From contig NC_068974.1 of the NCBI RefSeq assembly GCF_016808095.1, positions 5,952,001 through 6,016,000 on the forward strand: DNA of 64,000 nt. The letters run 5' to 3'. Position numbers and translations under genes: made by a program. The stretch is from Vigna angularis (taxonomy: Eukaryota > Streptophyta > Magnoliopsida > Fabales > Fabaceae). Shown piece by piece: positions 1 through 64,000 of this stretch (its first letter is position 1; every line of letters starts with the position of its first letter). The notes beneath the pieces are model-generated. The model was not told the origin of the DNA and made no database searches. It was given only the letters and a program-made list of their open reading frames with translations.

Positions 1-492
1 AAGTGTTGTGTAAAGACTTCATCGTTGGACGAAGTATTATTTAAGCTCATGGTACCGTTTAGCTAAGTAAATGCTTCTTGTGATATTGTCCTTTTAGACA
101 GACATCATTTAGCTTTGTTTGTTTTCTCTTAAAGTTTTAAGCTTTTACTCTTTTAGTATGTTTTGTTAAAGTCATCGTCTTAACATTGTTTTGTTTTCGA
201 GAGCTAAATTGGATACCCTTTGGGTATGATAAGCTGTCAGCATTTAACTTCAACTCTCTTTAGACGCTTTAGGCATAACAATCTTTTAACACTGCGTCTG
301 GGTGTTTTATCTGTTTTTCCATTTTCTAAGAACCTAAGTGTTTTCCTAAGGTTTTGTGTGTTATGGGATTTTGGTTCTAAGGCTTGTGTTTTCATCCTAA
401 GTTATTTTTAGATTATTATCCTTTTTTAATGTTATTTGGTTAAACTTCAAAATATGAGAGCGTTTAGGTGAATATATGATTTTGTCTTAACA
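1..492 (-). mobile_element. LTR fragment of a minus-strand Ty1/copia element
   Basis: Read on the minus strand, the segment begins TGTTAAGACAAAATCA directly after a purine-rich tract ending GGGGGAGAT, which is the usual layout of polypurine tract followed by 3' LTR in Sirevirus-like copia elements. The LTR runs off the left edge of the window. Its first bases resemble those of the LTR at 47420 (TGTTGAAACAAAATCA), so the two may belong to related families. No opposite LTR is visible here. Confidence 0.55.
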
Positions 493-508
493 ATCTCCCC
501 CTTTTTTA
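493..508 (-). other. Polypurine tract of the left-edge copia element
   Basis: On the minus strand this reads TAAAAAAGGGGGAGAT, the typical primer for plus-strand synthesis in Sirevirus-like copia elements, and it abuts the TGTT start of an LTR. Confidence 0.6.
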
Positions 509-2700
509 TGTTTAACAAATACACATTTAAACAATATATAATCTTTCTTGGTTCAGGATTTGAGTTTTAGATTTTGTGTCTTGGTTCGTTGTGTGTTTTA
601 CATCTTTTCTTGTTTTTAACTTTTGCACGGGATTGGTGAACACACTCGAAATACATAAACAATATTTGCGTGAAAGGAAGACATAAATTAAACAACTGAA
701 CATATACATCAACCATAAGTTAAACAACAACCAACAAAAAATTTTAGAAAAACATATTCCATGAATGTAAATATGGACTCCTAAGATGAAATCTAAGAAT
801 TTGGAGACTCCCCATGATTATGAGTTATCCTAACTTCTGGTGTACTTCCCCTAAGTACATGATCCTAGATGCTGACACGTGTACTCTTTCTTTTTCTCTC
901 CCTTATTTGATAAACATTATAAGGGAATGAGAGAAAGGACATCATAATCCGACAATGGAATTGATCCACATGAGATCATATTATAACAATGGAATAATAT
1001 GACGATGGGACTAAAGAAGAAGGAGGTGGAATTAAGTGAGGAGGGAGAGAATGAGAAGAAGAAGGAAAAAAATCATGGTGGAAAAGAAGGGATCAATGAT
1101 GGTGGGTAAGTGGAAGAAATCTGGTGGTGAAGGGAGGAGGTTAGGTGGAAGAACTACGTGAGTAAGGTAGGTAAGTTCTGAGTATGAGTATAGGAATGGA
1201 TGTTGGATGATCATGTTCATCTTGTTCCAAAGATTGGATGAGAAAGGTCAAGAGCTTTGGAAGAAGGCTTCATTGGTTTGTAATGTTGAAGGTTTGGGAG
1301 ATCAGAAAGTTGAGACGGCATGACAGCCAGAGAAGGATTAGGGTTTTGAGAGAATGTGTTGAGAAAGTGAGAAGTGAGATTGAGTTAAATAGAGAGAAAA
1401 TTTAATCCTAAGCAATTGATCACTCTCGTCCATTTAATGTGGTTAGTACGGAGAAAATCAGAAAAAAGATTTTGTGATGATAAAAAAAATATACACGTGA
1501 CATTTCGTTAAGGGTGTTACATGTTAACTACAAAAATACACGAACTCCTACCTCAACTCAAGAGGTCCTTCTCTAATCTGCATATGATTTATGTCTATTT
1601 TTTGACACCTTCATCCTTTCTTGTATCAGTTTTACCTTCTTCGTAATTTGTGTCACAACTTCATCCCAACAATAACTAATTCTCCATCCCAATAGCAACT
1701 ACACCTTCTATCATAGAAATCCTCATCTTCAAATGTTTTTGGTTGACAAATACATTAGGTTATTATGATCATAAAAAAAAAACTTGAAATTAAGCTCCAT
1801 TATTTTGTATACTGTTAACTATCTCTATACATAAGCTACTAGTCGCTTCTCCTTAATCAGCATATACCATAACATTGATATAAGCATATGATAACACCTA
1901 AAATGACTTATATGCGTTGCATTGGCTAAACTTCTTTTCATCTCCTCGAAACACGATTCACATTACTTAATCGTAGTGATCGAAATAATGCACCTAATGA
2001 ATGGAATGAAACAATTAATGGGGTTGAATTCTTGCAAGAACCTAATACTCTAAGGAGTACAATGAAATGAAATTAGGACAAGAACCTAAGAGTCATCATA
2101 TTTGTACTGGAAAAAGAAGAGGAAATAGTCAAAGTAGTACAGAAAATTCACAACAAACAAAAGAAGAGAAAGATAATAAAATAAAAAGAACTACCTGAAG
2201 AAGAAAACACGAAGTACCTGAATATGAGCAACAAACATTACAGATTTGGTGAAGAACCAAAATTCGTAAAATGAATCGGGAAAAAAAAGAGAAAAGAACT
2301 GGTAAGATAGTTTTATTCAAAAGGGGTCAAAATAATTGTTAATGGATTAAAAATAAATAATTATATTATAAAGGATAAAATAAGAGTTAAATGTGTTCAC
2401 AAGTATCTCTTTAAAAATAAATAAATCAACATCTTTGTCTTTGTTGTTATGATGTTAATTTAGCATCAACATTTTATCTATTAAAACCAAAACAACCAAT
2501 ATTAAAAAAAAATTAATAAAATTAAAATTTAATGGTATGAAAATACTACATAAACAAAATCCAATCACAAAATTCAGCTTAAGTTTCATCTATAACAAGT
2601 AAAAATAAAAATACAACCATCAAGTAAATGTAACATATTAAATATGGACCACGATATGTTAAGAACCACTTGTTACAATATTTTGACAACGACCACGAGT
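509..2700. other. Non-coding, AT-rich; no gene recognised
   Basis: Only short open frames without recognisable domains occur. The first few hundred bases are probably the 3' untranslated part of the minus-strand copia element that ends at 493. A block at about 2345-2410 (AAAGGATAAAATAAGA and nearby bases) recurs in similar form at about 43290-43350, suggesting a small dispersed repeat on both sides of the large nested insertion. Confidence 0.5.
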
Positions 2701-3344
2701 TAGCATGATATTGGGCCGTTTAATTTTTTTTTTTGTCAAGCCACATCAGAACAAGGTGTTTCGAGTGATTGATTTTTTATTTCGAAAATACCCGTATCAT
2801 TTTAATAGTAAAAAAGGTCTTCATTCTCTCTCCACTCTCTATTTTTGTTTTCAATTTCTGCATGCTCTCTCCAACTTCTCTCATTTCTCTCCTTTCTCTC
2901 TCACGAAAAAAAAATGGTCATCTTCTCTGGCGAGACAACCCGCGAAACTTCGGTGAACCAATGGAAAAATCCGGTGACTTCGGTGACGTGAGCAAGGTAT
3001 TCCCTTTCCTCTTTCTCCTTTCCCTTTATCCCTTTCCCATTTCCCCTTTAGCATTTTCAATGTACCCATTTCCATTTCCAGTTTTCGCTTTGGTTATTAA
3101 TTTATTTTTCATGTAGTTGTGTGTGTGACATTCTTTCAAAACCAAGTTTGTTGGTGCTTTGAATAGAAGTTTGACTCAGGAACAGGGGAATGTCTAATTG
3201 ATAAAATTATGAAATGTCTACTTTGTCATTAATATTTTTAAAGATTATTATAATGGACTGTATTGAACATTTCCAATTCACAACATTTTCTTTCAATGTT
3301 AATATTCATGGATTGAACCAACCTATGTTCTCAACATGGAATGT
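2701..3344. other. Pyrimidine-rich leader-like stretch, no supported gene
   Basis: A run of TCTCT/CTTTC-type sequence at about 2820-2910 precedes several ATGs, one frame reaching 115 codons (2769-3116). Composition resembles a plant 5' leader, but no protein family is recognised and no continuation was found. I do not call a gene. Confidence 0.35.
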
Positions 3345-3970
3345 TAATGGATTTGAGCACCTATGATCATTAAAATCACTCACCCATATAAAAAATTGGA
3401 AAAAGTCACTAAGAACATAGGCGAAACCATGCTGGGGAGTCTAGTTCTTCCAGTTGGGGAGTGACGTTGAACTTTTTATACGAATGCCCATCAGGCCTCT
3501 AGTGATTGATTACAAGAACCCTATAATCGGTTACCAGGATAGAAAATGGCTACCAATGATAATGAACATCATCTAGCTTACATGAAACACTTAACTGACC
3601 TTTTTTGTCAAAAATTCAATGGCCTAGTGTATTCATTGGTGCAGTAAACACCACCCATGACTGTTAAACTCACTCACCCATCTAAAAAATTGCAAAAAGT
3701 CACCAAGAACACATGCAAAACCATGTTGGGGAGTTCAGTTCTCTGAACTAGGGAGTGATGTTGATCTTTCTGTACAAATGCTCCCTAGGCCTCTGTTAAT
3801 CGATTACAAGACCCCTGTAATCGATTACTAGGACAAAAATGGTTAGCAATGCTCATGGACCTCATCTAACTTACATGAAAGCACATAAATGATATTTTTT
3901 CTCAACAATTCAATTTAGGAAGCTTAGAAAAACGTTGTTTTTGGGAAATTAAATGCATCTAGTACAGTTG

Positions 3971-4284
3971 TCTAAAAGTTATGAGTTAGTACTCACTTGA
4001 AAACCTTTTGAGTCTAGATTCCAACAAAACAAGAATCAACTCATTTGAAGTTCGGTGGAGAAAGTTACGAGCAAAACAACCAGCAAAGGTCGGAGTTGGC
4101 AGAAATATATAAAACGTTAACTTTAAGGAATTAATTGTACCTACTCAGATGTCAAAAAATTACAAATTAGTAGTTATTGGAAAAAGTTTTGAGTCTATTT
4201 TCTAATAAAAAAGGAATCACATCATTTGAAGGTCTGTGGGAAAAGTTATGATTAAAATAGTCAACAAAGGTCAAAGTTGACAAC
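3971..4284. repeat. Two diverged copies of a ~180-bp unit
   Basis: The segment from GTCTAAAAGTTATGAG (3971) to GTCGGAGTTGGCAG is repeated in diverged form from GTCAAAAAATTACAAA (4151) to GTCAAAGTTGACAAC. It interrupts the ~295-bp repeats and is probably part of a gypsy-type LTR. Confidence 0.55.
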
Positions 4285-4679
4285 ACGTTATCTTATATGT
4301 ATATATTTCCCTCTTGTTCAGAAATATATTATTTATTGAAAATTCGGTTTAAAATTTTTGTATTGCAACAACATTAGATGACATATTTCTTAATTAATAA
4401 AATGAAAAAATTTTCTGTGACACTCCGAGAAGGGGTGTTACAACAATGGTCATGCACCTTACCTTAGTTAGAGAAACCACCTAAATTGACATTTTTTTAA
4501 AGAAATCAATGGCTAACCTCATCATTGGGGCAAGGAACACACCCAACAACATTGAACTAAATCACCACCTCAAAAAATGGAAAAATTCATCAAAAATAGA
4601 GCAAAAACCATCATGGGGAGTGATGTTTTCTAGTTGGGGAGTGACGTTGAACTTTTTGTACAAATGCCCCCAAGCCTTT

Positions 4680-4714
4680 GGTAATCGATTACAAGACCCT
4701 TGTAATCGATTACC
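4680..4714. repeat. Perfect inverted repeat, 16-bp arms, 3-nt loop
   Basis: The arms are GGTAATCGATTACAAG and CTTGTAATCGATTACC around ACC. Related hairpins occur at about 3500-3537, 3795-3831 and 4976-5010, the last with matched changes in both arms. Confidence 0.85.
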
Positions 4715-5200
4715 AGGGTAGAAAATGGCCAACAATGATAACATACCTCATCTAGCTTACATGAAAGCACTTAACTGACCTTTTTTTGTTAACAATTCAA
4801 TGGCCCAGCGTGTTCATTGGTGCACTAAACACCACCAATGACCATTAAACTCACTCACCCATCTAAAAAATTGCAAAAAGTCCACAAGAACATAGGTAAA
4901 ACCATGCTGGGGAATCCAGTTCTCCTAGTTGGGGAGTGACGTTGAGCTTTTTGTGCAAATGCCCCCAAGGCCTCTGGTAATCGATTATAAGACCCCTATA
5001 ATCGATTACCAGGGCATGACATGAGCACCAATAGTCATGGACTTCACCTGACTTGATGCGAACAACCTAAACTGGCATTTTTCTCAATAATTGAATGAGT
5101 TAAGTTGTTTATTGGTTAAGAAAACACCACCCATGACAAAAAAACTCAATCATCCATCCGAGAAAGTGGAAAAGGTCACCCAAAAACATAGGCAAAGTAG

Positions 5201-6384
5201 ATCAAAATTGAAATTTTATTCATATAATATGTGATAAGTACATATTATCCAACATCTATAATAATAAACTTTTGTATACTAAAACTTATACAAGGCTCAT
5301 ACAATGAAAATATCTACACATGTAATTAATATATAATTGAAAACCTATAATAATCCTAAGTCTTGCAACACTTGTTCTCTTCGCACGTTCTCTTCATGGT
5401 GCTACCAACCTTGACACTGAAAAGCCCAAACCTTTGACAAAGGACACACCTTTACTCGTTGAAGGAGAGTGAGATAGAGGCGTAGAGGCGAAATGAAACA
5501 TTAGAGGAGGTCAAAATCGCAAGAGGGAGAGAAGGAAAACATGGCTCCAACAAAAACAGAGAGAGAGTAAGAAAGGGGGAAATGCCGGAAGAAAAGAGCG
5601 AGAACCGTGCTTATTGGACCAACTTTGCCGGTGATGGGGAGAGGAAGAATGAGACAGAGAGAGAATGAAAACTTTGGTGGAGAGACAGTGAAAGCAATGG
5701 TAGAGAAAGAGTGAGAACAATGGTGGTATTCGCGAGAGGAAAAAAGATGCAAAGCGCATAAGGGTTTTCTAAATGAAATCACAAAATCCCTTTCTCCTTT
5801 CTAAAATGCCCTCAACAACACATTACACATTTTAAAAAAAAACATTCAAAGTGACCAATCAATGCACGTCACGTAACGTTGTAAAAAAGTTGACAAAATT
5901 TGATTGTTAAAAAACATTTTCCATTAAATACATTTTAAATCATTTTTATAAAGTATCGTTTTCATATTTGGTAGTAAAGTAAATTACTATAACTAATAGC
6001 ATTAAAATGCAGTATAGGAAAGGTAAATTTGTAACGGTGTCTTGTCTTCTCTGTCACTTTGCCTACACAGTATGAAAAATCGATCCTTTCTTCTCTTTTG
6101 TACGCTTCTCTTCATTCAATGTGTTGTTAGTTCAAAAGTGAAGGATAGTTGAACATTACAACAAGCTATATCTCATTTTTTATGTGTGAGTATTTCTTAT
6201 TATGAATTTTACTCATTAAGTTTAACAGCAATGCATGTACGACCATGTGCGTGGTTCTTAATCAACTTCTTTTTCATTTATTCTTTGTCCATCTCAACAT
6301 TCCCAATTGAATTTTGTTTAGTGGAAATAATGCATACTACTATTTTTCATTCAAACATCATGTTATTGTCTTCATTAATTAAAT
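5201..6384. other. No supported gene; purine-rich stretch and AT-rich DNA
   Basis: From 5460 to 5760 the plus strand is strongly GA-rich. On the minus strand this gives Ser/Phe/Leu-rich frames of 82 and 93 codons with no recognisable family; they look like the complement of a pyrimidine-rich leader. The remainder is AT-rich without coding signal. Confidence 0.4.
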
Positions 6385-6393
6385 CAATCAAAA
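6385..6393. repeat. Left 9-bp target-site duplication of the Pack-MULE
   Basis: CAATCAAAA lies directly outside the left TIR and is repeated exactly at 42940-42948, directly outside the right TIR. Nine-bp duplications are the norm for Mutator-like elements. Confidence 0.88.
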
Positions 6394-6515
6394 GAGAGTT
6401 ACTCCCTCCACCACCACACATTGCTTCCTGCACCTTCCCATTCCTCTTTTGCCCTTCAGTAATATATAAACAGATGTGAATATACGTTGGATTCTTAAAC
6501 GAATGTCGATATCCG
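6394..6515 (+). repeat. Left TIR of the Pack-MULE
   Basis: It matches the reverse complement of 42800-42939, starting with 17 identical bases and continuing with blocks such as ATTCCTCTTTTG and GTTGGATTC. Identity falls to roughly 75 % by eye after the first block, indicating an old element. Confidence 0.8.
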
Positions 6516-6659
6516 TCCTTCAAACTTCCCTACCCAAGCACAAACACTCATTATGTTAATATATATGACTGATTAAACCACAATGGGAAATCAATCATCT
6601 ACAAGAAGAGATTTGTTTTTTTCAAAATCGCCTTCCTTAATTTATTCTTTTTGCTGTAG

Positions 6660-6852
6660 GTGTGGATTCCTGGTGCAAATAAAGAATTCTTTTCTCCTTC
6701 CGCTCCTTAAATCCTAGGAATCATAGATGACTCCCTAGAAGCGTTCTTTGTGTTGCCAATAATACCCATGCATGCAATTTTGTTTCCTGAATTCATGTTT
6801 GCTCTTGACAAATCTCTCCAACAATACATTTTGAAGGCGAAAGCTGGATGTG
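6660..6852 (+). pseudogene. Captured PATROL1/UNC-13-like gene fragment, piece 1
   Basis: The frame shows residues matching the plant MUN-domain family (DUF810; UNC-13 homologues such as Arabidopsis PATROL1, which acts in plasma-membrane delivery of a proton pump): DDSLEAFF, PMHAILFPE and LDKSLQQYILKAKAGCG. A pyrimidine-rich stretch ending TGCTGTAG precedes the piece and looks like a 3' splice site. It ends at a GT donor whose codon phase continues exactly into the next piece at 6952. An in-frame TAA soon after the start and an extra Ile codon show it is non-functional. It lies just inside the left MULE TIR, supporting capture rather than a resident gene. Confidence 0.8.
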
Positions 6853-6951
6853 GTATATATTTACTGCATATCATTTCATAATCAAATACCTAAACATTTT
6901 CTCACCAATCCTCTTCATGACCAGCCTTTCATTTCATATCATCATCTACAG
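6853..6951 (+). other. Retained intron in the captured gene fragment
   Basis: The 99-bp segment begins GTATAT and ends CTACAG; joining its flanks restores reading phase across a Gly codon. Its presence shows the fragment was captured as genomic DNA and not through an mRNA copy. Confidence 0.78.
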
Positions 6952-7081
6952 GAAACCGTAATACCTTCATCCCAATAATGCCAGCTTTGACTCGGTGTTC
7001 GCCAGGATCAAAATTTCATGATGTATTCAGAAAAAAAGAAAAGTCACAAGTAATTCAGAGAAGGATATTCCATGTTGGAAC
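6952..7081 (+). pseudogene. Captured PATROL1/UNC-13-like gene fragment, piece 2
   Basis: The frame continues piece 1 with family-typical residues (NRNTFIP, PALTRCSPGSKFH, VFRKKEKSQV) and ends HVGT, where the CACTA element starting at 7082 interrupts it. The following part of the same exon appears on the other side of that element at 42325. Comparison with the family suggests that about a dozen codons at the junction are missing. Confidence 0.8.
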
Positions 7082-7200
7082 CACTACAGGAAATGCATAT
7101 ATTATCGGTGGAGTTTTACCGAAGGCCTTAGGGCCGTTGGTAATGCTTTGGTGATTTTAAATACCGAAGGACCTTAGGCCGTCGGTAAGAGGGTCGATGA
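7082..7200 (+). repeat. Left terminus and subterminal repeats of the CACTA element
   Basis: CACTACAGG is followed by three copies of an ACCGAAGG or CCGTTGGTAA-like motif, matching the motif repeated at the right end (41878-42203). In En/Spm such repeats are the binding sites of the TNPA protein. Confidence 0.75.
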
Positions 7201-8789
7201 ATTGAGATAAAAATTTGGGATTTCCCTATCGTGAAATCACTTTGTCCGATCCAAAAAACCCATTTGCTCTTTCTTCCCTCCCAAAGCTGGTCGTGATTCT
7301 TCCCAAGCAAAGATGCTCTTTTGTTTCGTCGGCGAAGGTGCATTTGGTTCATTCGGTCATCGTTGTGAGGTGAGGTGTGTGGGCCATTGACGCTGTGATG
7401 AGGACGTTGGTGTGGTGAGCAGAGGCGATTGGTGCTGCGGTTGGGGGATTGTGGTTGAAGGCTCTTAGTGGACGATGATTCCTGCACATTCTTTGGTTGC
7501 CGTGGTGTAGGGAGGCCGTTGTGGAGGTATGGTGTCGAGAATCATCCCTTTCGTGCAGGTCAAATCTATGTTGTTGTTAATGGGTTGCTATTTATGATGC
7601 AGGTTAATTGTTTTTGCATGGTGGGTTTAAGGTTTTTCATGAAGGGTTGGTCCTCTGGTTGATGGTTTTTTGTTGAAGGCTGGTGGAAGGTTGGTACATT
7701 CTTTGGTGCTGACCTGGGGTAAGGAAGCTCTTGTGGAGCGAGGGTTTGAGAATCCCGTGTCGTGGAGGTCATTTAAGGGAAAGAGAACTTTATTTCAAGA
7801 GCTAACGCAAGAATAAGAGTGGTGAGGCAGTGTTAATTGGTTGGACAGTTGGTGAGAATTCAGTTTCCTTTTGCTTGACTTGATGCTTACTATTTTGGCT
7901 ATTTTAGTTGGTTAAGTTAATGGTTTTTGCTGGAAGCCGTCGTATGGGAATAACTAAAGTGTGGTGATAATTTTGGTTGGATAGTAAAAGAAGTTGAATT
8001 ATGTTTGGGTTTGGGGAAAAGGGTTTATCATGCTTTGTGATTGTGTGTTTTGTTAAAATGTAGTGTAAGGGTGAGTTAATTGCGTTCTTCTAATGAAATC
8101 TGGAATTTGATTGTTAACACAGTAAATTGTTTCATTGTGACTCATTTTACATTTGATTGACTTAGTTCTATCGAAGTTAAAAAATTTCCATTTGCTTGGT
8201 GTGAATGTATAATTACTGAAAAGATTGCTTTATGTTCTACTTGCATCTAAACTCTGTTGTACTCTGTACAATAAGATCATTCTAGACATAAACATGTATA
8301 TATGTGTGTATTTGAATGGAACTATATCATGTTACAACATCTTGTTGGTAGTTTATGGTTAATGATTGAATCATGATTGTCTAGGGTGTGATTATTTCAC
8401 ATACTTAAGAGTTTGATATGTGGCTCATTACTTTCTATGGTATTTAAGTTGGTATGAATTAATAAGTATAACTTTCGATCAAAGCAAAGATAGGTATGTT
8501 ATGTTGATCACATATAATATCTAAGCTAAGTTAATTGTATGGAATCAAGTTAACATATAATGAAAAGAAGGATAAAGTAAGTGTTCTGTAAATAAATGAA
8601 ATTGGTTTAGTATAGGTCTGTTAAGCAAGCATAGGTATTATTGATATAAAAAGAATGTGCAAAAGCATGAGAATTGGTTTAATTAGGCATGAAAAATTGA
8701 TATAACATAGAAGTAAATGATTTTTGCACTGCACTTATTTGTTTGCTAAATGGGAGTATGATCTTAATTGCTGAATTGGAGTCAATATA
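7201..8789. other. CACTA left internal region, non-coding
   Basis: Frames up to 119 codons exist (7128-7487 minus, 7468-7662 plus) but none shows a recognisable domain. It is probably promoter, leader and first-intron sequence of the transposase transcription unit, followed by AT-rich DNA. Confidence 0.4.
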
Positions 8790-9083
8790 TGCAGAAAACC
8801 TTGTTGTTTTAGTTATAAAACTCTGCAAAAAACCTTGATGTTTTAGTTATAAAACTCTGTAGAAAACCTTCTTGTTTTAGTTATAAAACTCTGCAAAAAA
8901 CATTTGTTGTTTTAGTTACAAAATTATGTAGAAAAGCTTTGTTGTATTGCTATAAACTCTGCATAAAATCTTTGCTGTTTTGGTGTAAAATTCTGCACAA
9001 ATACCTTACTATTTTGCTGTATACCTGCCTAAAAATCTTGTTGTTTTGATGGTATGTTCTGCATAAAAATCCTTGGCGGTTTG
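8790..9083 (+). repeat. 34-bp minisatellite, about 8 copies, decaying to the right
   Basis: The unit TGCAGAAAACCTTGTTGTTT + TAGTTATAAAACTC repeats head to tail. The first two units are nearly identical and the later ones accumulate substitutions and small indels. Confidence 0.8.
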
Positions 9084-9894
9084 ACATTTGTTAATGCTGA
9101 TTGAGTAGTTTATAGCTTTTGGAGATATTGTTTTATGTCAAGTAGGTATTATTGTTGTTAAAGGTTGTTGTTGGACTAGGTATAAATGTTGAGATTGTGA
9201 CTGTTTTAGTGGACACAATATTGTTTTAATGCTCAATTTCAGTTGTAGTGGTACTTGATATTTGTTGCACCTTTCTGTGGTTTGTGGTGCATATTAAAGA
9301 TTATTATATGTTGCAAATGTAGGTTTTAGGAGGAAGACCCAATGTTCAATTATTAGAAGTTGGTGCCAAATTTTGAGGTGTTTCAAATTGGAAGAAGTTG
9401 AGCACCTAAAAAAAGTTTGTAGTCAGTGATATTTTATTTTATTTTTCAAAGTCTTGTTATTGCTGCCTGAATGTGCAATTATTGTAAAACTTGTTGGTTA
9501 TGTGCTGATTTTAGCACTGTAGATAAACTTATTAGAATAATTTGAACTATCGACTTGTATTTGATATAAATTGTGATTTGTATGGTCAAAAACTATATAA
9601 CAGACCTATAATCTGAGCCTTAGGTTCATCTTTTTGCATGAACTTTGTTTGTTTCTTTTTATGAGAATGCTTTTTAATTTTTGCCTCTGGGTTCCTCTGT
9701 TGTGTTGCCTGGTTCCAATCCCTTTGTTGAGCAGGGATTGTCTATAATAACTCTCCTTAATAAACTTTCAAAAACAAAGTGTATGTGAGACTCAATCACA
9801 ATGCTCCAAATTTGATCTCACTCTCTCCCTCTTTGTCCAACATCCAAGCACATTTAAAATAAGTGTTATTGTTAGACAAAAAACACATAATACT
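9084..9894. other. CACTA internal region, nothing recognised
   Basis: AT-rich DNA without an open frame of note; probably intron or spacer of the CACTA element. Confidence 0.4.
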
Positions 9895-10285
9895 AAAGTA
9901 GCCTAAGAAACTACAAAGACACTGTTCTAACAAGTTTAGAACGGTATAACCTAGCTAATAAAAATCCGACACTACAAAAAGTACCTAAAACTCACAATAT
10001 GATAACCTAGAACCTAAAAGTAGTAAGTAGAATCGGCTAAAGCTGCTAACAATGAAAACTATTTTGAAATACTTTATGAAACTGTTAAATAACTATCTAA
10101 ACAAGTTTTAAAAGATATAAAAAAAGATAAATATGAAGTGACAATTCCGAAATAATAACAAAAGCAAAATTAGAGTATTGATCACCTAAAAAAGTCTACT
10201 AAAGAGGTGAGAAATTGGAAATTCACCTAAAGTAGACTAACAATAAGTAATGTTAATATCCTAACAAGTCTAAAGTAGTGAAATG
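9895..10285. repeat. First copy of ~500-bp CACTA-internal tandem repeat
   Basis: The series of phrases AGCCTAAGAAAC, CCTAACAAGTTTAGAA, ACACTACAAAAA and CCTAGAACCTAAAA occurs here and again at about 31039, 31548 and 32255. The Sirevirus insertion splits this array, which resumes at 30899. Confidence 0.65.
10281..10285. repeat. Target-site duplication AAATG (left)
   Basis: AAATG directly precedes the 5' LTR and is repeated exactly at 30894-30898 after the 3' LTR, proving that the two LTRs belong to one insertion. Confidence 0.95.
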
Positions 10286-10474
10286 TGTTAGCAAAATATT
10301 GAAGATGAAGTTTTGATGATGTCCAAATCAAGTCAAGAACAACCAAGACTCATGAAGAATGATCTTTCAAGACTTGTAACCTTTTGTAATAACTGTATGA
10401 ACATAGGAAAATTCGTAGTTTTATGTATGCATTCAAAAGTGATGTAAAAATAAACCAAAAGTAAAAACTATGCA

Positions 10475-10745
10475 GTGCTAATCGATTAACAGAGGGTGTT
10501 AATCGATTAGCGTTAATCGATTTGCAAGAGTATCTAATTGATTGTTCCAGAGACGAATGGAGAAGCACAGCAATCCAGTGCTAATCGATTAACAGAGGGT
10601 GTTAATCGATTAGCGTTAATCGATTAACAAGGGTTGTTAATCGATTAACATAGTGACCGTTTGAAAAACTAGTCGTTTTTAGAGCCGTTGGACTATCCGT
10701 TGGAGTGTTAATCGATTAACCACTGTAGCTAATCGATTTACACAG
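10475..10745 (+). promoter_or_regulatory. Palindrome cluster TTAATCGATTAA in the LTR U3
   Basis: About nine copies of a TAATCGATTA palindrome, some degenerate (TAATTGATT, TAATCGATTT), sit between 50 and 320 bp upstream of the TATA box. Palindrome-rich U3 regions are known in Sireviruses. The same motif clusters upstream of each array ORF, implying one shared trans-acting factor. Confidence 0.7.
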
Positions 10746-10790
10746 TCAGAAAGGCTGAAAACGAAAAATGGAAGAGCCTTTGGATGAGGC

Positions 10791-10798
10791 TATAAATA
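10791..10798 (+). promoter_or_regulatory. TATA box of the 5' LTR
   Basis: TATAAATA lies downstream of the palindrome cluster and upstream of the R region, and is conserved in the 3' LTR (30290). Confidence 0.7.
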
Positions 10799-11397
10799 GA
10801 CTCTCATTTTCTCTCAAGAAGGTGTTCCAAAACTTACAACTCTTCCCTTGTGCTCAAATACTCAGAAACTCTTGAGAATTGTGTGCTCTTGCTCAGCTAA
10901 GGAAACTCTGTCTGTAGAGTTGGTGAAATACTGCTACGGTGATAGAGGAATAGCTGGTTCATCCTTGGTGTATCTAAGGAAGTGTTCGGAAGAGGAAGTC
11001 ATCCTTCGTGAAGTATTCGGAGGAAGTGTTTCATCCTTTGTGAAGATTCAAAGGAGGTGTTGGTTCATCTCTTGTGGCATCAAGAGAGGTGTTTCCTAAA
11101 CTTTTACAAATTGTATCTGTGTGATTATAGTTTGTAATTGTTTTGTGATTAGTGAATTGTTTATCTTGTTTTGAGATAAGCGACTGGACGTAGGATTGGT
11201 AAGATCCGAACCAGGATAAAATTCATCTATGCAAATTTCTCTCAACCTTACTCTATTTTATTGTTATTATTAATTGCTAAGTAAGTTTAATTGAGTAGAA
11301 ATTTTTAAGGCACACGTTTTTAGTAAGAACCAATTCACCCCCCCCCTCTTGGTTTGTTATTCCACGCTAACCATTCCGCTGCAGCCGCTCTGACAAT

Positions 11398-11409
11398 TGG
11401 TATCAGAGC
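11398..11409 (+). other. Primer-binding site (initiator Met tRNA)
   Basis: TGGTATCAGAGC is complementary to the 3' end of plant initiator methionine tRNA and lies two bases after the 5' LTR, the standard copia minus-strand primer site. Confidence 0.95.
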
Positions 11410-11429
11410 TTGCTTTGATAGTCATTCAA

Positions 11430-11972
11430 ATGGCGGGATCGCATCAAACCTTTGCAGAGGGTGCTTCTATCAATAGACCACCACTATTCACAGGTGAAAA
11501 TTACGCATTCTGGAAGGTTAGAATGCAAATTTTTATGGAATCTATTGATATAGATATTTGGGATGCTGTTGTATCTGGTCCTTTTGTTCCAATTAACAAT
11601 ATGCAGGAACCAAAGCCCCGTGACCAATGGACTGCTGAAGATAAGAAAAAATTTGGTAATGATGTAAAAGCTCGTAATATTATTTCATCTGCTTTAACTG
11701 TTGACGAGTTTTACAGGATTTCTATTTGTAAAACTGCACAAGAAATGTGGGAAGTACTTAGAGTAACCCATGAAGGTACAGATGATGTTAAGAGAGCTAG
11801 AAAGAATACCTTAATCCAGGAATACGAAATGTTCAGGATGAAGCAAGGCGAAACAATAGTAGATGTTCAGAAACGCTTCACCAACATCGTAAATCATCTT
11901 ATTGGATTAGGTAAGTCTTTCGATACTGATGAGCTTAATATAAAAATTTTGAAATCTTTAGACAGGTCTTAG
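11430..11972 (+). pseudogene. gag: gag, N-terminal part (ends at nonsense codon)
   Basis: This is the start of the capsid/nucleocapsid precursor that packages the retrotransposon RNA. I choose the ATG at 11430, giving MAGSHQTF, because this is the first ATG after the primer site and begins the region typical of copia Gag: PPLFTGENYAFWKVRMQIFM, the DUF4219/UBN2 signature. The frame meets TAG at 11970-11972. Reading resumes in the same frame on the other side (11982 onward) with family-typical sequence, so the break is one nonsense codon; relatives usually have Trp here. No frameshift is involved. A full Gag would require readthrough. Confidence 0.85.
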
Positions 11973-11981
11973 CAACCAAAA

Positions 11982-13130
11982 GTGACTGCAATTTCTGAGT
12001 CACAAAATCTCAACACAATGACAATGGCTGCATTATTTGGAAAGTTGAGAGAGCATGAACTTGACCTCGGAAGACTAGATGAAGAAGAAGCAAAAACTAA
12101 GAAAAAGACTCTAGCCTTCAAATCTGAGGTAGAAAAGAACAAAAGCAAAATGGAAGATGAAGACTCAGAAGAAGATGAAAATTTGAGTCTACTAATCAAG
12201 AGGTTCAATAGGTTCATGAAATCAAAAGGCAAAGGGAGATTCAGAAATGAAAAGAGAGAAAATCAAGGATCTTCCTCAAACTATAGATGCTATGGTTGCG
12301 GAGAAAAAGGACATTTAAAAGCAGACTGCCCAAATCAAAAGAAGGGTGAAGAAAAGAAAGAAAAGAAATTCTTCAAGAAAAAGAAAGCATACATCGCATG
12401 GGACGATGACAACGAATCAATTTCTGACTCAAGCAGTTCTGATGAAGAAGCAAACATATGTCTAATGGCGGATGACGACGACGCTGGAAGCCAAGTAAGT
12501 ACATCTAACGATTCAGATAATTCTAGTCAATATGATAGTGAAACTGAATTGCATGATACTTATGCTGCCTTATTAGTAGAATCCGAAAAATTAGATATAG
12601 CTCATAAGAAATTGAAAAAGGATTTCAAAGAGTTAAAATTAAATTTTGAAAATATTCTTGAAGAAAATGAAAATTTGAAAATTACTTCTGAAAATTTCTC
12701 TAAAATTAATGATAATTTGAAAACTGAATTTACAAATTTGTTTGAAGAAAACAGAAGTTTGAAAAATAAATTTTTATATCAAGCGGAAGAAATTAGAAAT
12801 CTAAAAAGCAAAATTTTATATCATGAAAAAGAAAAATATATTGCTAAAAATGAATGTGAATCTTGTATAAAATTCAAATATTTTTCTGAAAATACAACCA
12901 CTGGAGAATGTAGTAAAAATAATGAAAATAAGGTTGTTAAAAATAAGTATGTTCCTAGAATTAAACACAATTATAGAACCCGTAGAACTTGGGTAGAAAA
13001 AGGAGCAACTTATAGGAACACAAATGTTGCATCATGCTTTTATTGTATGAAAAAGGGTCATACATCAAACAAATGTAAAATTAAGCATTATGGTGTTCCA
13101 AGTGGTAGATATGCTTGGGTTGTAAAATGA
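11982..13130 (+). pseudogene. gag: gag, C-terminal part with two zinc knuckles
   Basis: In the same frame as the upstream part, it encodes the rest of Gag, about 380 residues. A CCHC zinc knuckle (CYGCGEKGHLKADC) is encoded at 12288-12329, followed by a Lys-rich segment, an acidic Ser/Asp/Glu-rich segment, a long Lys/Glu/Asn-rich coiled coil (about residues 200-300 of this piece) and a second CCHC knuckle (CFYCMKKGHTSNKC) at 13035-13076. It ends at TGA. The following ~80 bases up to pol carry stops in the pol frame, so a Gag-Pol fusion is not straightforward in this copy; pol lies in a different frame. Confidence 0.85.
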
Positions 13131-13209
13131 TTTCAATTTTTTTATCTAACCCAAAGGACCCATACAAAATAGTTGGGTACCTAAATAGCTTGTTCTTTTT
13201 ATGTTGTAG

Positions 13210-14031
13210 GAATTATCAAAACCAAGGAAGTATATGTGGTGTCTTGACAGTGGATGTTCAAAACACATGACCGGAGATAAAAAGAAATTTACAAGCTTCC
13301 GGAAAAAGGAACGAGGCTTTGTCACCTATGGTGACAACAACAAAGGAAAAATCCTTGGAATAGGAGATATTGGAAGTGAAGATACCTTGATGATCAAAGA
13401 CGTGCTATATGTGGAAGGATTAAAGCACAACTTATTTAGCATTAGTCAATTATGCGATAAAGGATTCAAGGTAACCTTCGAACAAAATTCTTGCACTATT
13501 TATAAAAATGATTCCTCTGAAATTGCTTTGAAAGGAATTAGGCATAACAATATTTATTTGATTGATTTAGAAAATGCATCAAATAGGAATATTTCATGTT
13601 TAGTAGTAAAAGAAGAAAATCCATGGTTATGGCATAAAAGAGCTGCACATATTCATATGCAACAATTGAATAAACTCATTTCTAAAGATTTAGTAATTGG
13701 TCTACCAAAACTAAAATATGTGAAAAACAAATTTTGTGATGCATGTCAAAAGGGAAAACAAGTGAAATCATCTTTTCATTCGAAAAATGTTGTTTCTAGT
13801 TTAAAACCCTTAGAACTTTTGCACATGGATTTATTTGGTCCCTCTAGGATAAAAAGTTTTGGAGGAAATTATTATGCTTTAGTTATTGTAGATGATTATT
13901 CAAGATATACTTGGACTTTCTTTCTTACTCTTAAAAGTGAAGCTTTCAAAGAATTTAAAAAGTTTGCAAATTTGGTTCAAAATGAAAAGGATTTGAAAAT
14001 AAAGGCTATTAGAAGTGACCATGGAGGTTAA
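13210..14031 (+). pseudogene. pol: pol, protease and integrase N-terminal part
   Basis: The frame opens after a TAG at 13207; the first Met is at 13234. The aspartic protease active site DSG is at 13245-13253 within LDSGCSKHMTG. The gag-pre-integrase zinc-binding region follows (LWHKRAAHIH ... CDACQKGKQ), then the integrase core with the first catalytic Asp at 13828 (HMDLFGP) and the second at 14017 (SDHGG). A TAA at 14029 terminates the frame two codons after the Gly pair; relatives have Glu here. The same frame continues beyond it, so this is again a pure nonsense mutation. Confidence 0.88.
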
Positions 14032-14808
14032 TTTCAAAATGAATCTTTTGAAACTTTTTGTGAAGAATATGGCATTTCTCATAATTTTTCTGCACCTAGA
14101 ACTCCTCAACAAAATGGAGTTGTAGAAAGAAAGAATAGATCCTTAGAGGAACTTGCTAGAACTATGTTAAATGAATATAGTGTTCCTAAACAATTTTGGG
14201 CTAATGCTGTGAGTACTGCATGTTATGTATTGAATAGAATGCTTATTAGGCCAATTTTGAAATGTACTCCTTATGAACTTTTTAAAGGAAGAAAACCAAA
14301 TGTTTCACATTTAAGAATTTTTGGATGCAAAAGTTTTGTCTTAAATAATGGAAAACAAAATTTAGGAAAATTTGATTCCAAATCCGATGAAGCTATTTTT
14401 CTAGGATATTCTCTAACTAGCAAAGCTTATAGAGTTTTTAATCAGAAAACACTTGAAATAGAAGAATCTGTGCATGTTGTCTTTGATGAAATTGTGGACC
14501 TTGAGGTAAAACCTCTTGAGTCAGATGAATCAGATGCAGGTGAAAATGAAGACTTGCAAAAGACAACCAATGAAGAGAAAATGAATAATCCTCAAGATGA
14601 TGAAGATCTAAACAAAATATGGCAACAACCTAGAGGATTATCATTGGACAACATCATTGGCGACATATCAAAAGGGGTAAATACTAGAAGAAACTTAGTT
14701 AATTTTTGTATGAATGTAGCTTTTATGTCGCAGATTGAACCTAAGAACATTAAGGAAGCTCTTCAAGATGAACAATGGTGTATTGTGATGCAAGAAGAAC
14801 TCAACTAG
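14032..14808 (+). pseudogene. pol: pol, integrase C-terminal part
   Basis: In frame with the preceding part. It contains the catalytic Glu of the integrase DDE triad at 14125 (NGVVERKN), then the GKG-like C-terminal integrase region ([30 protein letters not shown]) and an acidic linker. It stops at TAG 14806, where relatives have Gln; reading continues in frame. The first in-frame ATG is at 14164, but no independent start is implied. Confidence 0.87.
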
Positions 14809-16263
14809 TTTGAAAGAAATCAAGTTTGGGAATTGATTCCTAGAGAAAATACTCATCAAGTAATTGGAACAAAATGGGTATTCAGAAACAAACTGGATGA
14901 AGATGGAAACATCACCAAGAATAAAGCTAGGCTTGTGGCTCAAGGATATAGTCAAGAAGAAGGTATAGATTATGATGAGACATATGCTCCAGTTGCCAGG
15001 TTAGAGGCAATACGCCTACTTCTTGCTTATGCATCTATAATGAAATTTAAATTATTTCAAATGGATGTTAAAAGTGCATTTCTAAATGGTTTTATAAAAG
15101 AAGATGTGTTTGTTGAACAACCACCCGGTTTTGAAGATTTTAAATTTCCAAATCACATCTATAAGTTAAAGAAAGCACTTTATGGTTTAAAACAAGCACC
15201 TAGATCTTGGTATGAAAGACTTAGCAATTTTCTGTTAGAAAATGATTTTAATAGAGGAAAAGTTGATTCCACTTTGTTTATTAAAAGAGTCGAAAAACAT
15301 ATTTTGATTATTCAAGTATATGTTGATGATATTATTTTTGGATCAACTAATAAATCTCTTTGTGAAGAATTTGCTAAGACTATGCAGGGTGAATTTGAAA
15401 TGTCTATGATGGGAGAATTAACATTCTTCCTTGGTCTTCAAATTAAGCAAATGAAAGAAGGTACGTTCATTTCTCAAACTAAGTATTGTAGAGAAATTCT
15501 TAAGAAGTTTGAAATGGACAAAGCAAAGGAAGCATCTACACCTATGGGAACCTCTTGCTATCTTGACAAAGATGAGTCAGGTAAAGAGGTAAATCAAACT
15601 AAATATAGATGTATGATAGGTTCTTTGTTATATCTCACTGCTAGTAGACCAGATATTATGCAGAGTGTTTGTGTGTGTGCTAGGTATCAATCTAGTCCTA
15701 GAGAATCTCACCTTACTGTAGTTAAAAGAATATTGAAATATCTCAAGGGAACTGCATCCTTTGGTTTATGGTATCCATCTGGAACGGAACCTAGTCTTGT
15801 AGGATTTTCCGATGCAGATTATGGAGGTTGTAAGATAGATAGAAAAAACACTAGTGGAACATGTCATCTTCTAGGTAGTTCCTTAGTTTCTTGGCATTCT
15901 AAGAAACAAGCCTGTGTAGCCTTATCTACCACTGAGGCTGAATATATTGCTGCGGGAAATTGCTGTGCGCAAATTTTATGGATGAAACAGCAATTAGAAG
16001 ACTATGACATTCATTTAGATCATATTCCACTCAAGTGTGATAATACAAGTGCAATAAATCTTACAAACAATCCCATAATGCATTCTAGAACTAAGCACAT
16101 TGAGATTAGGCATCACTTCCTTAGAGATCATGTGCAAAAAGAAGATTGTGAAATAGAATATATTGATACCCAACATCAATTAGCTGATATTTTCACCAAA
16201 GCATTGCCTAAAGATAGATTCTATGAGCTTAGAAGAGATTTAGGAATATTGAAAACATCTTAA
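14809..16263 (+). pseudogene. pol: pol, reverse transcriptase and RNase H
   Basis: In frame with the upstream pol parts and itself uninterrupted to TAA at 16261. The RT domain starts at GTKWVFRNK and includes ARLVAQGY, QMDVKSAFLNG, ALYGLKQAPRSW and the catalytic YVDD at 15319-15330 followed by IIFGST. RNase H begins around 15790 with the acidic residue of SDADYGG (15811), then TEAEY, CDNTSA and HSRTKHIEIRHHF, ending ADIFTKAL. The order integrase-RT-RNase H identifies Ty1/copia. The domain looks intact on its own; only the upstream nonsense codons would prevent its production as part of Pol. Confidence 0.92.
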
Positions 16264-16310
16264 AATTGAAAATAAGAAAAATTTGGTGATTTTCGGAAAT
16301 CAGCGTCTGT

Positions 16311-16603
16311 TAATCGATTAGTCCGTACTGCTAATCGATTAACGTTAATCGATTAACAGGTCCTGTTAATCGATTAACATACGTTACAGGGAGTAAATTC
16401 TGCAAAATCTAGCCGTTGTAACGGCTATAAACGGCCATTTTTTTAAATTTGAACGTTGGGGGGTCATTTCTCAGCCTATTTAAAACCATACCATCCCTCA
16501 TTTTTACCCACTCACTTTACCCATCCCTCTACAAGTCAAATTCACTTCATTTCCTCACTCAAAATTCCATTATCTTGCTGTCCAAAATTCTTTTCAAACT
16601 CTC
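16311..16603 (+). promoter_or_regulatory. Putative internal promoter of the array cassette (unit 1; repeated in every unit)
   Basis: Four TAATCGATTA palindromes at 16311-16380 mirror the LTR U3 cluster and share flanking bases with it (GTTAATCGATTAACATA; AGCCGTTG). Downstream are two TATA-like sequences, CTATAAAC at 16425 and CTATTTAAA at 16476, then about 120 pyrimidine- and A-rich bases before the ATG at 16604. No transcript data are available; a promoter is inferred from the resemblance to the LTR. The same block precedes each of the other 11 ORFs. Confidence 0.55.
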
Positions 16604-17386
16604 ATGGCTGAACCATCAAGAAGAAGAAGAAGAAGAAGCTATGGATCGGAAAGCACGCCTCTAGCACGTGGTCCAAATATTCATGGATGGATTTCCGATG
16701 ATGGAAGGCATGAAGAATATTTGCAAATGTGGAAAGAACGCAAGATTCTTCGTAAAAAATTTGTTGATCTCAATTGGTTTACTGCACATCAATTTCAATT
16801 TTCTCAGCAATTGATTGAGCAAGGCGTCCAGCATCTATTGCAACTTCAAGGGCGTTACTATCCAGATTTGGTAAGAGTATTCTACTATAATCTGAAGTCC
16901 CACAATGGTATTGTTTACACTCGTGTAAAAGGGGTAGATATTATTCTGGATAATGACATTTGGACAAATGTTGCTCATCTTCCCATCTTAGAAAATACTA
17001 TGCATGTGCCAAATGACTTTGGTGATTTTAACAAAATTTTGGCCTATCGCTCCTTCATGCGTAATCCTCAACAACCTCTACCTAATAGGAGATATCTTCT
17101 AGTAGGAAATCTTAGAATGGAGGAAAGGGTCCTTCATTATCTTATTGTGTGGTTGCTTTGTCCAAGAGGTTCAAACTTAGCACAATGCTTTGAAACCGAT
17201 TTGATGATCATGTCTGCTATCACTCAAAATATGAAAATCAATTGGGCAAGTCTCATCTCCGATACGATTGTCCGTGCAAAGAGGTATGACAGAGGTCATC
17301 TTCCATATCCTCTCCTCATTTCCTTAATCTGTGTCTATAAAGGAGTTGATGTTACGGGGGAGAAATTTCTCACCGTAATCGATTAG
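16604..17386 (+). CDS. Array protein copy 1, truncated (260 aa)
   Basis: The protein starts MAEPS followed by six to seven Arg-region residues (a possible nuclear-localisation or nucleic-acid-binding patch). A globular region follows with motifs HGWISDDGRHEEY, GRYYPDLVRVFYYNL, TRVKGVDIILDNDIW and LIVWLLCPRGSNLAQ. It has no signal peptide or membrane segment, so it is not an envelope-like protein. The layout matches what databases call a putative plant transposon protein domain, function unknown; that match is from memory and should be verified. The last residues, VID, and the TAG stop derive from the palindrome of the next unit. Unit 1 carries the AAAACC variant in its leader (16482 region), shared with units 5 and 8. 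Confidence 0.85.
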   Translation: MAEPSRRRRRRSYGSESTPLARGPNIHGWISDDGRHEEYLQMWKERKILRKKFVDLNWFTAHQFQFSQQLIEQGVQHLLQLQGRYYPDLVRVFYYNLKSHNGIVYTRVKGVDIILDNDIWTNVAHLPILENTMHVPNDFGDFNKILAYRSFMRNPQQPLPNRRYLLVGNLRMEERVLHYLIVWLLCPRGSNLAQCFETDLMIMSAITQNMKINWASLISDTIVRAKRYDRGHLPYPLLISLICVYKGVDVTGEKFLTVID

Positions 17387-17668
17387 TCCGTACTGCTAAT
17401 CGATTAACGTTAATCGATTAACAGGTCCTGTTAATCGATTAACATACGTTACAGGGAGTAAATTCTGCAAAATCTAGCCGTTGTAACGGCTATAAACGGC
17501 CATTTTTTTAAATTTGAACGTTGGGGGGTCATTTCTCAGCCTATTTAAACCCATACCATCCCTCATTTTTACCCACTCACTTTACCCATCCCTCTACAAG
17601 TCAAATTCACTTCATTTCCTCACTCAAAATTCCATTATCTTGCTGTCCAAAATTCTTTTCAAACTCTC

Positions 17669-18451
17669 ATGGCTGAACCATCAAGAAGAAGAAGAAGAAG
17701 AAGCTATGGATCGGAAAGCACGCCTCTAGCACGTGGTCCAAATATTCATGGATGGATTTCCGATGATGGAAGGCATGAAGAATATTTGCAAATGTGGAAA
17801 GAACGCAAGATTCTTCGTAAAAAATTTGTTGATCTCAATTGGTTTACTGCACATCAATTTCAATTTTCTCAGCAATTGATTGAGCAAGGCGTCCAGCATC
17901 TATTGCAACTTCAAGGGCGTTACTATCCAGATTTGGTAAGAGTATTCTACTATAATCTGAAGTCCCACAATGGTATTGTTTACACTCGTGTAAAAGGGGT
18001 AGATATTATTCTGGATAATGACATTTGGACAAATGTTGCTCATCTTCCCATCTTAGAAAATACTATGCATGTGCCAAATGACTTTGGTGATTTTAACAAA
18101 ATTTTGGCCTATCGCTCCTTCATGCGTAATCCTCAACAACCTCTACCTAATAGGAGATATCTTCTAGTAGGAAATCTTAGAATGGAGGAAAGGGTCCTTC
18201 ATTATCTTATTGTGTGGTTGCTTTGTCCAAGAGGTTCAAACTTAGCACAATGCTTTGAAACCGATTTGATGATCATGTCTGCTATCACTCAAAATATGAA
18301 AATCAATTGGGCAAGTCTCATCTCCGATACGATTGTCCGTGCAAAGAGGTATGACAGAGGTCATCTTCCATATCCTCTCCTCATTTCCTTAATCTGTGTC
18401 TATAAAGGAGTTGATGTTACGGGGGAGAAATTTCTCACCGTAATCGATTAG
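17669..18451 (+). CDS. Array protein copy 2, truncated (260 aa)
   Basis: Identical in protein sequence to copy 1. The leader has the majority AAACCC variant. Stop codon supplied by the next unit's palindrome. Together with units 3, 4, 6 and 9 it represents the array consensus, with no private change noticed. Confidence 0.85.
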   Translation: MAEPSRRRRRRSYGSESTPLARGPNIHGWISDDGRHEEYLQMWKERKILRKKFVDLNWFTAHQFQFSQQLIEQGVQHLLQLQGRYYPDLVRVFYYNLKSHNGIVYTRVKGVDIILDNDIWTNVAHLPILENTMHVPNDFGDFNKILAYRSFMRNPQQPLPNRRYLLVGNLRMEERVLHYLIVWLLCPRGSNLAQCFETDLMIMSAITQNMKINWASLISDTIVRAKRYDRGHLPYPLLISLICVYKGVDVTGEKFLTVID

Positions 18452-18733
18452 TCCGTACTGCTAATCGATTAACGTTAATCGATTAACAGGTCCTGTTAAT
18501 CGATTAACATACGTTACAGGGAGTAAATTCTGCAAAATCTAGCCGTTGTAACGGCTATAAACGGCCATTTTTTTAAATTTGAACGTTGGGGGGTCATTTC
18601 TCAGCCTATTTAAACCCATACCATCCCTCATTTTTACCCACTCACTTTACCCATCCCTCTACAAGTCAAATTCACTTCATTTCCTCACTCAAAATTCCAT
18701 TATCTTGCTGTCCAAAATTCTTTTCAAACTCTC

Positions 18734-19516
18734 ATGGCTGAACCATCAAGAAGAAGAAGAAGAAGAAGCTATGGATCGGAAAGCACGCCTCTAGCACGTG
18801 GTCCAAATATTCATGGATGGATTTCCGATGATGGAAGGCATGAAGAATATTTGCAAATGTGGAAAGAACGCAAGATTCTTCGTAAAAAATTTGTTGATCT
18901 CAATTGGTTTACTGCACATCAATTTCAATTTTCTCAGCAATTGATTGAGCAAGGCGTCCAGCATCTATTGCAACTTCAAGGGCGTTACTATCCAGATTTG
19001 GTAAGAGTATTCTACTATAATCTGAAGTCCCACAATGGTATTGTTTACACTCGTGTAAAAGGGGTAGATATTATTCTGGATAATGACATTTGGACAAATG
19101 TTGCTCATCTTCCCATCTTAGAAAATACTATGCATGTGCCAAATGACTTTGGTGATTTTAACAAAATTTTGGCCTATCGCTCCTTCATGCGTAATCCTCA
19201 ACAACCTCTACCTAATAGGAGATATCTTCTAGTAGGAAATCTTAGAATGGAGGAAAGGGTCCTTCATTATCTTATTGTGTGGTTGCTTTGTCCAAGAGGT
19301 TCAAACTTAGCACAATGCTTTGAAACCGATTTGATGATCATGTCTGCTATCACTCAAAATATGAAAATCAATTGGGCAAGTCTCATCTCCGATACGATTG
19401 TCCGTGCAAAGAGGTATGACAGAGGTCATCTTCCATATCCTCTCCTCATTTCCTTAATCTGTGTCTATAAAGGAGTTGATGTTACGGGGGAGAAATTTCT
19501 CACCGTAATCGATTAG
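18734..19516 (+). CDS. Array protein copy 3, truncated (260 aa)
   Basis: Consensus unit; protein identical to copies 1 and 2 and leader of the AAACCC type. No private variant noticed. Confidence 0.85.
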   Translation: MAEPSRRRRRRSYGSESTPLARGPNIHGWISDDGRHEEYLQMWKERKILRKKFVDLNWFTAHQFQFSQQLIEQGVQHLLQLQGRYYPDLVRVFYYNLKSHNGIVYTRVKGVDIILDNDIWTNVAHLPILENTMHVPNDFGDFNKILAYRSFMRNPQQPLPNRRYLLVGNLRMEERVLHYLIVWLLCPRGSNLAQCFETDLMIMSAITQNMKINWASLISDTIVRAKRYDRGHLPYPLLISLICVYKGVDVTGEKFLTVID

Positions 19517-19798
19517 TCCGTACTGCTAATCGATTAACGTTAATCGATTAACAGGTCCTGTTAATCGATTAACATACGTTACAGGGAGTAAATTCTGCAA
19601 AATCTAGCCGTTGTAACGGCTATAAACGGCCATTTTTTTAAATTTGAACGTTGGGGGGTCATTTCTCAGCCTATTTAAACCCATACCATCCCTCATTTTT
19701 ACCCACTCACTTTACCCATCCCTCTACAAGTCAAATTCACTTCATTTCCTCACTCAAAATTCCATTATCTTGCTGTCCAAAATTCTTTTCAAACTCTC

Positions 19799-20581
19799 AT
19801 GGCTGAACCATCAAGAAGAAGAAGAAGAAGAAGCTATGGATCGGAAAGCACGCCTCTAGCACGTGGTCCAAATATTCATGGATGGATTTCCGATGATGGA
19901 AGGCATGAAGAATATTTGCAAATGTGGAAAGAACGCAAGATTCTTCGTAAAAAATTTGTTGATCTCAATTGGTTTACTGCACATCAATTTCAATTTTCTC
20001 AGCAATTGATTGAGCAAGGCGTCCAGCATCTATTGCAACTTCAAGGGCGTTACTATCCAGATTTGGTAAGAGTATTCTACTATAATCTGAAGTCCCACAA
20101 TGGTATTGTTTACACTCGTGTAAAAGGGGTAGATATTATTCTGGATAATGACATTTGGACAAATGTTGCTCATCTTCCCATCTTAGAAAATACTATGCAT
20201 GTGCCAAATGACTTTGGTGATTTTAACAAAATTTTGGCCTATCGCTCCTTCATGCGTAATCCTCAACAACCTCTACCTAATAGGAGATATCTTCTAGTAG
20301 GAAATCTTAGAATGGAGGAAAGGGTCCTTCATTATCTTATTGTGTGGTTGCTTTGTCCAAGAGGTTCAAACTTAGCACAATGCTTTGAAACCGATTTGAT
20401 GATCATGTCTGCTATCACTCAAAATATGAAAATCAATTGGGCAAGTCTCATCTCCGATACGATTGTCCGTGCAAAGAGGTATGACAGAGGTCATCTTCCA
20501 TATCCTCTCCTCATTTCCTTAATCTGTGTCTATAAAGGAGTTGATGTTACGGGGGAGAAATTTCTCACCGTAATCGATTAG
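19799..20581 (+). CDS. Array protein copy 4, truncated (260 aa)
   Basis: Consensus unit; protein identical to copy 1. It precedes a unit with the AAAACC leader, closing a possible four-unit block (units 1-4). Confidence 0.85.
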   Translation: MAEPSRRRRRRSYGSESTPLARGPNIHGWISDDGRHEEYLQMWKERKILRKKFVDLNWFTAHQFQFSQQLIEQGVQHLLQLQGRYYPDLVRVFYYNLKSHNGIVYTRVKGVDIILDNDIWTNVAHLPILENTMHVPNDFGDFNKILAYRSFMRNPQQPLPNRRYLLVGNLRMEERVLHYLIVWLLCPRGSNLAQCFETDLMIMSAITQNMKINWASLISDTIVRAKRYDRGHLPYPLLISLICVYKGVDVTGEKFLTVID

Positions 20582-20863
20582 TCCGTACTGCTAATCGATT
20601 AACGTTAATCGATTAACAGGTCCTGTTAATCGATTAACATACGTTACAGGGAGTAAATTCTGCAAAATCTAGCCGTTGTAACGGCTATAAACGGCCATTT
20701 TTTTAAATTTGAACGTTGGGGGGTCATTTCTCAGCCTATTTAAAACCATACCATCCCTCATTTTTACCCACTCACTTTACCCATCCCTCTACAAGTCAAA
20801 TTCACTTCATTTCCTCACTCAAAATTCCATTATCTTGCTGTCCAAAATTCTTTTCAAACTCTC

Positions 20864-21646
20864 ATGGCTGAACCATCAAGAAGAAGAAGAAGAAGAAGCT
20901 ATGGATCGGAAAGCACGCCTCTAGCACGTGGTCCAAATATTCATGGATGGATTTCCGATGATGGAAGGCATGAAGAATATTTGCAAATGTGGAAAGAACG
21001 CAAGATTCTTCGTAAAAAATTTGTTGATCTCAATTGGTTTACTGCACATCAATTTCAATTTTCTCAGCAATTGATTGAGCAAGGCGTCCAGCATCTATTG
21101 CAACTTCAAGGGCGTTACTATCCAGATTTGGTAAGAGTATTCTACTATAATCTGAAGTCCCACAATGGTATTGTTTACACTCGTGTAAAAGGGGTAGATA
21201 TTATTCTGGATAATGACATTTGGACAAATGTTGCTCATCTTCCCATCTTAGAAAATACTATGCATGTGCCAAATGACTTTGGTGATTTTAACAAAATTTT
21301 GGCCTATCGCTCCTTCATGCGTAATCCTCAACAACCTCTACCTAATAGGAGATATCTTCTAGTAGGAAATCTTAGAATGGAGGAAAGGGTCCTTCATTAT
21401 CTTATTGTGTGGTTGCTTTGTCCAAGAGGTTCAAACTTAGCACAATGCTTTGAAACCGATTTGATGATCATGTCTGCTATCACTCAAAATATGAAAATCA
21501 ATTGGGCAAGTCTCATCTCCGATACGATTGTCCGTGCAAAGAGGTATGACAGAGGTCATCTTCCATATCCTCTCCTCATTTCCTTAATCTGTGTCTATAA
21601 AGGAGTTGATGTTACGGGGGAGAAATTTCTCACCGTAATCGATTAG
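20864..21646 (+). CDS. Array protein copy 5, truncated (260 aa)
   Basis: Protein identical to copy 1. It also shares copy 1's AAAACC leader variant, consistent with unit 5 being a duplicate of unit 1 or of a block beginning with it. Confidence 0.85.
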   Translation: MAEPSRRRRRRSYGSESTPLARGPNIHGWISDDGRHEEYLQMWKERKILRKKFVDLNWFTAHQFQFSQQLIEQGVQHLLQLQGRYYPDLVRVFYYNLKSHNGIVYTRVKGVDIILDNDIWTNVAHLPILENTMHVPNDFGDFNKILAYRSFMRNPQQPLPNRRYLLVGNLRMEERVLHYLIVWLLCPRGSNLAQCFETDLMIMSAITQNMKINWASLISDTIVRAKRYDRGHLPYPLLISLICVYKGVDVTGEKFLTVID

Positions 21647-21928
21647 TCCGTACTGCTAATCGATTAACGTTAATCGATTAACAGGTCCTGTTAATCGATT
21701 AACATACGTTACAGGGAGTAAATTCTGCAAAATCTAGCCGTTGTAACGGCTATAAACGGCCATTTTTTTAAATTTGAACGTTGGGGGGTCATTTCTCAGC
21801 CTATTTAAACCCATACCATCCCTCATTTTTACCCACTCACTTTACCCATCCCTCTACAAGTCAAATTCACTTCATTTCCTCACTCAAAATTCCATTATCT
21901 TGCTGTCCAAAATTCTTTTCAAACTCTC

Positions 21929-22711
21929 ATGGCTGAACCATCAAGAAGAAGAAGAAGAAGAAGCTATGGATCGGAAAGCACGCCTCTAGCACGTGGTCCA
22001 AATATTCATGGATGGATTTCCGATGATGGAAGGCATGAAGAATATTTGCAAATGTGGAAAGAACGCAAGATTCTTCGTAAAAAATTTGTTGATCTCAATT
22101 GGTTTACTGCACATCAATTTCAATTTTCTCAGCAATTGATTGAGCAAGGCGTCCAGCATCTATTGCAACTTCAAGGGCGTTACTATCCAGATTTGGTAAG
22201 AGTATTCTACTATAATCTGAAGTCCCACAATGGTATTGTTTACACTCGTGTAAAAGGGGTAGATATTATTCTGGATAATGACATTTGGACAAATGTTGCT
22301 CATCTTCCCATCTTAGAAAATACTATGCATGTGCCAAATGACTTTGGTGATTTTAACAAAATTTTGGCCTATCGCTCCTTCATGCGTAATCCTCAACAAC
22401 CTCTACCTAATAGGAGATATCTTCTAGTAGGAAATCTTAGAATGGAGGAAAGGGTCCTTCATTATCTTATTGTGTGGTTGCTTTGTCCAAGAGGTTCAAA
22501 CTTAGCACAATGCTTTGAAACCGATTTGATGATCATGTCTGCTATCACTCAAAATATGAAAATCAATTGGGCAAGTCTCATCTCCGATACGATTGTCCGT
22601 GCAAAGAGGTATGACAGAGGTCATCTTCCATATCCTCTCCTCATTTCCTTAATCTGTGTCTATAAAGGAGTTGATGTTACGGGGGAGAAATTTCTCACCG
22701 TAATCGATTAG
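21929..22711 (+). CDS. Array protein copy 6, truncated (260 aa)
   Basis: Consensus unit with AAACCC leader; protein identical to copy 1. No private variant noticed. Confidence 0.85.
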   Translation: MAEPSRRRRRRSYGSESTPLARGPNIHGWISDDGRHEEYLQMWKERKILRKKFVDLNWFTAHQFQFSQQLIEQGVQHLLQLQGRYYPDLVRVFYYNLKSHNGIVYTRVKGVDIILDNDIWTNVAHLPILENTMHVPNDFGDFNKILAYRSFMRNPQQPLPNRRYLLVGNLRMEERVLHYLIVWLLCPRGSNLAQCFETDLMIMSAITQNMKINWASLISDTIVRAKRYDRGHLPYPLLISLICVYKGVDVTGEKFLTVID

Positions 22712-22993
22712 TCCGTACTGCTAATCGATTAACGTTAATCGATTAACAGGTCCTGTTAATCGATTAACATACGTTACAGGGAGTAAATTCTGCAAAATCT
22801 AGCCGTTGTAACGGCTATAAACGGCCATTTTTTTAAATTTGAACGTTGGGGGGTCATTTCTCAGCCTATTTAAACCCATACCATCCCTCATTTTTACCCA
22901 CTCACTTTACCCATCCCTCTACAAGTCAAATTCACTTCATTTCCTCACTCAAAATTCCATTATCTTGCTGTCCAAAATTCTTTTCAAACTCTC

Positions 22994-23776
22994 ATGGCTG
23001 AACCATCAAGAAGAAGAAGAAGAAGAAGCTATGGATCGGAAAGCACGCCCCTAGCACGTGGTCCAAATATTCATGGATGGATTTCCGATGATGGAAGGCA
23101 TGAAGAATATTTGCAAATGTGGAAAGAACGCAAGATTCTTCGTAAAAAATTTGTTGATCTCAATTGGTTTACTGCACATCAATTTCAATTTTCTCAGCAA
23201 TTGATTGAGCAAGGCGTCCAGCATCTATTGCAACTTCAAGGGCGTTACTATCCAGATTTGGTAAGAGTATTCTACTATAATCTGAAGTCCCACAATGGTA
23301 TTGTTTACACTCGTGTAAAAGGGGTAGATATTATTCTGGATAATGACATTTGGACAAATGTTGCTCATCTTCCCATCTTAGAAAATACTATGCATGTGCC
23401 AAATGACTTTGGTGATTTTAACAAAATTTTGGCCTATCGCTCCTTCATGCGTAATCCTCAACAACCTCTACCTAATAGGAGATATCTTCTAGTAGGAAAT
23501 CTTAGAATGGAGGAAAGGGTCCTTCATTATCTTATTGTGTGGTTGCTTTGTCCAAGAGGTTCAAACTTAGCACAATGCTTTGAAACCGATTTGATGATCA
23601 TGTCTGCTATCACTCAAAATATGAAAATCAATTGGGCAAGTCTCATCTCCGATACGATTGTCCGTGCAAAGAGGTATGACAGAGGTCATCTTCCATATCC
23701 TCTCCTCATTTCCTTAATCTGTGTCTATAAAGGAGTTGATGTTACGGGGGAGAAATTTCTCACCGTAATCGATTAG
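22994..23776 (+). CDS. Array protein copy 7, truncated (260 aa)
   Basis: Protein identical to copy 1. One silent change (CCT to CCC in the Pro codon near residue 19) marks this unit at about 23050. Confidence 0.85.
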   Translation: MAEPSRRRRRRSYGSESTPLARGPNIHGWISDDGRHEEYLQMWKERKILRKKFVDLNWFTAHQFQFSQQLIEQGVQHLLQLQGRYYPDLVRVFYYNLKSHNGIVYTRVKGVDIILDNDIWTNVAHLPILENTMHVPNDFGDFNKILAYRSFMRNPQQPLPNRRYLLVGNLRMEERVLHYLIVWLLCPRGSNLAQCFETDLMIMSAITQNMKINWASLISDTIVRAKRYDRGHLPYPLLISLICVYKGVDVTGEKFLTVID

Positions 23777-24058
23777 TCCGTACTGCTAATCGATTAACGT
23801 TAATCGATTAACAGGTCCTGTTAATCGATTAACATACGTTACAGGGAGTAAATTCTGCAAAATCTAGCCGTTGTAACGGCTATAAACGGCCATTTTTTTA
23901 AATTTGAACGTTGGGGGGTCATTTCTCAGCCTATTTAAAACCATACCATCCCTCATTTTTACCCACTCACTTTACCCATCCCTCTACAAGTCAAATTCAC
24001 TTCATTTCCTCACTCAAAATTCCATTATCTTGCTGTCCAAAATTCTTTTCAAACTCTC

Positions 24059-24841
24059 ATGGCTGAACCATCAAGAAGAAGAAGAAGAAGAAGCTATGGA
24101 TCGGAAAGCACGCCTCTAGCACGTGGTCCAAATATTCATGGATGGATTTCCGATGATGGAAGGCATGAAGAATATTTGCAAATGTGGAAAGAACGCAAGA
24201 TTCTTCGTAAAAAATTTGTTGATCTCAATTGGTTTACTGCACATCAATTTCAATTTTCTCAGCAATTGATTGAGCAAGGCGTCCAGCATCTATTGCAACT
24301 TCAAGGGCGTTACTATCCAGATTTGGTAAGAGTATTCTACTATAATCTGAAGTCCCACAATGGTATTGTTTACACTCGTGTAAAAGGGGTAAATATTATT
24401 CTGGATAATGACATTTGGACAAATGTTGCTCATCTTCCCATCTTAGAAAATACTATGCATGTGCCAAATGACTTTGGTGATTTTAACAAAATTTTGGCCT
24501 ATCGCTCCTTCATGCGTAATCCTCAACAACCTCTACCTAATAGGAGATATCTTCTAGTAGGAAATCTTAGAATGGAGGAAAGGGTCCTTCATTATCTTAT
24601 TGTGTGGTTGCTTTGTCCAAGAGGTTCAAACTTAGCACAATGCTTTGAAACCGATTTGATGATCATGTCTGCTATCACTCAAAATATGAAAATCAATTGG
24701 GCAAGTCTCATCTCCGATACGATTGTCCGTGCAAAGAGGTATGACAGAGGTCATCTTCCATATCCTCTCCTCATTTCCTTAATCTGTGTCTATAAAGGAG
24801 TTGATGTTACGGGGGAGAAATTTCTCACCGTAATCGATTAG
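24059..24841 (+). CDS. Array protein copy 8, truncated (260 aa), D112N
   Basis: Carries Asp to Asn at residue 112 (GTAGAT to GTAAAT at about 24390), shared only with copy 10. The leader has the AAAACC variant of units 1 and 5. Sharing two diagnostic sites with different partners points to recombination or conversion among units. Confidence 0.85.
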   Translation: MAEPSRRRRRRSYGSESTPLARGPNIHGWISDDGRHEEYLQMWKERKILRKKFVDLNWFTAHQFQFSQQLIEQGVQHLLQLQGRYYPDLVRVFYYNLKSHNGIVYTRVKGVNIILDNDIWTNVAHLPILENTMHVPNDFGDFNKILAYRSFMRNPQQPLPNRRYLLVGNLRMEERVLHYLIVWLLCPRGSNLAQCFETDLMIMSAITQNMKINWASLISDTIVRAKRYDRGHLPYPLLISLICVYKGVDVTGEKFLTVID

Positions 24842-25123
24842 TCCGTACTGCTAATCGATTAACGTTAATCGATTAACAGGTCCTGTTAATCGATTAACAT
24901 ACGTTACAGGGAGTAAATTCTGCAAAATCTAGCCGTTGTAACGGCTATAAACGGCCATTTTTTTAAATTTGAACGTTGGGGGGTCATTTCTCAGCCTATT
25001 TAAACCCATACCATCCCTCATTTTTACCCACTCACTTTACCCATCCCTCTACAAGTCAAATTCACTTCATTTCCTCACTCAAAATTCCATTATCTTGCTG
25101 TCCAAAATTCTTTTCAAACTCTC

Positions 25124-25906
25124 ATGGCTGAACCATCAAGAAGAAGAAGAAGAAGAAGCTATGGATCGGAAAGCACGCCTCTAGCACGTGGTCCAAATAT
25201 TCATGGATGGATTTCCGATGATGGAAGGCATGAAGAATATTTGCAAATGTGGAAAGAACGCAAGATTCTTCGTAAAAAATTTGTTGATCTCAATTGGTTT
25301 ACTGCACATCAATTTCAATTTTCTCAGCAATTGATTGAGCAAGGCGTCCAGCATCTATTGCAACTTCAAGGGCGTTACTATCCAGATTTGGTAAGAGTAT
25401 TCTACTATAATCTGAAGTCCCACAATGGTATTGTTTACACTCGTGTAAAAGGGGTAGATATTATTCTGGATAATGACATTTGGACAAATGTTGCTCATCT
25501 TCCCATCTTAGAAAATACTATGCATGTGCCAAATGACTTTGGTGATTTTAACAAAATTTTGGCCTATCGCTCCTTCATGCGTAATCCTCAACAACCTCTA
25601 CCTAATAGGAGATATCTTCTAGTAGGAAATCTTAGAATGGAGGAAAGGGTCCTTCATTATCTTATTGTGTGGTTGCTTTGTCCAAGAGGTTCAAACTTAG
25701 CACAATGCTTTGAAACCGATTTGATGATCATGTCTGCTATCACTCAAAATATGAAAATCAATTGGGCAAGTCTCATCTCCGATACGATTGTCCGTGCAAA
25801 GAGGTATGACAGAGGTCATCTTCCATATCCTCTCCTCATTTCCTTAATCTGTGTCTATAAAGGAGTTGATGTTACGGGGGAGAAATTTCTCACCGTAATC
25901 GATTAG
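25124..25906 (+). CDS. Array protein copy 9, truncated (260 aa)
   Basis: Consensus unit lying between the two D112N units; protein identical to copy 1. Confidence 0.85.
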   Translation: MAEPSRRRRRRSYGSESTPLARGPNIHGWISDDGRHEEYLQMWKERKILRKKFVDLNWFTAHQFQFSQQLIEQGVQHLLQLQGRYYPDLVRVFYYNLKSHNGIVYTRVKGVDIILDNDIWTNVAHLPILENTMHVPNDFGDFNKILAYRSFMRNPQQPLPNRRYLLVGNLRMEERVLHYLIVWLLCPRGSNLAQCFETDLMIMSAITQNMKINWASLISDTIVRAKRYDRGHLPYPLLISLICVYKGVDVTGEKFLTVID

Positions 25907-26188
25907 TCCGTACTGCTAATCGATTAACGTTAATCGATTAACAGGTCCTGTTAATCGATTAACATACGTTACAGGGAGTAAATTCTGCAAAATCTAGCCG
26001 TTGTAACGGCTATAAACGGCCATTTTTTTAAATTTGAACGTTGGGGGGTCATTTCTCAGCCTATTTAAACCCATACCATCCCTCATTTTTACCCACTCAC
26101 TTTACCCATCCCTCTACAAGTCAAATTCACTTCATTTCCTCACTCAAAATTCCATTATCTTGCTGTCCAAAATTCTTTTCAAACTCTC

Positions 26189-26971
26189 ATGGCTGAACCA
26201 TCAAGAAGAAGAAGAAGAAGAAGCTATGGATCGGAAAGCACGCCTCTAGCACGTGGTCCAAATATTCATGGATGGATTTCCGATGATGGAAGGCATGAAG
26301 AATATTTGCAAATGTGGAAAGAACGCAAGATTCTTCGTAAAAAATTTGTTGATCTCAATTGGTTTACTGCACATCAATTTCAATTTTCTCAGCAATTGAT
26401 TGAGCAAGGCGTCCAGCATCTATTGCAACTTCAAGGGCGTTACTATCCAGATTTGGTAAGAGTATTCTACTATAATCTGAAGTCCCACAATGGTATTGTT
26501 TACACTCGTGTAAAAGGGGTAAATATTATTCTGGATAATGACATTTGGACAAATGTTGCTCATCTTCCCATCTTAGAAAATACTATGCATGTGCCAAATG
26601 ACTTTGGTGATTTTAACAAAATTTTGGCCTATCGCTCCTTCATGCGTAATCCTCAACAACCTCTACCTAATAGGAGATATCTTCTAGTAGGAAATCTTAG
26701 AATGGAGGAAAGGGTCCTTCATTATCTTATTGTGTGGTTGCTTTGTCCAAGAGGTTCAAACTTAGCACAATGCTTTGAAACCGATTTGATGATCATGTCT
26801 GCTATCACTCAAAATATGAAAATCAATTGGGCAAGTCTCATCTCCGATACGATTGTCCGTGCAAAGAGGTATGACAGAGGTCATCTTCCATATCCTCTCC
26901 TCATTTCCTTAATCTGTGTCTATAAAGGAGTTGATGTTACGGGGGAGAAATTTCTCACCGTAATCGATTAG
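26189..26971 (+). CDS. Array protein copy 10, truncated (260 aa), D112N
   Basis: Second unit with Asn at residue 112 (about 26520), but with the majority AAACCC leader, unlike copy 8. Confidence 0.85.
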   Translation: MAEPSRRRRRRSYGSESTPLARGPNIHGWISDDGRHEEYLQMWKERKILRKKFVDLNWFTAHQFQFSQQLIEQGVQHLLQLQGRYYPDLVRVFYYNLKSHNGIVYTRVKGVNIILDNDIWTNVAHLPILENTMHVPNDFGDFNKILAYRSFMRNPQQPLPNRRYLLVGNLRMEERVLHYLIVWLLCPRGSNLAQCFETDLMIMSAITQNMKINWASLISDTIVRAKRYDRGHLPYPLLISLICVYKGVDVTGEKFLTVID

Positions 26972-27253
26972 TCCGTACTGCTAATCGATTAACGTTAATC
27001 GATTAACAGGTCCTGTTAATCGATTAACATACGTTACAGGGAGTAAATTCTGCAAAATCTAGCCGTTGTAACGGCTATAAACGGCCATTTTTTTAAATTT
27101 GAACGTTGGGGGGTCATTTCTCAGCCTATTTAAACCCATACCATCCCTCATTTTTACCCACTCACTTTACCCATCCCTCTACAAGTCAAATTCACTTCAT
27201 TTCCTCACTCAAAATTCCATTATCTTGCTGTCCAAAATTCTTTTCAAACTCTC

Positions 27254-28033
27254 ATGGCTGAACCATCAAGAAGAAGAAGAAGAAGCTATGGATCGGAAAG
27301 CACGCCTCTAGCACGTGGTCCAAATATTCATGGATGGATTTCCGATGATGGAAGGCATGAAGAATATTTGCAAATGTGGAAAGAACGCAAGATTCTTCGT
27401 AAAAAATTTGTTGATCTCAATTGGTTTACTGCACATCAATTTCAATTTTCTCAGCAATTGATTGAGCAAGGCGTCCAGCATCTATTGCAACTTCAAGGGC
27501 GTTACTATCCAGATTTGGTAAGAGTATTCTACTATAATCTGAAGTCCCACAATGGTATTGTTTACACTCGTGTAAAAGGGGTAGATATTATTCTGGATAA
27601 TGACATTTGGACAAATGTTGCTCATCTTCCCATCTTAGAAAATACTATGCATGTGCCAAATGACTTTGGTGATTTTAACAAAATTTTGGCCTATCGCTCC
27701 TTCATGTGTAATCCTCAACAACCTCTACCTAATAGGAGATATCTTCTAGTAGGAAATCTTAGAATGGAGGAAAGGGTCCTTCATTATCTTATTGTGTGGT
27801 TGCTTTGTCCAAGAGGTTCAAACTTAGCACAATGCTTTGAAACCGATTTGATGATCATGTCTGCTATCACTCAAAATATGAAAATCAATTGGGCAAGTCT
27901 CATCTCCGATACGATTGTCCGTGCAAAGAGGTATGACAGAGGTCATCTTCCATATCCTCTCCTCATTTCCTTAATCTGTGTCTATAAAGGAGTTGATGTT
28001 ACGGGGGAGAAATTTCTCACCGTAATCGATTAG
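27254..28033 (+). CDS. Array protein copy 11, truncated (259 aa)
   Basis: One AGA codon of the N-terminal Arg run is missing, giving a 1,062-bp unit. A CGT-to-TGT change makes Arg to Cys in the motif FMRNPQQ. Both changes are private, as expected near the edge of an array exchanging mostly in its middle. Confidence 0.85.
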   Translation: MAEPSRRRRRSYGSESTPLARGPNIHGWISDDGRHEEYLQMWKERKILRKKFVDLNWFTAHQFQFSQQLIEQGVQHLLQLQGRYYPDLVRVFYYNLKSHNGIVYTRVKGVDIILDNDIWTNVAHLPILENTMHVPNDFGDFNKILAYRSFMCNPQQPLPNRRYLLVGNLRMEERVLHYLIVWLLCPRGSNLAQCFETDLMIMSAITQNMKINWASLISDTIVRAKRYDRGHLPYPLLISLICVYKGVDVTGEKFLTVID

Positions 28034-28315
28034 TCCGTACTGCTAATCGATTAACGTTAATCGATTAACAGGTCCTGTTAATCGATTAACATACGTTACA
28101 GGGAGTAAATTCTGCAAAATCTAGCCGTTGTAACGGCTATAAACGACCATTTTTTTAAATTTGAACGTTGGGGGGTCATTTCTCAGCCTATTTAAACCCA
28201 TACCATCCCTCATTTTTACCCACTCACTTTACCCATCCCTCTACAACTCAAATTCACTTCATTTCCTCACTCAAAATTCCATTATCTTGCTGTCCAAAAT
28301 TCTTTTCAAACTCTC

Positions 28316-29449
28316 ATGGCTGAACCATCAAGAAGAAGAAGAAGAAGAAGCTATGGATCGGAAAGCACGCCTCTAGCACGTGGTCCAAATATTCATGGAT
28401 GGATTTCCGATGATGGAAGGCATGAAGAATATTTGCAAATGTGGAAAGAACGCAAGATTCTTCGTAAAAAATTTGTTGATCTCAATTGGTTTACTGCACA
28501 TCAATTTCAATTTTCTCAGCAATTGATTGAGCAAGGCGTCCAGCATCTATTGCAACTTCAAGGGCGTTACTATCCAGATTTGGTAAGAGTATTCTACTAT
28601 AATCTGAAGTCCCACAATGGTATTGTTTACACTCGTGTAAAAGGGGTAGATATTATTCTGGATAATGACATTTGGACAAATGTTGCTCATCTTCCCATCT
28701 TAGAAAATACTATGCATGTGCCAAATGACTTTGGTGATTTTAACAAAATTTTGGCCTATCGCTCCTTCATGCGTAATCCTCAACAACCTCTACCTAATAG
28801 GAGATATCTTCTAGTAGGAAATCTTAGAATGGAGGAAAGGGTCCTTCATTATCTTATTATGTGGTTGCTTTGTCCAAGAGGTTCAAACTTAGCACAATGC
28901 TTTGAAACCGATTTGATGATCATGTCTGCTATCACTCAAAATATGAAAATCAATTGGGCAAGTCTCATCTCCGATACGATTGTCCGTGCAAAGAGGTATG
29001 ACAAAGGTCATCTTCCATATCCTCTCCTCATTTCCTTAATCTGTGTCTATAAAGGAGTTGATGTTACGGGGGAGAAATTTCTCACCGTCTTACGAAATCA
29101 TGAAATTGAGGAATCAACATTGCATCAAATGGGTTTTATACGACAAGGAAATCTGTTTGTCCGTGCTGAAGGGGATATTGCACAAGATGATGACGCATCA
29201 GCTGAAGAAGATGAAGATATTCCTATGCCTCATCCAACAAATGTTGCTGGCCCATCCCATCCTCCACAAGAATATAGTCTAGAAAGTATATCTAGACAAA
29301 TTGAAGAAATGGCCTCTATGCAACAAACAAGGATGGATGATATGATGGCTTATCACACTCTTCGCTATGATGAAATTAATAATCATCTTAAGCAGATTGA
29401 TGACAAACTTGCAAAACTCTATGTTCCCGATAGTGATGATGAGTCTTAG
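28316..29449 (+). CDS. Array protein copy 12, full-length (377 aa)
   Basis: This is the only copy with the native 3' end. After the shared ~257 residues it continues for about 120: a short region with FIRQGNLFVRAEG, an acidic patch (DDDASAEEDEDIP), a Pro-rich linker and a heptad-like segment (about residues 310-370) predicted by eye to be a coiled coil, ending PDSDDES. The 11 truncated copies lack all of this and could lack multimerisation or act as competitors if expressed. Private changes include V182M, R230K and two leader substitutions. It lies directly upstream of the purine tracts, the usual place of the extra ORF in Sireviruses. There is no transmembrane segment. Function unknown. Confidence 0.88.
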   Translation: MAEPSRRRRRRSYGSESTPLARGPNIHGWISDDGRHEEYLQMWKERKILRKKFVDLNWFTAHQFQFSQQLIEQGVQHLLQLQGRYYPDLVRVFYYNLKSHNGIVYTRVKGVDIILDNDIWTNVAHLPILENTMHVPNDFGDFNKILAYRSFMRNPQQPLPNRRYLLVGNLRMEERVLHYLIMWLLCPRGSNLAQCFETDLMIMSAITQNMKINWASLISDTIVRAKRYDKGHLPYPLLISLICVYKGVDVTGEKFLTVLRNHEIEESTLHQMGFIRQGNLFVRAEGDIAQDDDASAEEDEDIPMPHPTNVAGPSHPPQEYSLESISRQIEEMASMQQTRMDDMMAYHTLRYDEINNHLKQIDDKLAKLYVPDSDDES

Positions 29450-29770
29450 GCACTTTATGTTTCTATGTTTTTATTAGTGTGTGCCCTTTATAGTTCTTTG
29501 TATGCTTGCCTCTTTAAATTCAATAAAATGTATGTTGTTTTTCCTTAATATTTCTATGCATATATCCTTTTATTAAGGGGGCATATAATTTCTACTAAAT
29601 TTAGGGGGAGCCATTATACATCACTTTTTAATAATGATAAAAAAGGGGGAGAAATATTTAAAGCCTTAAACTTATTTCTAAGTTCACTAACAATTGTTTC
29701 TTCCTTAAGTTGTGTTTTAAATACAGATTATTACCAAAAGCTTTAAATCAAAAAGGTTTTGATCATCATC
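29450..29770 (+). other. 3' untranslated region with repeated purine tracts
   Basis: Three tracts resembling the polypurine tract precede the functional one: TTAAGGGGGCAT (about 29574), TTTAGGGGGAGCC (about 29601) and AAAAAAGGGGGAGAAA (about 29640). Multiple polypurine-like tracts before the 3' LTR are a reported Sirevirus trait. Confidence 0.7.
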
Positions 29771-29784
29771 AAAAAGGGGGAGAT
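29771..29784 (+). other. Polypurine tract
   Basis: AAAAAGGGGGAGAT abuts the 3' LTR and is the expected plus-strand primer. Confidence 0.92.
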
Positions 29785-30893
29785 TGTTAGCAAAATAATG
29801 AAGATGAAGTTTTGATGATGTCCAAATCAAGTCAAGAACAACCAAGACTCATGAAGAATGATCTTTGAAGACTTGTAACCTTTTGTAATAACTGTATGAA
29901 CATAGGAAAATTCGTAGTTTTATGTATGCATTCAAAAGTGATGTAAAAATAAACCAAAAGCAAAAACTATGCAGTGCTAATCGATTAACAGAGGGTGTTA
30001 ATCGATTAGCGTTAATCGATTAGCAAGAGTATCTAATCGATTGTTCCAGAGACGAATGGAGAAGCACAACAATCCAGTGCTAATCGATTAACAGAGGGTG
30101 TTAATTGATTAGCGTTAATCGATTAACAAGGGTTGTTAATCGATTAACACAGTGACCGTTTGAAAAACTAGCCGTTTTTAGAGCCGTTGGACTATCCGTT
30201 GGAGTGTTAATCGATTAACCACTGTAGCTAATCGATTTACACAGTTAGAAAGGCTGAAAACGAAAAATGGAAGAGCCTTTGGATGAGTCTATAAATAGAC
30301 TCTCATTTTCTCTCAAGAAGGTGTTCCAGAACTTACAACTCTTCCCTTGTGCTCAAATACTCAGAAACTCTTGAGAATTGTGTGCTCTTGCTCAGCTAAG
30401 GAAACTCTGTCTGTAGAGTTGGTGAAATATTGCTACGGTGATAGAGGAATAGCTGGTTCATCCTTGGTGTATCTAAGGAAGTGTTTGGAAGAGGAAGTCA
30501 TCCTTCGTGAAGTATTCGGAGGAAGTGTTTCATCCTTTGTGAAGATTCAAAGGAGGTGTTGGTTCATCTCTTGTGGCATCAAGAGAGGTGTTTCCTAAAC
30601 TTTTACAAATTGTATCTGTGTGATTATAGTTTGTAATTGTTTTGTGATTAGTGAATTGTTTATCTTGTTTTGAGATAAGCGACTGGACGTAGGATTGGTA
30701 AGATCCGAACCAGGATAAAATTCATCTGTGCAAATTTCTCTCAACCTTACTCTATTTTATTGTTATTATTAATTGCTAAGTAAGTTTAATTGAGTAGAAA
30801 TTTTTAAGGTACACGTTTTGAGTAAGAACCAATTCATCCCCCCCTCTTTGTTTGTTATTCCACGCTAACCATTCCGCTGCAGCCGCTCTGACA
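29785..30893 (+). mobile_element. 3' LTR of the Sirevirus
   Basis: Starts TGTTAGCAAAAT after the polypurine tract and ends CTCTGACA before AAATG. Its U3 palindromes are slightly more regular than in the 5' LTR (for example TAATCGATTAG where the 5' copy has TAATCGATTTG). One-base length difference from the 5' LTR. Confidence 0.95.
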
Positions 30894-30898
30894 AAATG
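30894..30898. repeat. Target-site duplication AAATG (right)
   Basis: Exact match of 10281-10285. Confidence 0.95.
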
Positions 30899-32625
30899 AT
30901 GGTAGGAAACTACTCAAACTAGAACAACTACCTTAAACTCAATGTTTGAGTACTTAGAACCTAAAAAAGTGTACTAAAACCTCAAAAGGTCTACTAGAAA
31001 TGCACAAGAATGGTCAAATTTTGCAAACTGCACTAAACTAGCCTAAGAAACATCAAAGAAATTGTCCTAACAAGTTTAGAATGGTATAACAATGCTAATT
31101 AGAAACTCACACTGCAAAAACAACCTAGAACTCAAAATTGGACACCCTAGAACCTAAAACTAGTTACTAGAATAGGCTAAAGGTGGTCATAATGTATAGT
31201 GTATTAAAGTACTAACCAAAACAGTAAAACAACTATCTACACAAGTTTTAAAACATAAAAGAAAGATAAAATGAGGGCACAATTCGAAAATACAAAGAAA
31301 TAAGAGATTTGACTATTTTTGGAACTAAAATTACACTACAACATGGTAAATGTGGTAAGAATGAAGATATGCAATATGTAAAAGACACCTAAAAGTATCT
31401 ACACAAGTTGTTACCTCCTTGAAATGACTAAGAATGTACTCAACAATTGATTCCTAACACAATTTATTGAAATGAGTACTAAAACCTCAAAAGGTCTACT
31501 AGAAATGCACTAGAATGGTCAAATTTTGCAAACTGCACTAAACTAGCCTAAGAAACTTCAAAGAAACTATCCTAACAAGTTTAGAATGCTAAAACAATGC
31601 TAATTAGAAACTCACACTACAAAAACAACCTAGAACTCAAAATATGACACCCTAGAACTTAAAACTAGTTACTAGAATACGCTAAAAGTGGTCATAATGC
31701 ATAGTGTATTAAAGTACTAACCAAAATAGTAAAACAACTATCTAAACAAGTTTTAAAACATAAATGAAAGATAAAAATGAGGGTACAATTCGAAAATACA
31801 AAGAAATAAAAGATTTGACTATTGAGGACCTAATATTACACTACTTAAAACCTAAAATGTGTACTAAATAGGTGACAATTTCGAAATTGACCTAAAGAAA
31901 CCTAAGAATGTGTAATTTTCTTATCCTAACAAGTTTAAAGTACTTAATTAAAGCCAATAAAGATGTCAAAATGGATCAAGTAGCTAAAGCTCAAAATTTG
32001 GCTACTTGAAACCTAAAAAAGTGTACTAATGAAGTGAGAAAATGCGAATTGACCTAAAGTAACCTAAGAGTGTGTATTCTACACATTCTAATAAGTTTAA
32101 AGTTGTTAAATGAAGCTAAGAAACATGTCAAAGTAGATGAAGTAGCTAAATCTCAAAGTTTGAAGGAAGGAAACCTAAAAAAGTAGATGAAGTACCTAAA
32201 AATCACTACTCAAAACTCAAAAAAGGTGTACTACAATTGAAAACTGCACTAAACTAGGAAAAGAAACTAGAAAGAAAACTATCCTAACAAGTTTAAAATG
32301 GTAAAACCTAGCTAATTAAGAACTCACACTACAAAAAATACCTAAAACTCAAAATATGACAACCTAGACCCTAAAAGTAGTACCTAGAATACACTAAAAG
32401 TGCAAAGAATGCAAAGTGTATTAAAGTACTAACCAAAACAGTAAACTAACTATGTACACAACTTTTAAAAGATAAAAGAAAGATAAAAATGAAATCTCAA
32501 TTCAAAAATAACAAGAAAAGCAAAATTTGACTATTGAACACCTATAAATATACTAGAATAGGTGAGAAATTCGAAATTCACCTAAATTAGCCTAAGAATG
32601 TTATGAATGTTATTGGGAAGACAAA
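30899..32625. repeat. Continuation of the ~500-bp CACTA-internal tandem repeat
   Basis: Diverged copies start near 31030, 31540 and 32250, sharing GCCTAAGAAAC, CCTAACAAGTTTA, CACTACAAAAA and TATTAAAGTACTAACCAAAA. With the copy at 9895 there are about four. The array is non-coding and lies just upstream of the TNP2 remnant, so it may be an expanded intron or promoter repeat of the CACTA element. Confidence 0.6.
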
Positions 32626-32635
32626 AGATAATGAA

Positions 32636-33798
32636 AAAGCAAGAAAATATTTACCTTTGTATTGTGGGCGAAAAGACTTAGAGTTGAAGGCGCAAGCTAA
32701 CGACCGATTGTTCAAACCGAAAGCAAATTACACTATGTGAAAAGACGAGGCAAGAATAGTTTGTGGATGGATGAAGGAGCCTAGAATGCCAGATGGATAT
32801 TCTTCTAACTTGTCTAGATGTGCCAATGTTCAGAACGTTACTATTCAAGGGTTGAAGAGTCATGATTGTCATGTATTCATGGAGACTTTCATCCCTCTTG
32901 CGTTTAGTTGTTTGCCAATGCACGTGTTAAATCCATTGATAGAAATCAGTAACTTCTTTAAAGATTTGTGCTGCACGAAACTAATGTCAGACAGGTTTAT
33001 TATGTGGCATATCCACCATTCCGCAATATTGACAAGCGTAGTTGGGCTGTTGCAATACAAACCAAGCCTAGAGGTCGCGTTGACTCAAATGAGGTTGAGG
33101 AAGATGTCGCCTACCAACTTGACCAAAATTCACAAGCACAAGAAATTATTGAAGTTGAACGTATAACCACATTGCACGACCCTAATGGTGATGGAGATGA
33201 ATTAGAAGCACCAATACAAGGAGGACAAGAAGAAGAAGAAGAAGAAGAAGAAGAAGAAGAAGAAGAAGAAGAAGAAGAAGAAGAAGAAGAAGAAGAAGAA
33301 GAAGAAGAAGAAGAAGAAGAAGAAGAAGAAGAAGAAGAAGAAGAAGAAGAAGAAGAAGAAGAAGAAGAAGAAGAAGAAGAAGAAGAAGAAGAAGAAGAAG
33401 AAGAAGAAGAAGAAGAAGAAGAAGAAGAAGAAGAAGAAGAAGAAGAAGAAGAAGAAGAAGAAGAAGAAGAAGAAGAAGAAGAAGAAGAAGAAGAAGAAGA
33501 AGAAGAAGAAGAAGAAGAAGAAGAAGAAGAAGAAGAAGAAGAAGAAGAAGAAGAAGAAGAAGAAGAAGAAGAAGAAGAAGAAGAAGAAGAAGAAGAAGAA
33601 GAAGAAGAAGAAGAAGAAGAAGAAGAAGAAGAAGAAGAAGAAGAAGAAGAAGAAGAAGAAGAAGAAGAAGAAGAAGAAGAAGAAGAAGAAGAAGAAGAAG
33701 AAGATGATGATGATGATGATGAAGAAGAAGAAAATGATGATGATGATGATGATGAAGAAGAAGAAGAAGTAGATGAAGATCATGATGACGATGATTGA
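32636..33798 (+). pseudogene. CACTA TNP2-type transposase, C-terminal remnant
   Basis: The first part (32640-32980) has residues typical of the C-terminal half of En/Spm TNP2 transposases: EPRMPDGYSSNLSRCANV, LKSHDCHVFME and FFKDLCC. A TGA at about 32738 and a frameshift or deletion near 32980 break it. The second part, in another frame, gives VRQVYYVAYPP and WAVAIQTKPRG, the extreme C-terminal region of legume TNP2 proteins. It then runs into a Glu tract of about 158 residues and an Asp/Glu tail ending at 33798. The N-terminal catalytic half is not visible in the window, so this copy cannot supply transposase. Confidence 0.75.
33228..33704 (+). repeat. (GAA)n microsatellite, about 159 uninterrupted triplets
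   Basis: Pure GAA repeats extend for about 477 bp inside the TNP2 remnant's acidic tail, followed by GAT-rich triplets to 33790. All purines lie on the plus strand. Confidence 0.97.
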
Positions 33799-33974
33799 AT
33801 GTTGGACATCTATTGTTGCAAGTTTAACTAGCATTTCAAAAACATTCCAATTGAGTGATGCAAAATACCATCTTAAAAGTTGTATGCAATTATTTTACAT
33901 TCACTTTAATTTGTATTGATCCTTCCTTAGACTTTTCTATTGTTTCACTTTATTTGTACCATTTCAATGCAGTC

Positions 33975-35828
33975 ATGACAGGAGAAGGTTCAAAACGTCG
34001 TGATAAAGGAAAGAGGGTAGCAAGGCCTAAAAGGAGTCAACGACAGGCACCAAAGTATGTACTTAGGGTGCTTGCTACACTACCTACCACTGCTGCCCCC
34101 AGTCCATCATTCGTGGGGCCTCCTCCTACCCCTGTAGTACACCCTCCTCCTACCCCTGCAGTAGATCCTCCTCCTACCCCTGCAGTAGATCCTCCTCCTA
34201 CGCTTGCAGCAGACCCTCTTCCTCCTCTTGTGATTATTACCCCCACTCCTCCCCCTATGATTATTACCCACGTTCCTCCCCCTGACCCTACTTCTATACC
34301 TTCTTCATCTTATATACCGCCTTCTGAGACTGCCACACCATTTGTTCATCCAGATTCAGCTGGTGATGGTGATGGTGTTGACCTGCCCCTCCATGATCGA
34401 CCATGGATTGAGCCATATGGTAAAGGGTAAGACTTTAATCCCTTTCTTAACTATTTGATGTTTAAAGTTTGTCTTACTTCAAATTACTTTTATTTCTTTA
34501 TATGCAAGTTTATTCCATCTAGGGTTGCTTCCCAGGCCATCACACGATCAATTAAGCAACCATATTTGAGTCCATGGCATACTTGAGGAGCAATACCTGT
34601 AAATGACAAAAAGCCATTATGGCCGTATTTTAAGGTGAACAACCAATTAAACTAATTCTCATTCTTATTTTAGTATGTTCATTAATCAATGTTTGTTTTG
34701 TTTATTGTTACAGATGAAGGTGTAGTGAAAACCTGAACATGAAACTCAAATACAAAGAAATTTCCACATGGAAGCATCTTATCGGCTGTCATAGATGTTT
34801 AGGGATGCCCGCAATGCAGGAGAGCGCCCTTACTGGTTGGGCGAGCACATTTGAAACTCTTTACTCGCTCATTGGAATTCAGTAGAGTTTCGCAATAAGT
34901 GTGCTACAGCCTAGAGGGACAAAGCTTTTGAAAAGGGTGGCACCCTACATACTAGTGTGTCGATCACGGTTCATGAGCATGCCATTTGTATGGTAAACTT
35001 TCAATACTTTTCTGTTTCTCTCATACATAACTTATGTATTTTCTATTTCATGTACACTTCTAACTCTAAATTATGTTACAGGCACAAGCTTTGGGACGAG
35101 CGGTCCATGTTGATGAGGTCTTTGCACAGACTCATGTTCGGAAGGGCACTAATCAATTCATTGATGAAAGATCTCGGCAGACTCATGTAAGCAAATAACA
35201 ATGCTACTAATATTAATTTCTCATTATGTTATTGTATCATTCCCTAAGATTGCTTTTAATGTTTGAACAGGAAGAATTTTCTACGAGACTTTCAAATGTT
35301 AGATCCGAACATGGGTCAGCTCCTACACCGGATGATGCAAGTTATGAGGACGACGACATCCGTAGGACACAGTGCTGGGTCGATGTCGTTGGTGGGAAGA
35401 AAAAGGGACGAGTGTACGATGTAAGACAACTTGCTGCAAACTATACAACATCAAGAGGAGGTACTCTGAAGCACCAACCTTCTTCTTCCACCACTACTAC
35501 TGATGAGGCCAACTAGCGCTTAACACAGCTATTACAACAACGTGACCAGAAAAATCGTGATTTGAGAGAAAATTACAGTGACTTGAGAAACGAGTTTACA
35601 AACTTCAAGTCCCTGGTCATGAGAGTGTTGCCTGATGCTTCAGACATTCATTCCACCGTCCCTCCGACCCAGCCACGACCCTCTCCGTCACCCGTCATCC
35701 CTCAGCAGCCCACATCAGTCCAGCCCACATCAGTCCAACCCACACCAGTCCAGCCCACACCAGTCCAATCATCTATAGAGTAGCAGGATGATGAAGATCA
35801 TTCTGATGATGACTATGTAGATTATTAG
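33975..35828 (+). pseudogene. CACTA TNPA-like / plant transposase (Ptta/En/Spm family) gene, several exons, broken
   Basis: The ATG at 33975 opens a basic, then Pro-rich N-terminus (repeats of DPPPTPAV) ending DRPWIEPYGKG at a GTAAG donor near 34428. Later pieces, separated by GT...AG segments, show motifs of the Ptta/En/Spm family: VASQAITRSIKQPY, RDARNAGERPYWLGEH, HWNSVEFRNKCATA, ALGRAVHVDEVFAQTHV RKGTNQFIDERSRQTH, and IRRTQCWVDVVGGKKKGRVY. The C-terminus has a Gln/Pro-rich stretch (repeats of VQPTP/VQPTS) and an acidic end at 35828. In-frame stops (about 34585, 34724, 34913, 35514, 35781) show it is dead. Such proteins bind the subterminal repeats of their element. Confidence 0.72.
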
Positions 35829-35878
35829 TTTTATTTTGTTGATGAACATAGTTGTTAGAATATTTGGATGTTAGAACA

Positions 35879-35883
35879 TTATG
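35879..35883. repeat. Target-site duplication TTATG (left) of the gag-only element
   Basis: TTATG precedes the LTR at 35884 and recurs exactly at 41608-41612 after the other LTR. Confidence 0.9.
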
Positions 35884-36680
35884 TGATGGAACCCTCTCCT
35901 AGCACTAAGCACGCTAGAAGAAGCTCTGAAACAGATGCACAGTAGAATGAAATTTGGTGCAGTGAAATGAATGCATAGAAGGTGTTTGATGACAGATTGG
36001 ATGAAGGTGTGGTGTGTGTATGATGCCTCCAAGCTCAGAAGGCCTTCCTACTAAGGAAGGAAGCTAGAGGAGAGTATTTGAATTTGAAATTCAGAGGTGA
36101 CTAAGGGATATAAGAAACTGAGCAAGCAATTCTGCAGCATTTCATTACATCCAAAAGTGAAAATTATAAAGGAGAGGCCGTCTTATTTATAGGTGAAGAA
36201 GGGCCTCAATTTTGTCCGAATTTCCCTCCAAAATTCAAAATAACAAAACGAGCTTGGAGGCCAAGCCAACTGGGTCACGGGAAACATGCTGGGTCACATG
36301 GACAATGCTTCCAAAACGTGCTTCAGGTAGCTCCGCTGGCGCTGGAGCCCCCTTATCTGAGGGCGCTAGGGCGCACGTGAGCTGGGAAGTCTATTTGGTG
36401 CATATTTGCTGGAGCCCCCCCTTGTTTGAGGGCGCTTGAGTGACCCTGATGTTGATTCCTTGAAGAATTCTTTTCCCAAATCTGATTGGTTGGCCATGGT
36501 TCTTGACTTTATTGTGTCCTAAAACAAAACAACCATATAGTATTAAAAGAGGAATCCTTCTAAGACATAGAGAAAGAAAATCAAGAAAGAGCCTTTAAAA
36601 GTTCTTATTCAACTTCCTTTTCCTAGCCTTAGCATGAGTTAGTACTCCTTTGGATGATTTGCCTAATTAGGTTTCCATCA
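35884..36680 (-). mobile_element. 3' LTR (minus strand) of the gag-only element
   Basis: Contains an internal duplication of a GC-rich phrase (GCTGGAGCCCCC...GAGGGCGCT) at about 36350 and 36409. It has a 25-bp segment (around 35962-35986) absent from the other LTR. Confidence 0.88.
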
Positions 36681-36745
36681 TACCCTTCTTCTTGAAGAAC
36701 GATTTGTCCTCAAATCGGAAAAGTTTAAAGAAGCACAACTTTGAT

Positions 36746-37795
36746 TTAGTACTTCCCTCCTGGATCAAAAATATATCTACAATAAGCATGAAATATATTT
36801 CCAATTAGTATCAATCCAAGAAAGAATTTTTTTATGGAAGTAACTTTAGAATAAGGACTTTGTTTAATAGTTTTAAGGAAATTTGAAAGTCCTAATTCAC
36901 AAGTCACTTTTCTTTTATCTGGAGTTTCTTGTATCCTTAAGGGTAACATTAACTCAAGATTTAAATTGCCATCTTTTGAAGAGGGTAGTATAATGAAAAT
37001 TGGTATGGCAATTAGTTTAAAACAGAAGTTATCATGCAAAGACTTAAAGATAATTGAAGAAGAATTAAAGGATTGGAGACCTTCCCTTTTTGGTTCCCTT
37101 TGAATTGTAGGAGTAGAATTTGCCATCAGTAGCAATTGCTCATTTTCTCTCTTTTCTTTCTCTCTTCTCTCTTCATCTTCTTTTCTCTCTTCTTCTTTTC
37201 TTCTCTCGTCTTCTTCTCTCTTTCTCTTTTCTTCTTCTATCTTTTCTCTCAATTCCTCTTCTCTCCTTCTAGTCTCTTTCTTTCTTCTCTTATCCAAGAG
37301 TTTCTCAAGTTTTACTTTAAATTCAATTTCCCTACTAGAGAAACCATCTAGACCTTTCATAAATGTTTTTCCCTCTTGAATGAGGTGTCCCATTAATTCT
37401 AGGTCTCTCTTGGCTGAAGGAGGAACAGAGTTTCTTCTCATGCAAGTTCTTAGTTCATACCAATCATGAATGGAGGATTTTCTGCCTTTCTTGACACTAT
37501 ATTGCCTATGATTCCACCACTCACATGCATGTTCTTCTAATTTAGAAAGATATATGTTAAGAGCAAAGGATTCACTATCTCTAACAAGAAAAGAATGTAT
37601 TTTATCAATTTTTCTTTCCCAAGCTATGTATGTTAAAGCACTAGTGTCCCTACCAAAGAATGGAATATCTTTCCTAGCTTGGTTGTACATTTCATCCTTC
37701 CTTCTTTCTTTTTGTTCACCCTCATTTTGATTTTTCATGTATTGGGCAAACAAGTTCCTAAGCTCACTCATTTCTATTCCTCTCTTGGTGATCAT
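36746..37795 (-). CDS. gag: Gag-like protein of the TR-GAG element (349 aa)
   Basis: The N-terminal half shows a retrotransposon gag capsid pattern: DIPFFGRDTSALTYIAWERK, IYLSKLEEHACEWWN, SIHDWYELRTCMRRNSVPPS. This corresponds to the gypsy-type Gag fold that assembles virus-like particles. About residues 155-225 are a highly charged Lys/Glu/Arg helix, probably a coiled coil. The C-terminal ~120 residues are not recognised and end near the purine tract. No zinc knuckle is visible. The frame is open for its whole length despite LTR divergence of several percent, which may reflect use in trans by an autonomous partner, or chance. The start is the ATG at 37795; an internal Met eight residues later (MSELRNLFAQ) is an alternative. 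Confidence 0.75.
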   Translation of the reverse strand: MITKRGIEMSELRNLFAQYMKNQNEGEQKERRKDEMYNQARKDIPFFGRDTSALTYIAWERKIDKIHSFLVRDSESFALNIYLSKLEEHACEWWNHRQYSVKKGRKSSIHDWYELRTCMRRNSVPPSAKRDLELMGHLIQEGKTFMKGLDGFSSREIEFKVKLEKLLDKRRKKETRRREEELREKIEEEKRKREEDERRKEEERKEDEERREKEKRENEQLLLMANSTPTIQREPKREGLQSFNSSSIIFKSLHDNFCFKLIAIPIFIILPSSKDGNLNLELMLPLRIQETPDKRKVTCELGLSNFLKTIKQSPYSKVTSIKKFFLGLILIGNIFHAYCRYIFDPGGKY

Positions 37796-40700
37796 GATTT
37801 CCTCAGAAATCTTTTTAATTTCAAAAGTGGATTCTTAGTTTGAAAAGGTTTAAGATTTCACCAAGAGACAATTCCCAGGTAAGAGAGGTGAGCCAAAGGC
37901 CGGTTAAATACCAAGTCTTACCTAGCTAGAATGTCTAAGGTTACTTACTTGACCATTTTCAAAGTAAGATTCACTATTGAATTTAAAAATGGACTCAAAC
38001 AATCAAAATGAAAGATAAAACACCTAGACATCTAATTTTCGAACTTCTAATGGAACAAAAGCCTAGAGCGTGGAGATAAAACAAAGGAAATCCTAGGTGA
38101 GGCTTGTAGCTTAACAAGACACACTCACCGTCTACTATCAAAGCACGCAAAGAAAATTGCCAAGATTAGATAGAGCACCAAGGACTCTTCCAAACACACT
38201 TGGTCTTAATGGCCTTTTACAAATAAAAACAAACTGAAAACTAAAATGGAAACGTATTACAAGTTCAAAACTAAAAAAGAATCAAGCTAAACTACTCTGC
38301 TGCTCCATATGTTCACTGCTTTGAACTTGTCCAGCTGCCTCCTTGCTTATTTTAATCATTCAACTCTTATACATTGGTGTTTCAATCTTGTAGACCAAAA
38401 CTTGCTACTGCAGAACATGTTTTCTGCATTGGAACAACTTGTATTTAGCCCTTGAGATGCAATCAGATGTATGCTTGGTGATTGGCACAGTGCTTAATCA
38501 ATGTTTACGTGAACTGCTACAGTTAGCTATAGGATACATTCCAAAACAATTCTGCACAGAGAAATCTGGGGTTTGCACTCATCCAATTACTTTCTCATCA
38601 AATCAGTAGCACTTCAGCTTAAATGGATCCATTTGCATCTCTTTGAAGATCAACATTCATTTTCAGACCTGCACTATTATATCAAAGAAAAGCTAATGCT
38701 CCAATTGAGCAAATTAATTCTTCAATTGCAAAAACCAGTTCAAACAGGTGTTTGAAAAATCTTTTTGATCATTTGTACTGCCTTGCAAAACAAAAACTGC
38801 ATAGGCCTATTGAATAGCACAAATCAGATTCAAGAAATTGAACTTTTCATCATTGGAATATAGTGCAATATTTCTCTCGGCTAAGACTATTTGGCTTTAG
38901 GTGCAACCACACAAATCTCACTTCTAAACTGTTTTAAGGTGTTATAGCAAGTTTCTTTTAGGTTCCAAACACTGAATCTCTCATTCATTTTGGTATGGAG
39001 CTGGTCTTTCAAAATTTGGCTATAGGAGTTGCCAATTTTCACTGAAATTCTCACTTCAGAAAAGTGTTTTATGCTGCTAAAAAATGCAATTAATGTTTGC
39101 TGGACAGCACACTTGAATTCTAAAATTCAGGTTCCTCTCCACTTCCTAAGATGCTACCTTGGTAGGGAAAGGGTTCTGCAACTTGAATGCTCCAATTGGA
39201 CTTCACAACACCATTGATATCAGCCAACACAATCACCAAACAGAATAGTAATTGCACCAGATTTTTGCACCAAAAAGTGGTTCTAGAATTGGCACTTAAG
39301 AAGCCAAAAATCTTAAAAGCAATGAAAAATGTGTAGAAATGAAGGAAGCACACAAAGGAATCCTAATAAGGGTTCTAGAACAGATTAAGAAAGCAAGAAA
39401 ACTCAAAATGCAGGTTGAAAGACAGTTAGCATGAAACTGTTTGATAAAAACAGAAGGTGTTCGATGAAATGCCTCAAAGAAACCCAGATTTTGTGTTTTT
39501 GGGTTTGAACTAGGCTGCACGGTTCAGAATCCCTTTTAACACTTTGCTTTGCTTCTTTTAACTATTTAATTCTATTTTTAATCACTGAACCAGGTATTGT
39601 TGTAAGCCAAATTGGATTTCAAAGCACATTCATCAAAACAACACCTAATGTTCAACTCTGCACCAAGAAAAAATGGCCTGATATTGGTGGTTTGATACTC
39701 AAAACTGTAAGGAAGTGTCTTAAACTCACAACTAACAGTTCAAGCAACTTTAATTGATGATTTTGAGTGTGTTAAAACTCTGAAACAACTTATAAATTGT
39801 TGACAACTCAAAATCATCATCCCACTTCCATTTTAACTCAAAAAGTGATGATTTAATAGGCAAATCTGCATGTAGGCTAAAATATGACCAAATGAACAAT
39901 GCTAGCAACTTTAAACATCAATTTAAACTTGCTCAAGCTTTTAAACAGCAAAGAAACAACACCAACTGAAATCAGACCTTGCAATAGCCAAATATGCACT
40001 AAAATACACCAACTCACCACCAAAATCAGTTTTAACAGAATCAAAAGCTGAAACAGTGATCAAATTGACTAAAGGAAGTGTAAATTCACTGATCTAAGCT
40101 AGAATTGGAAACCTTATCATGACCAAACTCAGATTACACAGTTCAAATATGTTGAGCACGGTGAAAAGCTGGAACAGAAAACTGAACAACAAAGGCTACT
40201 GGTTTTTTTAACGCAACCAAGCTATGCTAGATGCATTTCCTTGGTTTTAATGGTCTGTCATACCTTTAGCCACTTAAATAACATCAACCAAAATTTGTGC
40301 CAAGCAGAAGAATCAAATAAAACCAGCTAAAACAAATTTGAAATTTTAAAACCAGATTTGAATTTCTTGAGCAGATTCGAAACTAGAATCAGTTTCTAGT
40401 GCTTTTGCTTATATCACCAAGGCTAGAACATGTTCTCATTGCCTTATTTGGTTGATTTAAAGCATTTCCAGCACTCCAAACTCAAACAAACCAAAATAAA
40501 ACCAGCAGAACAGAATACCAAACAGAAACAAAATTAAAATTGCAAATATGGAATGCACAAGACTAGAACATAACTGGAATTGAAAAATAAAGCTGGAAAA
40601 GACACAAGCAATGAAGTTTCACCGATTAAAATGAAAGACAAACATGATCACACAATAGAATCACGAAAATCAGAACTGGAAATACAAATTAAGCACAAAA

Positions 40701-40821
40701 TAGAAATAAAATGACTGAAACAGTGGACTGGTACATGATGACAGCAGAACAACACATGTAAAATGATAATGGAGTATAAAATGAAAGGAACAACTTATCT
40801 ATGGATGCATGGACGACCACA
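37796..40821 (-). other. Non-coding internal region of the gag-only element
   Basis: About 3 kb of leader-side sequence between the primer site and gag. No frame longer than about 80 codons and no recognisable domain; repeated phrases built on AAACAG, CCAAATCAG and similar give it a low-complexity character. Confidence 0.6.
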
Positions 40822-40833
40822 GCTCTGATACCA
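40822..40833 (-). other. Primer-binding site of the gag-only element
   Basis: The minus strand reads TGGTATCAGAGC two bases inside the 5' LTR, complementary to initiator Met tRNA. It fixes the element's orientation. Confidence 0.9.
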
Positions 40834-40835
40834 CT

Positions 40836-41607
40836 TGATGGAACCCTCTCTTAGCATTAAGCATGCGAGAAGAAGTTCCGAAACAAATGCACAGCGGAAT
40901 GAAATTTGGTGTTTGATGACAGATTGGATGAAGGTATGGTGTGTGCATGATGCCTCCAAGCTCAGAAGGCCTTCCTACTAAGGAAGGAAGCTAGAGGAGA
41001 GTATCTGAATTCGAAATTTAGAGGTGACTAAGGGATATAAGAAACTGAGCAAACAATTCTGCAGCATTTCATTACATCCAAAAGGGAAAATTACAAAGGA
41101 GAGACCCTCTTATTTATAGGTGAAGAAGGGCCTCAATTTTGTCCTAATTTCCCTCCAAAATTCAAAATAAGAAACGATCTTGGAGGCCAAGCCAGCTGGG
41201 TCATGGGAAGCATGCTGGGTCACATGGACAATGCTACCAAAACGTACTTCAGGCAGCTCCGCTGGCGCTGGAGCCTCCCCTGTCTAAGGGCGCTGGGGCG
41301 CACTTAAGCTGGGAAGTCCATTTGGTGCATCTGCGCTGGAGCCCCCCCTTGTCTGAGGGCGCTTGAGCGACCCTGGTGCTGATTCCTTGAAGAATGCTTT
41401 TCCCAAATCTGATTGATTGGCCATGGTTCTGGACTTTATTGTATCCTAAAACAAAACAACCATATAGTATTAAAAGAGGAATCCTTCTAAGACATAGAGA
41501 AAGAAAATCAAGAAAGAGCCTTTAAAAATTCTTCTTCAACTTCCCTTTCCTAGCCTTAGCATGAGTTAGTACTCCTTTGGATGACTTGCCTCATTAGGTT
41601 TCCATCA
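40836..41607 (-). mobile_element. 5' LTR (minus strand) of the gag-only element
   Basis: Begins and ends with the TGATGGAA/TTCCATCA inverted termini. It lies next to the primer site and is followed on the plus strand by the TTATG duplication at 41608-41612. Confidence 0.88.
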
Positions 41608-41877
41608 TTATGTTTCATGTCTAGATGATATTGTTTTATGTTTTATGTTTCATTTATAAATATAATTTCTTAAATTTGAAGAATACAAATGATGTTATAT
41701 TGTTCGTTTTGTAATTACTGATTGGATGATTTTGGGATGTATATTATGGAGGTTTGTCTGTGGTTTGAAAATATTATGCAGGTCTGTCTGTGCTGTGAAC
41801 ATTTTATGCAGGTTTGTTTGGTTGGATAAGAAATACAAATATGACTTAGTTTTTCTTGGATCATATCGAAGGATTTA
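41608..41877. other. CACTA 3' region between TNPA gene and subterminal array
   Basis: AT-rich sequence continuing the TNPA 3' untranslated region after the retroelement. A phrase TTATGCAGGTTTGTCTGTG recurs three times in loose form between 41746 and 41820. Confidence 0.45.
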
Positions 41878-42203
41878 CCGAAGGCTTTCGCCCTTCGGTA
41901 GTTACCGAAGGCTTGCTTTCGCCCTTCGGTAGTTACCGAAGGCTTGCTTTCGCCCTTCGGTGCTTACCGAAGGCTGGCTTTCGCCCTTCGGTGCTTACCG
42001 AAGGCTGGCTTTCGCCCTTCGGTGCTTACCGAAGGAAGGTTTTCTCCCTTCGGTGCTTACCGAAGGAAGGCTTTCTCCCTTCGGTGCTTACCGAAGGAAG
42101 GCTTTCTCCCTTCGGTACTTAGCGAAGGAAGGCTTTCTCCCTTCGGTACTTGCCGAAGGAAGGCTTTCTCCCTTCGGTAATTACCGAAGGCTTTCGCCCT
42201 TCT
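41878..42203 (+). repeat. CACTA subterminal array, 31-bp units, about 11 copies
   Basis: Each unit has CCGAAGG, a 10-base spacer, CCCTTCGG and a TxxTTA link, so it is an imperfect palindrome able to form a hairpin. Two unit types alternate in blocks: spacer CTGGCTTTCG in the left half and AAGGCTTTCT in the right half. One unit has GCGAAGG instead of CCGAAGG and the terminal unit is shortened. They match the repeats at 7110-7190, marking the two ends of one CACTA element. Confidence 0.9.
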
Positions 42204-42251
42204 GCAAATGTTAGCGACAAGGGATTTATTGACGGTAATCTGGCCGACGAT

Positions 42252-42284
42252 AAGCCGTAGGTAATAGGTCATTACCTACGGCTT
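42252..42284. repeat. Perfect inverted repeat, 14-bp arms, 5-nt loop
   Basis: Arms AAGCCGTAGGTAAT and ATTACCTACGGCTT around AGGTC, 40 bp inside the eroded right end of the CACTA element. Confidence 0.85.
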
Positions 42285-42324
42285 CTGGCTATTTCTGAGG
42301 GATTGTGGCCTTCGGTAATGCCCT

Positions 42325-42793
42325 TGTGTTCACATAAATACCAAGCAACGCATTGGCATGGGACTAAAGGCTTTAGAAAGGAGGACCGTTGCCCTTCTTG
42401 GGAATTCTAAATCCACAATAAAGGATGGTATGGAGAAGAGGTTGAAGTTCAAGCTTTCTAAAGCTGCTTTTGTGGAAGGTATCTGTCAACTCTTCGAGGC
42501 CATGGCATACAAAGTGATTTTCCAGGATCTCTGCCATGTTCTTTGGGTATGTTGGTGAAGTATCATCCACTAGAATTAAGCATTTTCTTGAGGAGCTTAA
42601 CCAATGTTTGAAGATAATATTGTCCAATGTGCATGAGAGAGTAATAACGCATGTAATGAAGGCTTCTTTTGATGAGTTCTTGTTGGTTTTGTTAGTTGGG
42701 GGTTCAGCACGAGCTTTCTCTCTTGAAGACCATGTTATAATTGATGAGGACTTTAAATTTCTCAATGATTTATTCTGGTTCAACGAATGTTGA
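42325..42793 (+). pseudogene. Captured PATROL1/UNC-13-like gene fragment, piece 3
   Basis: It resumes the MUN-domain reading interrupted at 7081: the frame gives CVHINTKQRIGMGLKALE, then KFKLSKAAFVEGICQLFEA, FQDLCHVLW. A small deletion near 42545 shifts the frame, after which it reads FGYVGEVSSTRIKHFLEEL, VITHVMKASFDEFLLVLLVG, ARAFSLEDHVIIDEDFKFL and DLFW. The similarity stops at about 42790, just before the right MULE TIR. The fragment is therefore truncated at both ends by TIRs, frameshifted and nonsense-bearing. Confidence 0.82.
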
Positions 42794-42799
42794 TATCCA

Positions 42800-42939
42800 T
42801 GCGCGAATGTCGATATTCGTACACAGATATTGATATCTGTTTATGAATCCAACACATATTTACATCCATTTAAATATTATTTAAGAGACAAAAGAGGAAT
42901 GAGGAGGTGTAGGAAGTAATGATGGAGGGAGTAACTCTC
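42800..42939 (-). repeat. Right TIR of the Pack-MULE
   Basis: Reverse complement starts GAGAGTTACTCCCTCCA, as the left TIR does, and shares ATTCCTCTTTTG and GTGTTGGATTC-like blocks in the same order. Confidence 0.8.
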
Positions 42940-42948
42940 CAATCAAAA
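42940..42948. repeat. Right 9-bp target-site duplication of the Pack-MULE
   Basis: CAATCAAAA, identical to 6385-6393. Confidence 0.88.
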
Positions 42949-43678
42949 TCAATTATATGACCAAATATTTTCAAGCCCAATAAATACGTCTGAGAATACC
43001 TTCTCTATTCTCTATTGTAAAAAGGAGGCACGTGTTAAAGTGGAAACAAAAAAATCTTTAATGAAATATTATATATAATTAATATTTGAAATGTTAAAAT
43101 TTAACGAAATACATTAAATATTTTTTAGTTTCAAATAAATTTTAAGTGAGACAGAGATAATTGACGCTTATCAGAATACATGCTGTTATGATATTTTCAT
43201 GTGTTCAATATTATAAGAAAAATTAAATATATAATTAAAATTTTATGAAAACGAAAGAAAAACCTTTACAAAACTATTAAAAAATAAATAAATAATTATA
43301 CTACAAAGGATAAAATAAGAATTAATAAATATGTATACAAAATAGGTATCTCTTTATATATAAAATGTTTATATATAATTATAGATAGAAACATTAAATG
43401 AATTATTTATACCTTTTCACTAATGCATTTATTATATTTTTATTCAATGCAGCATAAAAGACAATTCAGTTTTAATATTTATAATTTATATATATTAATC
43501 ATAGAAGAAAATATAAATAAATTAATTAAATTTTATCTTATTATAATAAATATTTTCAAGGCTAACATTTTTTATCAATTCTTTCTTATAAATTTATGTT
43601 TAGCTTTCTTGCAAAACACTAGTGAGATCAACCTTTTGTTCAAATTTTATAATTTTCGAAAGAATTTTGAGAAGAATT
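42949..43678. other. AT-rich spacer, no gene
   Basis: Very AT-rich; frames of up to about 90 codons are low-complexity. It may include the promoter of the small peptide gene that begins at 43679. A block near 43290-43350 resembles 2345-2410. Confidence 0.45.
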
Positions 43679-44119
43679 ATGAGGAAAAGTGAGATAAAAT
43701 CTATTGGGGTTGTAATTACAGTTTTGATTTTATTAAATTTTGCACAAGCCAAATTAACAGATAGTTCTTTGTGTAATTTGAAATGTAAGCTAATGCGTGA
43801 TAAATCTAGTAGTATACGAAGCATGTGTGAATGATTGTGAATCCCGTTGTGGTAAATTATCTTCTGATCCTCTTTATAATTGTATCACTGATTGTCGTTT
43901 AATGAAGTCCATCGCCATGAACAATGGTATGTATTTTTTTTGTTTCCTGGTTTTTATATTGTTTCTCCATTTTATTTCACTATTTTTTATTTTTATTTTG
44001 ATGATTGATCTTGGTTACTTATGATTTTGATTATTACCTTTACATGTTTACCAGGTGCTCCTGAAGTTGTGAACAGTGTGAAGAATACTTGTATACAAGA
44101 GTGTAAAGAAAGATTATAA
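43679..44119 (+). pseudogene. Small cysteine-rich secreted peptide gene, two exons, frameshifted
   Basis: The ATG at 43679 opens a typical signal peptide (basic start, hydrophobic VVITVLILLNFAQA) followed by a first Cys pair (CNLKC). Near 43790-43830 the frame is lost; the cysteine-rich continuation, with paired Cys spaced by three residues (CVNDC, CITDC), lies in another frame. A GT donor at 43927 and AG acceptor at 44054 delimit a 128-bp intron. A short second exon (CIQEC near its end) stops at 44119. Signal peptide plus CxxxC pairs resembles plant thionin-like or other defence-type small cysteine-rich peptides, known for antimicrobial activity; exact family not certain. As read it cannot give the full mature peptide. 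Confidence 0.55.
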
Positions 44120-44746
44120 TGTATAACCGGTGAGAAAAATTAAAAGAAATAATATTTATACTCAATTATGAGAATATTTTCATAGTTATTTTTATATATT
44201 TAGGTATTTCTTTTTCAATTACGTTCCTTCATCTCTTTTATCTTTCCTTTTATTCTTGAAACTCGAGTGTTAATAAAACATTTTTTCAAGGAAAAAAGTA
44301 TCATAAAAATTTTAACGTGAATCACAAATGAAAATGGACGTGGATGTGTAAAATTAGGATATGCTTACAAATATTTAATTATTTTATACTTTTCAAGTAC
44401 ATAAAAATAAATTTGAATGAATGATTAATATTTGTTTATAATAGAATTAAATAAATTGCAAACAATTTATTTTGTCTCGATAATTTCTAAATAGTTATGG
44501 TCATTTGTAGTTAAAATCGAAATGTAAATTGTAAAATAGTAAATTCTTACAATTTTATATAATATTTATGATTCATAGGGAAGCATAATCATAACATAGT
44601 AAAATTATTAGGATTGTCGAATAAAATGTTAAAAACATGTAAATCATTGTTTCTATTTTCTGTTACACAACTAATGTGAAGTATTTGATTTAAATAAAAC
44701 ATAAACTGAATTAAAATTTGATGGAATAAAAAATTCATCGTGTATA

Positions 44747-44748
<2 letters not shown>
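44120..44748. other. AT-rich, nothing recognised
   Basis: No frame or repeat of note; probably the 3' flank of the peptide gene. Confidence 0.45.

Positions 44749-44812
<64 letters not shown>
44749..44812. repeat. (TA)n microsatellite
   Basis: About 60 bases of almost pure TA dinucleotide. Confidence 0.95.
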
Positions 44813-44813
<1 letters not shown>

Positions 44814-45068
44814 TCGTTTTGTGTTGCTAAGACATGCGCCTAAGGTAAGGAGAAAGTCTTTGCAACCGAAGTGAGCCGAGAAGTCGAGTGACGCGCCAGC
44901 GCTACTAATTGAGTGTCAGCACGTAATTGTGCTGTTAGTAAGAAGGGAGCCGGCGCCTTTCGAATTCGAAGTACTTTCTAGTGTGCGCTGTTTTTTGATT
45001 GCAGCTAGCGAGCAATAAAACGGATGCGCAAACGCTATACGGCTTTCGAAAGCTCAATCCCTTGTTTG
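44813..45068. other. GC-richer island between two TA tracts, possible organellar insert
   Basis: About 255 bp with roughly half G+C, against about 25-30 % in the flanks. Phrases such as GACGCGCCAGCGCTACTAA, GAGCCGGCGCCTTTCGAATT and AAACGGATGCGCAAACGC look unlike neighbouring nuclear DNA. Composition suggests a nuclear copy of plant mitochondrial intergenic DNA, but I do not recognise a gene in it. Confidence 0.35.
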
Positions 45069-45115
<47 letters not shown>

Positions 45116-45149
45116 AATATATATATATATTATTTTATATATATATATT

Positions 45150-45184
<35 letters not shown>

Positions 45185-45248
45185 TATTTTATATATATAT
45201 TTATATATATATATTTATATATATTTATATATATATATATATATATCT

Positions 45249-45281
<33 letters not shown>

Positions 45282-45289
45282 AATATATA
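45069..45289. repeat. TA/TATT-rich microsatellite
   Basis: About 220 bases of TA repeats interrupted by TTTA and TTAT blocks at semi-regular spacing. Confidence 0.93.
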
Positions 45290-45540
45290 GAAATGATTAA
45301 AAAAAATTATTTTGGGACTGATTATATAAATTATTAATATACACCATTGTTTTGAGACTAACTAAAATAAAGCTATTTTTTTAATATGGAAATGATTTTG
45401 ATACATAAATAATATAATATAAATTATTTTTCAAAATTTAATATGTAAACATCAAAAACAATAATTAAGAATAGTAGTGGATTTTAAAAGATTACATTTG
45501 ATTTTTTATTTATTTAAAAAGTTAAATTGTAAATATAATA
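45290..45540. other. AT-rich spacer
   Basis: No coding or repeat signal. Confidence 0.45.
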
Positions 45541-46100
45541 TTTTAGGATTTTTAGGAGACTCATCATTAAATGAAGAGTCTAAACATTAAATGAGAAGTC
45601 TAAAAATTATATGTGAGGAGCCTTATGCTTTGTAACTAACTTAGTCAAAGCATGCAAAGGCTCCTTGCAACTAACTCCTTCCAAAATCCATTTCTAACTC
45701 ATTTTAGGTGCTACCTTCTAACTCATTTTAGGTGCTACCTTCTAACTATGAACCTAATGGTGCGCTATCTCTCTCTTAAAGTCAGCAAGCCTTCAAAACA
45801 AAGTTAAGCAAAGTTTCATGACCAAATACAAGGTCTAAAACTAAGTTATATTACATATTTACAAAAAATGTTTTAAAATAAAGAAGAAGACCAAAATATA
45901 TGATCCTCCACAAGAGTAAAGTACTTGAAGCTCCATCTTCTTTGACCATGCCCTTTGTGAGAGGTTCAATGTCTTCTAAGGCTTAATGAAAAGCAAGAAC
46001 AAGCTTGAAAGTCCTTCTTCTTCCAATCTCCTAGTCTTAGCTTAAGTTGATGCTCCTTTCATGGATCTTCATTTAGTTCCCAAAATGGATTCCATCATAT
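45541..46100 (-). mobile_element. Probable gypsy-type LTR relic
   Basis: The minus strand starts TGATGGAATCCATTTTGGGA, a start like that of other legume LTRs including the gag-only element here, and ends in repeats of CATTTAATG-type sequence. It contains a 25-bp tandem duplication (CTAACTCATTTTAGGTGCTA, about 45700-45750). No target duplication was identified, so boundaries are approximate. Confidence 0.35.
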
Positions 46101-46690
46101 CATGCAATCATCTGTATCTACAACAATGGTTAACCAACCCGTAGTAGAAAAAAAGACATTTGTTGGTACTTAAAGCTTCCTATTATCAATGAAGTACCAT
46201 CTATAGCAGAACTGAGATACCTCACAAATCTCCATCAACAACCACTGCATCACCTCGACAATTTATCATCCAACCTCTTAGAAACATTGGCCTTAATGAA
46301 CCACCTAAACAAATATGACCACCACCAACTTAACTTGACCAACCTAACTCCAAAATGATCACAACCAACCCTTTAAACCAAATCATTCCTCAACCACAAC
46401 CTTTAGCCATCATATCAACTGATACCTTCCCAAAATTACCTCCCTTACCTTCTGACCCAAACTCTAAAGCCCTTCTAACCCATGTTCATCATTTGATCAC
46501 TGAAAATAATGCACCCTAACAAGCCACAATTTTTGCAATGTTTCAACAAAACAAAGAAGAACAACAAGCAAGTGTCCAAACCCTCTTCAACACCCTAAAC
46601 AATGTCATTACCCAAACATTTCCCAAACTTTCTCAACCATCTAGCCCAATCACAAAACCAAACTCGCCCTCTTTATCTTCATTTAAGCAC
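46101..46690 (+). pseudogene. Decayed coding-like relic, unidentified
   Basis: The composition (CAACCAACC, CCAAACC, CCTTCTGACCC) and a frame with HHLITENNAP, FQQNKEEQQASV and LFNTLNNVITQTFPKL suggest former retroelement gag-type sequence, but stops are frequent and no domain is certain. Confidence 0.3.
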
Positions 46691-47404
46691 TGAATGATGC
46701 TATTTAGGAAGTTTTATCTTCTCGGGGAAGAATGACATACTAGGAGTCAAGGAGTCTAGTAAACTTTGTAGATTATGCTTCCTACCATTTACTCTGATAT
46801 AGCTTCAATTACTATGATACATTATTTTCTAATAGATTTATATTCATTGACTTTCCTCACATGCAATAATGTTTTGAACTATATTTCAATTTGTACTATT
46901 TTACATGGATTCATTACATATATTCCAATGAATATGACAAATGGAAGTCATATATCATTCATAACATACTCAGTTAAGTCCATTCTAGGTTGTTGTACTA
47001 ATCTTCTAAGTTAATTACACTTGCCATATACTCTATAAATTTTGTTTTTATCTTTATCAAATAAGGGGGAGAAATATAAGATGATGCTAAACTTAGGTAG
47101 AAACCTCTCAAGTAGAAACATTAGGCCATAAGAAAGAATATAGGAAAAACATGGTAAAGCGAACAAAACCGTTTAAATGGGATAATAGATCAAGATAGGA
47201 TGATAAACTATGATAAGTTAGACAATTCAACGGGAGCTAGGAGAAAGGGGAGCACACTCAAATGTTAAAACATTACTCTACTCAAATAAATTATCAACCA
47301 ATATATTAATTCACTCACTATAATATAAAGTTATTTGACAAAGTCTAAACTTTTTCAATATCCTCACATACATATTTCTTATAGCACATGTATTTAATAA
47401 ACAT
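46691..47404 (+). other. 3' internal region of a decayed copia element
   Basis: Contains a purine tract ATAAGGGGGAGAAAT at about 47063, similar to the extra tracts of the Sirevirus, and no coding signal. Confidence 0.4.
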
Positions 47405-47419
47405 GAAAAAAAAGGAGAT
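47405..47419 (+). other. Polypurine tract of a decayed copia element
   Basis: GAAAAAAAAGGAGAT precedes an LTR-like TGTTGAAAC start. Confidence 0.5.
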
Positions 47420-48250
47420 TGTTGAAACAAAATCAGAATATCTAGCAATCCAGGTTTTGAAGCTTATCAAACAATACTCAATGAAATATTTCCTATAGAA
47501 AACAATGTCGAATGAAAGAATGTTGTCAAATAAATCACCTAGTAAATGATACTTGTAACAAACAGTGTCTAAAAGGTCAACATGTTAGAAAAAGTTGTTA
47601 AGAAAAAATCGGCTAGAGAATAGACTATCTAAGCAACTCAGTTATTGAAGTTTAACAAAAAGCATTACACGAAATATTGTTATGTATGAAAAACATTTTA
47701 AAGCAATATCGTCTTAAAAAGAAATACTTTAACATCTAAAGGCAAGTTTTTAAATAATGTTTCTTAAACCAAGTTGTCTAAATGAATTACAAACACATAA
47801 ACAATGTGTAAAATATCACTCTTTGAAATAATCCAATAGACTAAATTAGCAAAACAAGATAGCGTCTCATGAAAAAAATAGTTTATCTCTGGTATAACAC
47901 TAAGGATTAAAGGAAATTTTTATTGAATACATTGTTATATCAAGCAAAGCTTTCTAAATAAAACATCATTTGATGAATGACTGCTAAACGTTATAGCCTT
48001 TGAAATAACATCTTATGTTTATACCATCTGATGATTATGTGTATAGTCTTACCAAACGATGCATTTATGAACAAAAAGACGAATGATAAACTGTATTGAA
48101 CACCTTACACTATGTAACATTTATCAATGTTAAAAACATTTAATTCATGTACAATAAAGTATTTCGATGCTTATATACTTTGTTTCTTGATATACTTGTG
48201 ATACAACAGTGTAGCAAAATATTTAACGTGTTTGGACAAATATCAAGATG
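47420..48250 (+). mobile_element. LTR fragment of a copia element
   Basis: Starts TGTTGAAACAAAATCAG after a purine tract, and consists of degenerate short quasi-repeats (AAACAAT, CTAAA, CATTTA). Its right limit is not visible. Related by its start to the left-edge LTR (1-492, opposite strand). Confidence 0.42.
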
Positions 48251-48518
48251 ACAGGGTGCTCTTATGATTCTTTTTTCTTTAAAATCAGACATGAAATTTT
48301 TTCTTTTTACTTCTTCCTTAATTGATTCAAGTTAGTAGTATACTGAAATTTTCACTTTTAACCAGTGATCAGTTTTTGATCAATATCATAACAACATAAT
48401 CTTCTATTCTCAACTAGATTGAGGGTTAGTCCACATACAATGCAATCTTCATTGAATCTTCAGTATGATCTTGATCAAGAGTAGGTGGACTTCCAACAAT
48501 TTGCTCATCAATGAAGAA

Positions 48519-49357
48519 TCATCCATTCAATGTCTTTTTCAGCCCAATAGATGACAAACTTGGTATACCAATTTCTTCTAACCTTTTGCACATAATTCTT
48601 CTTTCTTCTTCAGATACATCTACTCCTTGGAGTTCCAGCACCTTGTTGATAAATACTCCATATGAAAATTTGCGTGCATAATCATCTCCCACAGCGATCA
48701 TGTGGTGTTTTAGTACCGCAACCCAGTTGGTTGGGATTCTAATCTTGATAGCATTCAACATAAATACATTTTCTGTTGACATTCTGTCCTCGTTCAATCT
48801 TCCAGGCAGCAGTAACCAAGTCAGGACATAAGCAATCATTTTCTCCTCCTTGTTTAAGCTATCATGTTGGTACTTCTTATCCATCCTGTACCTTCTTGTA
48901 TATCTTTAGTAGTTTATATATATAGCTCTCTTTGTTAGCCATCTGTTTGACTCAGAATCACGGATATGAGAATCCAAACCTTCAGCTTTCAGTCCAGCAA
49001 TATCTACCAAACATTATCATCAATAGTAATGTTAACACCTTTGACCCTTGAGTGAATGACCCCATTTACAACCCTCGGGTTTGTGTAGAAAACCTCAACC
49101 AAATCTGGATAGCAATGTCCTTTCATCTGCACAAAATCAGTAAGCCCTTGATATGCAATTCATTATTGACAAAGGAACCCTTCTTTCTTAAACAATTGCA
49201 GGTCCAGATACTTGTGAGGAACTACATTTTTGAAATGTGTCCAGTATAAAAACTTTCCTCGCATGTCTGGATCACTTATCCATCTAGATGGGCTTGCATT
49301 TCTTGTAGCCCGGGCAACCTTCTCTTTTCCTCTTGATGATGACGATGGAGAAGCCAT
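48519..49357 (-). pseudogene. Array-protein homologue 1 (minus strand), broken
   Basis: The N-terminal part (49357 downward) gives MASPSSSSRGKEKVARATRN and SRWISD, aligning with MAEPSRRRRRR...HGWISD of the array protein. A middle part (about 48990-49130) gives CYPDLVEVFYTNP and SRVKGVNITIDDNVW in a broken frame. The C-terminal part (48519-48884) is open for 121 codons with EEKMIAYVLTWLLLPGRLN, IPTNWVAVLKHHMI and LELQGVDVSEEE. No gag or pol lies next to it on the same strand. Upstream (49440-49540, minus orientation) is an ACGTC motif cluster rather than TAATCGATTA. Confidence 0.72.
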
Positions 49358-51239
49358 TTCTGAATAGAATTCTAGGAACGTCTTTCACAATCTCGACTTC
49401 TTAACTCCATAACTTCTCAGGTTAAAAAATACAAAGGAGACGTCGAATTATAGAGGGCATCGACGTACTAATTGTCAGCCAGAAGACAAAGAGTTAGAAA
49501 AAGACGTCAAATTTTAGGGATATTCGACGTTTTCTTCTTCATCCTCCCGCCCTCCTATTTTTCTTTTTTCCTTTATAAAACCGCTCATAAGCTCTCATTA
49601 CCATTATATTTCAATATAATATTTACATTTTAAGATAACCTCCCATTAGAAATGCAAAGTTACCTTTATTCGAGGTTTTCTTCTTCAGCTTCCCGCCCTT
49701 TTTTTGTCCTTTTGTCGATGAAATTTAAAGAGAATAAAATTTTATTTGTTTAAAATATTAATTTAATTTCATATGGAAAATGATAATAATAATATTTTAT
49801 GAGAATTCAATTTAGTTATAGATCACAATAATTAAAATCGTAATAAATATTATTTTATTATTTAAAGTAATTTGAAATGAATGTTTTAGGCTAAAGATAG
49901 GTATTATTATACTAAAAGACTTTGATTGTTTTTTAAATTATAATACCTTAAGTTTGAGAAAAAATTAAGTTAACTAATAAACTAAAGGTGTTAAGATAGA
50001 ATAGAAAAAAATGTTGTCAAAGTATAATTATCCAAAAATATTTAGACAAGTTAACAACAGAGATGCATAACACTAGGTCAAATGTCGAGAAGAGACAACA
50101 TGTATGGGGAATAGTCAGACAAATCTAGACCAAAAATTAAGCAAAATGGGTTGGGTCGAAGATAAGGCAGATTAGGTTTGACGGTGGAGACTGGTTGACC
50201 CAAAATCAATGTTCGGAGATTAAGACTAAAGGTCCAGACAAACTAACATAAGTTGAAGGTCGGGATGGGCTGACCCAAGCAAAAGGTAGGATAGAGGACT
50301 ATCTCCTGATTAATAATTTGTATAGGAAATAAAATAAATTGTATTTTTCTAATCAAAGATTAACATCTTTGTGGCGAATCTTTATTTTACGGTTTCTTAG
50401 GTTCCTTAAACATTTATACTTATATATAGGGACACCGAATACATATGTAGACATTTTGGAAGTCATAAATTTGCATTTGCAATGTTGAGAGAGGATTCTT
50501 TTGGTTCTTGGTTCTTTGATTCTTATCAAAGATTAACATCTTTGTGGCCAAATATGTTTTTTAGGGTTTCTTAGGTACCTTAAACATTTATACTTATACT
50601 ATGGCATTTCCATCTTTGTCTTTTGAACCATAAGTAAAATTTAAAAAAGTCGAGACGGATGGGCAAGGTCATGAAAGAAATTTGTCAGAATTCTAGGAAC
50701 AACAAAAATTTTCTTAGGGACCAACGATATGTTTAACAACTCTTATTGGCCACATTGAGATAAATTATTTTGTATAATTTAATAATTATAATTAGTTATT
50801 AGTATAAATGATTGTGATTTAAAAAGTCGACGACGATCAAAGATCAAACGAACTCTTAGAACAACTTTTATTGGCCACATTGAGATAAATTATTTTGAAT
50901 AATTTAATAATTATAATTAGTTATTAGTATAAATGATTATGATATAAAAAAATACTATCAATAACATTATTAGGAAAATACTATGAATAACATTATTTGC
51001 GTTTCTTAATTTATAATGCTTTGAATCGATTCTTTATTACTTAGAATCGATTATATTAACTTAGCAAAATTGAGAGTGGAATTATATGAATATAGAGGGG
51101 CACATCAAACTTTTTAACTTCAAGCCCTCCAAGTCTCACCTTCTTCGCGGGTGATTCAAAAGTAGACAATTTCTGGGGTGCGGGACGTCAATTTGTTCTT
51201 ATATGAATCAAACTCAAATTTGTTGTTTTTTTTTCTGAG
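49358..51239. other. AT-rich region with first ACGTC modules and short direct duplications
   Basis: ACGTCGAATT...ATCGACGT and ACGTCAAATT...TTCGACGTT modules lie at about 49441-49468 and 49504-49535, in the upstream region of homologue 1. Two direct duplications occur: ATCAAAGATTAACATCTTTG with its flank at 50352 and 50525, and ACAACTCTTATTGGCCACAT with ~85 bp at 50736 and 50860. No gene seen. Confidence 0.5.
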
Positions 51240-51900
51240 TGATGTTTGAACGTCGAATTCGGAGGGGCTTCGACGTCCAGACAAGATAGACAGTAAGCAT
51301 AATTACACGATGTACGTCATCGGTTCATCTATAAATATTGCATCCATCACGTAATCCCTTGCTTCCTGTTTCCGTATTGAACATATTAGGATTCATGTTT
51401 TCTTATCTCCTTGGCATTTTCCTTTTCTTAGATTTAGAAACATGTTTGTTCTTTAAATTGCAATTTTCTCGGTTGAATTTCAAAGTGCCTCATTCATGTC
51501 TCTGTTCATATGAAGGTGGCCTTTGAAATTCAAGTGGACAAAATTCTTTTTATAGTACAGAAATGATTAAGTTATCTTACTGAAAGGAAAGTGCTTGCGG
51601 AAAAGAAATATGGTTCACAATATGTTTAATGCTGAAACAATTTTGAGATCTAAAATAATTATGTAAAAATGTTGTTCAACTTCATCATTTAACTATGTAT
51701 GAATCCTTTAAAAAAATTGTCTTGGAGTTGTCTTCTACCATTAGATTTTAGAGCTATTTGATTTCTTATGTTGGAAACAACTGCAACACAAATTAAATTT
51801 AAGAAGTTGACATCGAACGTTGAGTGCATTCGATGCGAAAGACTGGAGATTGTGTCAAATATTTGTGCTAAATGACGTTCTATATCATTATTCATCATAG
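51240..51900 (+). repeat. Dispersed ~650-bp repeat, copy A
   Basis: Runs from GATGTTTGAACGTCGAATTC to the ATTCATCATAG block. It recurs at 56272-57215 (copy B) with closely matching phrases such as ATGAAGGTGGCCTTTGAAAT and GTCTTGGAGTTGTCTTCTAC. It is non-coding. Its end provides an uninterrupted version of the site where the CACTA element at 52354 inserted. Confidence 0.8.
51249..51276. repeat. ACGTC inverted module
   Basis: AACGTCGAA and TTCGACGT arms with a spacer TTCGGAGGGGC. This is one of the best preserved of many such modules in 49.4-64 kb. Confidence 0.75.
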
Positions 51901-51954
51901 AAATGTCTACGTTTAGTCAAGAAGGAGTTCATAAGAATCCAAAGAGATTTTTTA

Positions 51955-52353
51955 CTTATTCAGTGTATGATGTTTGAACGTTGAATTCGGTGGGGCTTCG
52001 ACGTTACGTCGAATTCGGCGGGGCTTCGATGTTCAGACAATTAATCATAAATACACGATGTACTGCTTTTATAATGATTTAATTTTCGTTTGTGGATCAT
52101 CTAATTTTTAATATTTTTTCTTTTTTTTTTAATCATTCAATAGCATGTCCGACTATGTGGAGTAGTGAGACACTAATGTTTTGCTCTTTCCAATGATGTT
52201 TTTAACGTCTTTTGTTGGGGGTTGGACGTCAATTAGTTCTAATGGTGGAAACAACTGCAATACAAATTAAATTTATACTATTGACGTCAAGTGCTGAGTG
52301 CATTCGATGAAAAAGTCTGGAGATTTTGTCAAATATTTGTGATCGATGACGTC
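51955..52353 (+). repeat. Dispersed repeat, internally deleted copy
   Basis: Shares both ends of copy A (TGATGTTTGAACGT at the start; GGAAACAACTGCAATACAAA and the GTCAAATATTTGTG block at the end) but lacks the middle. It is interrupted at GATGACGTC by the CACTA element and continues at 56183. Confidence 0.7.
51977..52033. repeat. Two ACGTC inverted modules head to tail
   Basis: Two copies of the ACGTCGAATTCGGxGGGGC + TTCGACGTT module lie directly adjacent (51977-52005 and 52006-52033). Confidence 0.8.
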
Positions 52354-52384
52354 CACTACAAGAAAAATTCCAATTACATACAGC

Positions 52385-52685
52385 CAAAATCCGTATATAA
52401 TGTTCAAAATCCGTATATAACATGATATTACATACGAATTATATACGGTCAAAAATCCGTATATAAAAAAGGTGTAGCTAAATTACATACGGATATATCC
52501 GTATATAATTTACATACGGAAAAATCCGTATATAATTTACATATGGAAAAATCCGTATATAATTTACATACAAAAAATCCGTATATAATTATATACGGAA
52601 AAATCCGTATATAATTTACATAATCCGTATATAAAATTCATATGTAATTATATACAAAAAAAAATCCGTATGTAACTTTTTATTT
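52385..52685. repeat. Subterminal ATCCGTATATAA repeats (left)
   Basis: About a dozen ATCCGTATATAA or TACATACGGA motifs in both orientations, many as facing pairs (CATACGGAAAAATCCGTATA) able to form hairpins; presumed transposase accessory-protein binding sites. Confidence 0.85.
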
Positions 52686-52689
52686 TACA

Positions 52690-54782
52690 GAAAAAAAACT
52701 GTGATTTCTTGTATGCACTCAATAATTAAAAGTTCTATATAGTTGATAAATATCAAATACAATTGCCAAATTTTCAAATAGTAAGAATTATCTTTTATAA
52801 ATAGAATTCAAAGAAACAATACAACTCTTTTTCAGTAACAAACTCTTAAATAATTACATTAATAAATCTATTATAATGTGTTACCTATTCAACAACCACA
52901 ATTTTAATATATACTCATAATAAACAAACTTATCAATCTAAATCTAAGTTGGCACTATGTCAAAACCATTTACAATGATAAATATCATACTAGACAATAG
53001 TAGATTTATTTAGTTCAGCTAAGACTACAAAAGTATCACTTGCTTCTCTTTTGCTTCTAGAGACTCCATGTACTATGAATATCTTGTCATGCTCATCTTT
53101 AGGTTTGTTTGCTTCATGAAAGAAGGAACCTTGATATTCTTCAGAAAAGACATTATAGAAGGAGGAAAATAGAAAGAGAAAGGAGGATATGATGATTCAG
53201 ATGCAGAAAAGAATTACTGAAAGAAGTGCTTCTAAGAAGACTGAAATTGAAACCAAGACTTCCTTGACTTCTGCAAAAAAAAACAATAGATGATATAGAT
53301 GAGATATAAACTTCTCCAAAGCCTCGGTGAGTCGATTCAGTGGTATAAGTTCTGAAAAGTTCTTTTAATGAGTCTATCTCACCGTGTAAATATCACCACC
53401 ACTAATAGGAGGCAACGAAGATGTCGAGGTTGATACATCAAACTGCCAATCTAGAAACAAAAAGTCATACAATTTGTAAGTTTTTTTAGTGAACGTAATA
53501 AAGTAAAATTTGAACATTTACTACTAATATATAAGAAAACGATTTGTAATATTATAGTATGATAATTATGTAGGTCTACATAGACAATCAACTATACGGA
53601 CTTTCTTCACCATAATCAAAATCAAAACAACTTTGACTAAGTCCAAAGCTTTTGTCATAACTAAAATATTTTCTAATATTGCATCTTCACATTATTTATA
53701 TTTTTAGAGCTAACAAATAATGTAATAACATTTGATCAATAATTAATCAATTATTTAATCACATTAATTTCTAATTTAGTATTCAAACATTAAAATTAAT
53801 TTCTTTGGCAAATAGTATAATATGTATAACTTACTGGGTTCAAAATCAAACTAGTAACATAAATCAAATTAATAAATTAATTACAATATAAATGTGTAGA
53901 TAATATTAATTGCAAAGCTGAGAAAAGCTGATATATAAAAAAGTATTAAGTGGAGGGTAAAATATTGGTACATATAAAATGTTGGAATGTAAAATATTAC
54001 CAAAAAGAAATTTACTTGACTATTTGATGCATTCAAATTCTCCACCAGCTCTGCAATCTCAAACCGCTTCATCATTGTAGCATGAAGCACCCGCATTAAT
54101 AGACAAATTACAAATACTATATAGTTAGAACAGTTAACAGAAAAATGATAAAGCCTTTTTTCTTTTTAATTAATTCTTATTCTTATAGAAATGATTGAAC
54201 TGAAACACAATAAGTAAATTTCTTTATAAACACACTAAGTAATCTAAATAGGTTAAATGGTTAAATAGTAGAAACCAAGCCGCCTCTAAAAACAAATAGA
54301 AGAAATCAAGGATATCTTTACTTATACCATTCATCATAAATCTAAGCATAGAATAGATATATTATCTTCCACCTGGATACCGACATGACTGCAGAGATAA
54401 AAATCAAATCATGTTGGATGACAGAACAAACTATAATGTTTAAAAAACTAGCCCCTGCATCATAATTAACATACATTAAAAATACATACCTATAAAATAT
54501 AGTTCATTGTCAAAATTCCATCATTCCAAAAGAAAAAAAAACAACATTCAGAATTAGAAAAGAGGATGTCTAATCCTAGTATTACCGCTATAATTATCCT
54601 CTTAAAGAAGCAAAAACTGTAACAATTCGTTTTGCTATCACATTCAAACATGCAACACCGCTATAATTATCCTCTTCATCCACAAATGGCTCCTCTAATG
54701 CCTTTCATTATTTGTGATCAAACCCTGTATTAACATGACAAAAAGAAACCTCCATTACAAAGAAAAATGAAAAAGATTGATC
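52690..54782. other. Internal DNA of the second CACTA element, mostly unidentified
   Basis: AT-rich. One exon-like piece on the minus strand (about 54009-54096) encodes MRVLHATMMKRFEIAELVEN and ends at a GTAAAT donor; I do not recognise its family. It may be a second captured gene fragment. Confidence 0.4.
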
Positions 54783-54925
54783 AACGGCGAGAAGCCCAAT
54801 TTGTTAAGGAAAATTGTTTCTATGTCAGCAGTTGGTGAGCAAGCAGCGATTGCAACGTCGATGCCTTTCTCTTTGAGCCCTAACAGTATGCCACAATATA
54901 CCTTTAGCGTGAGGATACAGAGAGC
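54783..54925 (-). pseudogene. Captured MDP1-like (HAD phosphatase) gene fragment
   Basis: On the minus strand one frame gives SLYPHAKGIL, then after a frameshift another gives GLKEKGIDVAIAACSPTADI and FLNKLGF. These are consecutive parts of the magnesium-dependent phosphatase-1 family (HAD superfamily acid phosphatase domain; typical plant members read YPHAKGIL...KGI.VAIASRSPT). In this copy the Arg-Ser of the usual SRSPT stretch is changed to ACSPT. With a frameshift and no visible start or end it is a dead fragment, presumably picked up by the surrounding CACTA element. Confidence 0.68.
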
Positions 54926-56084
54926 GCATTTTAATATGAAGAGTAGTAAGTTATCAAGAATGAACAATATCATATTAGCTCTCTTAGACATTTAAACAAA
55001 CAATTTATGAGCAGAATGAACATATAATACTCAGAATTAAGACAAAACATGCCAATACAAATTCAACCCTTACATGAATCAGAGAAAAACATCAAAACAG
55101 AGATGCGAAACAGTGTCAACACAATAATGAATCAAATGAAAACACGACACAAAGGAGAGAGATACTTAGCTTTTGAATTGCGTGGAAGAATCAGAGCTCT
55201 GAATACCACCTGATGGAAGAGGTTCCAAGGAAGAGGACTGAACGCGCGACGCAAGCTGATTTAAAGGACCTTGAAGCTTCTTCGAGAATGAAACGCAGCG
55301 AAATAACGAGGAACTAGAGATCAAGAAAGATTCTACCAAGACCTAATGGCGATAACCTTTGCACAAACCCTAGGCAAAAATAGAAGAAAGAATTTGAAGG
55401 AGAACGAACTTAATCAGAGATAGGACTCACAGAAACCCTAAATAGAGTAGGAACCCTAATCTGGACTAAAGGAACCCAAGAAAGGGAGGAAACTTAAAAT
55501 GAACCAATTAATCGGTTCAAAATGAGATTGAACGGTTGAAAAGAATTTTCAATCGGAGGAAAAGCTTTTAAACAGAGTAAAAGAGGATTTAATCGGTGAA
55601 ACTTCAAGAAAATGGTGAAAGGATGACGAAACCCTAGAAGGAGATGAAGATAATCGATGGAAGAGGAATTTTGTTGTTAAATAGGCTGAGGAAGGAAAGA
55701 AATATGAAATAAGATAATGAATCTGTGAAGAGAAAGAAAACTTACCGTTGATGGTGAGCTCTCGAGAAGAAAATGAACGTGGCTGATGATGCGGTCTGAA
55801 TGAAGACGTGGCAAAGGAAGAACGCGTGGCCAAGGATGGAAGGAAGAAGAAAGAAGTAAGGGTGTGAGATGAGGAAACAAAACCATCTGAGGGTTTCTTC
55901 TACTGAGAAAAAGGGAGAAGAAAGGATTTGTGGGTTTTTTTTTATCCGAAATGAAGGAAGAAAGGAAGGGTCAGTGAGTGAGTGAGTGAGGAACTCATTT
56001 TGGAGAGTTGTAGTTAGGTTTTTTTTTCAAAGTTCGAAGAAGATCAGAGCTTTTTCTAAAGTTTTTTTAATTATTAATTAATTA
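54926..56084. other. Right half of the second CACTA element, no gene supported
   Basis: At 55170-55215 the phrase CAGAGCTCTGAATACCACC next to TGATGGAAGAGG resembles a decayed primer site and LTR start of a minus-strand retroelement. Frames of 69-94 codons at 55549-55886 on the minus strand are Ser/Phe-rich and not recognised. A short GTGA repeat lies at 55973-55990. Confidence 0.35.
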
Positions 56085-56182
56085 AAAATCCGTATATAAT
56101 ATCTGTATGTAAAATGTTTAATACATACGGATTAAAATCCGTATGTAATAATCCGTATATAAAACATAATTTTCTTGTAGTG

Positions 56183-57215
56183 GTCCTATATCATTATTCA
56201 TCATAGAAATGTCTTCGTTTAGTCACAAGAAGTTCATATCAGAATCTAAAGAGATTTTTTACTTTTTCAGTGAATGATGTTTGAACGTCGAATTCGGCGG
56301 GGCTTCGACGTTCATACAATGTGGCAGTTACTAAGCATAATTACACGATGTACTGCTTTTATAATGATTTAATTTTCGTCAGCGGATCATCTAATTTTTA
56401 ATATTTTTTTTTTAATTTTTAATCATTCAATAGCACGTCCGACTCTGTGGAGTAGTGGAGTAGCGAATCATCTAATTCACGTCATTTGTTTGGGGCTGGA
56501 CGTCAATTAGTTCTTATCTGAATCAAAAGAGATGTATTACTTTCCACTGAATGATGTTTGAACGTCAATTACGGCTGGGCTTCGACATGGCTACAGATGA
56601 TGGACTGTGGCAGTTGCTTAGAATTATTCATGATATAATGTACGTCTATTTCTTAGAAAGTCTGACGTCATCATTTCATCTATAAATATAGCTTAAATTT
56701 CGCGTAATCCCTGCCCTCTTGTTTCTCTGTTGAACATATTAGGATTCATGGTTTTTATATCCTTTGTGTTTTCTTTTCCTTAGATTTTGAAGCATTTTTG
56801 TTCCTCAAATTGCAATTTGCTCACTTGAATTTCAAAGTGCCGCATTCCGGTCTCAGTTCATATGAAGGTGGCCTTTGAAATTCAAGTCAACAAAATGCTT
56901 TTTATAGTACAGAAATGATTAAGTTATCTTACTGAAAGGGAAGCGCTTAGGAAAAAGAAAAATGGTTCACAATATGTTTAATGCTGAAACAATTTTATGA
57001 TCTAAAATAATTATATAAAGAAGATGTTCAACTTCATCATTCAACAATGTTGAATCATTTTTTAAATTGTCTTGGAGTTGTCTTCTACCATTAGATTTCA
57101 GAGCTATTTGATTTCTTATGGTGGAAACAACTCCAAGATAAGTTAAATTTATAAAGTTGATGTCGAATATTGAGTGCATTCGACGCAAAGGCCTGGAGAT
57201 TGACGTCTCTTTTTG
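56183..57215 (+). repeat. Continuation of the interrupted copy, then dispersed repeat copy B
   Basis: From 56183 the sequence continues the site split by the CACTA element (CTATATCATTATTCATCATA). From 56272 it repeats copy A (51240-51900) with scattered differences and one insertion-like stretch (56340-56640). Confidence 0.75.
56284..56312. repeat. ACGTC inverted module
   Basis: Arms AACGTCGAA and TTCGACGTT are perfectly complementary, with spacer TTCGGCGGGGC. Confidence 0.8.
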
Positions 57216-57370
57216 GGATCAACGACGTCCTATATCTTAGAGGATTTCAAAAAGAAATCTCCTTTTACAAAACACTACATCTAAAATGAAGACCAAAGAT
57301 GATGGAAGACATTATAACCAAAACCAGGAATTAAAAATAAAACAAGCAAAACAATGGAGAATGTTTTTGA

Positions 57371-57865
57371 AATTCATAACTGTTAACATTTTCCTCTTGT
57401 TTTCTGCCATGCCTTCATGGATAACAAAGAAATGACTTCGTTTAGAGGAGGAATTGAAGGAAAACCAAAGGAAAAAGTTAACATGAATTTGGTTGCAGAA
57501 GTAATGTAGGATAGGTTTTCAAAGGGTCTACTTGAAATTCATAAGTGTTAAATTTTTCTTGTGTTTTCCCCCTTTGCCTTAATGGTTAACAAAGAAATGT
57601 CTTCATTTAGTAAAGGAAAAAAAGGAAAACACAAGAAAAAAGTTAACATGAATTTGATTACCGAAGTTATGTAGGATAGGTTTTCAAAGGGTCTACTTGA
57701 AATTCATAAGTGTTAACTTTTTCCTGTGTTTTCCCCCCATGCCTTCATGGTTAACAAAGAAATGTCTTCGTTTAGTAAAGGATAAGAAGAAAAACAGAAG
57801 AGAAAAATTAACATGAATTTGATTACCGAAGTTATGTAGGATAGGTTTTCAATGGGTCTACATAT
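57371..57865. repeat. Three ~163-bp tandem units, each able to form a long hairpin
   Basis: Units start near 57371, 57535 and 57697 with GAAATTCATAA. Each contains GTTAAC/TTTTCC...-type arms facing GGAAAA...GTTAAC about 55 bases later. In the second unit the arms CTTGTGTTTTCC and GGAAAACACAAG match perfectly. A further diverged unit lies at about 62160-62300. Confidence 0.75.
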
Positions 57866-58501
57866 TTATCAACGTGAAGGGCATTGGAGTGGTTGGGAAG
57901 ATTAATTGTGTGACCAGAATGTTACGTCAAATTCGAATGGTATTGGACGTTTTAATCTTCATCTAAAAGCCAAAGTTCGCTCCATTTTTTATTATTTTTC
58001 CTTTTTCCTTTTAAACTCTCACTATAACTTCCAAGCCTCATAGATCTTCGACGTTTTTTTTTTCGTCAGAAGCACCATAGTTTTTTTTACTTTTTCACTG
58101 AATGATGTTTGAACGTCTAATTCGGCCTGGATTCGACGTTCATACAAGATACTGAGCATAATTACACGATCTAATGTACGTCATCGAATTTCTTATGCTG
58201 GAAACAACTTGAAGATAATTTAAATTTTGAATCTAGTTACACAGTTGACGTAATATTTGAAACAAAGAGATCCACGTTTAGTATTGATACCACTCGACGT
58301 GGATTGAATGAATTTATTTACAACAATGCCACCGATTATTGTTAACGTTGGCTGTTATGTTATTTAACGTTGAACGTGTGACGTTGCACACCCTTATATA
58401 CACTGAATAAAAAAATCTTACGTACGTTGTTTTATATTGCACGAGTGACTTAAGATACTAAACCCTAATACTGAGGAAAATTATCTAGTATCCAAATTCA
58501 A

Positions 58502-59575
58502 ATGGCTTCTTCATCACATCCTTCAAGAGACAGAGGAAAGGTTGTTGTGGCTGCAAGAAATGTTGATCTCTCTAGGTGGATCAATGATGAGGAGACTTGT
58601 CTAGAGTTTATGAGGTGGAAGAAGTTTAAACATATTGTTCCTCATAAATATTTGAACCTTGACTTATTTGAAAAAGAGGGATTTCACTTCCAGGAATGGA
58701 TTGAAACTCAATGTCTATCTACACTTGTCTAGATGAAGGGTGATTGGTACCCTGACTTAGTAAGGGTCTTCTACAACAATATGAGAAACATAGATGGTGT
58801 CCTTCATTCTCGAGTAAAAAGAGTAAATGTTCACATTGACAATGATGTCTGGTTTCAACTTGCAGGATTAAAAGCCGAAGGGTTATTCTCTCACTTACAA
58901 TACTCAGAAACAAACAAATGACTGAAGAAAAAGGACGTGTACAGTAACTGGTTAAGGTTTCCTGGGAGATACACAATTGAAAGATTATATGTGCATGAGG
59001 GACTGAATAAAGAAGAAAAGATAACAACACACATTCTTGCTTGGGTGATTTTACCTGGTAGACCTATACAAGTACAAGACAGAATGACAACTAAAGATGT
59101 TTTTCTACTGTATGCCATCAAGAATGATGTTCCTACCAATTGGGTGGAAGTAATAAAAGATCATATGATTGATGCAAGAACCAAACATGCACGACATCTA
59201 CCATATGTTATGTTTATCAGGAAAATCCTGACCCTTCAAGGTGTGGATGTTAGTGGTGAAAAGAAATGCTATTGTAACTGCTCAAATGTTATAAATCAAA
59301 ACACCTTGAATTCCATTGCCCTTGTGAAGACAACAAAGTGATGGTGCTTCAAGGATGAAGAGAATATGGTTCAAAGTTCTGGATGCACAACTGCACTAAA
59401 TGAAGACCGCACCAACTTTGTCCTTGAAACCAATTTTGAAAGATTTGTTGTTGAAAAACTCAGGAGACTAGAACAGAAGATAGACGCTCTGCATAAGAAA
59501 AAGAATAAAAATGATTCTCCAACTGAAGATTCAAGTGAAGAGTCTAGTGAGGAGGATTCAATGGAAATATTCTGA
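58502..59575 (+). pseudogene. Array-protein homologue 2, full length with three in-frame stops
   Basis: A single frame of 358 codons from ATG (58502) to TGA (59573) has no frameshift but three internal stops: TAG 58730, TGA 58919 and TGA 59339. It shows MASSSHPSRDRGKVV, SRWINDEE, GDWYPDLVRVFYNNM, SRVKRVNVHIDNDVW, TTHILAWVILPGRPI, VPTNWVEVIKDHMI and LTLQGVDVSGE, collinear with the 377-residue array protein. The C-terminus is again coiled-coil-like (VEKLRRLEQKIDAL) and acidic (EDSSEESSEEDSMEIF). A TATA-like TATATACA lies at about 58396. No gag-pol is adjacent. Two stops are consistent with G-to-A change at Trp codons, typical for methylated elements. Confidence 0.8.
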
Positions 59576-60164
59576 ATTAGAATAGAGGCTTAGAATTTTA
59601 GTATGGAGTCGGTTTTGTGTTTCTGTTCTGTGTCTGTTTTGCTTCTAATCTGATTGTAATCACTATGAATATGAAGGAAATTGTACTACTTGAAACGAAA
59701 TCCAAATTGTTAACTTATTTCTTATGTTTTCTGTAGTTCTTCCCTGCGTCACCCTAACTTTTGTGATGACCTAGGAAGAGCTATGAGGAAACATAAAAAA
59801 TATGATATCAGAGTGACAAGTTACGACTAAATTTTATAAGTGGAGGACTAGATCAAGGATCCGCAAGTGTATTTATAGAAATGGACTTGATCTTTGACAT
59901 CGACTTTTACAATATGCGACGTAAAATTCATTTTTTCTATTTTTAACTTTTAAAACGTCGACGTTTTTAAGAATTTGACGTAATTAAACTTCAAGGATTT
60001 AAAAAATACCCATAATAACATTAAACAAATGAAAAATATGAAAATATAACCACGAAAAGTACATATTAAAATTTTAAACTGAGTTCAAACATACAAAAAT
60101 ATAAAAAAATATATTAAAATGTTACATTAATTTCAGAAAAATAAACTAAAATGGACTCTTGTTA
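59576..60164. other. Spacer between two convergent array-protein homologues
   Basis: 3' flank of homologue 2 and of homologue 3. ACGTAAAATTC and AACGTCGACGTT motifs occur at about 59930-59985. No gene. Confidence 0.45.
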
Positions 60165-61010
60165 CTAATCTGAGTCAGATGTCTCCATAGACTCATCTTC
60201 TGTTGTGTCATCTTCATCATCAGATTCACTTGCTAAGGGAGTTATGAGAGCATTGTCTTCATCTGATTCGGTGCCGTCTTGAACACCCAGCCATCTTTTG
60301 TTTTCTTTAGACCATTATGTCTCAATGCCGCTTTTCCTATTTCATTTGATTCGGTGCACCAAATTTTTTTTTCACCAGTAAGATCAACTTGATGTTGCTT
60401 CAATACACGGCTGATAAAAACACCATATGGAAGAATATGTCCATGACTACTTGCAATTTCAATCATGTGCTCACTCATAACAGCAACCTAGTTGGTTGGT
60501 ATCTGGGTTTTTATGGAATGAACTAAAAATAAATCTGCAGTAGTTAGACGATCACGTAAACATCTTCCAGGTAGTATTACCCAAGTAAGTATAAAAGCAC
60601 ACATTTTTTCTTCCATTTTCAAACCATCAAGTAGATACGGCTTGTATACCTTTAGCCTTGTTGGACTTCTCAGATATTCCTTATAAATTTTCTTCTTGTT
60701 GGTCCATTGGTTGAGTTCAGAATTTCTTTCATGAGACATGAAGCCTTCTGCTTCGAGACCAGTAAAAGATAGCCATATTTCGTCATCAATTTTAATATCG
60801 ACACCTTTCACCCGAGAGCATAGAACACCATCGACAACCTTCAGATTGTGGTAGAAGACCTGTACCAGGTCAGGATAGCAATCACCGGTCATTTCTAAAA
60901 ATTTTAGAAGACCAACATCTAAGGGCGGATTTTCGTTGTTTGATTTTAATTTTGTAATCAGTGGCTTCTTAAGCCATCTTTTGTTTTGCTGGTTGTAATC
61001 ATCTTTTGTA
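60165..61010 (-). pseudogene. Array-protein homologue 3 (minus strand), broken
   Basis: Reading leftward, the frame gives TGDCYPDLVQVFYHNL, SRVKGVDIKIDDEIW, CAFILTWVILPGRCL and IPTN, then TAG at 60488 where relatives have Trp. It continues in frame with VAVMSEHMIEIASSHGH, VLKQHQVDLTGEK and LKKTKDGWVF. A frame change then leads to an acidic end (SESDDEDDTTEDESMETSDS) stopping at 60165. The N-terminal Arg/Ser-rich part is missing or unrecognisable upstream of about 61010. It faces homologue 2 tail to tail. Confidence 0.72.
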
Positions 61011-61262
61011 TGTCAAAATCGCTAAAATGATTCTTGGGGCTCAAGTAAATTGAAAGTTGACACAGTCATTGACAAAAGACTCTAAGGATTGAAAAATCAC
61101 CAACAAAATGGAAAGGAAGGTGATGTGAACAACCAGAAAGGGATCAACAATAATTCTACAACACAAGAAAATGGATTTTCGTTGTTTGATTTTAATTTTT
61201 TAATCAGTGGCTTCTTAAGCCATCTTTTGTTTTGATGGTTGTAATCATCTTTTGAATATCAA
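60925..61262. repeat. ~92-bp direct duplication, ~243 bp apart
   Basis: GGATTTTCGTTGTTTGATTT through AATCATCTTTT occurs at 60927-61014 and again at 61172-61258 with few differences. Each copy contains GGCTTCTTAAGCC, a short palindrome. The left copy overlaps the 5' end of homologue 3. Confidence 0.8.
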
Positions 61263-64000
61263 TAAAATTCTCTATTGGCAATAACATTAGTGAATTGTGA
61301 TTGAATTGTTTAAATTGATTAAATCACTTGTATGATTGTAATTGAAATTTTTAATGTTACATCATTACATTGAATATACCATTGCACTCTTTTTGTTTTT
61401 TTTTTTCTTTTAGAACACCAATAGTTCATCGATTAGTAAAGCTACTCGACGTAATATTAATAGAAAAGTTATGAAACGAAGAGGTTAACATGATTCTTCA
61501 GACTTCGACGTATTATTGTCAGCTAGATTACTCCCTTTTATTTCTTTTTCCTTTAAACCAACAATAAACGTCCAATTTCTTGGGCATGTGACGTATTATT
61601 CGTTAACCAAACCCAAAGGTCGCTCCCTTTTTTATTTATTCTTTTTAATTTCAAATAGAATGTCCAACTTTATATGAGAAAACGCAGTTGGTTGGGCTTG
61701 ATAAATGATGTGTTAGAAACAAAGAGATCCACATCAAATACTGACACCACTCGACGTCCAGGTATATGGGAAAAGACTGTTGGCAGGGCATGATAAATTC
61801 TACGTTAAAACGAAGAGATACACGTCTAATATTGACACCACTTGACGTCCACGTTATTTGGGAAATACGTAGGGACGTCATTTTTCCTTCCGTATTCGAT
61901 GTAAAATTATTTGAAGGATTTCTAAAAGAAATCCATTATTACATAGGTTATAAATGGAAACGAAACAAAGGAAAAACATAATAACACTAAACAAAGGAAA
62001 AAAATGAAAATCAAACCACGAAAAGATCCGAAGGATTGTTAAAATGTAGAAGGATTTTTGTGAATGGAGGTTGTAGCGTTTTGAAAGGGTGCAAAATCCA
62101 AATCTTTCAACCTTTTTCTTTGTTAAAATGTAGAAGGATTTTTTTGAATAGAATCTGTTTTAAATTCATAAGTGTTAACATTTTCCTCTGGTTTGCTACC
62201 ATGCCTTCATCGTTAACAAAGAAATTTCTTCATTTAGTAGAGGAATCGATAACAAACCAACGGAAAAAGTTAACATGAATTTGTTTACGGAAGTTCTATA
62301 GTTTAATGAAGCAGGAGTAACAGTTTGAAAGGATGTGAAATCCAAATCTATCAACCTTTTCCTTTGGTTTTCTATACTCCTTCAAGCTTTTTTGTGTCCT
62401 TGAAGAAGATAACAGAAAACACAAAGAAAAAAAATTAACAGATGGAGTTCATAGCAGAAATTTTATAAATGGATGTGTATAGGTTATCTAAGGCTCTGAA
62501 ACTGTATTTATAGAAAAAAGGAATAATTTCCTTTGGCTTGATGTGGGGTGACCTTTGGCTTCAATAATAAAATGCAGTGCAAAGGTCACTCCTTTTTATT
62601 ATTTTTATCTTTTTTTATTTTTCCTTTTTAACCTCCAATAACACGTCAATTTTGGAAATATTCGACGTCCTCTATAGGGTGTGTTTTTGAAATTCCTTGA
62701 TAGAGTTTATGAATTTTATGAATGGAAGTTGTAGCATTTTGAAAGGCCTTGGAGTTGTTACAAGTTAACAAAAAGAAACCTTGGAGTTGTTACAAGAAAT
62801 TTTATAAATGGATGTCTACATAAATAATTATTGTTGGGAAAGGCCTGATATGGGCTTCAATAATAAAAGACAATCTACTTAAATGATATGTGGGAAAATG
62901 CAGTTTGCTGCTAGAAACGAAGAGGTTGACGTCAATTTCTTTAGACTTCCAAAGTGTCTTTTTGGTTTAATTCTTTTTTCTCTTAATCCAACAATAAACG
63001 TCGGATTCCTTGGGCATCTGACGTATTCGTTGGTTTAAAAGAAAAAAAAATTATTTGTGGCAAAAAAACGTCGAATTGGTGAAAGAGTTCGACATTCTTT
63101 TGTTAGTTTAAAAGAAAAAAGAAAAAAAAGAGGAACTGAGGTTATTGTTAACGTTTTCTATTTTGTTATGGCATGTTGAACTTTGACGTTATATGTGAGT
63201 ACACGTCAAAGCCAAATCCCCAATTAATTTGACTTGATATGTGGCTTCCTCCGCTTAATAAAACGTCGAAGCCACGCGTACAAGGACGTTTTTTTGTTTT
63301 GTTTAGAAGAAAAAATTAAAAACATAATTTCTGGAAAATACAATGTCCAACGCGAAGAAGAATTCAACGTTATGTGATTGGTTTAAAAGAAAAAGAAAAA
63401 ATAATAAAAAAGGAACTAAATAACAAAACGTCTAAGACAATATAAAATTGACATTTTATTGGTTGATTTAAACGTAAAATAAACAAATAACTACTAGCTG
63501 TAATATACAACGTCCTTCTTTTGTTATGGTCAACGTCATATTAATTAAATCAATATTTAGTATTTATTTATTTTGTATTGGACATCGGCTACTTCCTTAG
63601 GGACGTTATGTGATTACGACCAGCACGTCCAACCCCAACTTGTACGACGTTCTGTATTGTTTTAAACGTCGACCCCATAAAGTGTGGGACGTTCTGTTTG
63701 GTTTATAAGAGAAAAGAAATAAAGAATAAAAAAGGGATTTACTCTTTGGCTTCATGCTGGCATATAAAACGTCCAATATTTGTCATGATTGATGTCAAAT
63801 GTGCGGGTATGAGTAATACTGCTAGAAGCAAACCACTATTTCGTTATTTTTTTAATATAAATTGAACGTCAGATTTTTCTTAAGATGACATTATGTGATT
63901 CTAAGGTCATTGTTTTACGTCGATCTGGGCCTTATTTGACGTTAATACATTTTAGATTACGTCGATAAGCTTCTTGTTTGACGTTAACACATTTTAGACG
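61263..64000. other. Non-coding region rich in ACGTC modules
   Basis: Repeated modules pairing ACGTC with GACGT about 20-30 bases apart occur at about 61567, 62645, 63000, 63068, 63240, 63600 and 63665. The phrase AAACAAAGAGATCCAC...CCACTCGACGTC recurs at 58262, 61711 and 61800. A diverged unit of the hairpin repeat lies at 62160. No frame longer than about 80 codons; nothing recognisable as a gene. Confidence 0.55.

What the first reader, a model, noticed from the sequence alone, without database searches (positions are those of the whole stretch)
16311..29088. Twelve-fold tandem array of a promoter-plus-ORF cassette inside one retrotransposon
Seen: a 1,065-bp unit holding a TAATCGATTA cluster, TATA-like boxes and one open reading frame is repeated 12 times between pol and the 3' purine tract, more than doubling the element. 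Known: Sireviruses carry one extra ORF here. Inference: if the upstream block is a promoter, the element contains a dozen independent expression cassettes for one accessory protein, an amplification within a mobile element that I have not seen described.
Basis: partly seen in the sequence, partly recalled or inferred. Interest (0 to 1): 0.9.

Follow-up and report, generated by a model that had tools for sequence, protein, structure and literature searches.

The report
Recent twelve-unit array inside a Sirevirus
In the adzuki bean genome one old, broken retrotransposon copy appears to have recently multiplied an internal promoter-plus-gene block to twelve units, and that block carries a patterned set of short DNA sites that recurs in relatives and may be the target of the protein it encodes.

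Summary
The array is real in the assembly: 12 units, 16311-29088, period 1065 bp (unit 11: 1062), inside a Sirevirus-type element (10286-30893). Correction: only unit 12 carries the full 377-aa ORF; units 1-11 end at the tandem junction (260 aa; 259 in unit 11), keeping the PF20167 domain but losing the C-terminal tail. The junction matches 11 times in the 448-Mb assembly, all here; the 12 relatives read have one cassette each. Units 1-11 differ by 1.1 substitutions on average, the LTRs by 19. So this is most likely a recent, in-place DNA amplification, not a travelling feature.

The parts
10281..10285 (.). target-site duplication AAATG (left)
   Evidence: identical to 30894-30898
10286..11395 (+). 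5' LTR, 1110 bp, TG...CA; 7 TAATCGATTA sites
   Evidence: self-BLAST 98.2% to 3' LTR; alignment 19 substitutions + 1 indel; site count
11397..11409 (+). primer-binding site next to the LTR (TTGGTATCAGAGC, initiator-Met type by recall)
   Evidence: read; label recalled
11430..13130 (+). gag: Retrotran_gag_2, DUF4219, zinc knuckle; in-frame stop at 11970
   Evidence: Pfam; stops
13234..16263 (+). pol: gag_pre-integrase, integrase (rve just under its cut-off), SH3-like, RVT_2; in-frame stops at 14029 and 14806
   Evidence: Pfam; stops
16311..28022 (+). array units 1-11 (1065 bp x10, 1062 bp for unit 11), each with TAATCGATTA quartet, core promoter block and a truncated ORF
28023..29088 (+). array unit 12, continuous with the full-length ORF; keeps the ancestral C at unit site 225
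16311..16376 (+). unit 1 site quartet: 4 x TAATCGATTA with gaps 11-4-11 (repeated in every unit)
16474..16532 (+). unit 1 core promoter block (TATA-like box CCTATTTAAA at -129 from ATG), conserved in relatives
16604..17386 (+). unit 1 truncated ORF (260 aa, PF20167 intact, C-terminal tail missing); the like in units 2-11
28316..29449 (+). full-length accessory ('env-like') ORF, 377 aa, PF20167 Transposase_32 at residues 73-249, predicted C-terminal helix 322-369
17369..17386 (+). first tandem junction CTCACCGT|AATCGATTAG (11 copies; found nowhere else in the genome)
29785..30893 (+). 3' LTR, 1109 bp, 7 TAATCGATTA sites
30894..30898 (.). target-site duplication AAATG (right)

Best explanation
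One Sirevirus-type copy of adzuki bean inserted, decayed, and later had a 1065-bp internal segment duplicated in place and then amplified to 12 units by DNA-level exchange between repeats. The segment is a natural expression cassette: a TAATCGATTA quartet, a core promoter and the front two thirds of the accessory ORF. Shown: structure, a junction found only here, units much more alike than the LTRs, one ancestral unit (12) and eleven sharing a derived base, and a pattern that suggests exchange between units. Inferred: that the first duplication began by a break or template switch at the hairpin-forming palindrome cluster (left breakpoint), joined with a 1-bp overlap to the right breakpoint, and that unequal crossing-over or slippage then enlarged it. 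Inferred: that the cassettes can be transcribed, giving one full and eleven truncated proteins. In the wider family the cassette looks like functional cis-DNA: an internal promoter for the accessory ORF with a site cluster of the same kind as in the LTR.
For: Array geometry and ORFs. Junction pattern with up to 3 mismatches: 11 matches in the whole genome, all in this array, 0 for the reversed control; none in the 14 other loci then held, i.e. 12 relatives and 2 flank pieces. The 12 relatives read (of 28 listed) each have a single cassette; the 28 non-array ORF matches are at least 645 kb apart. LTRs: 19 substitutions in 1109 sites; unit 12 versus the base state of units 1-11: 4 in 1065 (Fisher p 0.0026); within units 1-11: mean 1.13, maximum 3. 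Unit site 225: G in units 1-11, C in unit 12 and in 12 of 12 relatives. All four combinations at sites 175 and 627 occur among the units. Left breakpoint lies in two DNA hairpins, z -9.2. Promoter: 59-bp core 0-1 changes in 10 of 12 relatives, against 5-10 in the 110 bp before it and, L009 aside (1), 6-10 in the leader after it; TATA-like box in 10 of 12 A, 10 of 11 B and 3 of 3 C relatives. ORF dN/dS 0.15-0.18 against 8 relatives, 0.31 against L009.
Against: Copy number rests on one assembly whose read type I could not establish; units 2, 3, 4, 6 and 9 are identical, as are 1 and 5. Gene conversion could make an older array look young. Using only the 293 noncoding bases, unit 12 versus LTR age is not significant (2 against 19, p 0.28); transitions only, p 0.021. 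The four combinations could come from recurrent mutation: one relative each has A at site 175 (L020) and 627 (L015). The right-breakpoint hairpin is no better than shuffles (z -0.47). L017 and L020 lack the core block; L031 lacks a box. The eight relatives behind the dN/dS and core comparison are close to one another, so they are nearly one comparison, and the C-terminal part is under weaker constraint (mean dN 0.023, dS 0.061, against 0.019 and 0.115 for the N part). No expression data.
Confidence: 0.72

Rival explanations
1. Assembly artefact: a locus with one or a few cassettes was unrolled into twelve by the assembler, or the copy number is wrong.
For: Five units are identical to each other and two more to each other; the read technology of this assembly was not established; a newer adzuki paper reports a better assembly than Jingnong6 (PMC12822460, passages).
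Against: Units carry private differences (C350 in unit 7; T750 and a 3-bp deletion in unit 11; A124, A837, A982 in unit 12) and shared ones (A175 in 1, 5, 8; A627 in 8, 10); the edges are clean; no N in the window. At least one duplication must be real unless the junction itself is an error.
Confidence: 0.15
2. The duplication arose during reverse transcription (strand transfer between co-packaged RNAs), so that the element inserted with the array, as proposed for Ogre 3' UTR repeats.
For: Mechanism hypothesised for Ogre-type repeats (PMC7004042, Discussion read); strong hairpins at the left breakpoint could stall a reverse transcriptase (inference).
Against: Unit 12 and units 1-11 should then differ about as much as the LTRs: 4 against 19; eleven units would carry about 100 substitutions, and only 4 variable sites and one 3-bp deletion are seen among them, 7 substituted states if counted unit by unit; no other copy of the junction. 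Only strong homogenisation could save it.
Confidence: 0.1
3. The array was selected because extra TAATCGATTA quartets or extra truncated DNA-binding-type proteins help expression of Sireviruses in trans.
For: 44 added sites (48 in all), PF20167 intact in the two ORF forms scanned; tandem growth of target sites is typical of VANDAL/VANC (PMC5735166, passages).
Against: In-frame stops in gag-pol; four of the five coding substitutions among the 12 units fall at codon position 1 or 2, so no sign of constraint, though numbers are tiny; the array is at a single locus.
Confidence: 0.1

Closest known systems
Sirevirus / SIRE lineage of Ty1-copia with eORF-3'F ('env-like')
   Same: Copia gag-pol order, Met-type PBS (recalled), several polypurine boxes, extra ORF after pol; 74% of SIRE elements have such an ORF (PMC6317226, passages)
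   Different: twelve cassettes instead of one; the ORF has its own TATA-like box, whereas SIRE1 is reported to use stop-codon suppression and an internal promoter had been proposed but not identified (PMC2829016, section 20)
Ogre/Tat 3' UTR tandem repeats that seed satellites
   Same: tandem array between pol and the 3' LTR of a plant LTR retrotransposon (PMC7004042, passages and Discussion)
   Different: Ogre repeats lie in untranslated DNA and occur in many element copies; this unit is a 1065-bp promoter-plus-ORF block found at one locus
VANC anti-silencing proteins and their target repeats (VANDAL transposons)
   Different: retrotransposon, not a Mutator-like element; 10-bp palindrome in phased clusters; no sequence match to DUF1985 or to any solved structure; binding not shown
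PF20167 proteins of Athila elements
   Same: same Pfam family in a 3' ORF of sunflower Athila (PMC11728184, passages)
   Different: Gypsy superfamily; no site arrays mentioned in the passages seen

Membership tests
Sirevirus (SIRE lineage, Ty1-copia) | gag, integrase, then reverse transcriptase of Copia type | tested here: met
   Retrotran_gag_2, gag_pre-integrs, rve (30.7 bits, cut-off 32.6), RVT_2 in this order
Sirevirus (SIRE lineage, Ty1-copia) | multiple polypurine boxes before the 3' LTR | tested here: met
   GGGGGAG at 29604, 29645 and 29776, read; feature named in a section title of PMC2829016
Sirevirus (SIRE lineage, Ty1-copia) | RT phylogeny places it in SIRE | not tested
   no tree built
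Sirevirus (SIRE lineage, Ty1-copia) | extra ORF downstream of pol | tested here: met
   28316-29449, 377 aa, PF20167
Satellite-forming retrotransposon 3' repeats (Ogre type) | tandem array between pol and 3' LTR | tested here: met
Satellite-forming retrotransposon 3' repeats (Ogre type) | array present in many element copies or spread as satellite | tested here: not met
   junction found only at this locus; 12 of 12 relatives read have one cassette
VANC anti-silencing protein | VANC fold / DNA-binding domain | tested here: inconclusive
VANC anti-silencing protein | DUF1985 sequence domain | tested here: inconclusive
   no DUF1985 hit among 64 members, but a distant relative could be missed; genome search uninformative because its controls were silent
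VANC anti-silencing protein | short motif clustered in noncoding TE regions and varying between related elements | tested here: met
   TAATCGATTA in the LTR and before the ORF; spacing differs between A and B, flanking base in C
VANC anti-silencing protein | binds the motif and removes DNA methylation | not testable with these tools
   needs binding and methylation assays

The most novel reading that the evidence does not exclude
The 'env-like' ORF of legume Sireviruses is not an envelope but a VANC-like, sequence-specific DNA-binding anti-silencing protein. It recognises clustered palindromes (TAATCGATTA) that the element keeps in its LTR U3 and in its own internal promoter; protein subfamily and site code (spacing 11/4, spacing 10/2, or ATAATCGATTAT pairs) evolve as one module that can be swapped between gag-pol backbones. 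The twelve-unit array is then a runaway expansion of a target-site-plus-binder cassette, the retrotransposon counterpart of VANC target repeats.
Probability: 0.35. Interest if true: 0.88.

Novelty: new variant of a known kind. Interest (0 to 1): 0.62.

Why it matters
The array shows a promoter-plus-ORF block, not just noncoding DNA, amplified inside a plant retrotransposon after insertion: tandem-repeat birth caught early and datable against the element's own LTRs. More broadly, the comparison it prompted gives the long-debated 'env-like' gene of Sireviruses a specific, testable role: an internal promoter with a TATA-like box, purifying selection on the protein, and a site cluster whose geometry tracks the protein subfamily. 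If binding is confirmed, anti-silencing by TE-encoded DNA-binding proteins would extend from DNA transposons to a widespread group of plant retrotransposons.

Tried and rejected

Literature. Search listings only. Passages: PMC2829016 (section 20 in 39), PMC7004042 (Discussion in 36), PMC6317226, PMC12822460, PMC9021634, PMC3414828, PMC5735166, PMC10398659, PMC11728184, PMC12844716. PMC9016345 is not held. The general idea that extra ORFs of LTR retrotransposons might modulate silencing, with VANDAL as the example, is already in print for sunflower Tekay, Tork and Athila. In what I saw, nobody ties the PF20167 ORF of Sireviruses to VANC or to TAATCGATTA clusters, and no coding cassette array in a Sirevirus is described; that is absence in these searches only. 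The 1.3e-8 rate is recalled.

Full report
Where it is. The window is G000:C5:5952001-6016000 of a 448-Mb, 33-contig genome. Four contig lengths (C1 65407200, C9 32215300, C10 31493818; C4 42641100) equal those listed for Vigna angularis HKW66 proteins P0007, P0006, P0017 and P0010; C2 (52842630) does not equal the 52846339 listed for HKW66 protein P0002. The host is adzuki bean, by inference. The element spans 10286-30893 with a 5-bp AAATG target duplication and LTRs of 1110 and 1109 bp. Pfam finds Copia gag, integrase (rve just under its cut-off) and RVT_2. gag-pol has in-frame stops at 11970, 14029 and 14806.

The array. Twelve units start at 16311 and end at 29088. Ten are 1065 bp, unit 11 is 1062 bp. 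The unit begins in a palindrome cluster and ends inside the accessory ORF. At each of the 11 internal junctions the ORF runs from ...CTCACCGT into AATCGATTAG and stops after two extra residues: 260 aa (259 in unit 11). Only unit 12 goes on to 377 aa (28316-29449). PF20167 (residues 73-249) is intact in both forms scanned, unit 1 and unit 12; what is lost is residues 259-377, an acidic stretch and a long helix (322-369 in the model).

How old it is. The LTRs differ by 19 substitutions in 1109 sites and one indel. Units 1-11 differ by 1.13 substitutions per pair on average, at most 3; unit 12 differs from them by 4 to 6. Among units 1-11 there are 4 variable sites and one 3-bp deletion (7 substituted states counted unit by unit); if the array were as old as the insertion, about 100 substitutions would be expected. 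Unit 12 against the base state of the others, 4/1065 versus 19/1109, gives Fisher p 0.0026, 0.021 with transitions only and 0.28 with noncoding sites only. With a recalled rate of 1.3e-8 these are about 0.66, 0.14 and 0.04 million years. At unit site 225, units 1-11 share a G; unit 12 and 12 of 12 relatives have C: unit 12 keeps the old state, and the eleven descend from one duplicate. Sites 175 and 627 show all four combinations among units (1 and 5 A/G, 8 A/A, 10 C/A, the rest C/G), as expected from exchange between repeats, though recurrent mutation is possible (L020 and L015 also have A at one of these sites).

It is private. The 25-bp junction pattern with up to 3 mismatches matches 11 times in the genome, all in this array. 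Twelve relatives read at length (L009-L020, of 28 listed) each have one cassette, and the 28 are at least 645 kb apart. Larger surveys (110 and 105 scored matches), read by eye, show no full-length pair about 1 kb apart (nearest same-strand pair 5.5 kb, C6); but only a fraction of candidates was scored, and truncated copies could be missed: the units of this very array are not among the 110.

How it may have started. The left breakpoint sits in two adjacent DNA hairpins (13- and 16-bp stems; z -9.2 against shuffles), the right one at the foot of a weak hairpin (z -0.47), with one base of overlap. A break or template switch there, followed by unequal exchange, is my inference.

The cassette looks like a real unit. 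In 10 of 12 relatives a 59-bp block with CCTATTTAAA has 0 or 1 change, while the 110 bp before it have 5-10 and the leader after it 6-10, L009 aside with 1. Synonymous sites of the ORF differ by 0.17-0.20 from eight relatives (L009 is close, and L010, L012, L020 were dropped there). These relatives are close to each other, so this is nearly one comparison. L017 and L020 have lost the block. In subfamily B (ORF about 53% identical; 11 distinct loci fetched of 110 matches) a TATA-like box lies at -110 to -114 in 10 of 11, and in subfamily C (about 42%; 3 loci of 105) at -132 or -133 in 3 of 3 (the search patterns for B and C were looser than for A, and C positions count from the start of the protein match). 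An internal promoter for the Sirevirus env-like gene was proposed before but not identified (PMC2829016 section 20). dN/dS is 0.15-0.18 against eight relatives and 0.31 against L009; the C-terminal part is less constrained than the N part (ratio of means 0.37 against 0.16).

The site code. TAATCGATTA occurs 7 times in each LTR of this element, 4 times before the ORF in every unit, and not in gag-pol. Counting gaps of up to 16 between neighbouring sites: in 12 A loci, after the ORF (3' LTR side) 40 x 11, 20 x 4, 1 x 12; before the ORF 18 x 11, 10 x 4, 1 x 8, and 2 x 10 from the rearranged L020. In 11 B loci, 43 x 10 and 12 x 2 after, 20 x 10 and 10 x 2 before, no other value. Within gag-pol there are none in 10 of 12 A and 11 of 11 B loci; the exceptions L014 and L020 are rearranged. 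In three C elements the sites come mostly as pairs with gaps 10 or 11, before the ORF and after the purine tract (LTR by position; ends not mapped), and are ATAATCGATTAT in 36 of 37 cases. The base outside the 10-mer is T in 99% of C half-sites, in 1 of 336 in A (A 73%, G 24%), and in 22% in B (A 67%), so B is in between. Spacers differ between the two clusters of B elements while the sites do not. L027 and L028 share 97-99.5% of sampled gag-pol pieces and about 97-98% of the later LTR with the window element but have a B-type ORF, B-type spacing and a diverged U3: the 3' module has been exchanged as a block. As its parts are adjacent, one recombination suffices; the shared geometry of two separate clusters is the stronger hint of function, although in A the two clusters are still recognisably alike in sequence (88.7% over 53 bases), so copying between them is possible.

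Verdict. The array is most likely a recent, single-locus amplification, a coding variant of the known growth of tandem repeats inside plant retrotransposons. Its copy number needs spanning reads. The larger interest lies in the conserved cassette and its site code.

Noticed in passing
window 33227-33779: About 184 copies of AAG (98% match), an unusually long trinucleotide run near the element.
   Followed up: no
window 41880-42190: Ten-copy 31-bp minisatellite (GAAGGCTTTCGCCCTTCGGTACTTACCGAAG).
   Followed up: no
window 3370-5196: Diverged ~294-bp repeats that also hold TAATCGATTA pairs 21 bp apart (3797/3818, 4682/4703, 4978/4999), perhaps remains of another element of this group.
   Followed up: no
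window 48522-48884 (-), 58937-59338 (+), 60491-60892 (-): Three further ORFs with sub-threshold PF20167 matches, probably remnants of other elements with this ORF.
   Followed up: partly
window 10286-10830, 29785-30330, 16311-16603: AACGG/CCGTT motifs are more frequent than in shuffles in U3 (3 and 4) and before the ORF (3) but not in gag-pol (1); by recall this resembles the MYB3R/MSA cell-cycle element.
   Followed up: partly
window 35981-36681 and 40908-41608: Direct repeats of about 700 bp, 93.7% identical, perhaps LTRs of another element.
   Followed up: no
L014, L020: L014 has LTR pieces where most of gag-pol should be; L020 has foreign sequence between pol and the ORF.
   Followed up: partly
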